Assembly (NCBI RefSeq): GCF_014696065.1
Contig: NZ_JACJPL010000015.1
Location: 1-64,000 of the forward strand
DNA from: Leptolyngbya sp. FACHB-261
GTDB lineage: Bacteria; Cyanobacteriota; Cyanobacteriia; FACHB-261
Length of the DNA stretch: 64,000 nucleotides
Direction of reading: 5' to 3'
The translations under genes were made by a program, and so were the position numbers. How positions within the stretch are numbered: the stretch's first letter is position 1; every line of letters begins with the position of its first letter. The notes beneath the pieces were generated by a model, which saw only the letters and a program-made list of their open reading frames with translations, made no database searches and had not been told where the DNA came from. Of the stretch, positions 1-64,000 are shown in pieces.

Positions 1-1
1 G

Positions 2-493
2 CAGGCGTTGGAGCTGAGACAACGCTTGCTTGGGCAGGACCATCCCGATGTTGCCACTAGCCTCAATAATCTGGCTTTACTTTACGATTCACAGGGCCGC
101 TACAGTGAGGCTGAGCCTTTGTATCTGCAGGCCTTGGAGCTCAGACAACGCTTGCTCGGGCAGGACCATCCCGATGTTGCCACTAGCCTCAATAATCTGG
201 CTGTACTTTACGTCTCACAGGGCCGCTACTCCGAGGCAGAGCCTTTGTTAGTGCAGGCCTTGGAGCTGTATCAACGCTTGCTAGGGCAGGAACATCCCAA
301 TGTTGCCACTAGCCTCAATAATCTAGGCGCTTTTTATGTCGAGCGAAAGCGTTTCAATGATGCTGGACCCTTGTTGGTCAAAGCTCTAGAAATGCGTGAG
401 CGGCTTCTGGGAGCAGAACACCCTGACACAGTTAGAACTCGTCAATGGCTTGAGAGACTTCAGGCTGAGATGGATTCAGAGGAGCACTCATGA
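2..493 (+). CDS. Tetratricopeptide-repeat (kinesin light chain-like) protein, 3' end only
   Basis: The reading frame is open to the left edge, so only the C-terminal ~163 residues are seen. It consists of 42-residue TPR units of the kinesin-light-chain type: QALEL-QRLLGQ-HP-VATSLNNLA-LY-QGRYSEAEPL. The DNA units repeat every 126 bp (starts near 1, 127 and 253) and are almost identical, which points to recent unit duplication. The last unit is more diverged and carries the stop. Such proteins are usually protein-protein scaffolds in cyanobacteria, often fused to NB-ARC or CHAT domains upstream, but that part is outside the window. The TGA stop directly abuts the GTG of the next gene. Confidence 0.9.
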   Translation, partial: QALELRQRLLGQDHPDVATSLNNLALLYDSQGRYSEAEPLYLQALELRQRLLGQDHPDVATSLNNLAVLYVSQGRYSEAEPLLVQALELYQRLLGQEHPNVATSLNNLGAFYVERKRFNDAGPLLVKALEMRERLLGAEHPDTVRTRQWLERLQAEMDSEEHS

Positions 494-753
494 GTGAAAA
501 CGACACGCTATTTTGAAGAGCAAGTATTGCCGAGACGTCCCTATGTTCGCCGAGACGTCCCTATGTTCAGCGAGAATGGTGTGAACGAGCACTGCAAGAA
601 CCTTACCGCCGAGCAATTCAAGCAGATGGTCGGATCAGGCATTGGATCTACATTGCCGAGTTGGGAAAGTATTTGCGAGTCGTCACACTAGAAGACGGAG
701 AAACCGTTCACAACGCTTTCGCTGACCGTAGCTTTAAGGAGAACCAGCCATGA
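494..753 (+). pseudogene. Small conserved cyanobacterial protein disrupted by a 20-bp tandem duplication
   Basis: From GTG 494 the first 19 codons (KTTRYFEEQVLPRRPYV) read normally. A perfect 20-bp tandem duplication (529-548 and 549-568) then shifts the frame, so the frame from 494 ends early at 691 with a nonsense tail. Removing one copy restores a single ORF. It continues QREWCERALQEP, then a GRIRHWIYIAELGKYLRVVTLEDGE-like core, and ends TVHNAFADRSFKENQP at TGA 751-753, about 79 residues. I recognise this as a small protein family common in cyanobacteria and often paired with DUF2283 genes; I do not know its function. The restored stop overlaps the next start (ATGA at 750-753), as in a coupled two-gene unit. 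A toxin-antitoxin role is only a guess. Confidence 0.85.
529..568 (+). repeat. Perfect 20-bp tandem duplication causing a frameshift
   Basis: Two adjacent identical 20-bp copies (529-548, 549-568) lie inside the small gene at 494-753. Twenty is not a multiple of three, so the second copy alone explains the loss of frame. Confidence 0.95.
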
Positions 754-980
754 AATTTCATTACTACCCCGAAACAGATTCTCTTTACATCAGCCTGAGC
801 GAAAAACTCAGTACCGAATCCCAGGAAGTATCTTCAGGTGTTGTCTTAGATTTCGACAGCGACGGTCGCTTAGTCGGCATTGACATTGATCGGGCTAGCC
901 AAACGGTTGATCTCTCCCGTTTGGAAGCAGAAGCATTGCCCCTTCTGTCCGTTTCTCTAGCCAACACCTCCTCACCATAA
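750..980 (+). CDS. DUF2283 family protein
   Basis: A 76-residue protein beginning MKFHYYPETDSLYISLSE, with the DUF2283 pattern: an N-terminal K-x-x-Y-x-x-E-x-D-x-L-Y-I strand, a central SSGVVLDFDSDGRLVGIDIDRAS core, and a short variable tail. The family is small, bacterial and of unknown function, and is often next to another small gene in what look like toxin-antitoxin pairs. The start overlaps the restored stop of the upstream gene by an ATGA junction, and GGAG sits at 738-741. The gene looks intact although its partner is broken. If the pair were a toxin-antitoxin system, an intact second gene with a dead first gene would fit loss of the toxin; this is inference. Confidence 0.85.
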   Translation: MKFHYYPETDSLYISLSEKLSTESQEVSSGVVLDFDSDGRLVGIDIDRASQTVDLSRLEAEALPLLSVSLANTSSP

Positions 981-989
981 GCACCAACA

Positions 990-1139
990 CTGAAAGTCCT
1001 CATCAAAGTGACCTACCACTCAGAAGTGGATATCCTGCATATTGTTATTGACGTTGGTCTAGAGATCCTGAATGCCTCCAAGTTAGCCACGACAACATCT
1101 GCTCACTGTCAGACCCTTCAGATCTGCAACCTCAACTAA
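990..1139 (+). pseudogene. DUF2283 relic with internal deletion
   Basis: In the frame of 990-1139 (possible GTG start at 1008) the translation contains KVTYHSEVDILHIV, resembling the DUF2283 N-terminus. It is followed directly by GLEILNASKLA, resembling the family's C-terminal G-I-E-I-L-x-A-S-K segment. The ~30 residues normally between are missing. It lies just after the intact DUF2283 gene, so it may be a decayed second copy. A 43-residue chance ORF remains possible. Confidence 0.45.
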
Positions 1140-1430
1140 AAACTTCCAGAGCCTACTTGCAAACCTGGCTCGACTAATGTAATTTCAATTTCAGTTCAGT
1201 TGATGAACGCTACCTAGGAACTGTTGTCTCCAGCCCTAGATAGCTGACCCCCAAACTTGCTTAAGGTTTGGAGGCTGAGGAGAGTGTATCACTTGTGATT
1301 CACCCACTAAGGCAGGCGCAGGTACGCTGAACCATTCGCTCTGTGGCTGGTCTTCATCTGAATCGCTAGGGGTAATTCATTAGACGAATTGCCCCTCTCC
1401 TTCCCATACAAGTTTTTGGAGCCATTCGCC
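1140..1430. other. Intergenic region with one hairpin
   Basis: No gene seen. A GC-ended hairpin with 11-bp arms (1368-1378 and 1386-1396, one G-U pair, 7-nt loop) ends just before the small gene starting at 1431. No T-run follows it, so it could equally affect the leader of that gene. Confidence 0.5.
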
Positions 1431-1805
1431 ATGCGTCTAACGCAGGTTTTGCAGCCGCAACTTTGCCTAACCCTCAACAAAATCGCCCAGTATTTAGGCA
1501 TCCCCGAATCAACAATTTGCCGCGTCGAACATTGGCCCCATCAACTCTTTGTGCATCGCAGCGACCGAGGCGGACAATTCGTCAGCTACCGTGCCTTCGC
1601 CGAATGGATCGAAGCCTGCGCCAAAAGCATCCAAGCTTGCGCCAACCTACACGTCCTCGACTGGCTAGGACAAATCATCAAACACGAATGCCAGCGCTTC
1701 CGCTACCCAGAACCCATCATCAACTACTGGCGACAACTCTGGCTCCAACGACAACGAGAACTGCGCACCCCTCCCTCAACACCGATGCAGAGAGAGGGGA
1801 GCTAG
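1431..1805 (+). CDS. Hypothetical protein, possibly with a helix-turn-helix-like segment
   Basis: 124 residues from ATG 1431; the frame also allows a TTG at 1389, inside a hairpin and less likely. The segment from about residue 15 (LTLNKIAQYLGIPESTICRVE) reads like a helix-turn-helix, followed by HQLFVHRSDRGGQFVSYRAFAEWIEACA and a basic, Gln/Arg-rich tail. I do not recognise the family with certainty. A second frame at 1463-1810 is also open but is Arg/Pro/Thr-rich with no recognisable pattern, typical of a shadow. It stands alone between the DUF2283 remnants and the convergent codA. Confidence 0.5.
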   Translation: MRLTQVLQPQLCLTLNKIAQYLGIPESTICRVEHWPHQLFVHRSDRGGQFVSYRAFAEWIEACAKSIQACANLHVLDWLGQIIKHECQRFRYPEPIINYWRQLWLQRQRELRTPPSTPMQREGS

Positions 1806-1853
1806 ATTGACTGCCTGCGTCGTCCCTCTTTTCTTACAAAATGAACCAGCAGG

Positions 1854-3119
1854 CTAAGTCCTAACCGGCACCGACGTCTGAGCAGCCCATTGCGTCTTAG
1901 CTGGCTCAGTCTGCACCAACAACCGTCCCCGCGAGAACACATGCGTTGCCACCGGCTGACGGCGAATCGCATCGAACGGCTCAGTCGCATCCAGAACCAC
2001 TAGATTTGCAGGCTTACCCACAGCAATGCCGTAGCTGTCGCCCAGATTCAACGTCCTGGCTCCATTGGTCGTCACCATATCGAAGCAAGCATCGATTTCA
2101 CTGCGCCCCGTCATCTGGCAGACATGCACCGCCATATGCGCGCAATTGATCATGTTGCCCGTGCCCAGCGAGTACCAGGGGTCCATCACGCAATCGTGCC
2201 CGAGGCTAACATTCAGCCCCGCCGCATTCAGCTCCTTCACCCGCGTCACCCCACGACGCTTGGGATAAGTATCCGTGCGACCCTGAAGCGTAATGTTAAT
2301 CAGCGGGTTGGCAATAAAGTTGATGCCGCTCTTTTGCAAAAAGCCCATCAGCTTGAACGCATAAGCATTGTTATAGGAATGGAAAGCCGTAGTATGGCTA
2401 GCCGTGACCCGCGACCCCATCCCCGTGCGAATCGCGCAAGCCGAAACCACCTCCAAAAAACGCGACTGCTCATCATCAATCTCATCGCAGTGGATATCGA
2501 TCAGCCGGTCATACTGCTGCGCCAACTCAAAAATGCGATGCACCGAGCGCACCCCATCCTCACGCGTCAACTCATAGTGAGGAATGCCACCCACCACATC
2601 CGCGCCCAGTTTCAGCGACTCTTCCATCAGAGCTTCATTCTGCGGCGCACCATAAAGCCCATCCTGCGGAAACGCCACAACCTGAAGCGTGATCCAGTCT
2701 TTAACTTCCTCGCGCAACTCTAACAGTGCTTGCAGTGCAATCAGCTTCGGCTCACTAACATCCGCATGGGAGCGCACAAACAGAACCCCCTGCGCCGCCT
2801 GCTGCTTCAGCACTTCTCGGGCCCTGTCTTTCACATCCTTGAGACTGAGAGTCTGCTTATACTCGCCCCAAATCTGAATGCCTTCAAACAAAACCCCACT
2901 CTGGTTCCAGCGAGGCTGACCCGCCGTAAAGGCAGAATCCAGGTGAATATGCGATTCTACAAAAGGCGCAGTGACCAATTTGCCCTGCACATCGAACTCT
3001 TGAGTCGCAGAACCTTCAATCGCCGGTTCGATACAGACAATTTGCCCCTGACTCAGCGCAATATCTAACAGAGCAGACGTATCTTTCAGCGCGCAACGCC
3101 GCAATAAGACATCGTACAC
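1854..3119 (-). CDS. codA: Cytosine deaminase (amidohydrolase superfamily)
   Basis: 421 residues, matching the usual length of CodA, which converts cytosine to uracil and ammonia in pyrimidine salvage. Metal and catalytic residues line up with the E. coli enzyme at a constant offset of four: H57 and H59 (ESHIHLD), H210 and E213 (DIHCDEIDDEQSRF), H242 (SHTTAFHSYN) and D309 (GHDCVMDPWY). One difference is C310 where E. coli has D314, a residue linked to substrate choice, so a related pterin, isoguanine or creatinine-type substrate is possible. The start is GTG with GGAG about 12 nt upstream. The gene stands alone, reading away from the ccm operon. Confidence 0.88.
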   Translation of the reverse strand: MYDVLLRRCALKDTSALLDIALSQGQIVCIEPAIEGSATQEFDVQGKLVTAPFVESHIHLDSAFTAGQPRWNQSGVLFEGIQIWGEYKQTLSLKDVKDRAREVLKQQAAQGVLFVRSHADVSEPKLIALQALLELREEVKDWITLQVVAFPQDGLYGAPQNEALMEESLKLGADVVGGIPHYELTREDGVRSVHRIFELAQQYDRLIDIHCDEIDDEQSRFLEVVSACAIRTGMGSRVTASHTTAFHSYNNAYAFKLMGFLQKSGINFIANPLINITLQGRTDTYPKRRGVTRVKELNAAGLNVSLGHDCVMDPWYSLGTGNMINCAHMAVHVCQMTGRSEIDACFDMVTTNGARTLNLGDSYGIAVGKPANLVVLDATEPFDAIRRQPVATHVFSRGRLLVQTEPAKTQWAAQTSVPVRT

Positions 3120-3587
3120 AGACAGCTATCTCCAACTGGGGTGCCGGTTCCTTAAGTCTCACAGATAGTTCTACAGATCTGTGCTGCTGCAGACTTTACC
3201 GAGCAAAACCCCTTGTCTGAATGACCAATATATGCACTCAGATGTGGATTTAGAACCCGCATCTGAGCACATTGATTCAGTGCTTTACATTTTCTTAATT
3301 TTTGTAAGCGGCAGCCACGAGGGGGCGTTGAGAAGCAATATATTACTTTTGTTAATGGTCTCGATTAAAAGGCATCATGCCAAGTAATGTTGTCAAGGCG
3401 TCCGCATTGCCCTATTGTTTAGTTTAGAGACCCCGGCTCTTTCGACTTTAATCGTAGAGTTGGAAAGGATTAAAGTAGGGGATTGGTAAGCTTTTTTGCC
3501 AAGTTTTTCTCAATAAAGCTACAGGCTCTATTGTGTCACTAGTGTGACGTTTTATTGTGACGCTTTCAAGCCGTTTGGAGGTTCAGG
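3120..3587. promoter_or_regulatory. Divergent codA/ccm upstream region with inverted repeats
   Basis: About 470 bp without a convincing gene; it must hold the ccm operon promoter. Visible elements are a perfect 9-bp inverted repeat ACTTTAATC (3445-3453) and GATTAAAGT (3468-3476) with a 14-bp gap. Another cluster has GTCAC (3535-3539), inverted GTGAC (3544-3548) and a further GTGAC (3557-3561), containing the palindrome CACTAGTG (3537-3544). These look like protein-binding sites, but I cannot assign a regulator. The ccmK ribosome site GGAGG is at 3577-3581. Confidence 0.5.
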
Positions 3588-3896
3588 ATGGCAGTTGCTG
3601 TTGGAATGATTGAAACGAAAGGTTTCCCCTGTGTGGTGGAAGCTGCAGACGCAATGGTCAAAGCAGCTCGTGTCACATTGGTCGGATACGAAAAAATTGG
3701 TAGCGGACGAGTCACTGTGATCGTGCGCGGCGATGTCTCTGAAGTACAGGCATCCGTAGCTGCAGGTGTGGAATCGGTCAAACGTGTGTTTGGCGGCGAA
3801 GTTCTCTCAACCCACATCATTGCTCGTCCTCACGAAAACCTCGAGTTTGTTCTGCCCATTCGCTACAACGAAGAAGTTGAACAATTCCGAATGTAG
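3588..3896 (+). CDS. ccmK: Carboxysome shell protein CcmK (CcmK1-like)
   Basis: 102 residues, a single BMC-H domain that forms hexamers tiling the flat facets of the beta-carboxysome shell. Family motifs include [20 protein letters not shown], the near-invariant [22 protein letters not shown] pore region and [12 protein letters not shown] near the C-terminus. The ending VEQFRM and the MIET start resemble CcmK1 more than CcmK2, but the paralogue number is a judgement from memory. First gene of the ccm operon, with GGAGG 7 bp before the ATG. The 69-bp gap to the next ccmK has its own AGGAG. Confidence 0.95.
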
Positions 3897-3965
3897 GAGG
3901 GTTTATACTCTTCTCGCAGTTTACTTCCAGAAATCAGTTAACGCGTTTATTTAGGAGCAAAAAAA

Positions 3966-4313
3966 ATGGCAATTGCAGTTGGTATGGTCGAAACTCTCGG
4001 TTTCCCCTGTGTGGTAGAAGCCGCAGACGCGATGGTTAAGGCAGCTCGTGTAACCCTAGTGGGCTACGAGAAGATTGGCAGCGGTCGCGTAACTGTAATC
4101 GTGCGGGGTGACGTGTCCGAAGTGCAAGCTTCCGTTGCCGCTGGTATTGAGTCTGTGAAGCGCGTGAACGGTGGTCAAATGCTATCGCACCACATCATCG
4201 CTCGTCCCCACGAGAACCTCGAGTACGTGCTGCCCATCCGCTACACCGACGACGTTGCTCAGTTCCGTGAAGGCAGTGGCCCCATGACCCGCGCCAGCTA
4301 TACCAGACCATAG
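3966..4313 (+). CDS. ccmK: Carboxysome shell protein CcmK with C-terminal extension (CcmK2-like)
   Basis: 115 residues: a second BMC-H hexamer protein, nearly identical to the first through the central region. It has MVETLGFP near the start and [27 protein letters not shown], then a 15-residue basic tail ([15 protein letters not shown]) that the first copy lacks. The pair can form mixed or separate hexamers; both types are normally needed for a closed shell. The DNA of the two copies has drifted mostly at third codon positions, so the duplication is old and protein-level selection is strong. Likely co-transcribed with ccmL, which starts 17 bp after its stop. Confidence 0.95.
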
Positions 4314-4329
4314 GACTCCCTAGGACCTA

Positions 4330-4632
4330 ATGCAAATTGCTAGGGTTTGTGGCACGGTTGTCAGTACCCAGAAAGAACCCAGCCTTAGAGGAGTCAAACT
4401 ACTTCTGCTGCAATTCATTGATGAAGAAGGGCAACCTTTGCCAGGGTATGAAGTTGCAGCAGATAACGTTGGAGCAGGCTTTGATGAATGGGTATTGGTC
4501 ACTCGTGGCAGCGCTGCTCGTCAGACTTCTGAGGGGACACCACGTCCCCTAGATGCTGCCGTAGTCGGCATTATTGACACGGTAAATATTGAGAATCGCC
4601 TTCTCTACAGCAAGCGGGACGAGTATCGCTAG
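4330..4632 (+). CDS. ccmL: Carboxysome vertex protein CcmL
   Basis: 100 residues, EutN/CcmL (BMC-P) family; forms pentamers that cap the twelve vertices of the shell. Matches include MQIARVCGTVVSTQKEPSLRG at the start, D-N-V-G-A-G near residue 45, WVLVTRGSAAR and DAAVVGIIDTV near the end. Length is typical. Its fixed position between ccmK and ccmM supports the call. Confidence 0.95.
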   Translation: MQIARVCGTVVSTQKEPSLRGVKLLLLQFIDEEGQPLPGYEVAADNVGAGFDEWVLVTRGSAARQTSEGTPRPLDAAVVGIIDTVNIENRLLYSKRDEYR

Positions 4633-4731
4633 CTCTGAGCTGAGTTGGCTCAGATATAAGCACCTAATCCGCCTTTTTTGCTCCAACTTTGACTGTTTGC
4701 ATTACGTTTTCAGCGACGAGGAAGTTTGTTT

Positions 4732-6459
4732 ATGGTAGGCCGTGCCACTGCTGCCACTGCTGCCCCCCCGACCCCCTGGTCGAAGACTTTGGCAGAGCCC
4801 CAAATTGATAGCAGTGCTTATATTCACCCGTTCTCAAACATCATTGGCGATGTGCATATCGGCCCAGATGTTTTAGTCGCACCGGGGACTTCAATTCGAG
4901 CCGATGAAGGCAGCCCTTTCTACATTGGTGAGGGCACAAACTTACAAGATGGCTGCGTGATTCATGGCCTAGAGCAAGGCCGAGTCGTCGGGGACGATCA
5001 GAAGCAGTATTCCGTTTGGGTTGGCCAAGATGCTTCGATTGCCCACATGGCTCTGATTCATGGTCCAGCCTATGTAGGTGACCACTGTTTTATTGGCTTC
5101 CGGTCCACTATTTTCAATGCGCGTGTTGGTAAAGGCTGCGTCGTAATGATGCATGCCCTGATCCAGGATGTAGAAATTCCACCTGGAAAATACATTGCCT
5201 CTGGCTCAATTATCACTACGCAGCAACAGGCCGATCGGCTGCCCGATGCGCAAGAGGAAGATACACACTTCAGCAAGCACGTCTCGGGTATCAACGATGC
5301 TCTGCGCATGGGTTATCGCTGCGCCGAGAACATTGCCTGCATCGCGCCAATTCGTGATGAGATCGAACCTCCTAGCAGCAATACTCCTAGCACTAGCAGC
5401 AATAACAGCATGGGCAATTACTCTTCGAACACTGGCTTAGGTGAAGGAATCGTTGAGCAGGTGCGTTCACTGCTCAGTCAGGGCTATCGCATTGGCACCG
5501 AACATGCCGACGCTCGCCGTTTTCAAACCAGTTCCTGGCAGAGCTGCACACCTGTTCAGTCCACCCGGGAGTCGGAGGTGCTGTCAGAGTTGCAGGCTTG
5601 CCTGAACGAGCACAGCGGTGAGTACGTACGTTTGATTGGCATTGACTCCAAAGCCAAGCGTCGCGTCCTGGAGCAAATCATCCAGAAGCCTAATGGTCCA
5701 GTCAGCAAGATTGCAGTCACGAAGGTTGGCAATCAGTCTTCTGGTAATCAGTCTGCGGGTTACTCCTCTAGCAATGGCAGCTCTAGTAGCTCCAGCAATG
5801 GCCACCGCGGTGGTCTAAGCGGTGAAGTGGTGGACAAGGTGCGTTCGCTGCTCGGTCAGGGCTATCGCGTTGGCGCTGAGGTGGCTGATGTCCGTCGCTT
5901 CCGCAGCAGCTCTTGGACCAGTGTGTCTATTCAAGGCAGCCGAGAGTCCGAAGTGCTATCTGCCCTCGAAGCCTGCTTGGGTGAGCATGCTGGGGAGTAC
6001 GTGCGGATAATCGGCATCGACCCCAAAGCCAAGCGTCGCGTGCTTGAGCAAATCATTCAGCACCCTGGTTCTCCAGCGACCCAAGCTTCGAGTTCCCCTA
6101 GCTCAAGCCAAGGGACACCCAGCCCAGCCAGCAGTTCCTACTCGTCCAGCAGCTCCTACTCGTCCAGCAGTTCCTACTCCGCCCCCGCCCGCACCAGCTT
6201 GAGCGGTGAAGTGGTGGACAAGGTGCGTTCGCTGCTCGGTCAGGGCTATCGCGTTGGCGCTGAGGTGGCTGATGTCCGTCGCTTCCGCAGCAGCTCTTGG
6301 ACCAGTGTGTCTATTCAAGGCAGCCGGGAGTCCGAAGTGCTATCTGCCCTCGAAGCCTGCTTGAGTGAGCATGCTGGGGAGTACGTGCGGATAATCGGCA
6401 TCGACCCCAAAGCCAAGCGTCGTGTCCTCGAGCAAATCATCCAACAACCGACGAAGTGA
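4732..6459 (+). CDS. ccmM: Carboxysome assembly protein CcmM: gamma-carbonic anhydrase domain plus three Rubisco-small-subunit-like repeats
   Basis: 575 residues from ATG 4732, with GAGGAAG at 4718-4724; an in-frame TTG at 4726 is less likely. Residues ~1-205 form a left-handed beta-helix gamma-CA domain with Zn ligands H78, H105 and H110 and the cysteine pair C197/C203. These fit the pattern of catalytically active CcmM (T. elongatus H75, H102, H107, C194, C200). Three SSUL modules follow at about 235-318, 363-443 and 491-571, joined by Ser-rich linkers; they condense Rubisco. SSUL1 alone keeps the redox cysteine pair 18 residues apart (C272, C290). SSUL2 and SSUL3 are ~97% identical in DNA. 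Met227 just before SSUL1 is a candidate internal start for the short CcmM form, without a clear ribosome site. Confidence 0.96.
5818..6444 (+). repeat. Near-identical ~243-bp repeats inside ccmM (SSUL2 and SSUL3)
   Basis: 5818-6060 and 6202-6444 differ at only about six positions, most of them silent or conservative. The first SSUL module is clearly more diverged, so this is a recent duplication or gene conversion. Confidence 0.9.
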
Positions 6460-6571
6460 CCTGATTGAAGTGTTCTGTCGTCCGTTGGTTAGACGTGGCT
6501 GTTGGCGTCTTCAGGGCTGAGCACAGCCAGAGCACCCCGTTAGGATCCTCTCCTCAGCCCCCAAGTTCCCG

Positions 6572-7297
6572 ATGTCCATGCCTTTGCGCCCCCTGCAACT
6601 TCCCAGTGATCCGCGTTCCTACATCAGTGGGGATGTCACGGTAGATCCAAGTGTCGGGATTGCTCCGGGTGTCATGATTCAAGCGGCTCCCAATAGCCGG
6701 ATTGTGATCGCAGCAGGGGTTTGCATTGGTATGGGCTCGGTTTTGCATGCCCGTGAGGGCACGTTGGTCATTGAAGCGGGTGCGACCTTAGGGGCGGGGG
6801 TTTTGGTCGTTGGACAGAGCAAAATCGGCGCCAACGCCTGTATCGGCTCGGCCACTACGATCATCAACAGCTCAGTCGCAGCAGGCGAGGTGGTCCCACC
6901 GGGTTCGCTAATTGGCGATACCAGCCGTCAGCTCAAAGTGATAGCGCCTGTGGCCAATGGAGTTGTGGCCGCTGAGGTCATAGCTGATAAAGGGGCGTCT
7001 GCATCTCAGCCTTCGGAATCTCAGCCTTTAGAGCAATTAGAGCAAAAAGATTCCGAGCCAGAAGATGCTGATAGTTCTGACAGCTCTGACAACTCTGACA
7101 GTTCTTTGAATGGCACCGGACCGGCACCGACCCCAGCGCCCAAGCCTAATTCAGACCCTGAGAAAACTCCATCAGCACCTGAGGGCGCTCCTGCCCGCAA
7201 GGTCTATGGAGAAGACCACGTCAATCGAATCCTGGGCAAAATTTTTACCCATCGGCAGATCACCAGCCATACAACCAAGGACAATGAGTCATCCTAA
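6572..7297 (+). CDS. ccmN: Carboxysome adaptor protein CcmN
   Basis: 241 residues. The N-terminal ~120 residues are a hexapeptide-repeat beta-helix (GDVTVDPSVGIAPGVMI and similar turns) that binds CcmM. A long disordered Ser/Asp/Pro-rich linker follows (residues ~145-205). Near the C-terminus is an amphipathic encapsulation peptide, about residues 208-228, beginning KVYGEDHVNRILGKIF, which docks to CcmK shell protein. This three-part plan is diagnostic of CcmN, linking Rubisco/CcmM cargo to the shell. It lies 112 bp after ccmM. The peptide is followed by a short hydrophilic tail (HTTKDNESS), slightly longer than the peptide-terminated form I recall. Confidence 0.93.
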   Translation: MSMPLRPLQLPSDPRSYISGDVTVDPSVGIAPGVMIQAAPNSRIVIAAGVCIGMGSVLHAREGTLVIEAGATLGAGVLVVGQSKIGANACIGSATTIINSSVAAGEVVPPGSLIGDTSRQLKVIAPVANGVVAAEVIADKGASASQPSESQPLEQLEQKDSEPEDADSSDSSDNSDSSLNGTGPAPTPAPKPNSDPEKTPSAPEGAPARKVYGEDHVNRILGKIFTHRQITSHTTKDNESS

Positions 7298-7327
7298 GAG
7301 TGGAAGCTCGGTGGTACATGGGTCCAT

Positions 7328-8047
7328 ATGGAAAGCGCACTAGGGTTAGTTGAGACACGCAGTTTCCCAGCAATTGTGGGAACTGCTGACATGATGCTGA
7401 AGTCAGCAGGGGTCACGCTGGTTGGCTTTGAGAAGATTCGGAGCGGTTACTGCACCGCAATTGTAAGGGGCGGTATTGCTGACGTTCGCTTGGCAGTCCA
7501 AGCAGGAGCCGAGACTGCTGAGCAGTTCGGTCAGTTGGTTTCTACCTTGGTTATTCCCCGACCAATGCCCAACTTAGAAGTGGTTCTGCCCATCAATAGT
7601 CGCCTTTCCCAACTGGCTCAGACCCAGGGCTACTCACGGTTGAGCAATCATGCCATCGGTCTGCTGGAGACACGCGGCTTTCCAGCGATGGTAGGCGCTT
7701 CTGATGCCATGCTCAAGGCAGCAGATGTCGAGTTGATTGCCTACGAAACGATCGGCGATGCCCTATGCACGGCGATTATCCGAGGAACCGTGGCTAATGT
7801 GGCCGTGGCGGTGGAAGCAGGCATGTATGAAGCAGAACGCATCGGCGATTTGCATGCGGTGATGGTTATTCCCCGCCCTCTGGACGATCTCGATCAGGCT
7901 CTACCCGTAGCAGCTGCATGGCTGCAACAACAACCGCAACCTCTGACGATTCCCATGCCCGTCTTGCAACTCGAGCAAGAGAAAGAGCTGGTGCGGCTAC
8001 CCGAACTGGACCAAAAGTTACTCGATCCCGAAGGCCCAAGGCGTTAA
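7328..8047 (+). CDS. ccmO: Carboxysome shell protein CcmO (tandem BMC domains)
   Basis: 239 residues with two BMC domains, at about residues 3-95 (ALGLVETRSFPAIVGTADMM) and 107-200 (AIGLLETRGFPAMVGASDAM), then a Gln/Pro/Glu-rich tail. Two fused BMC domains form a pseudohexameric trimer at shell facets or edges; CcmO is essential for shell closure in model strains. It starts 30 bp after ccmN, so it is the last gene of a six-gene ccm operon. In some cyanobacteria ccmO lies elsewhere; here it is in place. Confidence 0.93.
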   Translation: MESALGLVETRSFPAIVGTADMMLKSAGVTLVGFEKIRSGYCTAIVRGGIADVRLAVQAGAETAEQFGQLVSTLVIPRPMPNLEVVLPINSRLSQLAQTQGYSRLSNHAIGLLETRGFPAMVGASDAMLKAADVELIAYETIGDALCTAIIRGTVANVAVAVEAGMYEAERIGDLHAVMVIPRPLDDLDQALPVAAAWLQQQPQPLTIPMPVLQLEQEKELVRLPELDQKLLDPEGPRR

Positions 8048-8403
8048 TTGGTATCGCTTAAGGAACTGACTTAGGGATATCAGTAAGTTGGCGGTTAATG
8101 GCTATAGCACAGAGCCGCTTTAGCCCAAGCTTCTCGTGTTTTAACAAACTAATACTGCTTAGGTTGTCAATTCCGATAATCTAAATTTCACCGCACTAAA
8201 TTGTATGGCTTAGATTGCACGATTAGAGCACTCTAATGCACACTTTAGTGCCCTTTGCATTTTCCGGTGGATAGTTCCCATTTCAACCGTTTGGCGTTAA
8301 TCTTAACAATAATAAAATTTTTGCTGTGGCCCTTCATTCTGCTTAACGGGGTCAGGGTCCTTGACAGCACCGAGTCAGCCTAGAGACGGCGAAGGTCAGG
8401 CGA
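8048..8403. promoter_or_regulatory. Intergenic region upstream of ndhF4
   Basis: About 355 bp, AT-rich from 8130 to 8330, with no gene and no clear intrinsic terminator after ccmO. The stretch GTTAATCTTAACAATAATAA near 8295-8315 is a plausible promoter or LysR-type target, but no consensus is met well enough to name a site. Confidence 0.4.
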
Positions 8404-10230
8404 ATGAATGATTTTTTTCTAGCAACTAGCGTGTGGGTTCCCTGTTATGGGCTCATAGGCGCTTTGTTGACTTTGCCGTGGGCAACTGGGGTAATCCGGC
8501 GAACCGGCCCGAGACCAGCAGCTTATTTCAATCTCTTGATGACCGTTTTGTCGCTGGTCCATAGCTCGATTCTGTTAAATGCAAGCTGGAACAAGCCGCC
8601 ACGATCGATCACGATTCCTTGGCTGCAAGCTGCGGACTTAAATCTGTCTTTTTCGCTAGAGATTTCGCAAGTTAGTACTGGGGCAACAGTAGTAGTCACG
8701 GGCTTAACCCTACTGGCTTTAATCTACGCCCTAGGTTCCATGGAGATGGATTGGGCGATGGCGCGTTTTTACGCGCTAATGGGATTTTTCGAATGCGCGA
8801 TGAGTGGTTTGGCCCTCAGCGACTCGCTGTTTTTGAGCTACGCCCTTCTAGAAATGCTCACCCTCTCGACTTACTTACTGGTGGGATTCTGGTATGCCCA
8901 ACCGTTAGTAGTCACAGCGGCTCGTGATGCCTTCTGGACTAAGCGAGTTGGCGATTTAATTTTGTTGATGGGTGTAGTGGCGCTTTCTACCCTGGCTGGC
9001 AGCTTAAACTTCTCTAGCTTGGCGGACTGGGCACAAACTGCAAACTTGTCTCCCTCGGTTGCAGCACTGCTCGGTTTAGCACTGATCGCAGGTCCGACAG
9101 GTAAATGTGCCCAATTCCCGCTGCACTTATGGCTGGACGAAGCGATGGAGGGGCCGAACCCAGCTTCAGTGTTGCGCAACTCGGTTGTTGTTGCTTGCGG
9201 TGCCTATCTGCTGATCAATCTCCAGCCCGTCTTGGCCCTTTCCCCCATAACTTCCATTGCTCTGTGTGTTCTGGGTGCCATGACAGCAGTTGGGGCTTCG
9301 CTAGTCGCTCTGGCCCAGATCGACCTCAAACGCGCCCTTTCCCACTCGACTAGCGCTTACATGGGGCTGGTGTTTCTGGCGGTAGGTTTGAATCAGCCGG
9401 AGATTGCCCTGCTGTTTTTGTTTACCCACGCCATCGCTAAAGCGCTTCTGTTCATGAGCACAGGCGCCGTCATCATGACGACGTTCACGCAGGATTTGAC
9501 CGAGATGGGCGGCTTAGGCGCTCGTATGCCTGTCACTACCACTGCTTATGTCGTTGGTGCAGCGGGTCTAGTAGCGCTCGTACCACTAGGCAGCTTCTGG
9601 TCGATGCTGCGCTGGGCAGATAGCGTTGGATCGGTTTCGCTATGGCTGGTGGCGGTGCTGCTACTGGTGAATGGCCTCACGGCCTTCAATTTGACTCGTG
9701 TGTTTGGTTTAGTATTCGCGGGGCCACCCAAGCCAAAAACCCGCCGTGCCCCAGAGGTGGCCTGGCCAGTCGCGCTGCCCTTGGTAACGCTAACTGTGAT
9801 TACGTTGCTGGTGCCCGTGATGCTGGCTCAGTGGCAACAGTTGCCACTGAGCACACTCAACTGGCCCGTGCTTGGGCTATTGGTGGCCTCAAGTGGCTTG
9901 GGTTGTGTAGTGGGCGCTGCGCTCTATCTCAACCCCGCAGTACCAAAGCCAGTCGCCGCCTGGGCCCCCTTACAAAACTTGTTAGCCTACGACTTCTATA
10001 TCGAACGTCTCTACCGTTTGAGTGTGGTCTTGTGGGTTAACCAAGGCTCTCGGTTAACATCCTGGATTGACCACTATCTGGTTGATGGGCTCGTTAATTT
10101 AGTGGGCCTGGTCTCAATTTTCAGCGGCGAAAGTTTGAAGTACACCTCGTCTGGTCGGTCCCAGCTCTACCTGCTGGTGGTGTTTCTAGGCGTCGTTATG
10201 CTAGGGGCCCTAGTGGGCTGGTCGTTTTAG
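8404..10230 (+). CDS. ndhF4: NDH-1 subunit NdhF4 (CO2-uptake NDH-1MS' complex)
   Basis: 608 residues, a polytopic antiporter-like proton-pumping subunit of photosynthetic complex I (NDH-1), with many hydrophobic segments. It contains the quinone-oxidoreductase/Mrp antiporter core (GPTGKCAQFPLHLWLDEAMEGP, LKRALSHSTSAYMGLVFLAVG). Shorter than respiratory NdhF1, as expected for the F3/F4 class. The following ndhD and cupB assign it to the constitutive CO2-uptake form, because the third gene is CupB-like. It would pair with NdhD4 in the distal membrane arm, where pumping is coupled to CO2 hydration by CupB. Confidence 0.88.
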   Translation: MNDFFLATSVWVPCYGLIGALLTLPWATGVIRRTGPRPAAYFNLLMTVLSLVHSSILLNASWNKPPRSITIPWLQAADLNLSFSLEISQVSTGATVVVTGLTLLALIYALGSMEMDWAMARFYALMGFFECAMSGLALSDSLFLSYALLEMLTLSTYLLVGFWYAQPLVVTAARDAFWTKRVGDLILLMGVVALSTLAGSLNFSSLADWAQTANLSPSVAALLGLALIAGPTGKCAQFPLHLWLDEAMEGPNPASVLRNSVVVACGAYLLINLQPVLALSPITSIALCVLGAMTAVGASLVALAQIDLKRALSHSTSAYMGLVFLAVGLNQPEIALLFLFTHAIAKALLFMSTGAVIMTTFTQDLTEMGGLGARMPVTTTAYVVGAAGLVALVPLGSFWSMLRWADSVGSVSLWLVAVLLLVNGLTAFNLTRVFGLVFAGPPKPKTRRAPEVAWPVALPLVTLTVITLLVPVMLAQWQQLPLSTLNWPVLGLLVASSGLGCVVGAALYLNPAVPKPVAAWAPLQNLLAYDFYIERLYRLSVVLWVNQGSRLTSWIDHYLVDGLVNLVGLVSIFSGESLKYTSSGRSQLYLLVVFLGVVMLGALVGWSF

Positions 10231-10247
10231 TGGAGCGAGATTGAGCA

Positions 10248-11744
10248 ATGCTAAGCCCCTTAATTTGGTCATCACTGCTAGGTGCCCTGCTGGTTGGCTT
10301 CCTACCAAGTTCGGTGAGCGCGAGCCGCTTACGACTGATCACTCTAGCCATTGCCAGTGGCACGTTTCTCTGGACGCTCTGGCTGATCACCCAATTCGAC
10401 CCCGGTAGTGCGGGCTTTCAGTTTGAGGAAGACCTGCCCTGGTTAGCCGCTTTGGGTCTGAGTTATCAGTTGGGTATCGACGGTCTGTCACTGCCGCTCG
10501 TGGCGCTGAACGGTCTGCTTGTTTGCATTGCTGTTTACAGCGGCGGTGAGGTACAAAGGCCTCGGTTTTATTACGCCCTGATTTTATTGCTCAGTGCTGG
10601 GGTGATCGGTGCCTTTCTGGCCCAAAACCTGCTGCTATTTTTTCTGTTTTACGAGCTAGAGCTGATTCCCCTGTATTTGCTGATTGCGATTTGGGGTGGC
10701 CCAAGACGGGGTTATGCAGCCACCAAGTTCTTGATTTACACGGCCGTCTCTGGTGTGTTGATCTTGGCAGCCTTCTTCGGGCTGGTTTGGCTCAGCGATT
10801 CCTCCACCTTCGACTATGGGCCGCTACGCAACCAGGTGTTGCCGCTAGGCAGTCAGATTGCCCTCTTGCTCACTCTGTTGGTTGGTTTCGGCATCAAGAC
10901 TCCGTTGGTTCCCCTGCATACCTGGTTACCGGATGCTCACGTTGAAGCCTCCACCCCAGTTTCTGTACTCCTGGCAGGGGTGCTCTTGAAGCTGGGAACT
11001 TATGGCTTGCTGCGCTTTGGCCTGGGGCTCTTTCCCGAGGCTTGGCAAGTGTTGGCGCCAGGGCTGGCAACCTGGGCTGTGGTCAGTGTCCTCTATGGTT
11101 GCTTTGCAGCAATTGTCCAGACGGACATGAAAAAGATGGTGGCTTACAGCTCCGTAGGCCACATGGGTTACATTTTGCTGGCCAGCGCGGCGGCAACACC
11201 GCTCAGCATTCTAGGCGCCACCTTTCAGATGGTGAGCCACGGCTTAATTTCGGCGCTGCTGTTTCTGTTGGTAGGCATTGTCTACCAAAAAGCAGGCACC
11301 CGGGATCTGAATCTACTCAACGGTTTGCTCAATCCGGAGCGGGGCTTACCAATCATCGGCAGTTTGATGGTAGTCGGCGTAATGGCTAGCGCAGGCATCC
11401 CTGGCATGGTCGGATTCATTTCTGAATTTCTGGTGTTCCGGGGCAGCTTTGTGGTGTTCCCCGTGCAAACCCTGCTGTGCATGATTGGGACTGGCCTGAC
11501 TGCGGTTTACTTCTTGATTTTGCTGAACCGAGCTTTCTTCGGTCGCCTGTCCGAACGAGTGGAAAGCCTGCCCCGCATTACCTGGTTTGAGCGGGCTCCA
11601 GCCTTGGTTTTGGCGGTTCTAATTGTTGTCTTAGGAATACAGCCCAATTGGGTGGTGCGGTGGAGTGAACCCACAACAACTGCCTTGCTGAGCCCAGGTC
11701 CTGTGATCACTCAATTACCTGCTGTTGAGATCCCCAAACTCTAA
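10248..11744 (+). CDS. ndhD4: NDH-1 subunit NdhD4
   Basis: 498 residues, NdhD/NuoM-type proton-pumping membrane subunit. Signature segments include YELELIPLYLLIAIWGG (membrane glutamate), GFGIKTPLVPLHTWLPDAHVEA and KKMVAYSSVGHMGYILLA. It starts 17 bp after ndhF4, and cupB follows 22 bp after its stop, so the three genes form one operon. The pairing with a CupB-type gene identifies the D4 class. It is clearly paralogous to the second ndhD at 17291. Confidence 0.88.
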   Translation: MLSPLIWSSLLGALLVGFLPSSVSASRLRLITLAIASGTFLWTLWLITQFDPGSAGFQFEEDLPWLAALGLSYQLGIDGLSLPLVALNGLLVCIAVYSGGEVQRPRFYYALILLLSAGVIGAFLAQNLLLFFLFYELELIPLYLLIAIWGGPRRGYAATKFLIYTAVSGVLILAAFFGLVWLSDSSTFDYGPLRNQVLPLGSQIALLLTLLVGFGIKTPLVPLHTWLPDAHVEASTPVSVLLAGVLLKLGTYGLLRFGLGLFPEAWQVLAPGLATWAVVSVLYGCFAAIVQTDMKKMVAYSSVGHMGYILLASAAATPLSILGATFQMVSHGLISALLFLLVGIVYQKAGTRDLNLLNGLLNPERGLPIIGSLMVVGVMASAGIPGMVGFISEFLVFRGSFVVFPVQTLLCMIGTGLTAVYFLILLNRAFFGRLSERVESLPRITWFERAPALVLAVLIVVLGIQPNWVVRWSEPTTTALLSPGPVITQLPAVEIPKL

Positions 11745-11766
11745 GACCCAATCTAAGCCTGCTACC

Positions 11767-12921
11767 ATGACCAGCATTATTCAGAAGCCTTCCACTCATC
11801 CCCTGGTCGATATTATTGAGCGTGTAGAATCGGGCGGAGCACTCCTACCCGATTCTGAAACTAACGTCATTGAAGTCGTCGGTGTGCTCAAGAGCTATGG
11901 CGTTGTGCTTGATGCTTATTGGCGTAATTTGATCTACGTCGCGCAGGAGCAATTTCTCAATCCTTTTCCCTTCTTCAAATACTTCAATGGTGAGCTCTCT
12001 CCGCAAAAATTACTGAAGCATTGGTGGCACGATCGCATCAATTACGAGCTTTCTGAGTATGTGATGAAATCCATGCTCTGGCATGGGGGTGGGGGTCTAG
12101 ATACTTATCTGGATTCGCCAGAGTTTAGCGAGCGAGCTCAGAAGGCAATTGAAGCCAAAATCAAAGCGAATTTACCGCTTCGAGGTTTAAGCCGTCTGTT
12201 TCCTGCTTTTCTCCTAGAGCAGGTTCGGCAGATGGCTTATTACAGTGTCTTGGGGCAGTTCTGGGAGGTGATGAGCCCTCTATTCCTTGATCTCTCAGAC
12301 CGCTACGACCGGGGTGAAATTCACACCATTCCTCAAGTCGTTGAGCACGTTTTGGCAGGTCTGGTTGCCGCAGCCAACAACCCCATTACCTATGCTGTAG
12401 AAATCGGCAACCAGAGCTACGAAATCATTCCTAAATCAGCAGGCTTAACTTTCCTAACAGATGCTGCTGTGCCCTATGTAGAAGCGGTGTTCTTTAAATC
12501 ATTTCCCTTTAGAGGCACCGTTTCTTACAATGCTCAAGCTCATCAAATCCCACAAGAGCAAAAGCAATTCAGTTACGGTGTTTTATACGCTGATCCGTTG
12601 CCCATTGGCTCAGCAGGCATTCCACCCACTCTACTGATGCAGGATTTGCGGCATTACTTGCCCAACTACTTGCACGCCTTGTATTGTCAAAGCCCACGCG
12701 GTGAGGACGATCTGCGTGTGCAGATTTGCGTGAGCTTTCAGAAGTCAATGTTTTGTGTGACTACGGCTGCTATTCTAGGCCTAGCTCCCTATCCGATCAC
12801 AACCTCTGACCCCACGCAGCAGCAGGCCAACCGGACCTATCTTGAAGGCTGGATGGATCGGTTATTAGACTCGCGCTTACCCGGCTTTCAGGTTTGCGAT
12901 TTGCGCGCTTGCGAGCTGTAG
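11767..12921 (+). CDS. cupB: CO2 hydration protein CupB (ChpX)
   Basis: 384 residues from ATG 11767; an upstream in-frame start at 11725 would overlap ndhD4. CupB is the soluble subunit that turns CO2 into bicarbonate on the NDH-1MS' complex. It lacks the ~40-residue insertion after the FFKYF motif that CupA carries, which separates the two types. The pattern H-W-W-H-D-R places H85 and R90 at the pair proposed for zinc binding in Cup proteins. Other matches are PFRGTVSYNAQAHQIP and ADPLPIGSAGIPPTLLMQD. An intrinsic terminator follows 45 bp downstream. Confidence 0.92.
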   Translation: MTSIIQKPSTHPLVDIIERVESGGALLPDSETNVIEVVGVLKSYGVVLDAYWRNLIYVAQEQFLNPFPFFKYFNGELSPQKLLKHWWHDRINYELSEYVMKSMLWHGGGGLDTYLDSPEFSERAQKAIEAKIKANLPLRGLSRLFPAFLLEQVRQMAYYSVLGQFWEVMSPLFLDLSDRYDRGEIHTIPQVVEHVLAGLVAAANNPITYAVEIGNQSYEIIPKSAGLTFLTDAAVPYVEAVFFKSFPFRGTVSYNAQAHQIPQEQKQFSYGVLYADPLPIGSAGIPPTLLMQDLRHYLPNYLHALYCQSPRGEDDLRVQICVSFQKSMFCVTTAAILGLAPYPITTSDPTQQQANRTYLEGWMDRLLDSRLPGFQVCDLRACEL

Positions 12922-12965
12922 CAAGTTTGAATTGAGTGTAAACACTCATGGTAGCATCTTAGACA

Positions 12966-13010
12966 AGCTGCTTCTGGCTCTCTTTCAGGAGGGCAGAAGC
13001 AGCTGTTTTT
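12966..13010 (+). terminator. Intrinsic terminator after cupB
   Basis: Perfect 11-bp arms AGCTGCTTCTG (12966-12976) and CAGAAGCAGCT (12994-13004), followed by GTTTTT. It ends the ndhF4-ndhD4-cupB unit, so sbtA needs its own promoter in 13011-13083. Confidence 0.9.
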
Positions 13011-13083
13011 GGTTTCGTACAAACTTGATCATTAGGCTCTTGATACATTTCTGTTTCAAAAATAGTGTGGAGGGAAGGCGGGC

Positions 13084-14067
13084 ATGGATGCAGGTCTGGA
13101 TTTCAGCTTAATCGCATCTAATATTCTGAATCCCCCGATTCTCTTTTTCTTTCTAGGAATGCTGGCTGTTCTTTTAAAGTCAGATCTGGAAATTCCTCAA
13201 CCTTTACCTAAACTCTTCTCGCTCTATCTCTTGTTTGCAATTGGCTTTAAGGGGGGCGTCGAGTTAGTTAAAAGTGGTATCAGCCAGGAAGTATCGCTGA
13301 CACTGGTCGCAGCAATTATCATGGCTTGTGTGGTGCCTATCTACACGTTCTTTATTCTGAAGCTCAGGCTCGATATCTATAATGCTGCGGCCATCGCTGC
13401 TACCTATGGCTCGATTAGCGCCGTCACCTTCATCACTGCTGGTGCCTTCCTCGACAAACTGGGCATCGAGTTTGACGGCTACATGGTGGCGGCCTTAGCC
13501 CTGATGGAGTCTCCTGCAATCATTGTTGGGCTGATTCTGGTGAAGTTAGCAACTAGCGACCAGGATGATCGCGAGTTCTCCTGGCCTGAGGTTTTGCAGG
13601 AAGCTTTTTTGAATGGTTCTGTGTTTCTGCTGGTCGGCAGTTTAGTGATCGGCATGCTCACTGGCGAGAACGGCTGGCGCACAATCTCTCCTTTTAGCCA
13701 GGAGATGTTTTACGGCGTCCTCACGTTTTTTCTGCTAGATATGGGTTTAGTAGCAGCGAAACGGATCAAAGACTTGCAGAAGACCGGTCCCTTTTTGATC
13801 GCGTTCGCCCTACTGATTCCGATTGTTAACGCAGGTATTGGGCTGGGCATCGCCAAGCTGATTAACATGCCACCTGGAGACGCGCTTTTGTTCGCGGTTC
13901 TTTGCGCCAGCGCTTCTTACATTGCTGTTCCAGCCGCAATGCGAATGACTGTTCCAGAGGCGAACCCAAGCCTATATGTTTCAACCGCTTTGGCCGTAAC
14001 CTTCCCCTTCAACATCATCATCGGTATCCCTCTATATCTGTACGGCATTAATATGTTCTGGAGATGA
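13084..14067 (+). CDS. sbtA: Sodium-dependent bicarbonate transporter SbtA
   Basis: 327 residues and about ten membrane segments. Matches to the SbtA family include NPPILFFFLGMLAVLLKSDLEIP, the GFKGGVELVKSG segment, YGSISAVTFITAGAFLD and ALMESPAIIVGLIL, and near the end ASASYIAVPAAMRM. SbtA is a high-affinity Na+/bicarbonate symporter of the plasma membrane. It is shorter than the ~370-residue Synechocystis form because the central cytoplasmic loop, here KLATSDQDDREFSWPEV, is reduced. AGGGAAGG precedes the ATG. sbtB follows after only 4 bp. Confidence 0.94.
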   Translation: MDAGLDFSLIASNILNPPILFFFLGMLAVLLKSDLEIPQPLPKLFSLYLLFAIGFKGGVELVKSGISQEVSLTLVAAIIMACVVPIYTFFILKLRLDIYNAAAIAATYGSISAVTFITAGAFLDKLGIEFDGYMVAALALMESPAIIVGLILVKLATSDQDDREFSWPEVLQEAFLNGSVFLLVGSLVIGMLTGENGWRTISPFSQEMFYGVLTFFLLDMGLVAAKRIKDLQKTGPFLIAFALLIPIVNAGIGLGIAKLINMPPGDALLFAVLCASASYIAVPAAMRMTVPEANPSLYVSTALAVTFPFNIIIGIPLYLYGINMFWR

Positions 14068-14071
14068 CAGT

Positions 14072-14386
14072 ATGCATGCAGCCAAAAGAATAGAGATTAT
14101 TGCCAATTCTGCTGAATTAGGCAAGATTTTAGATGGTTTAGAAAAAGCTAGTGTTTCGGGTTATCTAGTAATTCGCAATGTTGCAGGCAAAGGCTTGAGT
14201 GGTGATGCTCCTAGCGCTTTTGAAGCAACGATGTTAGACAACGCCTATGTGATCGCATTTTGTGCGCCGGAATCAGCAAAACCCGCACTGGAAGCTGTCA
14301 GACCTATTCTCAATAAGTTTGGGGGTAGCTGTTTTATTTCTGACGCAATGGAAGTTGGTTCGATGCGTTGCGTTGCGTCACTTTAA
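14072..14386 (+). CDS. sbtB: PII-like regulator SbtB
   Basis: 104 residues, a PII-like ferredoxin-fold protein (AAKRIEIIANSAELGKILDGL, VSGYLVIRNVAGKGL, DNAYVIAFC). SbtB binds adenyl nucleotides, including cAMP, and regulates SbtA at the membrane. The C-terminus is ...GSMRCVASL: the CGPEGC-type redox loop known in Synechocystis SbtB is absent, so this is the shorter, non-R-loop type. Directly downstream of sbtA, and its stop is fused to the AAGGAGG ribosome site of the carbonic-anhydrase gene (14385-14391), which implies translational coupling of all three. Confidence 0.88.
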   Translation: MHAAKRIEIIANSAELGKILDGLEKASVSGYLVIRNVAGKGLSGDAPSAFEATMLDNAYVIAFCAPESAKPALEAVRPILNKFGGSCFISDAMEVGSMRCVASL

Positions 14387-14402
14387 GGAGGCTAGTTAAT
14401 CA

Positions 14403-15119
14403 ATGGTCTGGAGTCGTCCCTCGATCAGTCGTCGAGAGTTCTTAAAACTGGCAGAGATAGGAGGCGTGGGTCTGGTAGCGGCGGCAGTTGGACTTGGCCC
14501 TAGCCAACCCAGCCAAGCAGCTGACCTCAAGCCCAATCCCACTTCTCCGGCATCCGAGACAGCCCTCAAGCGTCTGCTTGAGGGCAACCAGCGTTTCGTT
14601 CGACATCGGCTCAGACATCCAGACCAGTCCCTAGCTCGTTTGCGAGAAGTAGCCCAATCTCAGCACCCGTTTGCGACCATTCTGAGCTGTGCCGACTCGC
14701 GGGTCGCCGCGGAAATTGTCTTTGACCAGGGCTTAGGCGATCTGTTCGACGTTCGGGTCGCTGGTAATATTGTCACGCCTGAAGTTGTTGGCAGCCTAGA
14801 GTATGCCGCAGCCCTACTCGAGACCCCCCTGCTCATGGTTTTGGGTCATGAGCGGTGTGGTGCTGTGACCGCAGCTGTTCAAGGTGAACGCCTGCCAGGC
14901 CAAGTAGGCAGCTTTGTGAAAGCGATCAAGCCAGCCTTGGCTCAGGTCAAAGGCAAAGCTGGGGACCCGGTTGACAACGCTGTGGTCGCCAACATCCAGT
15001 ATCAAATCAAACGGCTACAGCAAACCTCACCCCTGCTGAAGCAACTGAGTAAGGATGGCAAGCTGGCTATTGTGGGCGCCCGTTACGACCTTGATACCGG
15101 CGCAGTGGCTCTCGTTTAG
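14403..15119 (+). CDS. Tat-exported beta-carbonic anhydrase, copy 1 (sbtAB-linked)
   Basis: 238 residues. The N-terminus has a twin-arginine signal: S-R-R-E-F-L-K with R10/R11, a Gly/Ala/Val-rich hydrophobic stretch and a likely cleavage after PSQA near residue 39. The mature domain is a beta-class carbonic anhydrase with C96, D98 and R100 (CADSR) and H149/C152 (HERCGAV) as Zn and catalytic-dyad residues. It should work outside the cytoplasm, in periplasm or thylakoid lumen, interconverting CO2 and bicarbonate. It lacks the C-terminal part of carboxysomal CcaA, so it is not that enzyme. Last gene of sbtA-sbtB-CA, followed by a hairpin terminator. The only comparison I recall is periplasmic EcaB. 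Confidence 0.9.
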   Translation: MVWSRPSISRREFLKLAEIGGVGLVAAAVGLGPSQPSQAADLKPNPTSPASETALKRLLEGNQRFVRHRLRHPDQSLARLREVAQSQHPFATILSCADSRVAAEIVFDQGLGDLFDVRVAGNIVTPEVVGSLEYAAALLETPLLMVLGHERCGAVTAAVQGERLPGQVGSFVKAIKPALAQVKGKAGDPVDNAVVANIQYQIKRLQQTSPLLKQLSKDGKLAIVGARYDLDTGAVALV

Positions 15120-15230
15120 CACAGCTCCTCGCTACGGCAAAACCATGTTTTAGCCAAGACCTAATCCAAGCCCCTACTGCCTGAAGCAGGTTTTGGTACC
15201 CCAACTCCGAACAGCTCAACCCCAATAAAC

Positions 15231-15258
15231 AAGGCTCATCGGGTCGATGAGCCTTATT
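15231..15258 (+). terminator. Hairpin terminator after the first carbonic anhydrase gene
   Basis: Perfect 11-bp arms AAGGCTCATCG (15231-15241) and CGATGAGCCTT (15245-15255) with a 3-nt loop, followed by ATTAATAT. The T-run is weak but the hairpin is strong. Confidence 0.75.
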
Positions 15259-15453
15259 AATATCTCAAGTATTCAAATTTTCGTATTTTTGAGTATATGA
15301 TTACTTCAGGATTTGGAAGACCTGCGCAGTCGAGATTGGCTCGGTCATAAGTTCTTGGCCCCCTGGTCATTTGCGAGGGCGCACAGCGCTTCTGTACCTA
15401 TTTAAAGGTTCGAGTCCGAAAGTTCAAGTCTGAAGTTTCAAGGGCAGTTCTCA
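15256..15453 (+). promoter_or_regulatory. Upstream region of the ndhF3 operon with degenerate repeats
   Basis: This region must hold the promoter of the NDH-1MS operon. Directly before the gene are three degenerate 13-14-bp tandem units (GTTCGAGTCCGAAA, GTTCAAGTCTGAA, GTTTCAAGG; about 15408-15442). The first resembles a tRNA T-loop, but no tRNA can be folded. An AT-rich imperfect inverted repeat (TATTCAAA near 15268 and TTTGAGTA near 15289) could be a regulator site. I do not see the TCAATG-N10-ATCAAT box reported for NdhR/CcmR. Confidence 0.4.
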
Positions 15454-17277
15454 ATGGCTCAGTTCTTTCTCCAGACTGTCTGGTTGATTCCCAGCTACGC
15501 ACTCATCGGCGCCGTGCTGGCTCTACCCTGGTCCCCGGCGGTGATTCGCCGCACAGGACCCCGGCCATCCGGCTATGTCAATTTGTTCATGACCAGTCTG
15601 GCCTTACTTCACGGCTTGTTGGCTCTATCTGCGCTGTGGGGTCAACCGCCACACACCCTCTCGTTTTCCTGGTTAGAAGTTGCCGGTTTACATCTGACTT
15701 TCGATCTGAAAATCTCAGCGCTCACGGTTGGCGCCACGGTTCTCATCGCTGGGCTGAATCTACTCGCTCAGTTATTTGCAGTTGGCTACCTAGAGATGGA
15801 CTGGGGCTGGGCACGCTTCTACTCACTTATGGCCCTATTTGAGGCCGGCATGTGTGCCCTGGTGCTCTGCGATTCACTGTTCTTCAGCTACATCTTCCTA
15901 GAGATTCTGACTCTGGGGACCTATTTGCTGGTTGGCTACTGGTTCTCGCAACCCCTGGTGGTCACAGGCGCGCGGGACGCCTTTCTAACCAAGCGGGTTG
16001 GCGACCTCGTGCTGCTGATGGGCGTTCTGGCGCTGCTGCCTCTGGCTGGAACCTGGAATTTTTCAGAGCTTGCAGTGTGGGCGCAAACCGCCAATCTAGA
16101 ACCTAGAACCGCTACGCTACTGGGTCTAGCGCTGATTGCAGGACCGATGGGCAAGTGCGCTCAGTTTCCCCTACAGCTTTGGCTTGACGAAGCCATGGAA
16201 GGCCCAGTTCCTTCCTCTATCTTGCGTAACTCGGTTGTGGTTGCCACAGGCGCTTGGGTCTTGGTGAAGTTGGAGCCTGTTTTGGCTCTATCGCCGGTGG
16301 TCATGGCAACTTTGGTATTCATTGGTGCCTTGACTGCAGTTGGCGCTGCCCTGATTGCCATCGCTCAGGTCGATGTGAAGCGGGCACTGTCTTACTCGGT
16401 GAGTTCCTTCATGGGTCTGGTGTTCGTTGCAGTGGGCACGGGGCAAACAGAGGTTGCTCTCCTGTTGGTCTTTACCCACGCCATTGCCCAAGCACTCTTG
16501 TTCATGAGCATTGGTGCTGTGGTCTGGAACAGCATCACTCAGGATCTACGGCAATATGGCGGTCTTTGGTCCCGTCGCCCGATCTCAGGCATCGGCTTCG
16601 TGGTTGGTGCTGCAACTCTAGTGGGTTTACTGCCGCTGGGTAGCTTCTGGCCCATGGTCGAGTTGCTCAACCATTTCTGGACTACTGAACCCTGGTTAGC
16701 GGCTTTGGTGCTGCTGGTCAATGGTCTTACCGCTTTTAGCTTGACTCGCGTCTTTGGTCTGATTTTCGGTGGCCCGACCAAAGTAATGAGTTCACGCTCA
16801 CCAGAAGTGGCTTGGCCCATGATGCTGCCTTTGACACTGATGACCGGTTTTGCGCTGCACGTACCCCTGGTTCTGGCACAGTGGCAACTGCTACCAGCAT
16901 GGTCAACGCTCGACTGGTCTTTGACAACAGCTCTCGCGGTGACAGGCGCACTTGGTTGTGGCTTGGCCGGCGTACTTTATCTGCCGGGACGGCCTGAGTC
17001 GATTCAATTTGGTTCCAAGTCGTTCCAAGAGTTCTTTGCTTACGACTTTTACATTCAGCGCATTTACCGTGTGAGCGTAGTTGGCCTGGTCGATGTCCTG
17101 TCCCGGTTTGTGTCTTGGGTCGACCACTACCTGGTGGATGGCGTGGTCAATTTCACGGGCCTAGCGACCATTTTCAGCGGTCAAGTTCTGCGCTACAGCG
17201 TTTCTGGGCTCTCCCAGGTTTACATCCTGGCAATTCTGCTGGGCATGTTGTTGGTCGGTCTTCTGGTGATGCAGTAA
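15454..17277 (+). CDS. ndhF3: NDH-1 subunit NdhF3 (inducible CO2-uptake NDH-1MS complex)
   Basis: 607 residues, paralogous to the ndhF at 8404 along the whole length: same IRRTGPRPSGY start region, QFPLQLWLDEAMEGPVPSSILRN and VKRALSYSVSSFMGLVFVAVG. As the antiporter-like subunit of the low-CO2-inducible NDH-1MS complex it would pump protons in the distal arm next to NdhD3. The assignment to the F3 class rests on the CupA-type gene two places downstream. ndhD3 begins 13 bp after its stop. Confidence 0.88.
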   Translation: MAQFFLQTVWLIPSYALIGAVLALPWSPAVIRRTGPRPSGYVNLFMTSLALLHGLLALSALWGQPPHTLSFSWLEVAGLHLTFDLKISALTVGATVLIAGLNLLAQLFAVGYLEMDWGWARFYSLMALFEAGMCALVLCDSLFFSYIFLEILTLGTYLLVGYWFSQPLVVTGARDAFLTKRVGDLVLLMGVLALLPLAGTWNFSELAVWAQTANLEPRTATLLGLALIAGPMGKCAQFPLQLWLDEAMEGPVPSSILRNSVVVATGAWVLVKLEPVLALSPVVMATLVFIGALTAVGAALIAIAQVDVKRALSYSVSSFMGLVFVAVGTGQTEVALLLVFTHAIAQALLFMSIGAVVWNSITQDLRQYGGLWSRRPISGIGFVVGAATLVGLLPLGSFWPMVELLNHFWTTEPWLAALVLLVNGLTAFSLTRVFGLIFGGPTKVMSSRSPEVAWPMMLPLTLMTGFALHVPLVLAQWQLLPAWSTLDWSLTTALAVTGALGCGLAGVLYLPGRPESIQFGSKSFQEFFAYDFYIQRIYRVSVVGLVDVLSRFVSWVDHYLVDGVVNFTGLATIFSGQVLRYSVSGLSQVYILAILLGMLLVGLLVMQ

Positions 17278-17290
17278 GCGGAGAGTATCA

Positions 17291-18889
17291 ATGCTGAGTA
17301 CGTTGGTCTGGCTACCGATCCTCGGGGCCGCAGTGGTGGGCTTAATTCCTAATTCGACGCAAGTCAGCACTAAAGCAGCTCGATGGCTGGCACTAGCGAT
17401 TGCTACAGGTCTAGTCATTTGGACCCTGCTCCTGATGAGCCGTTTCGACCCCAGCAGTAGTGGCCTACAGTTTCAAGAAGCGTTGCCCTGGCTGGAGTCT
17501 CTGGGCTTGACCTATTCGCTGGGGGTGGATGGTCTCTCACTGCCCTTGCTGGCATTGAGCAGCTTGCTGACCTGGATCGTAATTTACCGAGGTGACGCGA
17601 ACCTGGAGCGTCCTCGGCTGTTCTACGCCATGACCTTTCTGGCCAACGCTGGTATTGCTGGGGCCTTTATGGCTCAGAACTTGCTGCTGTTCTTCTTGTT
17701 CTACGAGCTAGAACTTATTCCGCTCTATTTGCTGATCGCGATTTGGGGTGGGGCTAAGCGCGAATATGCTGCGACTAAGTTTCTGCTCTACACCGCAGTG
17801 TCTGGCGTCCTGATTTTGGTGGCCTCTCTGGGACTGACCTGGTTGACCGGCGCCTCAACCTTTGACTATGCAGCTGTGCAAGGCCACACTCTCTCACTGG
17901 ACAAGCAGTTGATCTTGCTGGTGCTCTTCGTGGTGGGCTTTGGCATCAAGATTCCGCTGGTTCCCTTCCACACCTGGTTACCAGATGCCTACGTTGAAGC
18001 CTCGACGCCAGTCGCCATTTTGCTGGGCGGTATCCTTGCCAAGCTAGGCACCTACGGTCTGCTGCGTTTCGGCATGGGCTTGCTGCCCGATGCCTGGGGT
18101 ACCTTGGCACCATCACTGGCCGTGTGGGGCACGGTGAGTGTTCTGTATGGCGCATTGACAGCAATTGCCCAGAAAGACATCAAGCGCATGGTGGCCTACA
18201 GCTCAGTTGGACATATGGGCTATGTGTTGCTGGCGAGCGCGGCACTTACCCCTTTAAGTCTGGTGGGTGCTGTTAGCCAAATGGTCAGCCACGGTCTGAT
18301 CCTGGCGCTCTTGTTCCATCTGGTTGGGGTGATCGAAACTAAGGTTGGCACCCGAGAGCTGGATGTGCTCAACGGCTTGATGAGCCCAATTCGTGGCTTA
18401 CCCCTGACCGCAGCCCTATTGGTGCTAGGCGGCATGGCCAGTGCGGGCATTCCTGGCTTGGTGGGTTTTATTTCGGAGTTCCTGGTGTTCCAGGGTAGCT
18501 ATAGCGTGTTTCCAGGGCTAACGCTACTGTGCATTGTCGGTTCTGGTCTAACAGCGGTCTATTTCGTGATCATGCTGAACCGCACTTGTTTCGGCAGGTT
18601 GGACAACGCTCACGCTTACTACCCTCAAGTTCAGTTCTCTGAGAATTTACCCTCGTTGATTCTGGTTGCTCTGATCATCTTTTTGGGGATTCAACCCACT
18701 TGGCTGGTGCGCTGGAGTGAACCGATTGCTGCTGCCTTGGTTGCCAACGTACCGGTTATCAGCTCTGAACAAGTTGCTCGCAATCTAGACTTCAGTCCGC
18801 AAGCAATTTCAGCAGCGTTGACTCCCGATCTGAGAGGATCTGAATCCCACTTTTCTAAGCTGAGTTCTGACTCTCAGCAAGCTCTTTGA
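17291..18889 (+). CDS. ndhD3: NDH-1 subunit NdhD3
   Basis: 532 residues, an NdhD-type pump subunit with YELELIPLYLLIAIWGG, GFGIKIPLVPFHTWLPDAYVEA and KRMVAYSSVGHMGYVLLA. It is ~34 residues longer than the paralogue at 10248, through a hydrophilic C-terminal tail (ARNLDFSPQAISAAL onward to SDSQQAL). With NdhF3 and CupA it forms the high-affinity CO2-uptake complex on thylakoids. cupA follows after 65 bp. Confidence 0.88.
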   Translation: MLSTLVWLPILGAAVVGLIPNSTQVSTKAARWLALAIATGLVIWTLLLMSRFDPSSSGLQFQEALPWLESLGLTYSLGVDGLSLPLLALSSLLTWIVIYRGDANLERPRLFYAMTFLANAGIAGAFMAQNLLLFFLFYELELIPLYLLIAIWGGAKREYAATKFLLYTAVSGVLILVASLGLTWLTGASTFDYAAVQGHTLSLDKQLILLVLFVVGFGIKIPLVPFHTWLPDAYVEASTPVAILLGGILAKLGTYGLLRFGMGLLPDAWGTLAPSLAVWGTVSVLYGALTAIAQKDIKRMVAYSSVGHMGYVLLASAALTPLSLVGAVSQMVSHGLILALLFHLVGVIETKVGTRELDVLNGLMSPIRGLPLTAALLVLGGMASAGIPGLVGFISEFLVFQGSYSVFPGLTLLCIVGSGLTAVYFVIMLNRTCFGRLDNAHAYYPQVQFSENLPSLILVALIIFLGIQPTWLVRWSEPIAAALVANVPVISSEQVARNLDFSPQAISAALTPDLRGSESHFSKLSSDSQQAL

Positions 18890-18954
18890 TCACCGCTCAT
18901 TACTGCATCCGTATCGAAACAATCACCATCGCAAAGCATTATTGAGGAACTGCC

Positions 18955-20253
18955 ATGACCGCAACTGTCATTCAAGCTAGTCCGACTAAATTGCCACCCT
19001 CAAAGCATGAGTTTGCTGAAGTCATTCACCGCCTAGAAGCAGGCGGTGCCATGTTGCCCGACACGCCCGAGAACCTCATGCAGATCATTGGCTTGTACAA
19101 AGCCTATGCGGTGCCAATGGATTTCTACTGGCGCGACCTGCTCTACATTGCTGAGCATGTGTTTTTGGAGCCCTTGCCCTTCTTCAAATACTTCTTGCCC
19201 AAGGAATATCTGGAGCGCCATAATCACTACGCGGGCGATGATGCTGATTTGCGCGTTTGGCGTGGGCCAGCCACCGCTCACCCAGAACTTCTGGCTTTCA
19301 TGGAGAAGGGCGAAACCTTCAAAATGCCTAGGTTTCTCCATCACCTCTGGCATGACCGGATCAACATGGAGTTTGCTGAAGAATGTATGCGTTCGATGCT
19401 CTGGCACCGAGGCATGGGCGGGCAATTTGATCCCTATTTAGACAGCGAAGAGTACAAGGCTAATGCTGACCGGGCAATCCGGGCCTATTTTAAGTACAAC
19501 CCAGTGATGTTGGGGCTGTACAAGCTGTTTCCAGATATGTTCTTGGAACAGGTGCGGCAGTTATCGTATTACAGCAATTTGGGCCTGTTCTGGGAAGTCA
19601 TGGCCCCAGTCTTCTTCGAGATGTCCGATCGTTACGATGAAGGCACAATTACGACTGTGCCCGAGGCGATGGACTTCTTAGTGAACGGGATCTTCGCCAT
19701 CGCTGGTCGGCCTATTTATCATCACGTTTATATTCGCGGCGAGTGCTACGAGATCATCCCGAAATCGAAGGGATTCACCTGGCTATACGAAGCGGCTCTA
19801 CCCTACGTTGAAGCAGTTTTCTATCGCACTTCCCCCTTTCGGGGCACCAAATCTTACAATGCCCAGGCAGGACAGGTACCTGACGAGCAGAAAGATTTCC
19901 ACTACGGTATTCTCTACGCTGACGTGTTTCCAGTTGGCACCGCAGGGATTCCGCCAACATTGCTGATGCAGGATATGCTGCATTTTCTACCGCCCTATCT
20001 GGTGGACTATTACAAGCAGCATTGCCGGGGCGAAGACGACATGCTGATCCAATTGGGCGTTAGTTTTCAGCGCTCAATGTACTGTGTTACCTCAGCTGTG
20101 ATTCAAGCCTTGCGCACAGCTTTGCTCTATCCCCTAGATGATCCCAATCCCAAACATTTGATGGCGAATCGAGCCTTCTTTGAAGCTCAAATGGACCGTT
20201 TTAAAAGGCCTGAGGCACGCCTGCGCGACATTCAAAGCCAGGACTATCGATAG
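18955..20253 (+). CDS. cupA: CO2 hydration protein CupA (ChpY)
   Basis: 432 residues. It carries the insertion that marks CupA against CupB (residues ~81-125, FLPKEYLERHNHYAGDDADLRVWRG). H130 and R135 in HLWHDR match, with the same numbers, the pair I recall being proposed as the zinc site in the NDH-1MS structure. Other family matches are SPFRGTKSYNAQAGQVP and YADVFPVGTAGIPPTLLMQD. It sits on the cytoplasmic face of NDH-1MS and hydrates CO2 using proton pumping to drive the direction. GAGGAAC lies just before the ATG. A beta-carbonic anhydrase gene follows after 68 bp. Confidence 0.94.
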   Translation: MTATVIQASPTKLPPSKHEFAEVIHRLEAGGAMLPDTPENLMQIIGLYKAYAVPMDFYWRDLLYIAEHVFLEPLPFFKYFLPKEYLERHNHYAGDDADLRVWRGPATAHPELLAFMEKGETFKMPRFLHHLWHDRINMEFAEECMRSMLWHRGMGGQFDPYLDSEEYKANADRAIRAYFKYNPVMLGLYKLFPDMFLEQVRQLSYYSNLGLFWEVMAPVFFEMSDRYDEGTITTVPEAMDFLVNGIFAIAGRPIYHHVYIRGECYEIIPKSKGFTWLYEAALPYVEAVFYRTSPFRGTKSYNAQAGQVPDEQKDFHYGILYADVFPVGTAGIPPTLLMQDMLHFLPPYLVDYYKQHCRGEDDMLIQLGVSFQRSMYCVTSAVIQALRTALLYPLDDPNPKHLMANRAFFEAQMDRFKRPEARLRDIQSQDYR

Positions 20254-20262
20254 ACAAGACGA

Positions 20263-20315
20263 TTGACCTTAACCAGAATGTGGGAGAGTTGACCTTAACC
20301 AGAAATGTGGGAGAG
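20263..20315 (+). repeat. Tandem 26/27-bp repeat in the leader of the second carbonic anhydrase gene
   Basis: TTGACCTTAACCAGAATGTGGGAGAG (20263-20288) is followed directly by a second copy with one extra A (20289-20315). Each copy holds a GGGAGAG ribosome-site-like motif, so the leader has a duplicated ribosome site; only the second is at a good distance from ATG 20322. Confidence 0.9.
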
Positions 20316-20321
20316 GTGATT

Positions 20322-21053
20322 ATGAGTCGAGTGAATGGCTTTATTGGCCGCCGAGAGCTTTTGAAAGCGGTTGGTTTGGGTGGAGCTGGATTTGCCGTTG
20401 CTACTGGGGGTCTGTTGTGGACTGCACAACAGGCTCTTGAGCCCGAACCCGCCAATGCCCAGCAGAGACCACGGCCTGTGGATCCTGACGCATCCTTGAA
20501 AAGGATGATGGATGGCAATCAACGGTTCGTTCAGCAAAAGCGCGCCAGCCCCAATCAATCTCAACTCCGTTTGCAGGAGACTGCACAAGCCCAATATCCA
20601 TTCGCTGCGATGCTGAGTTGCGCGGATTCGCGGGTTCCCTCTGAGATTGTTTTCGACCAGGGAGTTGGTGACCTATTTGTCGTTCGGGTTGCCGGTAATG
20701 TTGTCACGCCTGAAACTATCGGCAGCCTTGAATTCTCCTCAGCTGTTTTGGGTTCTCAGCTAATCATGGTTCTCGGTCATGAACGCTGTGGAGCTGTAGC
20801 AGCAGCGGTCAAAGGCGACCCACTGCCAGGTCGCATTGGTTCGTTCGTTGAAACGATCAAACCTGCTGTTGAACGAGTCAGAGGTCGTCCGGGCGATGCC
20901 GTAGAGAATGCAGTCATTGCCAATGTTCAATATCAAGTTTCCCTGTTGAAGGAAAACTCTGTAATTCTGGCTCAGTTAATTCGAGATGGCAAACTAAAAA
21001 TTGTGGGCGGTCGTTACGATTTGGATACTGGAGAGGTGCGCATCATAGCTTGA
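20322..21053 (+). CDS. Tat-exported beta-carbonic anhydrase, copy 2 (cupA-linked)
   Basis: 243 residues from ATG 20322, chosen over an in-frame GTG at 20280 because the latter lies in the tandem repeat and because GGGAGAGG precedes 20322. The twin-arginine signal is G-R-R-E-L-L-K (R10/R11), then a Gly/Ala-rich core and a likely cleavage near PANA, residue 46. The catalytic domain is beta-class with C100, D102, R104, H153 and C156. Roughly 60% identical by eye to the copy at 14403, with matching gene position after a CO2-uptake module. Expected location is periplasm or thylakoid lumen. It ends the ndhF3-ndhD3-cupA unit before a terminator. Confidence 0.9.
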   Translation: MSRVNGFIGRRELLKAVGLGGAGFAVATGGLLWTAQQALEPEPANAQQRPRPVDPDASLKRMMDGNQRFVQQKRASPNQSQLRLQETAQAQYPFAAMLSCADSRVPSEIVFDQGVGDLFVVRVAGNVVTPETIGSLEFSSAVLGSQLIMVLGHERCGAVAAAVKGDPLPGRIGSFVETIKPAVERVRGRPGDAVENAVIANVQYQVSLLKENSVILAQLIRDGKLKIVGGRYDLDTGEVRIIA

Positions 21054-21120
21054 GGCAAGCCGCAAAGGCGCAAGCTTGTAGAAGAGCCAATTCTCCAAAG
21101 AGGTTTCCCTGTGGCTCCTG

Positions 21121-21152
21121 GTAGGGTAGAAGTTATCTACCCTACTCTTTTT
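21121..21152 (+). terminator. Intrinsic terminator after the second carbonic anhydrase gene
   Basis: Perfect 10-bp arms GTAGGGTAGA (21121-21130) and TCTACCCTAC (21136-21145) with a 5-nt loop, followed by TCTTTTT. A second inverted repeat, ACACATTCTG (21191-21200) and CAGAATGTGT (21218-21227), lies between here and the convergent fasciclin gene and may serve that side. Confidence 0.92.
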
Positions 21153-21260
21153 GCTAAGTTTTTTGCTTGCTGAGTCTTTCTGAAAGGCGTACACATTCTG
21201 ACGACTTATGGCATTGCCAGAATGTGTAATTTGGATCTAGCTGTTCGCTCCAGAACAGCG

Positions 21261-21662
21261 TTATCCCATGAGAATCACTGTATCTAAAACATGAATAATG
21301 CCGTTATCTGCTTCGATATCGGCAGCAACAACCGTGGCATTTTTGACTTCGAACCCATCTGTCGTGTCGATTCGAATCGGTGAACCTTCAACCGAAGTGA
21401 CAGAATCAACCTTAGCAAGGTCAGCCTGACTGAGCTTGCCCGACACCACGTGATATTTCAGAATTCGGGTGAGCTGAGGAATATTTTGTAGCAGAGTTTG
21501 AATAGTGCCCGGTGGTAACTTGGCAAATGCCTCATCATTGGGGGCAAAAACAGTAAAGGGACCAGGGCTTTTTAGGGTGTCTACCAAACCAGCAGCTTGT
21601 ACTGCTGCCACCAACGTTTGAAAAGAGCCAGCCCCAACTGCAATATCTACAATGTCAGCCAT
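21261..21662 (-). CDS. cupS: Fasciclin-domain protein, probable CupS
   Basis: 133 residues from ATG 21662, which gives the family's usual MADIVD start; an ATG at 21710 would add 16 residues. A single FAS1 domain is visible: [46 protein letters not shown] and the closing [15 protein letters not shown]. In Synechocystis the fourth gene of the ndhF3-ndhD3-cupA operon is CupS, a fasciclin-like subunit of NDH-1MS. Here such a gene lies at the end of the same cluster but on the opposite strand, so the name rests on family plus neighbourhood. Other small fasciclin proteins of unknown role exist in cyanobacteria. Confidence 0.72.
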
Positions 21663-21858
21663 GTGTTCAGCTCGCTTCGGATCAAATGATGAAACAGGAT
21701 CTAGGATCATCGTAGATCTTGTTTTTCTATTTGTTAAGTTTGGCTTAATTCGCCACGGTCATAGTTCTTTTTCTAGGTAAGGGAATGCTGGAACGACCAG
21801 GTAGAGCCTGCCGAATTTGATAGGATCCCTCTCAACCCTTGTGCAATAGCCTGCTCCT

Positions 21859-23076
21859 ATGGCTGACCCATCTCCCCTTCTCAGCTTCTGCGCCATTGTC
21901 AAAAACGAAGTGCAGCAGTTAGCCGGGTGCCTGGAGAGTGTGCGCGGCGTTGCTGATGAATTGATTGTGTTGGACACAGGCTCCACTGATGGCACGCCAG
22001 AGCTTGCAGCCCAGCTAGGTGCCCAGGTGTTTCACTTTCCCTGGTGTGATGACTTTGCAATTGCCCGTAATCAATCCTTGAGCTATGCCAAAGGTCAGTG
22101 GGTTCTGGTTCTAGATGCCGATGAAACTCTGTTGCCAGAATTTGTGCCAACCCTGCGGACTCTGCTGGCTCAAACAGACTACTTAGCCTTTAATTTAGTC
22201 CGGCAGGAAGTGGGAGCTAGTCAATCCCCCTACTCGCTGGTCTCGCGCTTGTTTCGCAACCGTCCCGACGTGTGCTTCTCGCGGCCTTACCACGCCATGA
22301 TTGATGACTCGGTGGCAGAGGTTCTGGCGCGTCAGCCTCAACTCAAAGTAGCAACCGTGCCTCAAGTCGCCATTGCCCACACTGGTTACAGCCGCGCGAA
22401 TCTTCAAGCCCGCGACAAGCTGAACTTTGCGGCTCGCTTGATGGAGTCCTATCGAGCCAAACACCCCCAGGATCCCTATGTCTGCAGCAAGCTCGGGGCT
22501 TTGTATGTCGAGGCGGGCGACCTGGAGCGGGGCATAGACCTGCTCGATCGTGCCCTGGCTGGGCAACCAGACAACCCCCAGATCCAGTTTGAACTGCATT
22601 ACCACCGGGCGATTGCCGCCAGCCAGCAAGGCGATTGGGCTGGGGCGGCCCATCACTACCAACAAGCGCTAGCCCTGCCAGTTCTAGAGCCGCTCAAGTT
22701 AGGAGCCTATCTGAACCTGAGCAGTCTGCTACACAAGCAGGGAAATTTCCAAGGGGCGATTGGGCTTTGTGAAAAAGCTCTGGCTGTTGACCCGCAATTT
22801 GCCAATGCCTACTACAACCTGGGCCTAGCGCTCAAAGCCACAGGCAAACTGGTTGAGGCCAGTCGCGCTTACCAACGGGCGATTGAGCTAGAACCGGAAC
22901 ACGCTAACGCCTATCAAAATCTGGGCGTTGTGTTGATGCATCGGGGACAACTGGCTCAAGCAGCTCAGGTTTTTAGCCGTGCGATAGAACTTCACCAAGC
23001 CCAAAACCGACCGCAAGCCGCAGAACAATTGCGCCAGGGATTACAGGGTCTAGGGATGCAATTGCCTACGCATTAA
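21859..23076 (+). CDS. Family 2 glycosyltransferase with C-terminal TPR repeats
   Basis: 405 residues. The N-terminal ~180 residues are a GT-A fold family 2 domain: FCAIVKNEVQQLAGCLESV, DTGSTDGTPE for nucleotide binding and D-A-D-E near residue 90 for the metal. From about residue 195 there are TPR units, the best being ANAYYNLGLALKATGKLVEASRAYQRAIELEP. Such GT2-TPR fusions are common in cyanobacteria and may modify cell-surface glycans or proteins; the substrate is unknown. It diverges from the fasciclin gene, with a ~200-bp shared upstream region. Confidence 0.87.
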   Translation: MADPSPLLSFCAIVKNEVQQLAGCLESVRGVADELIVLDTGSTDGTPELAAQLGAQVFHFPWCDDFAIARNQSLSYAKGQWVLVLDADETLLPEFVPTLRTLLAQTDYLAFNLVRQEVGASQSPYSLVSRLFRNRPDVCFSRPYHAMIDDSVAEVLARQPQLKVATVPQVAIAHTGYSRANLQARDKLNFAARLMESYRAKHPQDPYVCSKLGALYVEAGDLERGIDLLDRALAGQPDNPQIQFELHYHRAIAASQQGDWAGAAHHYQQALALPVLEPLKLGAYLNLSSLLHKQGNFQGAIGLCEKALAVDPQFANAYYNLGLALKATGKLVEASRAYQRAIELEPEHANAYQNLGVVLMHRGQLAQAAQVFSRAIELHQAQNRPQAAEQLRQGLQGLGMQLPTH

Positions 23077-23234
23077 CCTTAATCGAGTTAATCAAACGAG
23101 CTGATTTAGATAATTCCAATTTAGATACTTTCAAATTCGTGCTTGCATGCCAAGCTTGGCTGATTAGGTCTTAGCCAAGAGTTGTGGCAGGATGTGCCTG
23201 AGCCAATGCTTGTGCAGGGGAGAACGATCGGCAA

Positions 23235-24290
23235 ATGTCAACCATGAAAGCTCAGGTGTTCAGAGGGGTCAATCAGTTAAGTTACGAGGACGTTCCTGTA
23301 CCAGAGATCGGTCCTGATGAGGTCTTAGTTCAGGTGCGAGTGGTGGGCTTATGCCAGAGCGACATTAAAAAACTGTGCTACCCGCTCTACGAACCGCCGC
23401 GTATCTTTGGCCATGAAACCGCAGGCACGATCGCAGCAGTGGGCCATGAGGTACAAGGTTGGCAGTTGAGTGACCGTGTGGTGGTGCTGCATCACATCCC
23501 CTGCATGCATTGCTCCTATTGCTTCAACGAGAATTTCTCGATGTGTGAGGTGTACAAAAATGTCACGACCACTGCCGGCTTCACACCCAGTGGCGGCGGT
23601 TTTGCCGAGTATGTGAAGGTGCCCGGTCACATTGTTCGCCACGGTGGCCTCATTCGGATTCCGGATACTGTCAGCTTTGAGCAGGCCAGCTTTGTAGAGC
23701 CAACTAATTGCTGTTTGAAAGCGGTCAAAAAAGCAGCCATTGAACCTGGGCAAACCGTGCTGATCACCGGTGCCGGCCCCATCGGCTTGATGTTTATCAT
23801 GCTGGTGGCCCGCTTTGGGACTCGGGCAATCGTCACAGATTTATTGCCCAATCGTATTGAGAAAGCCCTAGCTGTGGGTGCGACAGCGGCCTTGGATGCT
23901 CGGGATCCGGAGTTAGCTAGCAAAGTTAAGGAGTTAACGGGTGGCTTGGGCGTCGACACCAGCTTGTTAGCTGTCCCTAGTGAAAAGGCATTCTTTCAAG
24001 CATTGGACTGCACCCGCAAAGGCGGCAAGATTTTGTTCTTTGCAGAATTTCCAGACGAGGTCGAGATCCCTCTGAATCCCAATGTGATCTATCGGCGTGA
24101 GATCGACTTGATGGGCAGCTACAGCTCATCCTATAAACTGCAACCCTTAGCTGCCGATCTGGTGTTCAGTCGTCAGATCGATGTAGACGCCCTCATTAGC
24201 GATACTTACCCGTTAAAGCAGTTGACGCAAGCAGTTGAAAAAGCACTGCAACCTGGTCCTGATACTTACAAAATTCTGCTGTATCCGTAG
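23235..24290 (+). CDS. Zinc-dependent medium-chain dehydrogenase (sorbitol/threonine dehydrogenase-like)
   Basis: 351 residues from ATG 23235; ATG 23244 is an alternative, with GGGGAG upstream. MDR superfamily: catalytic zinc site C40, H60 and E61 (GHETAG), structural zinc cysteines C90, C93, C96 and C104, and the NAD(P) Rossmann fingerprint GAGPIGLMFIML. It oxidises or reduces an alcohol or polyol with NAD(P); the substrate cannot be read from the sequence. The C-terminal part resembles sorbitol/threonine dehydrogenase relatives (MGSYSSSYKLQPLAADL). Monocistronic by spacing. Confidence 0.85.
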   Translation: MSTMKAQVFRGVNQLSYEDVPVPEIGPDEVLVQVRVVGLCQSDIKKLCYPLYEPPRIFGHETAGTIAAVGHEVQGWQLSDRVVVLHHIPCMHCSYCFNENFSMCEVYKNVTTTAGFTPSGGGFAEYVKVPGHIVRHGGLIRIPDTVSFEQASFVEPTNCCLKAVKKAAIEPGQTVLITGAGPIGLMFIMLVARFGTRAIVTDLLPNRIEKALAVGATAALDARDPELASKVKELTGGLGVDTSLLAVPSEKAFFQALDCTRKGGKILFFAEFPDEVEIPLNPNVIYRREIDLMGSYSSSYKLQPLAADLVFSRQIDVDALISDTYPLKQLTQAVEKALQPGPDTYKILLYP

Positions 24291-24423
24291 GATTAAGCTT
24301 TGCAAACTCTAGTGAATAATTCGATGCGGCACCTCGGTTATTTGTAATTACTTTGGGACAATAAAGCCTAGAGCTTGGTTTCCTGCGGGCAATCCTGGCT
24401 TTGATTCTGCATGGAGCACTGGA

Positions 24424-25599
24424 ATGCCTTGTTGTGACGCTGTGCCTGCCTTTGCGCGAAGTGCTCTGGCACAATTGAATGCCCTATGGTCAATTGAGGC
24501 GTTCTGGATTTCGCAACAAGATAGACAAGTCCATCCAGGCCAACAGGCTTTAGCCGACGCTTTCCCCGAAGCAGTATCCGTCATTAACGGGCTTTTAGAA
24601 ACCGCTCTGCAACAGCCAGGACAAGCTTGTACAGGAAGGCTGAGCCATTATCAATCTGGTCAGACTCACTACCGCGATTGGGCCGTTCAATTTCAAGCGT
24701 ATGGGCCTGAGGCAACGGATGCAGCAATGGCTAGTTGTTGCTTGGAGCTTGCAGGGTGGTTAGTGACCGTGCGGGATGTGACCGACTGGGTAGCCGCTCA
24801 AACTGCCCTAGAGGAAAAACACACTAAACTGATGGCTGCTAACAAGCAGATTTGGCAGCTCAACCAGCGTTCGCAGTCTTTCTTGGGCGGCATTGGTCAC
24901 GACCTCAAGAACCCGATTAGTGCCAATTTAATGTTGGCCAAAATGCTCACCCGCAGTAGTCATCAGGCCGATAAGGTCGAGCAGTATGCCTGGATGATTA
25001 TTGATAACTGCTACCAGCAGGGTTTGCTCGTTGATAACTTGCAGCAGTACGCTCAATTGCAAGCAGGAGCTTATAGCCTTAAGCTTCAGCCCTGCAACTT
25101 AGCCCTAAGTTTGCAGCACATTGTCGCCACCTGTAATCCGCTAGCAGCCCAACGCCAGATCCGGATCGAAGTTCAGGCCGCGGCCAATCTGCCGTTAGTT
25201 TGGGCCGATGCTGGTGCCTTGGAGCGAGTGCTAGGCAACCTCTTGGGCAACGCCCTAAAGTTTTCGCCAGATGGCAGCACGGTGAGCATTGCCCTCAACA
25301 CCGGAACCCTACCGGATGATGGCACGGGTATTACCGAATTGCACGCCTGCTGTTGTGTTAGTGATTCTGGACCTGGCATCGAAGCCACTGATCTGCCTCG
25401 TATCTTTGACCGCTTTTACCGAGCCCAATCGAACCGAGTCATTCCTGGCAGTGGCATTGGTCTAGCGGTAGTGCGAGAGTTAGTGGAGTTGATGCAGGGA
25501 GTCATTGCCGTTAAGAGCAACCCTGGTGACGGTAGCCAGTTTAGTATTTATCTGCGTACTGCGGAAGCAACGACTAACCCTGCCCTGATGCCTCAGTAG
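24424..25599 (+). CDS. Sensor histidine kinase
   Basis: 391 residues, soluble, with no membrane segment. Residues ~15-125 form a PAS-like sensory region (LNALWSIEAFWISQQDRQVHPGQQALADAFPEA onward). A short coiled coil (~128-150) leads to the phosphoacceptor H159 in GIGHDLKNPIS. The ATPase domain has N-box NLLGNALKFS, G1 DSGPGIEATDLPRIFDRFYRA and G2 GSGIGLAVVREL. It ends 60 bp from the convergent pseudo-receiver gene, and no ordinary response regulator is adjacent. Confidence 0.92.
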   Translation: MPCCDAVPAFARSALAQLNALWSIEAFWISQQDRQVHPGQQALADAFPEAVSVINGLLETALQQPGQACTGRLSHYQSGQTHYRDWAVQFQAYGPEATDAAMASCCLELAGWLVTVRDVTDWVAAQTALEEKHTKLMAANKQIWQLNQRSQSFLGGIGHDLKNPISANLMLAKMLTRSSHQADKVEQYAWMIIDNCYQQGLLVDNLQQYAQLQAGAYSLKLQPCNLALSLQHIVATCNPLAAQRQIRIEVQAAANLPLVWADAGALERVLGNLLGNALKFSPDGSTVSIALNTGTLPDDGTGITELHACCCVSDSGPGIEATDLPRIFDRFYRAQSNRVIPGSGIGLAVVRELVELMQGVIAVKSNPGDGSQFSIYLRTAEATTNPALMPQ

Positions 25600-25658
25600 A
25601 TGAGGACAACTCAGTGGCAGGGTTCATGCATGCAAGTAATATGCAATTTGTATGAGGG

Positions 25659-26591
25659 TTAGCGAGGGAACCAGTGGATCTCGGCTCCCTGAGCAATGTG
25701 TTGAGCCTGCAGAACTTGGCGCAAGCGGTGGGCTAAGCGGTCACCGTTGAGAGGCGCCACGACATAATCGACAACGCCTAAGGTGCGCTCGACCCAGGGA
25801 AGCCCCCCTCCGGCCTCAGCACTCAGCGCGACGACTGGCGCATTCTGAATTTGGGGATGGCGGTGCAGTTCTTGCGCCCAAGTCTTGCCTTCCTTCTCAG
25901 ACACCTCAGCGTGAATGAGCACCAGATCCACGGTGCGTGGCCAGGATTGGCAAGTGACCTCTTCTGGCTTGGAAACAAAGGTGACATCAAAACCGTTGAG
26001 CGATAGCACTTCTTCTAAGCTCATGCGGTCTGTGGGAGGGGTACCAACAGCAACGACTTGGGTTAAATCGAAGGTTAAATCAAAGCTATCTTCTGACTCC
26101 AGAAACTCTGACCCCAGATCTGACTCTGAAAAAGTGGGTTGTAGCCCAGCAAGCTGAGCCTGTGCCACAGGGGTAGAGGAAGCAGTGGCGGGGTGTTTGT
26201 ACCGCTTGCGGAAGGTGATGCCCTCAACCTGGATGCTGCTATCACCCTGCTCAGCTAGCAACGGACCGTTGTCGCAGAGTGTGCAATTAGGAACTGTATA
26301 AGCCAAGCCATCGGGTATGGGAATCGGCAAATCGCAGCGAGAACACTCGCCTACCGTGCAATCATTGCCCAGAAAATCGCCGAAGGAATAGTTGTCACTT
26401 TCCATGTGCAGATCGTGAAAGTCACGACGCTGCTTGAGCTCCCACCAGAAATGAGAAAAATAGCTGTGATAGCCCCGATATTGGTACACAGGGCCTGTGA
26501 AAGGCAGCGGCCCATCCATCAGACTGATGACCGTCTTGCCTCGGCTCACGTAGTAGGCGACATAGCTCATCAAGCGGTCACAATCAGCCAT
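25659..26591 (-). CDS. Cysteine-rich N-terminal domain fused to a degenerate receiver-like domain
   Basis: 310 residues. Residues ~1-70 form an aromatic-rich unknown domain (GPVYQYRGYHSYFSHFWWELK). It is followed by two Cys clusters, CTVGECSRC near 78-86 and CTLC near 102-105, that could bind zinc. A linker rich in Asp, Glu and Ser precedes a C-terminal region with a receiver-like fold (~190-305). There the usual phospho-Asp position reads DLVLIHAEV instead of DLVLID, so it probably cannot be phosphorylated. I do not recognise the N-terminal domain as a named family. Its 3' end faces a histidine kinase gene. Confidence 0.7.
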   Translation of the reverse strand: MADCDRLMSYVAYYVSRGKTVISLMDGPLPFTGPVYQYRGYHSYFSHFWWELKQRRDFHDLHMESDNYSFGDFLGNDCTVGECSRCDLPIPIPDGLAYTVPNCTLCDNGPLLAEQGDSSIQVEGITFRKRYKHPATASSTPVAQAQLAGLQPTFSESDLGSEFLESEDSFDLTFDLTQVVAVGTPPTDRMSLEEVLSLNGFDVTFVSKPEEVTCQSWPRTVDLVLIHAEVSEKEGKTWAQELHRHPQIQNAPVVALSAEAGGGLPWVERTLGVVDYVVAPLNGDRLAHRLRQVLQAQHIAQGAEIHWFPR

Positions 26592-26740
26592 CTTAGGCCC
26601 TCCCTTGCTAACAGCAAGGTTTATTAACTCTAGCCATTGTAGAAGGCCGCTTGAGCAAAAAGGGTTAGCATTGACCCAACTTAATATCTTTCTACAAGGC
26701 TTCTTACAAGCACCAATTTATAGGCGTAAACGCTGAGACT

Positions 26741-27025
26741 TCAGCGCGTGCGGGCCAGCGCAGTGATGCGGCGAACATCTTTGAGCACACCTTCACCCTC
26801 TAATTCAATACCCGGCCTAATCTCGATCTTAAGAACATTTTTAGGATTGATGAACAAAGTTTGTTCAGGTAACTCTAAAATCCACCAATCTTCTCGCAAA
26901 AACTGGCGCAAATTTTGCTTAACCTGCTGGGGCAATTGAGATTCATTGGGGTCTTGAATACTGAAGGATTCGTGCTGACCATTGACGTAGTGGAAGACAA
27001 TTTCCATCAAATCTGGTTTGCGCAT
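26741..27025 (-). CDS. Conserved cyanobacterial hypothetical protein
   Basis: 94 residues from ATG 27025. The frame is open to 27118 over the end of aspA, but the family start MRKPDLMEIVFHYVNGQ fits 27025. The middle, REDWWILELPEQTLFINPKNVLKIE, and the ending ITALARTR are typical of this small soluble family seen widely in cyanobacteria. Function unknown. It starts 52 bp after the aspA stop on the same strand and may be co-transcribed with it. Confidence 0.75.
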   Translation of the reverse strand: MRKPDLMEIVFHYVNGQHESFSIQDPNESQLPQQVKQNLRQFLREDWWILELPEQTLFINPKNVLKIEIRPGIELEGEGVLKDVRRITALARTR

Positions 27026-27077
27026 GGTAGCTAGACCCTCTGAGAGTGAGTTGGTAATCGGTCGCGTTGGTTGGTGA

Positions 27078-28493
27078 TCAGGATAGCGGATAGGCATCTC
27101 GCGGTGGATGCAGCTCACTCATTTCCTCTAAATTCAACACCTCAGCCAGCTGAGCTTCATCTAGCAGTCCTCGTTCGAGGACAATCTGACGCAGAGATTT
27201 GCCGGTAGCCAGGGATTCTTTAGCCACATCGGCTGCATTGAGGTAGCCGATGTGAGGATTGAGGGCCGTGACTAGCGCCAGACTGCCTTCGGCGTAGGCT
27301 CGGCACCGTTCGCGCTCGGCCTGAATGCCAACCACACACCGGGTTGCTAGGGCCTCTAGCGCGTTCCCCAGAATTTCAATGCCGTTGAGCAGGTCATAGG
27401 CAATCAGCGGCATCATCACATTCAGCTCTAGCTGACCGGCCTGGGCAGCCAGGGTGATCGTGGTGTGGTAACCAATCACCTGAAAGCAAACCATGCTGGT
27501 CATCTCAGCCATGACCGGGTTGTACTTACCAGGCATAATGCTCGATCCAGGCTGAACCGGAGGTAGTTGAATCTCTTTAAAACCGGTTTTCGGCCCTGAA
27601 TCGAGCAGGCGCAGGTCAGCGGAGATTTTGGCGCAGTCCTGAGCCAGATTGCTCAGCGCTCCTGAAAGATTCACGAATGGCCCCATGCTTTGCATGACAG
27701 CCATTAGATGTGGCGCAGGACGCAGATGACGGTCGATCAGATCAGAGAGCTTATGGGCAACGCGCTCGCAATACTCAGGGTGGGTATTGAGTCCAGTTCC
27801 CGCCGCACTCCCACCTAGACCTAGCAGAGCTAAATCCTGAGCGGCAGTTTCGATCCGGCTGCGGTGGTTGGCCAGAATCTGCGCGTAAGCCCGGAAGTTT
27901 TCGCCTAGGCGTACGGGGACTGCATCCTGAAGGTGGGTACGCGCTGAGCGAATGACGTCGTGGAATTCCTCGGACTTCTGATCGAAGGCGCTGATCAGCT
28001 TGGTCAAAGCTGGGTAGAGGAAGCGGTTGAGGGCAAGCAGGCCACCAATCCGAATGGCCGTAGGGATAACGTCATTGGTGGATTGGCCGTAGTTGACGTG
28101 GTCATTGGGGCTGATGCGCGTGTAGTTGCCCTTGCGGTCACCTAGGAGTTCCAGGGCACGGTTAGCCAGCACCTCATTGACGTTCATGTGGTGCGAGGTG
28201 CCTGCCCCTGCCTGATAAATATCCACCACGAATTGATCGCGCAACTGCCCAGCCAGGACCTCATCAGCAGCCTGGGCAATGGCAAGGCCAACTTCATCAG
28301 GAATGCAATGGAGGTCCCGGTTGACTAAAGCTGTGGCTTTTTTGATTAGGGCACAAGCGTCGATGTAGACAGGCAAAGGCTTGAGACCACTGATCGGGAA
28401 GTTTTCGGTAGCCCGCAGCGTTTGGATACCGTAGTAGACCGAGTCGGGAAGCTGGCGCTCTCCCATCGAGTCTCGTTCTGTGCGATAGCTCAC
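27078..28493 (-). CDS. aspA: Aspartate ammonia-lyase (aspartase)
   Basis: 471 residues, aspartase/fumarase superfamily. The catalytic loop GSSIMPGKYNPVMAE holds the proton-abstracting Ser; other conserved blocks are THLQDAVPVRLG and NDVIPTA. The start region YYGIQTLRATENF is aspartase-like, whereas class II fumarases usually have a different segment there. It converts L-aspartate to fumarate and ammonia, or the reverse. Fumarase cannot be fully excluded by eye. Confidence 0.82.
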   Translation of the reverse strand: MSYRTERDSMGERQLPDSVYYGIQTLRATENFPISGLKPLPVYIDACALIKKATALVNRDLHCIPDEVGLAIAQAADEVLAGQLRDQFVVDIYQAGAGTSHHMNVNEVLANRALELLGDRKGNYTRISPNDHVNYGQSTNDVIPTAIRIGGLLALNRFLYPALTKLISAFDQKSEEFHDVIRSARTHLQDAVPVRLGENFRAYAQILANHRSRIETAAQDLALLGLGGSAAGTGLNTHPEYCERVAHKLSDLIDRHLRPAPHLMAVMQSMGPFVNLSGALSNLAQDCAKISADLRLLDSGPKTGFKEIQLPPVQPGSSIMPGKYNPVMAEMTSMVCFQVIGYHTTITLAAQAGQLELNVMMPLIAYDLLNGIEILGNALEALATRCVVGIQAERERCRAYAEGSLALVTALNPHIGYLNAADVAKESLATGKSLRQIVLERGLLDEAQLAEVLNLEEMSELHPPRDAYPLS

Positions 28494-28800
28494 GATTGCC
28501 TCTCCTGACCTCCGAACCTCTGAGAATTAAAGCTATCAGGTTCTGAGGGTTCTTAAGCTGCTGTCTGCTCAGATCAGCGTTACGACTTCAAATTTGTTTT
28601 TTTGATTAATCTCCCTGACCAACAAAATCAATCTAGTAAAGTGCAGTGTTCATTAATAAGGGGATGGCCGTATTTTGCCATCTTTGACCAAGCACTATTT
28701 CGTATAAGTAGCTGAGCTAAGTCACACACAGTGCACTTTAGCTTGATCGTGGGCTCTATCTAACGAACGTGTTTGGCTCATTCTCACCCACCCACTTATT
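28494..28800. other. Divergent intergenic region between aspA and a glycosyltransferase gene
   Basis: About 307 bp, AT-rich around 28580-28640. It must hold both promoters. No gene, tRNA or clear operator seen. Confidence 0.4.
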
Positions 28801-29811
28801 ATGAATAGGCGACTGCCGCCAGTGTACTTTTATATTCCTAAAAGTGACTGGCCTAATAATTTCCCGGAAAACGCCAATGTCTATTGGCGAGGCTTTAGCT
28901 GGGGCGTCTTTTGCTGGACACTACAGACCTATTTACGCCTTAGAGAGTTAGATTTCCCCTGTGAGTTAGTCGGCATGATGCCCAGTGAGGGCATTGTCCT
29001 AGCCCATCGAGACTCACTCCCCTACCAGCTAAGGCCGAGGCCAAAGCTTCTACTTGTTTGCCTTAAAGCAGACCGGGAAGCGCATCCCTTCGCTCAGTTG
29101 CATCTAGTTCAAAACCCGAAGGAAGCTTCAAATTCACGTTTCTCTAACAGTCGGCATTACATGCCCCATTGGCCCCAGCCCGGCTTAATTCCACGGGATT
29201 CAGGCCGATCCGAGCGGTTCGAGAACATTGCTTACTTAGGACACGAAGCTAACTTGGCCCCGGAGCTACAAACACCAGCCTGGCGAGAGCAACTAACAGC
29301 GCTGGGCTTGCATTGGTCAATTGTGGAGCGCGAGCACTGGCACGATTACAGCCAGGTTGATGCAGTCGTAGCAGTTCGCCGTCTGGGCCATCAGGGAGAC
29401 TCGCAACATTGGAAGCCACCCTCGAAGCTGCTTAACGCTTGGCATGCTGGAGTACCTGCAATTCTAGGCTATGAATCTGCCTTTCAGGCTGAGCGCAAAA
29501 GCGAGCTTGACTACCTAGAGGTTGGGTCAGTGGATGACATTTTGGCCGCCCTTCAACGGCTGCGCAACCAACCGGACTTGCGCCGCGCCATGATTGACAA
29601 TGGTCGGTGCCGCGCTGAGGAAACTCAGGCGGCAAGGCTGGCGACGCAATGGCAGAGATTTATCACTGAGGTTGCAGTCCCAACTTATAACCGCTGGTCT
29701 ACAGCCTCTCATTGGTCACAGCAATCCTTCCTTAAGCGCCGAATTTTGACCACTAAAGTGAGTGGTATGCAACACCGGATACAATCATTAGTCTTACCGA
29801 AGAGAGCCTAA
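28801..29811 (+). CDS. Glycosyltransferase-like protein
   Basis: 336 residues. The segment PPSKLLNAWHAGVPAILGYESAF near residue 210 and the following LEVGSVDDILAALQRLRN resemble the nucleotide-sugar-binding C-terminal half of GT-B glycosyltransferases. The N-terminal half (YIPKSDWPNNFPENANVYWRG) is unusual but of a kind found with polysaccharide genes in cyanobacteria. Probably cytoplasmic, acting on a cell-surface glycan; no substrate can be given. It converges on the lytic transglycosylase across a strong hairpin. Confidence 0.6.
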   Translation: MNRRLPPVYFYIPKSDWPNNFPENANVYWRGFSWGVFCWTLQTYLRLRELDFPCELVGMMPSEGIVLAHRDSLPYQLRPRPKLLLVCLKADREAHPFAQLHLVQNPKEASNSRFSNSRHYMPHWPQPGLIPRDSGRSERFENIAYLGHEANLAPELQTPAWREQLTALGLHWSIVEREHWHDYSQVDAVVAVRRLGHQGDSQHWKPPSKLLNAWHAGVPAILGYESAFQAERKSELDYLEVGSVDDILAALQRLRNQPDLRRAMIDNGRCRAEETQAARLATQWQRFITEVAVPTYNRWSTASHWSQQSFLKRRILTTKVSGMQHRIQSLVLPKRA

Positions 29812-29878
29812 AAATTTTAGCCATAGCTTAGTCATAGCTGTTAGGCATAGCTGAAGAACAAACTCAGTTATTGTTTAG

Positions 29879-29920
29879 TGTTTAGAGGGAGGCTAGTGAG
29901 CACTAGCTGCCCTCTAAACA
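29879..29920. terminator. Long bidirectional hairpin between convergent genes
   Basis: Outer arms TGTTTAGAGGG (29879-29889) and CCCTCTAAACA (29910-29920), and inner arms GCTAGTG and CACTAGC (29892-29898, 29901-29907). It sits between two convergent stops and is symmetric, fitting a shared terminator even though no long T-run follows. Confidence 0.75.
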
Positions 29921-29970
29921 AATTGGAATTTTACAGGTTGAGCAGCATTACCCGCCTTGCCCTATGGAGC

Positions 29971-30855
29971 TTATTGGCTTCGGTATTTTTCCAAAACCGC
30001 TAGGGTGTAGTTAGCAACACTGGGGTAAACTTGACCGTTGTAGAATTGAGGAGTCGTGGACTCGTAAAGATTCGGATCCCCGCTATACCACTGAGAGGCA
30101 ACCCTGCGGACACTCTCTTCAGGTTTACCACCGCTATCTCTGAGAGCGCGTTGCCAATACTGAGCGAGCTTGTAGTCAATGATTTGAGTTTGCAGTTGAG
30201 GATTTTTCAGAAACTCCTCCTTAGATATGGAGTAGCCCAGGGCCTCTTCTGACCAAGCCTTGAGGTTCTCAGGCATGACCTGTCCTATACCAAGTGCGCC
30301 AGAGTCACTGTTGACAATCCAAAAATGGCCGTTACTCTCTTGCTCAATGATCGCATTGCGCAATGCAATGGTCGGGTTAGCAATAGGTTCAGGACTGCGA
30401 GGCAACGGTTGCGCTCTTGAGGAGGGCCCTGCGGATAAGCTGACCTTCGCTAATAAAGGGAGAGCGAGGGCCAAAGCAACTATCACCTTAAGCAGGCTTC
30501 GATGAGAGTTACCAACAGCTTTAGGCTGTTTTGGCTTAGAGGTTGGCTTAGCCGCGAGTTGGCTAGCTAAGTAGAGGGACTTCAGCTTGTACTCTAGCCG
30601 CGTTCTAAATGGATGGGCGAGTTGAGGCTGCGATCGGTAAGCAGGAAGTTGAGAAGTTGGATTGTGGGGAGATGGCTCTAATCGGCTATTGGTCCAATTT
30701 ACTCGAAGTTGCCGAGAGGCAGGAGGCAGTGGGGGCAACTGAGGCAGCATCGGTTTAGGATGCTGTTTTTTGAATCTACTTCGAGTTAAATCGCCATACC
30801 AATAGTTAGAGATTACATCTCCCAATCTATGTTCTGGTTCCATGCCGTACATCAT
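29971..30855 (-). CDS. Lytic transglycosylase (SLT domain) with N-terminal membrane segment
   Basis: About 294 residues from ATG 30855; a GTG at 30879 would add eight. A basic Pro/Gln-rich N-terminal region of ~120 residues precedes one hydrophobic segment (LKVIVALALALPLLAKVSL). The SLT domain follows: IIEQESNGHFWIVN with the catalytic Glu, then GALGIGQVMPENLKAW and YKLAQYWQRAL. It cleaves peptidoglycan glycan strands outside the cytoplasm while anchored by the membrane segment. The long cytoplasmic N-terminus is unusual. The leader contains a CACCTCCTTT stretch that pairs with GGGGGATGTG at the GTG start. Confidence 0.82.
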   Translation of the reverse strand: MMYGMEPEHRLGDVISNYWYGDLTRSRFKKQHPKPMLPQLPPLPPASRQLRVNWTNSRLEPSPHNPTSQLPAYRSQPQLAHPFRTRLEYKLKSLYLASQLAAKPTSKPKQPKAVGNSHRSLLKVIVALALALPLLAKVSLSAGPSSRAQPLPRSPEPIANPTIALRNAIIEQESNGHFWIVNSDSGALGIGQVMPENLKAWSEEALGYSISKEEFLKNPQLQTQIIDYKLAQYWQRALRDSGGKPEESVRRVASQWYSGDPNLYESTTPQFYNGQVYPSVANYTLAVLEKYRSQ

Positions 30856-31323
30856 AGATCCATTTTGGCCCCCTTGCACATCCCCCGAAAGGAGGTGCCA
30901 AGTTTAAACAGCATGCATTATTTTCACTACACACAACTGATATTACTTTCGTTAACGGCCTCATCCTTACTTCACTCTTAAGAGTGACAACAGCCGCTAA
31001 TGGCTAACTCATCGCCCCCTCAGTTCTACTAACAGAAGGCTTTTAAGCTTCTTTCAATAGTGCTCAAGCGGACTTAATTAGCATGCTTTATATCAAGGCT
31101 GCCTAAAGGCTGAACCTTGCCATTAGCCCATTGAGCACGGGGCTGGCTAGCTGCTCCGGTTGTCAGACGCAGCTAAATGTGGTGCAATGAAGCAGCCTAA
31201 ATACTCATCAATACCTTGATGGTTTCGCTAGATATTCTTGAAAAGTATTTTTGAACCAGGCTGTAGAGCCACTCTATACTTTGTATCTAGGCTTTGTATT
31301 GTCGATAACAGAAGGAAAGCATT
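30856..31323. other. Intergenic region between divergent genes
   Basis: About 450 bp. A strong AAAGGAGGTG motif on the plus strand at 30888-30897 is not followed by a credible ORF: a 22-codon frame from 30913 is badly spaced. No RNA gene recognised. Confidence 0.4.
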
Positions 31324-31920
31324 TTGGATTGGTACGAGGCTGAAGTCAGAGCACTTGAGAAGTCCCTTATTACAGTTCCACCCCAACCGGATGTAGTCGT
31401 TTTCTATGGCAGTTCATCGATTCGGCTCTGGGACACCCTGGCTTCTGACTTCAAAACCATCCCAACGCTCAATCTTGGCTTTGGCGGCTCGACTTTAGCA
31501 GCCTGTGTTCACTTTTTTGAACGGTTGGTGGTCCCATGCAAGCCGCGTTCGCTGGTGTTCTACGCAGGCGACAATGATTTGGGAGATGGTCAGCCGCCCG
31601 AAGCAGTTGCAAACTCGCTGCGCGCTTTACTGCAGAAGACAACTCAATATCTAGGGGAAATTCCATTTGCCTTTCTGGCGATCAAACCCAGCTTGGCCCG
31701 TTGGTCCTTAATCGAACGGATCCGGCAAACCAATGAATTGAGTCAGGGGGAGCTGGCTCAACGGAAATTTAGCTATTACATCGACACCTTTCAACCAATG
31801 CTCGGAGATGATGGCCAACCACAGCCAGAATTATTTGCGGCAGATGGTTTACATCTGAGCCCTACTGGTTACCAAGTCTGGACACAAGTGCTTTACGAGC
31901 ATCAACAACAGATTTTTTAA
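31324..31920 (+). CDS. SGNH/GDSL-family hydrolase
   Basis: 198 residues. The start is TTG 31324, with AAGGAA about 8 nt upstream. SGNH blocks: FYGSSSIRLW (Ser nucleophile), NLGFGGSTL (Gly), YAGDNDLGDG (block III Asn) and DGLHLSPTGYQVW with the C-terminal Asp-x-x-His pair. Such enzymes are esterases, lipases or acyl-carbohydrate deacylases; no signal peptide is present, so it is cytoplasmic. It is followed 47 bp later by another hydrolase gene, suggesting a two-gene unit. Confidence 0.85.
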   Translation: MDWYEAEVRALEKSLITVPPQPDVVVFYGSSSIRLWDTLASDFKTIPTLNLGFGGSTLAACVHFFERLVVPCKPRSLVFYAGDNDLGDGQPPEAVANSLRALLQKTTQYLGEIPFAFLAIKPSLARWSLIERIRQTNELSQGELAQRKFSYYIDTFQPMLGDDGQPQPELFAADGLHLSPTGYQVWTQVLYEHQQQIF

Positions 31921-31967
31921 TGTATTCTTAAGCCAAGCTTCTGGGGAGTGTTGTACTCTTACTCAGC

Positions 31968-32696
31968 ATGAGCAGGGAATACCACAAGTGGTTCAGTTCC
32001 AATCTAGATCGGGACATGGAGCTATTGGTCTTTGGCCATAGTGGCGCCAGAGTTTTGGTGTTTCCAACGCGGGCAGGCCGTTTTTTTGACTACGAAAACT
32101 GGGGCCTGGTACGTTCACTGCAACAGCACCTGGATAACGGCTGGCTACAACTATTTTGCGTCGACAGCATGGACGCAGAGAGCTTTTACTGTTTCTGGAG
32201 CCCACCGCAAGATCGGATCAAACGACATCTTCAATATGAGCAATACATTCTCGAAGAAGTTTTGCCCTTTACTGAGAAGAAAAACTCCAGCCCTTTTCTG
32301 ATCTCTCACGGCTGTAGTTTAGGCGCTTACCATGCCGTCAATCTGGCCTTTCGTCATCCACAGTTGTTTTCCAAGGTTGTTGCTTTTAGTGGCCGCTACG
32401 ACTTGACAATTTCCGTAGGCAGCTTTCGCAGTCTATTGGATGGACACTACGACGACGCAGTTTACTACAACACGCCCAGCCATTTCGTCCCTAACATCAC
32501 CGATCCAGACTTGCTCGCCCTACTGCGGCGCATGGAGATTACGCTGATCATTGGTGAAGAAGATGCTTTCTTCGAAAACAATCGCCAATTCAGCGACGTT
32601 TTGCGGACCAAAGACATTGAACATCAGTTTTATGTTTGGCGCGGCGAGGCTCACAGAGCCCGTTATTGGCGCCAGATGGTCCTGCATTATTTGTGA
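31968..32696 (+). CDS. Alpha/beta-hydrolase, esterase-D-like
   Basis: 242 residues. The nucleophile elbow is SHGCSLGAYHA, with the Ser in G-C-S-L-G. The acid is likely the Asp of GEEDAFFENN and the His that of RGEAHRARYW. The N-terminal pattern (RVLVFPTRAGRFFDYE, FCVDSMDAESFY) matches a bacterial family annotated as putative esterases or plasmid-partition-type hydrolases. Substrate unknown. Probably in an operon with the SGNH hydrolase upstream. Confidence 0.8.
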   Translation: MSREYHKWFSSNLDRDMELLVFGHSGARVLVFPTRAGRFFDYENWGLVRSLQQHLDNGWLQLFCVDSMDAESFYCFWSPPQDRIKRHLQYEQYILEEVLPFTEKKNSSPFLISHGCSLGAYHAVNLAFRHPQLFSKVVAFSGRYDLTISVGSFRSLLDGHYDDAVYYNTPSHFVPNITDPDLLALLRRMEITLIIGEEDAFFENNRQFSDVLRTKDIEHQFYVWRGEAHRARYWRQMVLHYL

Positions 32697-32785
32697 GGTT
32701 CGGCGGTGAGTCTCAGCTTTGAGTTGAGGACTATCGGGGAATAGGCAAGCTTTCTATTAGGTCCACGGTCATGACTAGCCATAAC

Positions 32786-35170
32786 TCAACCTCCATTACT
32801 CAACTGCCCTTGCAAAGCCTCTGGAACATTACGGGCTAACTCCAACCCTTTGGCCCCTTCCCACTTAGTTTCGTCATCCCAAATAATGCCTGCCAAATTA
32901 GCGCCACTCAGATTGACCTGAAAGAGGTCAGTGTTGCAGAGGTTCACACCAGTGAGGTTTGCACTTCGGAAACTAGAACCGCTGAGATTGGCACCACTCA
33001 AGCTAGCGCCACTGATATTGGCACCATTTAAACTAGCTCTAATCAGGTTCGCGCCGTTGAGGTTCGCACCACTCAGAACTACCCCCCAAAGAACTGCCCC
33101 GCTCAGATTGACATCACTCAAATCGGCACCTCTAAAGCTGGTACGAATGAGATAGGAGTTACCTAGATCAACACCACTGAGATCGGCCTGGCTCAAGCTG
33201 GCTCCTCGCAAACTGGCTCCTCGCAGATTGGCTCCCCACAGGTTAGCTTGAGCCAGCTCTGCGTCGCTTAGGTTTGCATTGCTCAGGTTTGCGCCAATCA
33301 AGCTCGTACCCGTCAGATTGGCCCCAATCAAGTTAGCACTACTCAGATCAGCACTACTCAGGTCAGCCTGGCTTAAATCTAAACCAATGAAATTCACCCC
33401 TCTCAAGTCAGCTCTGTTCAGATAAATACCTTGAAGATAGGAGCCGACAGTGTGGACAAAGGCTTGCGGTTCGATGCAATGGCTGTAGCCAATCAGCCGC
33501 AACACTCGTGCAGGATCAAAATTAAGATTCTGTCGACCGCAGGGGTAGAAGAAGATCTTTTCTCGAAGTTGGTCTTGAGCCTGCGCGTAGCGGTGCAGTT
33601 CTAGCAAAAGAATAAAGCTGTTGAGCCCTGCATACAAGTCAACCTGTCGTTGCCCAATCACCAACTTCTGCATTTTGAGCTGGCGCATTTTTCGATGGGC
33701 TAAATTCTGCTCCAGCGTCTCAGCATCGATAAACTCACCCTCACACCAACGGAAGTAAAAATTCTCCAAACGCCGGAATAGAATTTCGATTGCTAGCTCT
33801 GAACTTGCTTCCAGAGTTGCCAGCAACTGTTCCACAATTTCTGGTAGCAAAGGCCCAAAACCTAGCAGATCGTAAAGTTCCCAGTCCATCTGCTGGTTGG
33901 AGACAAACAAACTCTCCCCCTCAGCTTGCTCCCCCCAGTTCTGCAAGCTTTGCTGAGTCCTTTGAAAATACAGAAATTCGCCAAAACTGCGATGACCCAA
34001 CTGTATTGAAGTTGCTGCCAGAGCAGCAGAGCTGGGATGCAGTTTGACCCAGGTACTTCTCAGCTCAGTCTGCGAGTGTTGCAGAAGTTGCAGCCAATCC
34101 CTTGTGCTGCCCTCCGGTTGCAAACGTTGCTGCACAGCAGCGAGTGGAATAGACGCTTTACCCAGTTGTACAGCCCACAGCCCTGCTTCACTCAGCACAG
34201 GCTCTATCGTCCCTGTGGGTTTGGTATTTGGACTAAACCAGTGCTCGGCTTGTTGCAGGGACCACTGCCAGGATTGTTCATAGAGCAAAGCCGTGGCTCT
34301 GGCGGGACTAGCACTAGCAAACTGCTCAAGGTTCTGCTCAATCTGCACAGGATTATCTCGATGCAGAGCTGCTAAAAGATACAACAACAGAGGCTCTGTC
34401 GCCAATTTTTGAAGCGTTTCCGGACAGCGTTCCTGCAAAAATTGTTGTAAGGCCAACGCTGGTTCAGAGCCAACCAGAGAACGCCAGCGGCTGAACCATT
34501 CGGTTTGGGCTTCAGCCTCCATCGGCACGATTTCCACGCGCTCTAAATTCGACGGGAGCCAACGTGCCAGATTTTGTAAAACCGCAGTTCTACTCGTCAG
34601 TAAAACTCGATGGCTTTCCTGACGATTTTCTGAACAGAATTGTTGAAATTCACCAATCTGTTGCAGCAGCGCTCTCAGGAGTTCGCCATTCGCTGCGAAG
34701 GGTAACTCATCTAGACCATCCAACAGAAACAAAAAGCGGCTATCAGCCTTGGCCAACCAATGCTCGTCTTTCGCAAACTCCCAATCGAGTCCTGAGCGCA
34801 AAGTCGTCTCAAAATTAGACCCAATACTTTGCAGATTGCTCAACTGAATCACAATAGGAGTCCAGGCTGGATACCAATGCTGTCGGACCCAATTGGCAAA
34901 CAGTTTGCAAAAGGTGCTCTTGCCCCGGCCAGTTGTCGCTTGAATGAGCAGAACTTGCTCCTGCTGACTGGATTTTTGCAGAGCTTCCTTGACCCAGCCT
35001 TCCAGGTCGAATGTTGTTGCCGATTCGTCTACTTTGCCTGCAGGAGTTACAGGTTTCGCGGCTAAAGGGACATAGAGATCTTGCAGAGTGAAGCGCTCAG
35101 CGAAGATAGATTCGCCAGGATATGTGGCAATCTCAGCTGCCTGGTAAGCTTCTACACTCTGGTTTTTCAT
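32786..35170 (-). CDS. NACHT-type NTPase with C-terminal pentapeptide repeats
   Basis: 794 residues. The P-loop is ATTGRGKSTF (78-87), Walker B is FLFLLDGLDEL (about 148-158), and VLLTSRT fits the NACHT/STAND sensor region. A helical middle section follows (~260-580). About 35 pentapeptide units (A-[DN]-L-x-x) then run from ~585 to ~770, forming a right-handed beta-helix likely used for recognition. AGGAGTGA precedes the ATG. NACHT proteins with repeat domains act as signal-switch ATPases, and some bacterial ones protect against phages; that role is only inferred here. It stands alone. Confidence 0.85.
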   Translation of the reverse strand: MKNQSVEAYQAAEIATYPGESIFAERFTLQDLYVPLAAKPVTPAGKVDESATTFDLEGWVKEALQKSSQQEQVLLIQATTGRGKSTFCKLFANWVRQHWYPAWTPIVIQLSNLQSIGSNFETTLRSGLDWEFAKDEHWLAKADSRFLFLLDGLDELPFAANGELLRALLQQIGEFQQFCSENRQESHRVLLTSRTAVLQNLARWLPSNLERVEIVPMEAEAQTEWFSRWRSLVGSEPALALQQFLQERCPETLQKLATEPLLLYLLAALHRDNPVQIEQNLEQFASASPARATALLYEQSWQWSLQQAEHWFSPNTKPTGTIEPVLSEAGLWAVQLGKASIPLAAVQQRLQPEGSTRDWLQLLQHSQTELRSTWVKLHPSSAALAATSIQLGHRSFGEFLYFQRTQQSLQNWGEQAEGESLFVSNQQMDWELYDLLGFGPLLPEIVEQLLATLEASSELAIEILFRRLENFYFRWCEGEFIDAETLEQNLAHRKMRQLKMQKLVIGQRQVDLYAGLNSFILLLELHRYAQAQDQLREKIFFYPCGRQNLNFDPARVLRLIGYSHCIEPQAFVHTVGSYLQGIYLNRADLRGVNFIGLDLSQADLSSADLSSANLIGANLTGTSLIGANLSNANLSDAELAQANLWGANLRGASLRGASLSQADLSGVDLGNSYLIRTSFRGADLSDVNLSGAVLWGVVLSGANLNGANLIRASLNGANISGASLSGANLSGSSFRSANLTGVNLCNTDLFQVNLSGANLAGIIWDDETKWEGAKGLELARNVPEALQGQLSNGG

Positions 35171-35342
35171 CTATCTCACTCCTGGATGTCAGCTAAGTGC
35201 CCTGATTTCTGTGCCCTGGTTTCAGTGCCTTGGGTTCAATGCCTTGGTTGAAGAATCATAGCGCTAGGAGCGATTGCACTAGCGTTTGAAGACATTCTAG
35301 AAGCCTTTAAGATTCGCCAAGAAGATCCCGACAACCTAGCAA

Positions 35343-35373
35343 CAAAAAGCCCTGCTGCAATTCAACAGCAGGG
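35343..35373 (-). terminator. Intrinsic terminator of the ammonium transporter gene
   Basis: On the minus strand: GCCCTGCTG, an 8-nt loop, CAGCAGGGC, then TTTTTG. It lies 36 bp after the stop of the amt gene. The arms are perfect 9-bp matches. Confidence 0.93.
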
Positions 35374-35408
35374 CAGATAGAGGTTAAACAGCCATATTGG
35401 ACACTTGT

Positions 35409-36890
35409 TTAGTCAGGGAAGCCTCTTACACTCGAAGCCTTGCCGAGGTTGCCACCCTCCATGATTGGAGCGTCTGAATCAACTTCGGTCGCAAAGCCGC
35501 TGTAGGCCACCATCCCATGCTCGCCGAGATCCAGACCCTCGTACTCTTCTTCGGGCGTCACGCGCAGACCCAGCACTGACTTCAGGGCCAACCAGGTGAT
35601 GCTGCTGAGCGCCACGGACAGAGCCCCGACCATCAGAATGCCAATGATTTGAGCAAACAGCAGTTTGCTACCGCCACCGAAGAGCAGACCATTGCCCATC
35701 GCCTCTGGAGCCCAGGGAGACTGTGCAAACAGACCCAGAGCCAAGGTGCCCCAGATCCCGTTGACCAGGTGAACCGAAACGGCACCCACGGGGTCGTCGA
35801 TCTTGATGCTGTCAAAGAAACCGACTGCGAAAACGACCAGAACGCCACCGATCGCACCAATGATTACCGCACTACCCGCACTGATGAAGGCACAACTAGC
35901 TGTCACTGCCACTAGACCAGCCAAGATGCCGTTAATGATCATGGTCAGGTCAGGCTTCCCAAACTTGACCCAAGCCACAATCGTTGCTGCGATAGCACCC
36001 GCCGAACCACCCAGGTTGGTGGTTAAGGCGATGTGGCCGATCAGATTAGCATCCAAAGCCATGGTCGAACCGGGGTTAAAGCCAAACCAACCCAGCCATA
36101 GAATCAGACAGCCCAGAGTTGCCAAACCCAGGTTGTGACCGGGCATAGCCACAACTTGACCGTTGACATAGCGACCCAAACGGGGGCCGAGGAAGTAAGC
36201 TCCCATCAGCGCGCACCAACCGCCGATCGAGTGCACTACGGTGCAACCGGCGAAGTCCCAGAAACCCCACTGAGCCAGGAAACCGCCGCCCCAGATCCAG
36301 TGGCCGCCGATCGGGTAGATCACGCCGACGATCACCAAGCTGAAGATCAAGAAGTCAATGAACTTAATTCGCTCAGCCACAGCGCCGGAGACAATCGTTG
36401 CTGCTGTTCCAGCAAACACGAGTTGGAAGAAAAACTTCGCAGTCAAAGGAATACCAGTCCAGCTTAAAGCGCTGAAAACACCCTCATAGGCATCAGCAGT
36501 CGCAGGACTGTTGTCTGCTCCCGATAAGAAGAAGCCATTCAGTCCAATGACTGGACTGCCATCCCCAAACATAAAGGCGAAGCCAATCGCCCAATAGGCA
36601 ATGGTTGACAGCGCAAATACGATCAGGTTCTTGGACAGAATGTTGACGGCATTCTTGACGCGGCACATGCCGGACTCTACCAAGGCAAATCCAGCGTTCA
36701 TAAAGAACACCAAAAAGCCAGCGAACAGAGTCCACATGGTATCTAGGCCAACCTTGAGACCTGCCGGGGTAGCGTAGTCGATTGTGGCTGCATCCTGCGC
36801 CCTGACGCTCCAGCCCCAGCCAACCCCAATCAGAATCGCTAGGGGGATGCAGTATTTCCACTCAATGACCAAACTCTTCCAGTAGGTCAT
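35409..36890 (-). CDS. amt: Ammonium transporter
   Basis: 493 residues from ATG 36890; the frame is open upstream to 36980, but MTYWKSLVIEWKY starts a normal signal-like helix. Eleven or so membrane segments. Amt signatures include FLVFFMNAGFALVESGMCR, CTVVHSIGGWCALMGAYFLGPR and LGLFAQSPW. Takes up ammonium across the plasma membrane. The C-terminal EEEYEGLDLGEHGM is the cytoplasmic tail that contacts PII (GlnK-type) proteins. An NtcA promoter is visible upstream and a terminator downstream, so the gene is monocistronic and nitrogen-regulated. Confidence 0.93.
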   Translation of the reverse strand: MTYWKSLVIEWKYCIPLAILIGVGWGWSVRAQDAATIDYATPAGLKVGLDTMWTLFAGFLVFFMNAGFALVESGMCRVKNAVNILSKNLIVFALSTIAYWAIGFAFMFGDGSPVIGLNGFFLSGADNSPATADAYEGVFSALSWTGIPLTAKFFFQLVFAGTAATIVSGAVAERIKFIDFLIFSLVIVGVIYPIGGHWIWGGGFLAQWGFWDFAGCTVVHSIGGWCALMGAYFLGPRLGRYVNGQVVAMPGHNLGLATLGCLILWLGWFGFNPGSTMALDANLIGHIALTTNLGGSAGAIAATIVAWVKFGKPDLTMIINGILAGLVAVTASCAFISAGSAVIIGAIGGVLVVFAVGFFDSIKIDDPVGAVSVHLVNGIWGTLALGLFAQSPWAPEAMGNGLLFGGGSKLLFAQIIGILMVGALSVALSSITWLALKSVLGLRVTPEEEYEGLDLGEHGMVAYSGFATEVDSDAPIMEGGNLGKASSVRGFPD

Positions 36891-37654
36891 CAAACCAGTA
36901 GTTGAAGCCGAAGCTCTTCTCGAAGCGAGGCTGTCTCCCCGACTGGGGATTCTCCTCTTTGCTGGACTATTCCATCTCATAGCGGGGCTTACCTTGCGGG
37001 AAATCTCAGAGAAAACTTTGGCTGCATCCTAGTTTTCTACAGAGGCATCAAGTGTATCGGTAACTACAAAACTGGGTTTTGGGCATACATATCTGCTCGA
37101 ATCTCGAAACCCGGAGTAATATGTCACGCTTTGAAGGCCATATGTGTGAACTTTTCAACCCTAGAGCGGCGGCTACCAGCATGAAGGGGTAGCCGCGCTG
37201 GTCCAAGCAGCAACAGTAGCCGCTTGAGCCGAGCCAGTTGTTTGAGCCCGAGTAGCGCAGCACCAGACAGGGCCAGCAACCTGAAAAATCCGAACGGTAA
37301 ACACTGCTTTAACAGGGGATTTACCCGCGTACTCCCTCTCCGCTCCGTGCGATTTTCACTTTGCAGGTTATGGAGAATAACGTTGAGCTGAAGCCTAGCT
37401 GTCTGGCACCGCAAGCAGTGTACCTACAGCTATCAAAAGAGGCTCTAGAACATTTGAACAGGGTCAAGTTTTGCACCTGTAGATAGAGGAATTGAAGCAG
37501 TTGCTTCCTAAGAGCGCCTTATCCTCGCTTAACCCTTCTCCAGTAATGCTTGATTAACTGCTTTAGAGCTATCTCTATCAAGCTCAGTCTGACAAATGAG
37601 CGCGATAGGATATTGAAAGTGCCCACCCCAACTTAATCTTTGAGTTTTTGAGCT
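36891..37654. other. Long intergenic region between amt and leuA
   Basis: About 760 bp. The part near amt holds its NtcA promoter (37026-37067). From 37120 to 37420 a minus-strand frame is open but Leu/Arg-rich without a recognised family; a phrase like RLQLNVILHNL recalls transposase C-termini, too weak to call. A hairpin with arms GCGGCTACC (37169-37177) and GGTAGCCGC (37188-37196) is present. The leuA promoter must lie in 37430-37650. Confidence 0.4.
37026..37067 (-). promoter_or_regulatory. NtcA-activated promoter of amt
   Basis: On the minus strand GTAGTTACCGATAC gives the NtcA palindrome GTA-N8-TAC (37054-37067). Exactly 22 nt later comes TAGGAT (37026-37031), matching the TA-N3-T minus-10 box of class II NtcA-activated promoters. 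It predicts induction under nitrogen shortage and a leader of about 130 nt. Confidence 0.85.
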
Positions 37655-39307
37655 ATGGATACCGCTGCGGTTTCAGTCCCTGCCCATTCGGATCGGGTCA
37701 TCTTCTTCGACACTACGCTGCGCGACGGTGAACAATCACCTGGTGCAACGCTCAACGGCGAAGAAAAGCTGGTAATCGCCAAGCAACTGGCCCGACTAGG
37801 TGTGGATGTGATTGAAGCCGGGTTTCCATTTGCTAGCCCTGGCGATTTTGAGGCGGTCCACAAAATTGCTGAAGTGGTTGGCACTGAAACTGGACCGATC
37901 ATTTGTGGTCTGGCCCGTGCAACCAAGCAGGACATTGACGCCGCCGCCGCCGCTGTAAAGCCTGCTGTCCGCAAGCGAATCCATACCTTCATTGCCACCT
38001 CCGATATTCATCTGGAGTTCAAGCTTCGGAAGACCCGGGCTGAGGTGTTGGCAATCGCTGAAGAAATGGTGACTTACGCCCGATCTCTAGTCGAGGATGT
38101 CGAGTTCTCACCCGAAGATGCAGGCCGTTCTGACCCCGAATTTCTCTATCAGGTTTTGGAGCGGGCCATTGCCGCCGGTGCCACCACTGTCAACATTCCT
38201 GACACGGTCGGCTACACCACTCCTGAAGAGTTCGGGGCCTTGATTCGAGGCATCAAAGAAAATGTGCCCAACATCGATCAGGCTGTTATCTCAGTCCACT
38301 GCCACAATGATTTGGGTTTAGCAGTTGCCAACTCCCTAGCAGCCATTAAGAACGGTGCCCGTCAGGTCGAGAGCACGATCAACGGCATTGGCGAACGGGC
38401 CGGCAATGCGGCCCTCGAAGAAATGGTGATGGCCTTGTACGTGCGGCGCAAGTTATTCAACCCGATGTTCGGTCGCCCCGCTGACTCAGAAGTGCCTCTG
38501 TGCAACATTGACGCCCAACAGATTTATAAGACCTCGCGCTTGGTTTCCAACCTCACCGGCATGTTGGTTCAGCCTAACAAAGCGATTGTGGGAGCCAATG
38601 CCTTTGCTCATGAATCTGGCATTCACCAAGACGGAGTGCTGAAGCACAAGCTGACCTACGAGATTATGGATGCTCAATCCATTGGTCTTTCAGAAAACCT
38701 GATTATTCTGGGCAAGCACTCTGGGCGCAATGCCTTCCGCACTCGGCTCAAGGAGCTGGGCTTTGAGCTATCCGAGCAAGATCTCAACAAGGCTTTCCTG
38801 CGCTTCAAAGAATTAGCTGACAAGAAGAAAGAGATCTCTGACTGGGACCTCGAAGCAATTGTCAATGATGAAGTGCGCAGCTATCCGCAAGCCTTCCAGC
38901 TAGAGCATGTCCAAGTTTCTTGTGGCGATCATGAATTGCCCACTGCTACGGTCAGGCTCCTGATGCCAGATGGCCAAGAACTCACGGATGCAGCGGTAGG
39001 TACGGGTCCAGTAGACGCCGTTTACAAAGCGATTAACCGGCTCGTCGATGTGCCTAACGAACTGATTGAGTTCTCGGTCCAATCGGTGACGGCTGGAATC
39101 GATGCGATTGGTGAGGTTACGATTCGTCTACGCCACGAGAATCGGGTGTTCTCGGGCCATGCTGCCAATACCGACATCATCGTTGCCTCGGCTCAGGCCT
39201 ACACAAACGCCCTTAACCGGCTGCACTTTACCCTCGCATCAGCTCCGCGGCAGTCACCTCAGTCTGCTACCCATAGTCTCGAAACCCCATCGAGGGCAGG
39301 CGTTTAG
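37655..39307 (+). CDS. leuA: 2-isopropylmalate synthase
   Basis: 550 residues, LeuA type. [14 protein letters not shown] at the start holds the substrate/metal region, [14 protein letters not shown] gives metal-binding histidines, and [14 protein letters not shown] is conserved in the DRE-TIM lyases. The C-terminal ~120 residues are the leucine-binding regulatory domain. It condenses acetyl-CoA with 2-oxoisovalerate, the first committed step to leucine. leuB is in the same window but 12 kb away and not co-transcribed. No leucine-rich leader peptide was found upstream. Confidence 0.95.
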
Positions 39308-39534
39308 CGTTTAGCACGCGTACAGCATCAGGGTCAGTTGCGGCCCCTCTTGGGTGCAAGTTGTATGCAAGGGCAAGGGGGCTGCAATGAGGCTCATTTC
39401 CACATGAGGCAGGGCAAAAGGTAGGGTGCTTAGGCTCTGCCTCATATGCCGTATTCCCAGCCTGAAAAGGCTAGACTCAGAGCCAAGTGCTGTCCCTTCT
39501 ATTGTGAGAGCGCTAAGTGCAGTGGTGACCCGCC

Positions 39535-40005
39535 ATGAATCATTCCGAGACTGCGCCAGATCAAACACCCCCTGAAGACTCGCAACGTTGGCGTCGGCTC
39601 TACGAGGCGGAAGCTGAACAGCGGCGGCGCGAGACGCAAGCGCTACAAGCCCAAGTAGCCGCCCTAAAATCAGAACTTACTTTGCGTAAGTCTCAAATTG
39701 ATCCAGACCCTGAACGGGTTCGGCGCTTGCAGCAGCAGGTTGCTCGCCTACAGGACCCCGTCAAACTGCAACGCTTATTGGTAGAAGCGGTGACCGAATG
39801 TGAGCGGTTGCGCCTAGCCCTTAGCCAAGAACAACAGGCACATCGTCAGACCCGCGACAGTCTAATGAACACCTTAGTTGATGCGATGGCTGAACTGCGC
39901 AATCGCTCTGAGGCACCGGACCCGCAGTCTAAAACCCCATCACCTGCGCCACCGCCGCCAAGCTCGGCTCAACCCCTTGATAGAAATGGGCTTCAGCGTG
40001 CTTGA
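39535..40005 (+). CDS. Coiled-coil hypothetical protein
   Basis: 156 residues. A predicted coiled coil runs from about residue 20 to 120 ([36 protein letters not shown]). A Pro/Ser-rich C-terminal tail follows. Not a family I can name. Its last 77 bp overlap the 3' end of the convergent thrC, where it encodes the low-complexity tail, so the true end could have drifted into the neighbour. Confidence 0.65.
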
Positions 40006-41026
40006 TCGCACTATCTGGATCCTTCAAACCGTTGCCTGTCAGCACACAAACAACGCGAGCTTCCGCAGGAACTTGATCTTTGACCTTAAGTAGGCCCGCC
40101 ACCGAGGCAGCACTGGCAGGCTCGCAAAAAATTCCTTCTTCAGCGGCTAGCAAACGGTAAGCATCAAGGATTTCTTCGTCGCTGACCGCGCCGAAGGCCC
40201 CACCACTTGCCTCTTGCACAGCGAGCGCTCGCTGCCAGTTCGCTGGGTTGCCAATGCGGATAGCGGTTGCTAGTGTCTCCGGATGCTCCACAATCTTGCC
40301 CAAGACAATCGGGGCAGACCCAGCCGCCTCAAAGCCCATCATGCGAGGTAATCGTGCGGCTAGGCCTTCGCTGTGATACTGGTTAAAACCCATCCAGTAG
40401 GCCGTAATGTTACCAGCATTGCCTACTGGGATACAGAGCCAGTCGGGCGCGTCACCTAGGGCCTCGACAATCTCAAATGCGGCTGTTTTCTGCCCTTCCA
40501 GACGATAGGGATTGACAGAGTTGACCAGCGTGACTGGATATTGAGTGGCTAGCTCACGCACCATTGCCAACGCTCGGTCAAAACTGCCGCGAATAGCAAT
40601 GACTTCAGCCCCGTAGAGTAGCGCCTGAGCCAGCTTGCCCAAGGCGACATAACCCTCCGGAATCAGCACAAATGCCCGTAGACCCGCCCGCCTAGCGTAG
40701 GCTGCTGCTGCTGCTGAGGTGTTCCCCGTACTGGCACAAATAACCGCTGCGGCTCCAGCCTCCTTGGCCTTAGAGATGGCTAGGGTCATACCACGGTCCT
40801 TGAAGCTGCCGGTTGGATTGAGACCATCATATTTCAGCCAAACCCGGACACCTCGCCCGATGCGAGCAGCAATTGCTGGGGCAGGAATCAGCGGCGTATT
40901 GCCCTCATGCAGCGTCACGACAGGAGTCTGAGCACTCACAGGTAAGTAAGCTCGATAGCGCTCGATCAGCCCAGGCCAGCCGTGAAAAGCAGATGCAGTT
41001 GCGGGTTTAGAGGGACTAAGAGTCAT
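39929..41026 (-). CDS. thrC: Threonine synthase
   Basis: 365 residues, fold-type II PLP enzyme. The PLP lysine is in [10 protein letters not shown], the phosphate-binding loop is PVGNAGN, and [15 protein letters not shown] is the substrate loop. Converts O-phosphohomoserine to threonine. The short form without the long N-terminal domain fits bacterial and cyanobacterial enzymes. Its 3' end overlaps a small coiled-coil gene on the other strand. Confidence 0.93.
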
Positions 41027-41241
41027 GAGACCGGGCAGGAGACAGCCCTTAAGGGGCGCGAGACAAGAGACTGCTGTAGTTTAGCCCGATTAGCCACAGT
41101 CCTTTGTGCAGGGAACTGCCGAAAGGCATGATATAGGCAAAGTCTATGCAAGTCCCAGAGCAAAGTTTTAGAAAACTGATTGTTAAAATACGTTGCAGCC
41201 AATCAGGTTAGAATAGCCGCCAGACTTGAATTGCTATCGCA

Positions 41242-41481
41242 ATGAACCTTTCTCGACCTGCAAACAGTACTGAAGCTTCTGTGCAAAAGCCCATTAACTC
41301 TTCAACTTTACAGTTTGGTCCTCGTGCTGAAGCTTCTGAGCAGCCTAAGCTGCTGCCAACCCACCGCAGTATTGCGGTTTATCAGGAGTCGATTCAAGCC
41401 GAATTTCTAACCCTGCAGGCGGAAACCGACTCCTTACTCAGGAAGCTGCAGAGCTTAAGCCGTTCTGCTGCGCGGACTTAG
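41242..41481 (+). CDS. Small hypothetical protein
   Basis: 79 residues. The N-terminal half is Ser/Pro/Gln-rich and probably disordered. The C-terminal half (SIAVYQESIQAEFLTLQAETDSLLRKL) can form one amphipathic helix. It has its own upstream AT-rich region with TTGTTAAAATA near 41180. No family recognised; length and single-helix character make a coding call plausible, not certain. Confidence 0.5.
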   Translation: MNLSRPANSTEASVQKPINSSTLQFGPRAEASEQPKLLPTHRSIAVYQESIQAEFLTLQAETDSLLRKLQSLSRSAART

Positions 41482-41678
41482 AACCAAGCCAAAACGTCGG
41501 CAATCTTCTCTGGCTCTGGGTCTCTCCAGCAGATAGGCGTTGCTATGAGGCTTGGGGATTCTAGGCGTGCAGGTAGCCTAAACCTGCTAGGTAATTTGTC
41601 TCTGGATTAGGTGGGAGTTATGAGGTAGTCCCTACTCTTGCCTGTTTCATCGTGTGTGTTTGTCGTTTGGAGCTTTGC

Positions 41679-42734
41679 ATGACTGTAACCCCGTCTGTTG
41701 CCCTGACCGCTGCCAGCCAGCCGGTTTCAACTTTGCCGGAAGGCACTCGCCTAAGAGATATTTTGAACACGCTGCCCAAAGAGTGCTTTCAAAAGGACGT
41801 GCGAAGAGCCTGGTTTCGTCTGGTGTGCAGTGTTGTCGCTGTCGCCCTGGGCTACGTGGGTTTGGTAGTTTCCCCCTGGTATCTATTGCCGTTGCTATGG
41901 CTATTTACTGGCACTGCCTTAACTGGCTGGTTCGTCGTGGGACACGACTGTGGGCACCGCTCGTTTGCCAAGCAGCGCTGGCTCAACGATTGGGTGGGGC
42001 ACCTGATGTTTCTGCCTCTGCTCTACCCTTTTCACTGCTGGCGACTCGGCCATGATCAGCATCATGCCCATACCAACAAAATGGATGTGGACAACGCTTG
42101 GCAACCGCTACGCCCAGACTTGTATGCAAAACTGCCTGCTGGCCTTCAGGTTGGTTATCAAAGTCTGCGCGGTCGCCTATGGTGGCTAGGCTCGATTATT
42201 CACTGGGCAGGCGTTCACTTCAACCCCGCTGAATTCGCTCCCAAAGACCGGAACAGTGTGCGGCTGTCCATTGGCGTGGTGCTTGTGGCAGGGCTAGTGG
42301 GTTTGCCATTACTAGTAGCAACCACAGGGCTATGGGGCCTAGTGAAGTTCTGGTTAATGCCCTGGCTGGTATACCACTTCTGGATGAGCACCTTCACCCT
42401 CGTGCACCACACCGCTCCGCAGATTCCTTTTCAGGAAGCAGCTAACTGGGATGCGGCTCAGGCCCAGTTGTCGGGTACAGTGCATTGTGCCTATCCTCGC
42501 TGGGTAGAGTGGTTGTGCCATGACATTAATGTGCATGTCCCCCACCACATCTCAACCGCAATCCCGTCTTACAACTTGCAGTTAGCTCATCGCCACTTGC
42601 AACAAAACTGGGGACCTTATCTTCAAGAAACCCAGTTCTCTTGGCAGCTCATGCAGCAAATTACGGATCGCTGCCACTTATATGAGCCTTCTAATTACTA
42701 CCAGTCTTTTAAGGAGTTTGAAGTAAGTCGTTAA
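41679..42734 (+). CDS. desA: Acyl-lipid fatty acid desaturase (delta-12, DesA-like)
   Basis: 351 residues from ATG 41679. Three histidine boxes bind the di-iron centre: H89-DCG-H93, H125-DQ-H128-H129 and H286-VP-H289-H290. Four membrane segments are visible. The [11 protein letters not shown]-terminus and overall length fit the cyanobacterial delta-12 enzyme, which inserts the second double bond into oleoyl lipids using ferredoxin. An omega-3 (DesB) relative is the main alternative. Its 3' end overlaps the convergent aminotransferase gene by 26 bp. Confidence 0.85.
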
Positions 42735-43848
42735 GTGCCGCAGTCAGGCGCTGATTCTCCGGTTGGGTGCGCACGGCAACTCGAAAGTAGTGCGCACCCA
42801 ACTCTGGAAAGCTCAAACAATCGCGAATAATCAGACGGTACTGCTGAACCAGTCGTCGTTGTAGAGCAGGAACCGGCTGCTCACTCTGAACCAGAAGAAA
42901 ATTAGCCCTACCTCGAAACGTTTTGAAACCGGGTAGAGCATCTAGAGATTGTTGCAATTCGGCACGCGCTTGCGGAAGCCAATGAAGCGTCTGCTGCTGA
43001 AAGCTGTAATCCTGCAGGACTGCCTCAGTAACCCGTTCTGCTAAGCAGTTGACTGGCCAGGGGTCACGCCATTGTTGCCAGCGTCTCAAGGTCTCAGGTT
43101 GAGCGATCGCATAACCAATGCGCAAGCCTGGTAGGCTGTAAAACTTGGTCAGAGAGCGAATCACTACAAGGTTAGGGTAGTGCAAAACCTGAGCCACCCA
43201 GCTCTGATCAAGCTCCGGCGGCAAAAAATCCATGAATGCCTCGTCCACCACAACTTGGGCCAGCTGCGATAACCACGGCTCTAAGCTAGAGCGCTGAAAC
43301 AACCAACCGGTAGGGTTATGCGGATTATTGAGCAGCAGTCCTACTTTGGTACGAGGGCCTTGTGTTTGTAGAGGCGCGAAGTCTGGAAGTTGCTCTGTCA
43401 CCTTGAAATCTAGAGGCAGGCGCACCAAATTAGGTTTAGAGCCACTAAAAGCACTGCGCAGAGCCCGCTCGTAGTCCCCAAATGCTGGGACCACCAGGCC
43501 AACCGCATCCAGACTTGACAGATCCCGAGCCGCCCAGGTTAACAGCTCCGCAGCCCCGTTGCCAGGCAGTACCCAGTCAGGGGACGGCAGTTGATGATAG
43601 GCAGCGACCGCTTCACGAAAGCGGCGGTAGGCAGGGTCTGGGTAAGCTTTGAGCGCTGTCAACCCGGCTTGGAGGGCAGCGAGAGCTGAAGCCGGTGGTC
43701 CTAGAGGGTTGATGCTGCTAGAGAAATCTAATAAATCTTCCGGTGCACACTTTGCTAAGTGGGCTGCCCATTGCAGGTTCCCTCCATGCTGCGGATGTTC
43801 TTGTCCAGAGTCTCCACCTACACCAACTAGAGACGAGTTGCAGCACAT
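42709..43848 (-). CDS. cobD: Threonine-phosphate decarboxylase / histidinol-phosphate-aminotransferase-like protein
   Basis: 379 residues from ATG 43848. Class I/II aminotransferase fold: [12 protein letters not shown] near the start (the diagnostic CobD/CobC phrase), [21 protein letters not shown], and [16 protein letters not shown] with the PLP lysine. In cobalamin-making bacteria this enzyme makes (R)-1-amino-2-propanol phosphate for the corrin side chain. Many cyanobacteria carry it. The name is by similarity; no other cobalamin gene is nearby. Confidence 0.8.
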
Positions 43849-44012
43849 CAAGATTTAGCGGGGTACCACGATTAGAACTATAGATAATAGCGTTCTATTT
43901 ATGAATTAGAACTTAATAAAAATCTGCCCGTTCGGGCTGGGTTACTTGACTTTCCCAGCCTGTGCAGGCAGCTATTGGTACTGCTGTAGCTTTTGTCTGC
44001 TTACAGAAGCAC

Positions 44013-44330
44013 TTATTTTTTCTTACCCGAGACAGGAGCAGGCTTCTCCTCTTCTGCTGGAGCCACCTTCTCTTTGAAGAGCTTACCTGCACTGAAAGCA
44101 GGCACTTTGGTTGCAGGGATCTCCATTTTGTCCCCTGTTTTAGGATTACGGCCTTCTCGTGCTTTACGCTCCCGTGATTCAAACGAGCCGAACCCGACTA
44201 GGGTTACTTTATCTCCACTCGAAACTGCCTCCACAATTGCTTCGAGGGCGGCAGTCAAAACCGAATCCGCTTCTTTTTTGGTGACGCTAGCTCTTTGAGC
44301 AACGGCATCCACCAGTTCTCCCTTATTCAT
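44013..44330 (-). CDS. hup: DNA-binding protein HU
   Basis: 105 residues. HU family: MNKGELVDAVAQRA start, TLVGFGSFESRERKAREGRNPKTG with the DNA-minor-groove arm, and PAFSAGKLFKEKV. A Lys-rich tail (PAEEEKPAPVSGKKK) extends ~13 residues beyond the standard domain, as often in cyanobacteria. Bends DNA and compacts the nucleoid. Followed in the same direction by cobD, but a ~160-bp gap separates them. Confidence 0.95.
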   Translation of the reverse strand: MNKGELVDAVAQRASVTKKEADSVLTAALEAIVEAVSSGDKVTLVGFGSFESRERKAREGRNPKTGDKMEIPATKVPAFSAGKLFKEKVAPAEEEKPAPVSGKKK

Positions 44331-44674
44331 GGCAGCCTCTTTAAAGATTCCTCGCGCGTGTGGCTTTGTCTGAGTAGTTGACCTGCGTAGTTTCGAGTAT
44401 CGTTTTAGGGTTGCTAAAGGCTGAAACTTCCACAGGGTCTCGTTTCCAATGCCTCATTCTAATATCAACTTTCGGTATCTGGATCCTCAAAACCTTTAAG
44501 ATATGTGGATTTTCCCGTTATAGGTCTCTCAGCATAAAGAGAGAATAAACGAGTGGGCTGATATCTTTAACTATCTCGACCAGTTGTTTTGATCAATCAA
44601 TATACGAAAGTCCCCCTTCAAGTACGAAGGGGAACTTCTAGAAGTTGAACTTAACGAATTAGTTCAGCTTAGGC
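44331..44674. other. Intergenic region downstream of pilQ, with palindromes
   Basis: The part beside the pilQ stop carries a hairpin CCCCTTC (44613-44619) / GAAGGGG (44626-44632), directly followed by the perfect 14-bp palindrome AACTTCTAGAAGTT (44633-44646). It is likely the pilQ terminator region, though without a T-run. The rest includes the hup promoter. Confidence 0.55.
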
Positions 44675-47050
44675 TTAGCTCTGCGGAGTTGATGGTTGTG
44701 CTGGGGCCTGGGACTCACGGTTCTGCGCAGGTATCGTTTGGGTGTTACCGGCTGGGCGAACGCTAGGCTCCCGGCGTTGTCCCTCTTCGATCAACCGTCG
44801 AACATCGGGGTCATTCGGCTGATACTGATAGCCAGCTGTGACGATATCAGAATCCTCCACGATATGAGGCGTGATAATCACTACCACTTCACGACGAGTC
44901 CGATTAGTCGTCGTGCGCCGGAACAAAGCGCCCAACAGCGGGATATCCCCAAGAATAGGAACTTTGCTGACTGTGTTCTGATCGCTATCGTCAATCAGAC
45001 CGGCCAGAATCAGAGATTGCCCATCGCGCACCCGGACTGCTCCCGTGGACAGTTGGCGCCGCTGAATGAGCTGAATGACGTTGGAGGCATTGCTGCTGCC
45101 GCCCGTATTTAGCGTGACCGGTACAGAAGGGGCTGACACCACTGGGTCTACGTACATAGTGACAAAGCCGTTGTCATCGATCTGAGGCACAGCAATCGCC
45201 AGAATAATACCAACCTGGACAATCTGAGCGGTCACCGTCTCAGTATTCAGCGATGTGGTTGACCCCGCAGTCACAGTCCGAATAATGTTACCAATCACGT
45301 CCTGGGTAACGTTTACCCTTCCCTCTGACCCTTCCTGAATCACCAAGGTTGGATCGGTCAGAATCTTCGCTGTGCCATTAGAGATTGATGCGTTGATCGT
45401 GGCATTAAACGCTGGGATTGGCGAGAAGTTGAAGTTAACGTTGTTACCAGTTGTAGGACTGCCAATGTTTTGGTTGATGTTCCCGACATAATTCCCAACC
45501 CTGAATTGGAAGCTAGTTCCCAAGTCACTGGTGTTATTAACCGCGACATCAACAATTCGGACTGACACCGCCACCTGACGCCTGCGTGCATCTAGTTGAG
45601 CTAGGTAGCTAGAAGCCACATTGACGATATTGGGTGTACCAATCAGAGTCACTGTATTGAGACGAGCATCAGCAATTACCTGCAAGCCCTGGAGTGGCTG
45701 ACCACCACCAGCTAAGGCTAGCAATTGCTCCCGCGCCCCTCTCAAGGTTGCAGTCCGATTGGTCTCATAAGCATCACGAACAATATCGTCACCGCCTGAA
45801 ATACTCAGGGTGCCACCCTCATCGCGTTGAAGGGTACCGCTTTCTAAAGTCGCGGGGATCTGGTTCAGACGATAGGTGCGCATCACCAAATTCTGCACCG
45901 CAGTCGGTAAGCTAGACCCTACAAAGATTGTGTTGCCGATTCGGTTCGCTTGTAGCCCGGTTACTCTCAACACGTAGTTGAAAACATCCTGAACAGTTTC
46001 GTTCTGGATACTAGCGGTGATGACCGCCTGGCTTGCCGGACGCCCTTCCGCTGCTGCTGTCGTTGTGGTGACCTGGCTTGCACCTGTTTGGGTGACAACA
46101 GTTTGCACAGGAGTGCCAGGAACATCTTCCGGCTCCCGGAAAACAAAGCTTAAGCCAGAAGTATCAGATAGAATCTGCAGAACGTCGCGGACAGGAGCCT
46201 CACGAAGGACTAAGCGTCTAACACGAGCCTGACCGGGGCCGCCTAAATCCAAGGTGTCTGCAACCAAATTAATATTGCCAATTGCAATATCCCCAACTGG
46301 AGGCGGGACTGCTCCAGGTTGAAAGGGGGGCGCGGGTTGAGGAGTATTGTTGGGCAGAGGAGCATTCGGTTGGTTAGGACGCTCTGCCTGAGCAATGATT
46401 CGCCGTGCCTGAGCCGCTATTTCTGGAGAAGGCGCTACTTCAGCAGGTCTGGCAGCCGGTTGATTAGGCTGATTAGCAGCAGGCGCAGAGGTGGGAGCAG
46501 CAGGCGCCGCTACTGATGGAGCCGATGGTCTAGCAGGTGCCTGAGCAACCGTATTCGCTGCGGTTCCCACATTTGCCGTTGCTGGATTAGGCCTGGGTGG
46601 TACTGGCAAGGCAGCGTTGGAACTCAAGAGCCGATTTGCAGGTGCTGCACTAGCCAGGCTAAAGACAACCTCACCGTTAGGGCGCTGCGTCACCGTACCA
46701 CTGGGCGGCTGTTCAGAGCCGGTGACCATGATTCGAACTCGGTCTTCGCCCATCGGGATTGCATAGACCGAGGTAATACCAGGCGCAGGGTCACTCTGCC
46801 GATACTGCCCACCGCCACTGGCTAGCTTCAAGCTAGAACCTGTGAGATCAGCTACCCAGGTATTGCCCTGACGCGAGGTACTAATCTGGGGCCTTTCCTG
46901 TCCCTTGAGATCCAAGCTCAGTTCTAGCCGGTTGCCAGAGTTGGAGAGGCGAATACCTGTGACCTGCGAATCAGCAGCCCAGGCTGGTAGGCCAGCTAAA
47001 CCAGAGCCCATACCAACTAACAACCAAACTAACGGACCGGACAGCTTCAT
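44675..47050 (-). CDS. pilQ: Type IV pilus secretin PilQ
   Basis: 791 residues from ATG 47050 with GAGGAG 8 bp upstream. A signal peptide occupies ~1-25 (LVWLLVGMGSGLAGLPAWA). An AMIN domain follows (~30-120), then a long Pro/Ala/Asn-rich linker, a secretin/TonB short domain with RDVLQILSDTSGLSFVF (~230-270), N-domains, and the secretin barrel ending GDIPLLGALFRRTTTNRTRREVVVIITPHIVED. It forms the outer-membrane pore for type IV pili, needed for motility and DNA uptake. Last gene of pilMNOQ. Confidence 0.95.
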   Translation of the reverse strand: MKLSGPLVWLLVGMGSGLAGLPAWAADSQVTGIRLSNSGNRLELSLDLKGQERPQISTSRQGNTWVADLTGSSLKLASGGGQYRQSDPAPGITSVYAIPMGEDRVRIMVTGSEQPPSGTVTQRPNGEVVFSLASAAPANRLLSSNAALPVPPRPNPATANVGTAANTVAQAPARPSAPSVAAPAAPTSAPAANQPNQPAARPAEVAPSPEIAAQARRIIAQAERPNQPNAPLPNNTPQPAPPFQPGAVPPPVGDIAIGNINLVADTLDLGGPGQARVRRLVLREAPVRDVLQILSDTSGLSFVFREPEDVPGTPVQTVVTQTGASQVTTTTAAAEGRPASQAVITASIQNETVQDVFNYVLRVTGLQANRIGNTIFVGSSLPTAVQNLVMRTYRLNQIPATLESGTLQRDEGGTLSISGGDDIVRDAYETNRTATLRGAREQLLALAGGGQPLQGLQVIADARLNTVTLIGTPNIVNVASSYLAQLDARRRQVAVSVRIVDVAVNNTSDLGTSFQFRVGNYVGNINQNIGSPTTGNNVNFNFSPIPAFNATINASISNGTAKILTDPTLVIQEGSEGRVNVTQDVIGNIIRTVTAGSTTSLNTETVTAQIVQVGIILAIAVPQIDDNGFVTMYVDPVVSAPSVPVTLNTGGSSNASNVIQLIQRRQLSTGAVRVRDGQSLILAGLIDDSDQNTVSKVPILGDIPLLGALFRRTTTNRTRREVVVIITPHIVEDSDIVTAGYQYQPNDPDVRRLIEEGQRREPSVRPAGNTQTIPAQNRESQAPAQPSTPQS

Positions 47051-47161
47051 GGTCAACTCCTCACCTAACACAAGAAGGGATTTTATTCGCAAGGGGCTCA
47101 CAGAGGACCGGGGGTCATCCACTAAGTTCCGCTAAGGGGGACTAGTAAAAACTAGAACGAT

Positions 47162-47914
47162 TTAAGGGCTGGGGGCTGGGCTAGCATTAGCATCAGGAGC
47201 TGGGCTAGCACCAGGTGCAGGCGTCTGTCCAGGCGCAGGCGTAGCAGCAGCTTGGGCTGCTATCTCTTCAGCGCTCAGCGGGACGTAGGCAACCAGATTA
47301 AACGTTGCCCTGAGTAGACCAGCACCTGGAGGCTGGTCTACTGGTGTCATGTTTAGACTCTGCACTTCAGTCAGAGTCTGTAGCCGTTCCAGATTGCGCA
47401 GCGTACTCAGGATCTCACCAAAAGTTCCCTGAATCTCCACCGTAAAGGCCTGTTCCCGCACTTTACCGCCTAAGGCTGGGTTAGCGGGAGCCTGGGGATC
47501 GGCTGTGACTGGCACATAGCGAATCAGCTGTGCGCCACTCGACTCAACGATTTTGCGATTGAAGTCGAGTAGCAAAGTAGAATTTACAGCTTTCTCATCT
47601 GAGAACAGTCCTAGAACTTGCTGATTCTGCGCCCGAGCCGTTTGGATGTCCCTGCGTATCTGGTCAATATTTTTCAGACCCTCTCGCTGGGCGTTAACTT
47701 CTTGCTCAGTCGTGTCGATCTGACTATTGATCTGACTAAGTTCTTCAAATTTAGGCATTGTGTAGTTAGCTGTGAAATAGGCTGTCAACCCCAGCCCTAG
47801 TAGACCCAACACAACACCGCCTACAGTTGGCGTAATTTCTACGCCAAAAACTTTGGTTGGCTCCCTTTGAGGAACTGTCTCCCGGGAGGAGATAAATTCA
47901 CCTGTAGCAGTCAT
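47162..47914 (-). CDS. pilO: Type IV pilus assembly protein PilO
   Basis: 250 residues. A single N-terminal membrane helix (VGGVVLGLLGLGLTAYFTA) is followed by a coiled coil (EELSQINSQIDTTEQEVNAQ) and a ferredoxin-like domain. The C-terminal ~30 residues are Ala/Pro/Ser repeats. Part of the inner-membrane alignment complex with PilM and PilN, linking the motor to the PilQ pore. Starts inside the end of pilN (ATGA overlap). Confidence 0.9.
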   Translation of the reverse strand: MTATGEFISSRETVPQREPTKVFGVEITPTVGGVVLGLLGLGLTAYFTANYTMPKFEELSQINSQIDTTEQEVNAQREGLKNIDQIRRDIQTARAQNQQVLGLFSDEKAVNSTLLLDFNRKIVESSGAQLIRYVPVTADPQAPANPALGGKVREQAFTVEIQGTFGEILSTLRNLERLQTLTEVQSLNMTPVDQPPGAGLLRATFNLVAYVPLSAEEIAAQAAATPAPGQTPAPGASPAPDANASPAPSP

Positions 47915-48606
47915 TGATTAAGAGCTCCGATTTCCTGAATGGTTCTAATACGTTCTACTAAGCCGACTGCGCCCTGACGCTGCAAGTCGGGCAGCAGTTG
48001 AGAGGCGGGTTTGTCGTTAAGTGCACTTCTAATTTCGTAAGAGATAGCCGGATTACCTGTCCTGGCAGCATCCTGAGCCCGTTCTACCTTAGTCAGCTGG
48101 GTTTTTTGAGGGTCTAGAAATGGCGAGTTTTGTACGGCCAACATTAGATCGCTCACCGGGTCAAACTGCACAGCCTGGCCGGTTAGAACCAGAGTATTGT
48201 CCGGCTGCTGCGCGATGCCTCTAAGCTGGACGCCGTTGGGAACGCGACTGCGAAGATCTTGCAGTAGAGCTGACCAAGGTTGAATCTGGTCAAAGACTCC
48301 CACTAGGGCTTTGGTTTGCTCACGAGTTTGCTGTAGTTCTTGCGTGAGCTGAGCCACTTCCTGCTGCTGCTGCTTGATCTGCTCCTGCTGTTGCTGCAGA
48401 TCGGCTAGGACTTGCTGGCGAGCGGCAATGCGAGTTTGCGCAACGATAAAGGTTGCCAGGCCTAGACCAACAAAGATAGCTGCAACAAGTGCGCCTAAAG
48501 CCAAAGGCCCCAGGGTATCAGCCCTAGGTGCAGCTGCCTTACGGACCGGAGAATCACTCCGGAAATCAGCTCGGTCTTGAAGAAAGTTAATGTCCAGAGC
48601 GTACAT
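47911..48606 (-). CDS. pilN: Type IV pilus assembly protein PilN
   Basis: 231 residues from ATG 48606, where MYALDINFLQDR gives the family's N-terminal PilM-binding stretch; the frame is open further upstream. One membrane helix follows (LALGALVAAIFVGLGLATFIV), then a Gln-rich coiled coil and a periplasmic domain. The 4-bp overlap with pilO means translational coupling. No pilP lies between pilO and pilQ, as usual in cyanobacteria. Confidence 0.88.
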   Translation of the reverse strand: MYALDINFLQDRADFRSDSPVRKAAAPRADTLGPLALGALVAAIFVGLGLATFIVAQTRIAARQQVLADLQQQQEQIKQQQQEVAQLTQELQQTREQTKALVGVFDQIQPWSALLQDLRSRVPNGVQLRGIAQQPDNTLVLTGQAVQFDPVSDLMLAVQNSPFLDPQKTQLTKVERAQDAARTGNPAISYEIRSALNDKPASQLLPDLQRQGAVGLVERIRTIQEIGALNQ

Positions 48607-48742
48607 GAGTAGTTCCCAATTGGCAGTCCCAGTTTGGTCGATCAGCAGCGGAGAGGAGCCAGAGAGCACGCAGACCTGCGAGCTAGTAGACTTCGTTCAG
48701 AATGTACACACGCTTAAGACCATTTCATGCAGATTCACCGCT

Positions 48743-49855
48743 TTAAAGTTCCCGAAGACCTAAACCCAGTACCACACCCAAGCCTGGCCTGCGGCTGGGA
48801 AGGATTTCTTCGGGGCTGAGCAGAGATAGCGTCGAGACAGGATCAATCTGCTCGGTGGGTAAGCTCAAGCGTTGGCTGAAGAATTCATCGAGCTGGCCTA
48901 AGCCACCTCCAGGTCCAGCCAGAAGCAACTGGGCAATTTCCAGATTTTCTCCCTGAGTTAGGTAGAAATCGATAGAGCGCCGCAGTTCATCTGCCAGATC
49001 TCCCAGGATGCGCAAGATTGCTGCCATACCAGGGTTGCCTCCCTTCGCTGCGGCTCCCATCATGCCACCACCGTCAGCAGGCGAGAGAGGAACAGTCATG
49101 TTTTGCAGCATATCGGTGCTGCGCGTAGGCGGGATATTCATCGCCCGCGCCAAGGCGCTCTGAATCTGGAACGTACCGATGGGAACTGTCCGAGAGAACT
49201 GGGGGACTCCATCAATGACAATACTGATCTCGGTGTTATCGAACTCAATATCGACAATCGCCACCGCTTCCTGCGGAGAAAATTGCCGCAGCTTCTCACG
49301 AACGGTGCGAATCAAGGCAAAGCTAGAAACCTCGATTACATCCACCTGCAACTCGGCCTGCCGGAAGGTATCCAAGTACGACTCTGTTGTCTCCCGCGAG
49401 GTTGCTACTAGCATGACCTCGACTCGGTCGATGCCATCCTCGTCGCGGGTGATACCCAACTTCTGATAGTCGACATCCGCCTCTTCGCGTGGGAAAGGCA
49501 GATACAGAGCAGCCTCCTGATTGAGCACCATCTCGCGTAGCTCTGCGTCATCTAGCTCAGCAGGGAGCTTGATTAGACGGTTGACAGCCACGCTGACGGG
49601 AACAGCCGTCGCAACCCGTTTGGTGGTGATCTTGTGCTCTGCCAAAGTTGTGCGTAGTAGCTCCGCCAGGGTTAGAGGATCGGTAATTCTGCCTTCCTCA
49701 ACTACACCTTCCGGAACCGGTGCCGAAACCATATTGACTAATTTCAGTCCCTGATTCTGACGACGCAACTGGACGATATTAATCCGCTCGGACGTTATTT
49801 CAACGCCCATGCCTTTACCGCTCTTTACAAACAGATTCCTGAGAGAGTTCACCAC
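48743..49855 (-). CDS. pilM: Type IV pilus assembly ATPase-like protein PilM
   Basis: 370 residues, an actin-like (FtsA/MreB) fold. KSGKGMGVEITSERINIVQL begins the first nucleotide-binding motif region, and AIVDIEFDNTEISIVIDG and LLLAGPGGGLGQLDEFF are the second and third. Cytoplasmic partner of PilN. Start is GTG (two GTG codons in a row at 49855). First gene of pilMNOQ. Confidence 0.92.
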   Translation of the reverse strand: MVNSLRNLFVKSGKGMGVEITSERINIVQLRRQNQGLKLVNMVSAPVPEGVVEEGRITDPLTLAELLRTTLAEHKITTKRVATAVPVSVAVNRLIKLPAELDDAELREMVLNQEAALYLPFPREEADVDYQKLGITRDEDGIDRVEVMLVATSRETTESYLDTFRQAELQVDVIEVSSFALIRTVREKLRQFSPQEAVAIVDIEFDNTEISIVIDGVPQFSRTVPIGTFQIQSALARAMNIPPTRSTDMLQNMTVPLSPADGGGMMGAAAKGGNPGMAAILRILGDLADELRRSIDFYLTQGENLEIAQLLLAGPGGGLGQLDEFFSQRLSLPTEQIDPVSTLSLLSPEEILPSRRPGLGVVLGLGLREL

Positions 49856-49985
49856 GGGCTTACTTCAATTGCGACAGCGTTAGTTTCGAGACAATCCGAC
49901 TTGACAAGAATCCTTGCCCTAAGATACTCCCACCAGCCCAAAAATCAACAGGAGTGACACTATATTTGTGGGATAAAGAGCTAAC

Positions 49986-50798
49986 TCACCCTGGTTGTAG
50001 TCCCACCCAGTTCAAATAGAGGGCTAATAATCTAGGGCCAATAAACCAACTTAATGCACCACCAAGCGCTAAAAATGGTCCAAAGGGCATTGGTTGACGT
50101 CGAGACAGTAGCCCTAAAGCAACACCCCCGACCCCAATCAGGGCGCCAATGGCACAAGCCATAAAAGCAGTGAGTAGCAATAACTGCCAACCTAACCAAG
50201 CACCTAGCATTGCTGAGAGCTTAGCATCCCCTGCGCCCATTGCTGTTTGGCCTAACCACAACGTACCCAACCAGTTAATCAATTCAAAAAGCCATAAGCC
50301 CAACACGGCCCCGAAAATCCCGGTAGCTACCTGAGTGAGCAGTTGTCTGCTATCACCCCAACCAGATACAGCTTGAAAGACTAAACCCGCCACTAAACCA
50401 CTCTGCGTTAAAGGATTGGGCAGGGTCATCGTATCCAAGTCAATCAGCGATAGGGCCACTAGCCAGCTCAAGAGGCAGAAGCCAGCTAGGGTCATCAGGG
50501 AACTACCAAAAGTCAAACTTGACAATAAGAACAGCAAGGCTGTTCCTGCTTCCACCAGAGGATAGCGCACCGCGATTGGGGCACCGCAATGAGCACATTT
50601 GCCCCGCAACCTCAACCAACCCAGAACTGGCACATTTTCAAACCAGCGCAGACGAGCGTTGCACTTAGGGCAGTGGGAGGGAGGGGACAATAACGACTCG
50701 CCTGCAGGCAAGCGGTAGACAACAACATTCAAAAAGCTGCCGACACAGGCACCCAGGATCAGCGCCAGAACATGCGGCGCAACCACGATCGGATCCAT
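49986..50798 (-). CDS. pilD: Prepilin peptidase / N-methyltransferase PilD
   Basis: 270 residues, about eight membrane segments. The N-terminal CPKCNARLRWFENVPVLGWLRLRGKCAHC loop has the zinc-type two-Cys-pair motif. The catalytic aspartates are in IDLDTMTLPN and MGAGDAKLSA. It cleaves and methylates type IV prepilins at the inner membrane. Lies upstream of pilM on the same strand, with a ~130-bp gap. Confidence 0.95.
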   Translation of the reverse strand: MDPIVVAPHVLALILGACVGSFLNVVVYRLPAGESLLSPPSHCPKCNARLRWFENVPVLGWLRLRGKCAHCGAPIAVRYPLVEAGTALLFLLSSLTFGSSLMTLAGFCLLSWLVALSLIDLDTMTLPNPLTQSGLVAGLVFQAVSGWGDSRQLLTQVATGIFGAVLGLWLFELINWLGTLWLGQTAMGAGDAKLSAMLGAWLGWQLLLLTAFMACAIGALIGVGGVALGLLSRRQPMPFGPFLALGGALSWFIGPRLLALYLNWVGLQPG

Positions 50799-50831
50799 CG
50801 CTCGGCACCCACCCTGCTAAACCCTGCTGAA

Positions 50832-51095
50832 CTAGTAAAGACCAGCTTCAATCTGCTCGAACGGAACAAAGCACTCTTGAGGCAACAGAATGGGCTGGGA
50901 GAAAATCAGTTCCCCCCTGAGGTTATGGCGATTGATGGCAATTCCTAGGGGGCGGGGAAACTCGTCGACATGCACCTGGCAATAGGACTGATAGACTGCC
51001 CGCGCAGCTCGTAGGATCGATGGATCAATGTACTCGGAACCATCAATGACTACCCGTTCAACCCCTCGCTCTGTGCGCCGCGAAGCGTAGGCCAC
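50832..51095 (-). CDS. Conserved cyanobacterial hypothetical protein
   Basis: 87 residues, soluble. Pattern: VERVVIDGSEYIDPSILRAARAVYQSYC then RPLGIAINRHNLRGELIFSQPILLP. I recall it as a small conserved cyanobacterial protein without known function. Reads in the same direction as pilD, 33 bp upstream of it, so possibly co-transcribed. Confidence 0.65.
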   Translation of the reverse strand: MAYASRRTERGVERVVIDGSEYIDPSILRAARAVYQSYCQVHVDEFPRPLGIAINRHNLRGELIFSQPILLPQECFVPFEQIEAGLY

Positions 51096-51232
51096 AGTTT
51101 CAACCTCTGTTTTTCAACCTAGACTCTAGTGCATCACTGCCCTGTCATCAAGCTAGTGCTTTGTCAATAATAGTCCCACAAAAAATGGGGGAATCGGTAC
51201 TTTTAATCCAGATTCGGCCCAGAGTTGAACCC

Positions 51233-51292
51233 AATTTAGGTGGGGTTTAGGCCGTGTTTAGGTCAGATTTAGGTCGGTTTAGGTCAAGGTTA
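51233..51292. repeat. Phased array of TTTAGG repeats
   Basis: Five TTTAGG(T/C) units follow one another at about 11, 11, 11 and 10 bp: AATTTAGGTGG, GGTTTAGGCCG, TGTTTAGGTCA, GATTTAGGTCG and GTTTAGGTCAA. The spacing places them on one face of the helix. It lies between leuB's 3' end and the upstream side of the 87-residue gene at 50832. Confidence 0.85.
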
Positions 51293-51328
51293 GAGCAAAA
51301 ACCTGGGAACCAAGGCTTAACTGCAACG

Positions 51329-52426
51329 TTACTGCACGGGCTGTTCTAGCGCCCGTAGAAGTGCTTCACCCATTGCCTGCGTGCCTACAGCTTGACAACC
51401 AGACGCCATAATATCTCCGGTGCGATAGCCCTGATCCAACACCGTGAGAACAGCTTGCTCGACCTGATCGGCAGCGGCACTCTGATTTAAGCCGTAGCGC
51501 AGTAGCATCGCTGCACTCAGCACTTGAGCTAAAGGATTGGCTTTATCTTGTCCTGCAATATCGGGTGCAGAACCGTGAACTGGCTCAAACACACCAGGTC
51601 CTGACGCTCCCAAGCTGGCAGAGGGCAACATACCGATACTACCGGTGAGCATGGCAGCAGCATCGGAGAGAATGTCGCCAAACAAATTGCCCGTCACAAT
51701 CGTGTCGAACTGCTTAGGAGCCCGCACCAGTTGCATGGCAGCATTATCGACGTAAAGATGGCTCAGCTCGACATCGGCATATTCTGTAGCCAATTGAGTG
51801 ATGCGGTCGCGCCAGAGTTGCGAAACCTCTAGCACATTCGCCTTATCCACCGAGCACAACCGACTACCACGCTTACGTGCTGCCTCAAAGGCCACTCGAC
51901 CAATCCGGTCAATTTCTGACTCGGTATAAGCCATCGTGTTGACGCCGCGTTTTTCACCAGTTTCGGTGGTGAAGATGCCTTTGGGCTGCCCGAAGTAAAC
52001 CCCCCCAGTTAATTCGCGCACGACCATGATGTCTACCCCTTCTACGACTTCGCGCTTGAGGCTGGAAGCATCGATTAGTTGAGGCAAAATCTTGGCAGGA
52101 CGCAGATTGGCAAATAGCCCCAGCCCGGCACGAAGACCCAGCAAACCGGTCTCTGGACGCAAATGACGCGGCAGAGCATCCCACTTGTAACCGCCAATAG
52201 CAGCCAGTAGGACTGCATCACTATTGCGGCAAGCTTCTAGAGTTTCAGCAGGCAGAGGTTCACCGGCAGCATCAATGGCTGCTCCCCCCATCAGGGCTTC
52301 CTGAAACTCAAAGTTCAAGTCGAACTGTTGACCGACCGCTTTAAGCACTGCCACAGCAACGGTCATAATCTCAGGACCGATACCATCGCCGGAGAGTAAG
52401 GTAATGCGGTAGGTCTGTGCAGCCAT
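51329..52426 (-). CDS. leuB: 3-isopropylmalate dehydrogenase
   Basis: 365 residues. Conserved blocks include [39 protein letters not shown] (substrate Arg/Tyr), [12 protein letters not shown] and [16 protein letters not shown] (NAD-binding). Oxidises and decarboxylates 3-isopropylmalate, the third step of leucine synthesis. Stands alone, with repeat arrays on both sides. Confidence 0.96.
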
Positions 52427-52867
52427 AGGAAAAGCTAAGAAGGGTTTGCAGGCAGTCCATCATACCCAGGAAGCGGATCCGAAGGACAGAGCCCGTTTTT
52501 ATGAAATGGCTTGTGACTAGTAAGCTTCTACGCGAATCTTAGCTCTGCTGCTCCGCAGGCTTGCGCTCAAGCCAAGGGCAAGTTCTCCCAGCAGTTGTTC
52601 AGTTACTGGGTTAACTCTTCAAGCTTTAGCTCCAGATTACTGAGACGTGGGCTGAGGCGTGGGCCGAGGCGTGGGATAGTTGCCGACAACTTTAGGCCGA
52701 ACGGCGTCAGACCGTGGGATAGTTGCCGACAGACTTGGGATGAATGGGGCCAAGCTTAGCCTGGGTGATGTCAAGCTCTGGGACAGTTCCCGACAGATTT
52801 GGGATGACTCCTGCATAACTGTGGGATAGTTCTCGACCCGATTGGGATAAATGCTGACAGCAATACA
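52427..52867. other. Intergenic region upstream of leuB carrying a phased repeat array
   Basis: About 440 bp. Positions 52647-52850 hold the GTGGGATAGTT array described separately. The first 200 bp next to leuB show no clear structure. A 59-residue minus-strand frame (52637-52816) crosses the array but is not convincing as a gene. Confidence 0.5.
52647..52850. repeat. Helically phased GTGGGATAGTTnnCGACA repeat array
   Basis: Four ~30-bp units (GTGGGATAGTTGCCGACAGACTTGGGATGA-like) start at 52671, 52714, 52778 and 52821, i.e. spaced 43, 64 and 43 bp. TGGGA half-sites fall at about 52672, 52715, 52736, 52779, 52800, 52822 and 52843, all on a ~21.4-bp grid (two helical turns). Before them GTGGG(C) recurs every 12 bp (52647, 52659, 52671). 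Confidence 0.85.
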
Positions 52868-53719
52868 TCAACGTCCCAACTGGTCACCCAGTTTATTCAA
52901 GCGAATCTCTACACTGTTGAGCCGACTATTGATCTTGGTCAGCAGGGGCGAGATGGTCAGATGCATCCATAACCACATGGCGCCAATTGCCAAGATTAGC
53001 AACAGGGAGGCGCCCGCTAGATTTCTGCGGTCTTCTTTGCGAGGAACCACCTGCCATTTCAAGACGGTCTTAAGCTGTTGTTCGATGCTATTGAGGCGCT
53101 CCTCTAAGCCATACTTCAGATCGGTAAGCGCTCCTTTTGGTTCTGCCTGTGTTGCTTTGGGCAAGGCTCCTAGTCCAGTGGCTAAGCCTGCTATCCGCTC
53201 TTCTAGCTGGCTCAAGCGCTGGTTAATTTCTGGAGAATCTCTAAGCTCAGTGATTTGATCCAGCAGAATCACTAAACTATCTCTCAAATTGTGTTGCCCT
53301 TGCGCTAGCCCATGCAGAGCTTGGGAGTGGGATTGCAAGAGCGCCCCCAAGTCAGAGGCAACCTGAGGCGTTACTGGCTCTTGCAGTTGCTCAGTTAGGG
53401 TTCTGCAATCCTGGCTCAGGCTTTGTAAGTTCTGGAGCAGGTCAGGGGGAAGACTCGCCACCGGAGAAGCAGGCTCCTGCAATAAACTGCGCAGACCAGC
53501 AACCTCCTGGTGCAAGTTAGAGAACTCGGGATTGCTGTCAGTGGGCGACGGCAATTCTATCTGGCTTAAACGCTCAGTAATCGCCTCTAACGTTTGCATC
53601 AAGGACTGCTGGCCTTGAGCGAGTTGTCCCCAAACCTGCGAATAGCTATTCAAATCGACCATTAAGGCATCCAATCTGCTGCTGATTGGACGCTGTTGAT
53701 CACTACTAGATAGACTCAT
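52868..53719 (-). CDS. Coiled-coil protein with C-terminal membrane segment
   Basis: 283 residues from ATG 53719; the frame is open to 53758, but GGAGACAGGG precedes 53719. Heptad-rich coiled coil over ~15-215 (LEAITERLSQIEL, LEERIAGLATGLG, LEERLNSIEQQL). One membrane helix (LAGASLLLILAIGAMWLWMHL) near 230-250 follows, then a second short coil (INSRLNSVEIRLNKLGDQLG) at the end. Topology and function unknown; it may tether or organise something at a membrane. The downstream DNA continues as a repeat array. Confidence 0.7.
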   Translation of the reverse strand: MSLSSSDQQRPISSRLDALMVDLNSYSQVWGQLAQGQQSLMQTLEAITERLSQIELPSPTDSNPEFSNLHQEVAGLRSLLQEPASPVASLPPDLLQNLQSLSQDCRTLTEQLQEPVTPQVASDLGALLQSHSQALHGLAQGQHNLRDSLVILLDQITELRDSPEINQRLSQLEERIAGLATGLGALPKATQAEPKGALTDLKYGLEERLNSIEQQLKTVLKWQVVPRKEDRRNLAGASLLLILAIGAMWLWMHLTISPLLTKINSRLNSVEIRLNKLGDQLGR

Positions 53720-54010
53720 CCCTGTCTCCCGGAGCGTTTTTGCAGGGCTGCTTAGCAAGCTCGACCTCTCGCACTGGCCGATAGATGTCTCAGAAACCCT
53801 TAAACAATAAAAGCTTCACACGGCAGGGAGTATTCAGGCAGCCTGAGCGAGTTAACGCAAATGAATTTCAAACGAATTTAGTCGTTGGGCAAGGAATAGA
53901 GTCAAGAACTGGCACAAACAGGGGAGGCAGTGGCAGAAGGGACGGGCTAGGCTAGCGCCAAAGCTTTAGGCAGCTTAGAAGACAGCCCACAAAAGGCTAG
54001 AGCCTCTGCC

Positions 54011-54973
54011 ATGACCCAAGAATTGGCGAAAGAATTAGCGATCTGTACACGCGGTCTTACCAAGCAATTTGACCGCCACATAGCCGTCAATGATCTGGAT
54101 TTGCAGATCGAAGTGGGGGAAGTTTACGGGCTGATTGGCCCCAATGGGGCAGGCAAAACGACCCTGATCCGGATGCTGGCGGCTGCCGAAGAACCGACCA
54201 CAGGTGAGATTTACATTCATGGCGAACGGCTGTCTCGCGAGCTGAATGCTCCCATTCTCAAACGTCGTCTGGGCTATCTGCCCGATGACTTTCCGCTCTA
54301 CGACGACTTAACGGTTTGGGATTATCTCGACTACTTCGCACGGCTCTATCAATTACAGGAACCACGCCGCAGCCGGCGCTTGAGTGAAGTTCTAGAACTC
54401 GTGAACTTGTCCAGCAAACGCAACAGTCCGATTGCGGCCCTATCCCGTGGCATGAAGCAACGGCTCAGTCTGGCCCGAACCATTATTCATGAGCCAATTG
54501 TGCTGCTGCTCGATGAGCCTGTCTCTGGCCTGGATCCGATCGCCCGGATGCAGTTTCGGGAAATCATCAAGGTGCTTCAAGAAGCCGGGATGACCATTCT
54601 GATCTCGTCGCACGTGCTGAGTGACTTGGCCGAACTGTGCACCTCGGTTGGCATTATGGAGCTGGGTTTTTTGGTTGAAAGCACTTCGTTGCGAAAACTC
54701 TACCAGCGTCTCAGCCGTCAGCAAATCGTGTTATCAACCTTGGGCGATCTCGATGCACTCAAGTCTGAATTGCGTAATCACGCTTCGATCAATGCAGTAG
54801 AAGTGCTGCCAGGGCAGCAGACGGTGCGAGCTCAATTTTCAGGAACCCCGGAAGAGAGTGCAGCGCTGCTTCGCAATCTAATCGAGGCAGGCATTCCGTT
54901 AACTGAGTTCCATTGTGTTCAAGAAGATTTGGAGACTATCTTTCTTAAATTGGGTCATCAACAAGTTTCCTAA
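54011..54973 (+). CDS. ABC transporter ATP-binding protein
   Basis: 320 residues. Walker A GPNGAGKTTLIRM, signature LSRGMKQRLSLAR and Walker B VLLLDEPVSGLDP in the first ~210 residues, then a ~90-residue C-terminal extension. Belongs to the ABC-2/NatA-CcmA-like exporter group. The substrate is unknown. Its partner permease follows 97 bp downstream. Confidence 0.9.
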   Translation: MTQELAKELAICTRGLTKQFDRHIAVNDLDLQIEVGEVYGLIGPNGAGKTTLIRMLAAAEEPTTGEIYIHGERLSRELNAPILKRRLGYLPDDFPLYDDLTVWDYLDYFARLYQLQEPRRSRRLSEVLELVNLSSKRNSPIAALSRGMKQRLSLARTIIHEPIVLLLDEPVSGLDPIARMQFREIIKVLQEAGMTILISSHVLSDLAELCTSVGIMELGFLVESTSLRKLYQRLSRQQIVLSTLGDLDALKSELRNHASINAVEVLPGQQTVRAQFSGTPEESAALLRNLIEAGIPLTEFHCVQEDLETIFLKLGHQQVS

Positions 54974-55070
54974 ATCCAAAGTTTTTCAAGTTTTCAATTG
55001 TTTCGAGTAAGGGCGTTTTCAACTAGGGGTTCTGGTCTTTCGTTCAAGTCCTTCTGATGGAGAATCTTTT

Positions 55071-56738
55071 GTGATTAGACTCGATTATTTAGGTGATTGG
55101 AATCCGCAACTCCTGCGCGAGCTCAAAGGCCGTCTAAAACCCCAGACTCTAATCGTCTCCGGGTCTGTGTCTGTGCTTAGCCAGATTCTAGTCCTTTTGA
55201 AATTCTACGCTGACCTTCCAAGTAATATCCCTAATGCTGGCACGCTCTACAGCCGTTACTGCACAGGTTACTACACGGGTGATCGCAATGACTACTACGC
55301 GCACTATACCGTGACTTGTTTACAGAATGCATCTGGCGATCTAATTATTAACTGGCAAGTGTGGTGGCTGGAGGTTTTCAAGGCCATCAGCTTAGTTCTG
55401 CCTTTTGTATTGCTAGTAGTTGGCGCTTATATTCTGATTAGTGATATTGCCAAAGAAGAACGTCGCGGCACCTTTAATTTTATTCGTTTAAGCCCAAGGG
55501 CTAGTCAGAACATTTTGCTTGGCAAACTATTGGGTACACCCATTCTGCTATATCTAGGAACTGCTCTAGTAGTTCCCTTGCATATATGGTCTGGCCTGAC
55601 AGGTGGGGCAACATTAGGCTCGATCTTAAGCTTCTACGCTACTCTCTTGGCTAGTTGCTGTTTGTTTTATAGCGCTTCCTTGCTCTATGCATTATTAGGT
55701 GGTCTTCAAGCCTGGCTAGGCGCTCTGCTCGTCTTCATCACGCTCTTTTTGTTTAAAAATGTAGAAGCCTCTTTAGGGTATGGCGCTCCCGGAGATTTGC
55801 AGTGGTTCTCAATTCCTATCGGTCGTAACTTGTCACTTGCCCAAGGCCTTTTGGTGCTTACCTGCGTTTTCTGGACTTATTGGATTTGGCAAGCACTGGA
55901 TCGGCGCTTTAATAACCCAGGAGCAACGCCCTTAAGCAAACAGCAGAGTTATTTACTAACTGCCTGTTTTGAGGTTCTGCTCATAGGATTCTTCTGGCAC
56001 AACTTAGACAAAGGCGCTTGGCAAGCTGAAGCACCATTCGGTAGCCGTCTTCTAGAGTCTCTTTTCTTTCTGTCCGTTTTCAATCTGTTGGCTTTCCTCG
56101 GACTCATTGCGGCGCTCTCACCACACCGTCAAACCCTTCAGGACTGGGCACGCTACCAGCATCAGAACAGGGCAACAGCCAATCATGTCGTCAAACGCAA
56201 TGGCAATACTGGTAACACCAGCAATCAACGCCTCATTCAAGATTTGCTATGGGGAGAAAGAAGCCCTGCCTTGGTTGCGATTGCAGTTAACACAGTGATT
56301 GCAGCAACTGTTCTTGTACCCTGGATTTTGCTGTGTCCTTCAGGGTCTCTACGTTTGCAAGCCCTGCTCAGTCTCGAGCTGGGTTGTGGCCTAATCCTGG
56401 TTTGCGCAGTGCTTGTTCAGCTTCTCCTACTTATGAAAACGCCAAAGCGCGTTTTGTGGGCTTTAGGAACCCTGGGCGCGGTCATTGTATTGCCCCCTAT
56501 AGTGCTGCTCATGCTGTCTCTCACTCCTAAGGAGGCAGCTGACCTATGGCTGCTCACAGCCTTTCCTGTGGTTGCCTTGAGTCAAGCCTCGGCCATGAGC
56601 ACTGGCTTCGCCCTCCTGGGTCAGTGGAGCGTGTTCGTGGCTCTTAGCTTGAGACTGCACCGACAACTCCGACAGGCCGGAGAGTCAGCAACTAAAGCTT
56701 TATTAGCAGGACGACCGGCTCTAGCACCTGAACCGTAA
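55071..56738 (+). CDS. ABC-2-type permease protein
   Basis: 555 residues from GTG 55071, with GGAG about 10 bp before. Roughly twelve hydrophobic segments in two blocks. The phrase SDIAKEERRGTFNFIRLSPRASQNILLGKLLGTP is typical of ABC-2 exporter membrane proteins. It probably works with the ATP-binding protein just upstream. The large periplasmic loop between the first two membrane segments (residues ~45-100, Tyr-rich) is unusual. Confidence 0.8.
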   Translation: MIRLDYLGDWNPQLLRELKGRLKPQTLIVSGSVSVLSQILVLLKFYADLPSNIPNAGTLYSRYCTGYYTGDRNDYYAHYTVTCLQNASGDLIINWQVWWLEVFKAISLVLPFVLLVVGAYILISDIAKEERRGTFNFIRLSPRASQNILLGKLLGTPILLYLGTALVVPLHIWSGLTGGATLGSILSFYATLLASCCLFYSASLLYALLGGLQAWLGALLVFITLFLFKNVEASLGYGAPGDLQWFSIPIGRNLSLAQGLLVLTCVFWTYWIWQALDRRFNNPGATPLSKQQSYLLTACFEVLLIGFFWHNLDKGAWQAEAPFGSRLLESLFFLSVFNLLAFLGLIAALSPHRQTLQDWARYQHQNRATANHVVKRNGNTGNTSNQRLIQDLLWGERSPALVAIAVNTVIAATVLVPWILLCPSGSLRLQALLSLELGCGLILVCAVLVQLLLLMKTPKRVLWALGTLGAVIVLPPIVLLMLSLTPKEAADLWLLTAFPVVALSQASAMSTGFALLGQWSVFVALSLRLHRQLRQAGESATKALLAGRPALAPEP

Positions 56739-56783
56739 TTTCTGGCTTACAAGACCGCAGACACGATCAGTAATACAAGCACA

Positions 56784-57674
56784 TCAGTCTTTGGACTTCT
56801 TGAGCGCCTTTGCCACCAGTTCTGGAATTTGGGAAGGGCGCTCTGCCACGGGAATACCCACAGCTTTGAATGCGGCAATCTTAGAATCAGCAGTACCGGT
56901 TCCTCCTGCGGTGATTGCCCCCGCATGGCCCATCCTTTTGCCTAGAGGTGCACTGCGGCCCGCAATATAAGCGATTACGGGCTTCTCAATCGTCTCGGAG
57001 ATATACTGCGCGGCTTCCTCTTCAGTGCTGCCGCCGATTTCACCCACCAGCACAATCACTTCAGTTGGCTCATCCTCATCTAGAGTTTGCAACCACTGTG
57101 GTAATGAAGAGCCAATGATCGTGTCGCCGCCAATACCTACCCCAATCGATTGACCCAGGCCAGCGCGGCTCAACTCGGAGGCGATCTCGTAAGTAAGGGT
57201 GCCACTGCGACTGATTAGCCCCACACAGCCGGGAGTGTAGATCGAGCCGGGATGGATGCCGATCAGAAGTTTTTGATGAGGCACAATCACCCCAGGACAG
57301 TTGGGTCCAATCACCAGGGTTTCTGTCGCCTCGGCTTTGCGGACCAAGCGCACCATATCCAACGGCGGGATACCTTCAGTGATGATCACAATCTGGCGAA
57401 TGCCAGACTCAATCGCTTCTAGAGCAGCATCAACCGCATAGTAGGCAGGCACAAAAATCACGCTGGTGTCGATGTTGCCTACTGCTTCTTGAGCTTGTTC
57501 GACTAAGTCAAAAACAGGAATCCCACTAAACTCTTGCCCACCTCGCCCTGGTGTCACTCCGGCCACGATTGGAGTTCCATAGGCCAGCATGAGCTGGGTA
57601 TGGGTTGCCCCCATCCGCCCAGTCATACCTTGAACGAGAATGCGGCTCTTGGCGCTAAAGTTAATGTCTTTCAT
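56784..57674 (-). CDS. sucD: Succinyl-CoA synthetase alpha subunit
   Basis: 296 residues. CoA-binding Rossmann domain (LVQGMTGRMGATHTQLM, GVTPGRGGQE), then GPNCPGVIVPH, and the phosphorylated His in KRMGHAGAI near the end. With SucC it makes ATP (or GTP) and succinate from succinyl-CoA in the TCA cycle. 25 bp downstream of sucC on the same strand. Confidence 0.93.
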   Translation of the reverse strand: MKDINFSAKSRILVQGMTGRMGATHTQLMLAYGTPIVAGVTPGRGGQEFSGIPVFDLVEQAQEAVGNIDTSVIFVPAYYAVDAALEAIESGIRQIVIITEGIPPLDMVRLVRKAEATETLVIGPNCPGVIVPHQKLLIGIHPGSIYTPGCVGLISRSGTLTYEIASELSRAGLGQSIGVGIGGDTIIGSSLPQWLQTLDEDEPTEVIVLVGEIGGSTEEEAAQYISETIEKPVIAYIAGRSAPLGKRMGHAGAITAGGTGTADSKIAAFKAVGIPVAERPSQIPELVAKALKKSKD

Positions 57675-57699
57675 AGGGGTTTATAAGCTAGCGCAAGCA

Positions 57700-58842
57700 T
57701 CACTTCTTCAAGGGGCGGGCTGAGGCAGTTGCGGCCACGGCTATGTCTACCGCCTCATCTAGAGTTTCTAGCAAGGGTAGTCCCGATGCCGCCATGCGCT
57801 CCCGCGCTTTATCCATGTCGTTACCCTGGAGGCGCACGATCAATTGCGGTGCGTCTTTCACCTGCTCGCGCATCAGCCGACTACGATAAGCTTCTACCGC
57901 TGCGGCTACTTCATCACAAGAGGTAATACCTCCCAAAATATTGACCAGCAGTACCCGCACATTTTTGTCTTGAGCCACCAGTTCCAGGCCCCGTTCAATG
58001 CGCTCACGGCCAGCACCACCGCCAACGTCCAAGAAGTTGGCGGGTTTGCCGCCTTGCAGATTGATTAGATCCATCGTGGCCATCGTGAGACCAGCACCAT
58101 TGCAGAGCACCCCCACATTGCCGTTCAGGGTAACCAGTTGTAAGCCCAGAGATCGGGCTTCATCTTCACGGTCTCCTGCACGGGCTGCAGGTTTAAGACA
58201 AAGCAAATCGGGATGGCGGTTGAGAGCATCATCGTTGACGCTAACTTTGCCATCCAAGGCCATGATCTGACCGCTTTCGCTGACACCCAAAGGATTAATC
58301 TCGATCAGATCCAGGTCTTCGCTGGCAAAAAGACCATACATTTTCTCTAAAATCAGGCTCACCGACTGAATCTGGTCGCCAGTTAAGCCCATGCGCAACG
58401 CCAGCCGTCGAGCGTAGAAGGAGGAAAACTCATCCTCCACGACTACTTGCTGAATTTGATCTGAAAGAGATTCGATTTCAATTCCGCCGGCCTGCGAGCC
58501 CAGCAGCACCGGCCGCCGCACCTGACGGTCTAGCATCACTGCCAGATAGAACTCCTGCCGGGCGGCAAATTTGGCTTCTGCCAGCAAAACATCTGGGTAT
58601 TCCCCATTAATTGGCAAACCAAATATTGTTTGGGCAGCAGCTACAGCATCAATCGTATTTTCAACAAATTTGATCCCTCCGGCTTTGCCCCGACCGCCAG
58701 AGCGGACTTGAGACTTCAGCACAACTGGATAGGGTACCTTGAGCCCTTTTAAATCTTCAGGACGGTCAATTCGTTGGGAGAGCAATACCGGAATGCCGGC
58801 CTCCCGAAATAGCAGCTTCGCCTGGTATTCCAGTAAATCCAT
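57700..58842 (-). CDS. sucC: Succinyl-CoA synthetase beta subunit
   Basis: 380 residues. ATP-grasp domain (LLSQRIDRPEDLKGLKVPYPVVLKSQV, GGRGKAGGIKF), LIEINPLGVSESGQIMALDGK, then the CoA-ligase domain (GNVGVLCNGAGLTMATMD). Pairs with SucD. First gene of sucCD. Length and order are standard. Confidence 0.94.
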   Translation of the reverse strand: MDLLEYQAKLLFREAGIPVLLSQRIDRPEDLKGLKVPYPVVLKSQVRSGGRGKAGGIKFVENTIDAVAAAQTIFGLPINGEYPDVLLAEAKFAARQEFYLAVMLDRQVRRPVLLGSQAGGIEIESLSDQIQQVVVEDEFSSFYARRLALRMGLTGDQIQSVSLILEKMYGLFASEDLDLIEINPLGVSESGQIMALDGKVSVNDDALNRHPDLLCLKPAARAGDREDEARSLGLQLVTLNGNVGVLCNGAGLTMATMDLINLQGGKPANFLDVGGGAGRERIERGLELVAQDKNVRVLLVNILGGITSCDEVAAAVEAYRSRLMREQVKDAPQLIVRLQGNDMDKARERMAASGLPLLETLDEAVDIAVAATASARPLKK

Positions 58843-59166
58843 GATTGTTAACGATGACGAATTCGAGGCTGCGTCTTAACCAGTGATTACCATTACAAAC
58901 TGTTGTAATTTCCACCTTGGAGACTGCTTCACTTTACCAGAGTGACCTTCTTCACCCGCAAAATTGCGGTCGTCTCTACAGGAACACTATGTAATCTTGT
59001 CTAGAAGGTTCCGACAGATCGAGATACGTTCAGTAGAATGTAGGGCAGACTGAAAGCTGTCAGTGTGCTGGCAAGCATCCCCCAGCTCCCAAGGCAAATG
59101 AGCAGGGTCAGGCGAGTAGGGTAACTTTCACCAGACGACTTCAAATAGATAAATGGATAGGGCAGC
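58843..59166. other. Divergent intergenic region between sucC and a response regulator gene
   Basis: About 324 bp, promoters in both directions. No gene. A small inverted motif GACTGAAAGCTGTCAGT occurs near 59049-59065. Confidence 0.4.
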
Positions 59167-59814
59167 ATGAAGGACACCAGCTCAGGCGATCACAGGCAGC
59201 TTCTGCTGATCGATGATGACCCGAATTTGATTCTGCTGGTCAAGGACTATCTTGAATTTCGCGGATACGAAGTCATCACGGCTGGCAATGGGCGCGAGGC
59301 GCTTGAGGTACTAGAGCGTAATTTGCCAGATATGATCATCTGCGACATCATGATGCCGGAAATGGACGGCTACGCTTTTGTTCAAAAGGTACGGGGCGAC
59401 TCCCGCACTAATTGGATTCCAGTCTTGTTTCTGTCTGCAAAGGGTCAGAGCGCAGACCGGGTTAAAGGGCTCAACACTGGAGCCGATGTCTACATGGTCA
59501 AGCCCTTCGAACCCGAAGAGTTAGTCGCTCAAGTCGAGTCCTCACTTAAGGCCGCCTCACGCTTAATTCAGCACAATACACGCACGGGTGATGGTCAGCC
59601 GAAGATTCAGGTCGCCTTTGACGTTGAACTCACACCGACGGAACTTAAGGTAATTCAGTTTGTGGCTCGAGGGATGGCAAACCGCGAGATCGCGGAGGAG
59701 CTCAACGTTAGTCAACGTACGATTGAGAGCCACGTCAGCAACATGTTAGGCAAGACTGGCCTACACAACCGTACAGAATTGGCTCGTTGGGCGATTGAGA
59801 GCGGGATGGCCTAA
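59167..59814 (+). CDS. LuxR/NarL-type response regulator
   Basis: 215 residues. Receiver domain: LLIDDDPNLILLVKDYL with the acidic pair, ICDIMMPEMDGYAF with the phospho-Asp, LSAKGQSADRVKGLNTGADVY and MVKPF. Effector: ELTPTELKVIQFVARGMANREIAEELNVSQRTIESHVSNMLGK, a typical LuxR helix-turn-helix. The receiver resembles the plastid/cyanobacterial Ycf29 group, but I am not sure. No cognate kinase is adjacent. Confidence 0.88.
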   Translation: MKDTSSGDHRQLLLIDDDPNLILLVKDYLEFRGYEVITAGNGREALEVLERNLPDMIICDIMMPEMDGYAFVQKVRGDSRTNWIPVLFLSAKGQSADRVKGLNTGADVYMVKPFEPEELVAQVESSLKAASRLIQHNTRTGDGQPKIQVAFDVELTPTELKVIQFVARGMANREIAEELNVSQRTIESHVSNMLGKTGLHNRTELARWAIESGMA

Positions 59815-60063
59815 ACCAGAGCCAAACCAGGCTCAAGCTTAGTTATGGGCTAAAGATTGAGGGTTGAGCGAGCTGGCAGCGTAGGACTGCCCAGCTCAAA
59901 TAGTTTTACAAATTAATGGGAAAAGCAGTTTACCGACGAACCAGGCCTCTCAAATGATTCAGAGACGACTGCTGAGACAAGGGGACGGTACTTTTAGCTC
60001 AGGAACCTTCACAGACAGCTGAAGTCTTGAGCAAAGTAATCAAAGAGCAGGGGACAAACAAGC

Positions 60064-60348
60064 CTAACGTTTCGCCTCCCGCTTGCGCATGCGCTCCTGC
60101 AACCGGGCATCCGCTCGTTGCTCTAGCCGAAACAACCAAATCATCAAGGCCACGACACCAGTCTGCAAGGCAAAGCTAGGCAGGCTACTCTCCAACTCAC
60201 GTCCAGCTAAAAGTTTCACCCCAAACACCAGCGCCCCGATCAGACCGGAAGCGGCACAGGCTCCATAAACCAACTTACGCAGCCCCCGATAGGGCGCTGC
60301 CACTTCAGCTCTGAGTCGAGTTCGGTCTTCTGGAGAAAGGTCAGCCAT
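60064..60348 (-). CDS. DUF3493 family membrane protein
   Basis: 94 residues. Two membrane segments (YGACAASGLIGALVFGVKLLAG and FALQTGVVALMIWLF) with the LRAEVAAPYRGLRKLVYG motif of DUF3493, followed by a Lys/Arg-rich tail. The family is found in cyanobacteria and chloroplasts; function not known to me. It follows the gene at 60357 with an 8-bp gap, so the two are a likely operon. Confidence 0.82.
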   Translation of the reverse strand: MADLSPEDRTRLRAEVAAPYRGLRKLVYGACAASGLIGALVFGVKLLAGRELESSLPSFALQTGVVALMIWLFRLEQRADARLQERMRKREAKR

Positions 60349-60356
60349 GAGCTAGA

Positions 60357-60698
60357 TTAACCAGTGATGCTCTCCAGAAGTTGCCAAGTTTGGTTTTGGC
60401 TAACAGCTTGGTTGACCTGGTCAAACATCTGATAGCAGTGGTTGTTGCGCTGGAGCGGTAGCTCCTCGTTCTTGGCAACACAGGTGAGGCGAATCTTGGA
60501 CTCCGGAGTCTGGTCGATCAAGACTTCGATGGTCACTAGTTTCGCAAAGGGAACTCCCCCTGGAATTTCACGCGCCATTAAATAGTCTTGGGTGTCGTAG
60601 ATGATATCGAGGTTACAGGAGGATAGCGTATCCACCAGGGTTTGGCGGAAGCGATCTGGAGGGACTGCAACGGTAAAGTACTGGGTGTAGCGAGCCAT
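60357..60698 (-). CDS. Conserved cyanobacterial hypothetical protein
   Basis: 113 residues, soluble. YFTVAVPPDRFRQTLVDTLSSCNLDIIYDTQDYLMAREI, then VTIEVLIDQT and a VKC-like Cys. I recognise it only as a small conserved cyanobacterial family. First of a two-gene unit with the DUF3493 gene; the tmk gene reads away on the other strand. Confidence 0.72.
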   Translation of the reverse strand: MARYTQYFTVAVPPDRFRQTLVDTLSSCNLDIIYDTQDYLMAREIPGGVPFAKLVTIEVLIDQTPESKIRLTCVAKNEELPLQRNNHCYQMFDQVNQAVSQNQTWQLLESITG

Positions 60699-60951
60699 AG
60701 CGCAGTGCAGACGGAGTGAAAAGGAGCGCGGTCGTCAGGAAAATGTTACAGCACTTACACAGATTCTAAAGGCGTAACCCTGGAATGCAATCTGAGGCAG
60801 TGCCCTCTTCCAGAAGGAGACGTAGACTCTCGATGTGTGGTGCCAGTGGCGAAACTTATTGGAGACCTCAATTGCCTCCGTTTCTTCCCCACTGTACTAT
60901 GCGCTTCTGGACCCTTAGCCATCCGGAGACTTATCGCAGAAGGTTTTGAGA

Positions 60952-61575
60952 ATGGGTGGAAAGCTAATCACATTCGAGGGCGTGGAAGGGGCAGGCAAAA
61001 CCACTCAGTTAGAACGACTCCAAACCTGGCTAGTAGCAGAAGGTTACAAGGTCCAAGTGACGCGGGAACCAGGGGGGACAGCCCTGGGGGTTCAGATCCG
61101 CTCCTTGCTGCTGCATAGCGATACGGTCTCTGAACGAGCAGAGTTGCTGCTGTATGCCGCCGATCGAGCTCACCATGTAGACACTGTGCTACGTCCTGCA
61201 TTACAAGCGGAATATATAGTGCTCTGCGATCGCTACACTGACTCCACCCTGGCCTACCAGGGCTACGGTCGGGGCTTACCCCACGACCTAATTGCCACGA
61301 TCAACCAAATTGCCACCGCAGGTCTGCAACCTGATTTGACACTCTGGCTTGATCTAGACGCCGCCCACGGGCTTAGCCGCATTCAGCAGCGACAGAGCCA
61401 AGCCGATCGGCTAGAGCGCGCTGCCTTGAGCTTTCATACTTCAGTGCAGCAGGGTTTTACAGCCCTGGCTCGAACTTATCCGGAACGCATCGTGCGTGTC
61501 GATGCCAGCCAGTCACCAGAGCAAGTTCAGCAGGCAGTGCAGACCGCTCTACAAGAACGTCTGGGCCTATGGTGA
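60952..61575 (+). CDS. tmk: Thymidylate kinase
   Basis: 207 residues from ATG 60952. P-loop FEGVEGAGKTTQ, DRY motif CDRYTDSTLAYQG, and a LID with RQSQADRLE. Phosphorylates dTMP to dTDP. The TGA stop overlaps the ATG of holB (61569-61575), a coupling found in many bacteria. Confidence 0.96.
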   Translation: MGGKLITFEGVEGAGKTTQLERLQTWLVAEGYKVQVTREPGGTALGVQIRSLLLHSDTVSERAELLLYAADRAHHVDTVLRPALQAEYIVLCDRYTDSTLAYQGYGRGLPHDLIATINQIATAGLQPDLTLWLDLDAAHGLSRIQQRQSQADRLERAALSFHTSVQQGFTALARTYPERIVRVDASQSPEQVQQAVQTALQERLGLW

Positions 61576-62555
61576 GCTTTAGCAATGCTCTATTTAGCCC
61601 GGTTGTGGGCCAGACTGCGGCAATTAGTATCTTGGCGGCTGCCTTACGACAGCAACGCATCGCTCCAGCCTACCTGTTCGCTGGACCGGAGGGAGTTGGA
61701 CGAGCTGAGGCAGCTCGCTGTTTCATTGCAGGCTTAGTCTCACCGCCTGATTTGCAACCGAGCCAGCAGTTAGAGCTAGTGGCACGACTACGCCAGGGAA
61801 ACCATCCGGACGTGCTCTGGGTACAGCCAACCTATCAGCACCAAGGCAAGCTCCTCAGCGCTGCCGAGGCAGAAGCCAGCGGTCTCAAACGACGAGCCCC
61901 GCCGCAAATTCGTCTAGAACAAGTGCGCGAAGTCGGTCGCTTTGTCAGCCACCCCCCCCTAGAAAGCACTCATTCAGTGGTGGTTTTAGAGGGAGCAGAG
62001 ACTATGGCTGAGGCGGCAGCCAATGCGCTGCTGAAAACTCTAGAGGAGCCCGGTCAGGCGACGCTGATCCTACTCGCTCCTAGCACAGAAGCCTTACTAC
62101 CAACTCTGGTGTCTCGGTGTGCTCGCGTGCCTTTTCACCGACTGTCTACTCAGGATATGGCCTTGGTGCTAGAGCGCTGTGGACATGCCGCCATTCTGGA
62201 GCAGCCTGAGGTCCTGTTGATGGCTCAGGGTAGCCCTGGGGCCGCCATTGAAAGCGCTCAACAGCTCACTCAAATTCCTACAGCAATCCTGCAACTTTGC
62301 GAACTATTACCAGCAACGCCTCGCGAAGCGCTGACTCTCGCCAAGCAAATCAGCAGCCTGGAGCCTGAGGTGCAGTTATGGTTAGCCAGTTATCTGCAAC
62401 AGCGCTATTGGCGCATCTCGACCCGCCCTGATCTGGGCTTTCTCAAGACTTTAGAGGAAGTACGTAGCCAACTGGTCAGCTATGTCCAGCCTCGCCTGGT
62501 GTGGGAAGTCACGCTTCTGCAAGCTGTAGCAGTGGATCCGGCAGGTCACTGCTAA
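61569..62555 (+). CDS. holB: DNA polymerase III delta' subunit
   Basis: 328 residues. AAA+ clamp-loader fold. The P-loop-like segment is AGPEGVGRAEAAR, with Arg for the catalytic Lys and no Ser/Thr, as expected for non-ATPase delta'. LKTLEEPGQATLILLAPSTEALLPTLVSRC is the sensor-1/SRC region. No zinc-binding Cys set is visible. Starts within the tmk stop. Confidence 0.9.
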   Translation: MVSFSNALFSPVVGQTAAISILAAALRQQRIAPAYLFAGPEGVGRAEAARCFIAGLVSPPDLQPSQQLELVARLRQGNHPDVLWVQPTYQHQGKLLSAAEAEASGLKRRAPPQIRLEQVREVGRFVSHPPLESTHSVVVLEGAETMAEAAANALLKTLEEPGQATLILLAPSTEALLPTLVSRCARVPFHRLSTQDMALVLERCGHAAILEQPEVLLMAQGSPGAAIESAQQLTQIPTAILQLCELLPATPREALTLAKQISSLEPEVQLWLASYLQQRYWRISTRPDLGFLKTLEEVRSQLVSYVQPRLVWEVTLLQAVAVDPAGHC

Positions 62556-62575
62556 CGCCACGCGCAACTTACCTT

Positions 62576-62603
62576 TATTACAGGTGGGCTATTACAGGTG
62601 GGC
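62576..62603. repeat. 14-bp tandem duplication at the end of the HEAT-repeat gene
   Basis: TATTACAGGTGGGC occurs twice in direct contact (62576-62589, 62590-62603). It duplicates the last codons and TAA stop of the minus-strand gene, the second stop lying 14 bp downstream. Confidence 0.9.
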
Positions 62604-63248
62604 CTTCGCCTCGCGGGAGACCAGTTCCGATTCATCGTTTTGCATTTGTTGCAGCACGCTTAGCGCTTCCGGACCGCCTAAGCGCCCGAGTGCCTGCACA
62701 ACTCGATAACGCATTTGCCAATCTGGATCTTGGGCAAAAGGCACTAGCAGGGGCACGGCTTCAGGGTTGCCAAGTTCTCCCAAAGCGCCAACTGCGGCGG
62801 TACGCACTAAGTCAGTGTCCGAAGCTAGAGCTTTAGTGAGTAGGTGGATTGCTTTTGGATCTCCCAATTCACCCAAAGCAGCAATCAAGCTCACCTGGAC
62901 CAGCCACTCGTTTTCCCGCTCGTAGACCTGGCATAACTCGTCCAGAACCTCTGGCTGCTTGAGCGCGCCTAAGCAGTCAGCAGCAGCAGCGCGAACATCA
63001 GCCTCTGGATCATTGAGCAGACGGTCGCGTAGGAGTTCGAGAGCCCGTGGCAAATCTTGCGGGCCCAAAGTATCCATTTGGCTCAAGGCGGCATAGCGCA
63101 CCCGAGTATTTGTGTCCTGGCTAGCCGTGTAAGCCAGCTCGAAGGCAGGAGCTAACTCTAGCTGGCGTATTTGGTTGACTGCCCGCAGGCGGTCTCCATA
63201 ATCTTCAGAGCTGAGTAGCTCGCGTACAGACTCCGGCGTAATGGTCAT
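62592..63248 (-). CDS. HEAT-repeat protein
   Basis: 218 residues from ATG 63248. About six HEAT/PBS-lyase repeats of ~30 residues (VRAAAADCLGALKQPEVLDELCQ, VQVSLIAALGELGDPKAIHLL and others). Phycobilin lyases (CpcE/F type) and NblB share this fold; no catalytic residue set can be checked by eye, so a binding role is also possible. Stop lies at a 14-bp tandem duplication. Confidence 0.88.
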   Translation of the reverse strand: MTITPESVRELLSSEDYGDRLRAVNQIRQLELAPAFELAYTASQDTNTRVRYAALSQMDTLGPQDLPRALELLRDRLLNDPEADVRAAAADCLGALKQPEVLDELCQVYERENEWLVQVSLIAALGELGDPKAIHLLTKALASDTDLVRTAAVGALGELGNPEAVPLLVPFAQDPDWQMRYRVVQALGRLGGPEALSVLQQMQNDESELVSREAKAHL

Positions 63249-63331
63249 AGGTTGAGATGCAACAAGAATAAGGTCAGGCAACAAGCCTAGAAAGGGGCAT
63301 CAGGTCAGTTTTTTAGGGGTGTTTAGGGGCT

Positions 63332-63790
63332 CTACTCAGCAGCCATGGCTCGCACAATGTCACCGCGAGTCACGATGCCGATTACCCGATCAGCACTGTC
63401 TACTACGGGCAAGCGGTTGATCTTGCGGTCAGCCATCACTCGTGCAGCTTCCCGTAAACTGGCTGCAGCAGTGATCGTGATCGGTTTACGAGTCATGACC
63501 TCGCCGACAGTTTGCCCCAAAGCCTTTTGTAGGTCTCGCTCATAGCGATTGGGGCTTTCGAGGTAGATCACACTGTCTAGAAACAGAATATAGGCTGGCG
63601 GTACCGCTCCAGCTTCCTGCCGCATTAAATCTGTTTCTGACAGCACCCCCACTAACTTGCCATCTTCAGCCACAACAGGAAAGCCACTAATCCGACGTTC
63701 TGCCAGGATTTGAATGGCTTCCTTCAAAGGGGTTTCAGGCCGCACCACAACCAGGTCTCGGGTCATGATGTCAGCAACTGTTTTGGTCAT
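63332..63790 (-). CDS. CBS-domain pair protein
   Basis: 152 residues from ATG 63790. Two CBS domains (VADIMTRDLVVVRPE, RRISGFPVVAEDGKLVGVLSETD; then VGEVMTRKPITITAAA, RKINRLPVVDSADRVIGIVTRGD). Adenosine-ligand-binding regulatory modules. Such stand-alone pairs are common in cyanobacteria; target unknown. Confidence 0.92.
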   Translation of the reverse strand: MTKTVADIMTRDLVVVRPETPLKEAIQILAERRISGFPVVAEDGKLVGVLSETDLMRQEAGAVPPAYILFLDSVIYLESPNRYERDLQKALGQTVGEVMTRKPITITAAASLREAARVMADRKINRLPVVDSADRVIGIVTRGDIVRAMAAE

Positions 63791-63913
63791 AAGCTCAGGA
63801 ACAGGCCTCACGGCAGCGCTGGACTGTGCTTATTGTAGGAAATCACCAGCGCTGAGCAGGAGTCGTTACAGGACTTAACCTAGCTCCAATGCCACAGGAG
63901 GGAGCCATGTCCT

Positions 63914-64000
63914 CTAGTAAGCCAGCGTCTCTAGAGTTTCGCGTAGATAGGAACGCACTAGTTCATCGGGCAGAGTGTTGGGGTCGATGCCCTGATGACC
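63914..64000 (-). CDS. 3' end of an unidentified gene
   Basis: Reading the minus strand from the right edge gives an open frame of 28 residues (GHQGIDPNTLPDELV, then RSYLRETLETLAY) ending at TAG 63914-63916. The amphipathic helix-like tail looks like real protein, but it is too short to identify. Confidence 0.6.
   Translation of the reverse strand, partial: GHQGIDPNTLPDELVRSYLRETLETLAY

Follow-up and report, generated by a model that had tools for sequence, protein, structure and literature searches.

Twin-arginine-type beta-carbonic anhydrases encoded in the bicarbonate and CO2 uptake operons of Leptolyngbya sp. FACHB-261 and other cyanobacteria

Organization of the carbon uptake island

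The analysed stretch of DNA, referred to below as the window, comprises 64,000 nucleotides of a contig of Leptolyngbya sp. FACHB-261 and is a part of a genome of 6.95 Mb. It contains a 16-kb CO2-concentrating island (4726-21053) that combines carboxysome genes with the genes for NDH-1MS', SbtAB and NDH-1MS. The island starts with ccmM, ccmN and a ccmO-like gene (4726-8047), which are followed by three units on the plus strand: (i) ndhF4-ndhD4-cupB (8404-12921), (ii) sbtA-sbtB-CA1 (13084-15119), and (iii) ndhF3-ndhD3-cupA-CA2 (15454-21053), where CA1 and CA2 stand for two genes of beta-carbonic anhydrases (CAs) and for their products.

The first unit is of the NDH-1MS' type and consists of ndhF (8404-10230), ndhD (10248-11744), and a gene for a CupB-like ChpXY protein of 384 aa (11767-12921). 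It is separated from sbtA by a plus-strand hairpin with a T-run (12962-13015; -28.5 kcal/mol, z -4.95). The second unit encodes the Na+/bicarbonate symporter SbtA (13084-14067, 327 aa; PF05982, Sbt_1, E 7e-128), which is 76-84% identical to SbtA of many cyanobacteria, and, 4 bp from sbtA, the PII-like regulator SbtB (14072-14386, 104 aa; PF00543, P-II, E 4e-10). Its last gene is CA1 (14403-15119, 238 aa; PF00484, TIGR01409), which follows sbtB after a gap of 16 bp, and the unit likely ends at a strong hairpin 3' of CA1 on the same strand (15222-15270; -17.1 kcal/mol, z -6.0). The third unit encodes NdhF3 (15454-17277, 607 aa; TIGR01960, 938.9 bits, cut-off 588.7), NdhD3 (17291-18889, 532 aa; NF005611, 814.4 bits, cut-off 764), and the CO2 hydration protein CupA, or ChpY (18955-20253, 432 aa; TIGR01964, 786.9 bits, cut-off 293.7; ChpXY, E 1e-168), which is 81-91% identical to CupA in other genomes. 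The last gene of this unit is CA2 (20322-21053, 243 aa; PF00484); its likely start is an ATG at 20322, 68 bp past cupA, with a GTG at 20280 as the alternative, and a plus-strand hairpin with a T-run behind it is the likely end of the unit (21112-21156; -19.1 kcal/mol, z -4.0). The positions of the two CA genes, the profile matches of their neighbors and the hairpin behind each unit thus bear out the original prediction, made from the sequence of the window, that one CA gene closes sbtA-sbtB and the other closes ndhF3-ndhD3-cupA.

A gene for a CupS-like fasciclin-domain protein (21261-21710, minus strand, 149 aa; PF02469, E 8e-40) is convergent with CA2. This gene is inverted in the window; at four other loci (L140, L153, L201 and L204) the homologous gene is co-oriented with cupA and immediately follows it. 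A similar neighborhood of sbtAB-CA, cupB-ndhD4-ndhF4 and ccm genes is found in Nostoc and Komarekiella (loci L160, L164 and L172). Upstream of sbtA and ndhF3 there is no clear match to the CcmR/NdhR box (TCAATG-N10-ATCAAT), and a promoter scan gave no more sites than were obtained with shuffled sequence.

CA1 and CA2 as beta-carbonic anhydrases

Both proteins belong to the beta-CAs, a known enzyme class, and are predicted to be active. They match Pfam family Pro_CA (PF00484) with 129.8 bits for CA1 and 131.5 bits for CA2 (cut-off 25.7), and score 158.6 and 158.3 bits with the CA subfamily model NF011765 of NCBIfam, below its cut-off of 221. The motifs CADSR and HERCG, described in the original prediction as intact active sites, are present in both proteins; across 21 aligned relatives, the zinc ligands C100, H153 and C156, the dyad D102-R104 (CA2 numbering) and the twin arginine of the N-terminus are all invariant. 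An AlphaFold2 model of CA1 has a mean pLDDT of 78.7, with values above 90 over 115 core residues and low values only in the signal region. Its best match in the PDB is 2a5v (TMq 0.74, TMt 0.87, 41% identity), which establishes the beta-CA fold. This protein, Rv3588c of Mycobacterium tuberculosis (2a5v, 1ym3; profile E 1.5e-51), is the closest solved structure, and we know of no tie between it and carbon uptake operons.

The carboxysomal beta-CA CcaA (5swc) has the same fold as CA1 at 25-29% identity; however, CcaA-type proteins lack a Tat-type N-terminus, whereas CA1 and CA2 both carry twin-arginine (RR) signals. The host genome encodes two further beta-CAs, neither with an RR N-terminus, and one of these is a CcaA-like protein, encoded elsewhere in the genome (C26).

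Export signals

The N-terminal motifs are SRREFLK in CA1 and GRRELLK in CA2, in agreement with the signal pattern originally proposed; behind these motifs both proteins have an uncharged stretch and then an A-x-A-like site (PSQA-A and PANA-Q, respectively). The curated Tat-signal models gave a mixed outcome: CA1 exceeds the cut-off of the curated model TIGR01409 (22.0 against 16.7 bits), whereas CA2 matches only TIGR02811 among the Tat-signal models, with 20.4 bits against a cut-off of 48.45, and does not conform to the Tat consensus in the position preceding RR. A TatC protein is encoded in the host genome (G000:C31:124538-125152, E 8e-63).

To compare the whole family, we defined the signature as RR followed by an uncharged stretch of 11 residues near the N-terminus. 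It was found in 70 of 70 sbt-linked, 34 of 35 ndhF3-linked, 5 of 5 cmp-linked and 69 of 71 unlinked members, the one ndhF3-linked copy without it being a gene cut by a contig end. The same signature was found in none of 13 other beta-CAs and in 6.4% of background ORFs (n=1182). We infer from these N-termini that CA1 and CA2 are exported from the cytoplasm; RR signals read alike for the periplasm and the thylakoid lumen, and the compartments proposed below are conditional.

The linked groups differ in two further features of their proteins. Most sbt-linked CAs are acidic (58 of 69 have pI below 7, median 5.4), and their residue before RR is nearly always Gly, Glu or Asp; most ndhF3-linked CAs are basic (28 of 35 have pI of at least 7, median 8.7) and nearly always have Ser at this position. 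This contrast might reflect different compartments. As a clue to the compartments of the two CAs in the window, pI was dropped, since CA1 is basic (pI 9.0) in spite of its linkage to sbtAB.

Linkage of carbonic anhydrases to carbon importers

We surveyed 390 cyanobacterial genomes and found a homologue of these CAs in 158 of them. Of the best 150 sbtA loci, 62, from 12 families, are followed, never preceded, by a CA gene on the same strand at a distance of up to 2.5 kb; of the best 150 cupA loci, 29, from 10 families and including the window, have a co-oriented CA gene no more than 8 kb away. By chance, the expected number of these sbtA loci with a CA gene directly downstream on the same strand is about 0.04, and the corresponding number for the cupA loci is about 0.26. 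The family counts carry more weight than these ratios because each list is limited to its best 150 loci and related genomes are not independent. The median gaps are operon-like: 72 bp for sbtB to CA (n=70), 171 bp for ndhF3 to CA (n=31), and 145 bp for CA to ndhD3 (n=33). In a second genome collection, sbt-linked copies were found in Nostoc, Scytonema NIES-4073, Calothrix PCC 7716 and Nodosilinea PCC 7104, and ndhF3-linked copies in Microcystis, Fischerella PCC 7414, Microcoleus and Westiellopsis.

The proposed tie between an exported-type CA and each of the two importers therefore recurs far beyond the window, and at least 10 of the 390 surveyed genomes have both linkages together. The two arrangements fared differently. 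The sbtAB-CA order is widespread; the linkage of CA to NDH-1MS recurs as well, but in another position than in the window. Elsewhere the CA gene lies upstream of cupA, in most cases with ndhF3 on one side and ndhD3 on the other, and it represents a CA lineage distinct from that of CA2. Among the best 150 cupA loci, a CA gene directly behind cupA was found only in the genome of the window. This singular order is what could suggest chance, or hitch-hiking of a mobile CA gene within lineages. Such an explanation is highly improbable in view of observed counts that exceed expectation by two to three orders of magnitude, and it is contradicted by the trees and the AU test given below, by which the linkage to importers arose several times.

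The CA is not an obligatory partner of these importers, as 88 of the best 150 sbtA loci and most of the best 150 cupA loci lack a linked copy, and 71 of 193 distinct family members have no linkage to the tested importers. Other importers also have CA neighbors. A CA gene lies between cmpB and cmpC at three loci (L159, L248 and L249) and next to a cmpA-like gene at a fourth (L254), the only loci with Cmp-type neighbors. The NCBIfam models label these proteins as nitrate ABC transporters; at L159, L248 and L249 we prefer their identification as bicarbonate (Cmp) transporters because of the linked CA and the presence of ccm and cupB genes around the L249 locus, though they may be nitrate transporters. 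A copy behind cupB was found in Chamaesiphon (locus L208). At L251 (5556-9731), the neighbors of the CA gene encode a P-II protein, a Na+/H+ exchanger and an Sbt_1 transporter that is divergent, with 23% identity to SbtA; these genes perhaps form a second kind of bicarbonate uptake operon.

Further members occur in various contexts. At L120, L124, L163 and other Nostocales loci, a LivF-type ABC ATPase gene and a hisZ-like gene are located upstream of an unlinked CA gene; identification of the ATPases beside stand-alone CA copies as CmpC or CmpD was rejected, the Nostocales one being LivF-type and a matter of local synteny. In one genus (L129, L132 and L133), atpB and an epsilon-like gene of ATP synthase are followed, two to three genes later and in the same orientation, by the CA gene. 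At L150 (G202:C1:1106507-1107136), L151 (G249:C230) and G068:C26:27637, the CA domain forms the C-terminal end, in frame, of ORFs of 555-562 aa; the ORFs at L150 and L151 open with a histidine-kinase-like stretch (RHELCTPI) and have lost the RR signal, so these may be CAs fused to a signalling protein. Homologues outside cyanobacteria were found in Pseudovibrio and in Gemmatimonadetes, Acetothermia and Fibrobacterota bins (L228, L232, L234, L236 and L238), of which L232 has an RR signal.

Repeated recruitment of carbonic anhydrases

In a tree of 183 members, 68 of the 69 sbt-linked rows form one lineage, and the copies between ndhF3 and ndhD3 mostly form another. A smaller tree of 84 members places all 27 sbt-linked rows on one side of a branch with a support of only 72/23, and requires 10 changes of neighbor for six groups, the minimum possible being 5. 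The CA2 of the window groups with unlinked copies, as a sister to the sbt lineage, and its placement inside the clade of the copies between ndhF3 and ndhD3 was rejected by the AU test (p 0.00018). Hence, CA2 entered the cupA operon independently of those copies. The copies within cmpABCD have two origins. The trees thus imply several recruitments of CA to carbon importers. That recruitment was repeated with importers that are functionally equivalent and unrelated argues most strongly for selection of the pairing itself, and co-selection of CA with importers is strongly supported by these comparisons.

The same data bear on the explanation that only regulation is shared: CA genes may sit in operons induced at low CO2, and their products may be general external CAs that buffer the periplasm and recapture CO2 for all importers. 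The proportion of unlinked members, the unrelated syntenies in Nostocales and the recruitment to four importers, which fits a single general role, all speak for it. Nevertheless, we consider it rather unlikely, since the sbt-linked copies form one lineage in both trees, since linkage has been kept over 12 families, longer than co-regulation alone usually lasts, and since SbtA and NDH-1MS are probably located in different membranes.

Comparison with known systems

The order of transporter and PII-like genes in the window is that of the known sbtA-sbtB system, to which the window adds a Tat-type CA directly after sbtB. According to a 2026 commentary, no protein other than SbtB and now SbtC is known in SbtA-dependent transport (PMC13360264). 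Likewise, ndhF3, ndhD3 and cupA have the same order as in the ndhF3-ndhD3-cupA-cupS operon of NDH-1MS; the CA gene is an addition to it, placed between ndhF3 and ndhD3 in most relatives and behind cupA in the window. In the open-access literature, we found no description of a CA gene within the sbtAB, ndhF3-ndhD3-cupA or cmpABCD operons, and a CA that repeatedly accompanies carbon importers as a third component seems to be new.

The nearest precedent is EcaB (slr0051) of Synechocystis PCC 6803, compared here by its published description only, which like CA1 and CA2 is a beta-CA located outside the carboxysome and has a leader. A hypothetical lipoprotein site has been described for EcaB, whereas CA1 and CA2 have no Cys within the N-terminal 50 residues. 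One survey calls ecaB scattered, and we found no report of it in an importer operon, in contrast to the CA genes of the window. The original prediction took EcaB to be periplasmic. This view has been superseded by recent reviews, according to which most of the protein is found at the thylakoid, interacts with CupA and CupB, and through them is tied to CO2 uptake by NDH-1MS and NDH-1MS' (PMC10096703, PMC9283085). By analogy, EcaB provides independent evidence that such an enzyme may matter for NDH-1MS, although the CupA/CupB side does not fit the lumen: this contact speaks against a lumenal CA2 because CupA and CupB face the cytoplasm, beyond direct reach from the lumen.

The reported aid of EcaB to CO2 hydration suggests that CA1 and CA2, too, could be attached to the thylakoid at its cytoplasmic face and act together with CupA or CupB, the RR N-terminus being an anchor rather than an export signal. 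We regard this as improbable. The RR and the uncharged stretch are nearly invariant and have A-x-A-like sites behind them, the linkage to SbtA and Cmp would be left unexplained, and at the cytoplasmic face a CA would deplete the bicarbonate pool, which makes it harmful at low CO2 (PMC6981117). Since a cytoplasmic CA ruins this pool, an active CA that is induced together with importers would be expected outside the cytoplasm.

Proposed function

Starting from what was directly established for this CA family, i.e., its genes, motifs, fold, operon positions, linkage to three types of importer operons and repeated recruitment, we propose, with a probability of about 0.6, that CA1 and CA2 are Tat-exported beta-CAs, each serving from outside the cytoplasm the importer with which it is transcribed. 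Export would keep an active CA from short-circuiting the cytoplasmic bicarbonate pool. CA1 would reside in the periplasm beside SbtA and hold CO2 and bicarbonate at equilibrium while SbtA removes bicarbonate; CO2 that comes in or has leaked would be hydrated and then imported as bicarbonate. Against this role, S. elongatus supplied with an external CA, of the alpha class, reportedly showed no discernible effect (PMC11360081).

For NDH-1MS, a cryo-EM structure revealed a non-polar tunnel in NdhF3 that connects the lumenal side with the CupA site (Schuller 2020, PMC6981117). CA2 would be located where this tunnel opens into the thylakoid lumen. Acid there favors dehydration of bicarbonate, and the enzyme would keep CO2 flowing to the CupA site, CupA hydrating it on the cytoplasmic side. 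This role presupposes a source of bicarbonate in the lumen, a requirement that counts against it. A functional analogue is CAH3, the lumenal alpha-CA of Chlamydomonas, which forms CO2 from bicarbonate in the acid lumen; it belongs to another CA class without homology to CA2, and serves the pyrenoid or PSII and not an NDH-1 complex.

CA2 might instead act on lumenal pH or on PSII, as proposed for CAH3 (PMC10814762), and NDH-1MS does pump protons into the lumen. Such buffering is nonetheless a very unlikely function, as the linked partners are carbon importers only, among them SbtA and CmpABCD of the plasma membrane, and no PSII genes were found at the loci examined. A broader form of the proposed supply of carbon by exported CAs is put forward tentatively and with considerable doubt: SbtA, NDH-1MS and BCT1 of many beta-cyanobacteria may share a dedicated Tat-exported beta-CA as a third, extracytoplasmic module. 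In NDH-1MS this module would be lumenal and supply CO2 to the NdhF3 tunnel; the lumen would then be the CO2 source of the complex, and lumenal protons and bicarbonate would take part in the uptake cycle.

Significance

Both the cytoplasm and the thylakoid lumen are under consideration as the source of CO2 for NDH-1MS (PMC10096703, PMC13249358), and external CAs of cyanobacteria have so far had no defined role. A conserved exported-type CA in the SbtA, NDH-1MS and CmpABCD operons bears on this role, and the linked CAs supply genes, organisms (Nostoc, Fischerella and Microcystis) and single-gene deletions with which both the CO2 source and the function of external CAs can be tested. The finding is also relevant to the transfer of SbtA or NDH-1MS into crops, from which the CA partner has so far been omitted. 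The recurrence of the pairing across many families suggests that bicarbonate and CO2 importers of cyanobacteria work with a built-in enzyme on the opposite side of the membrane.
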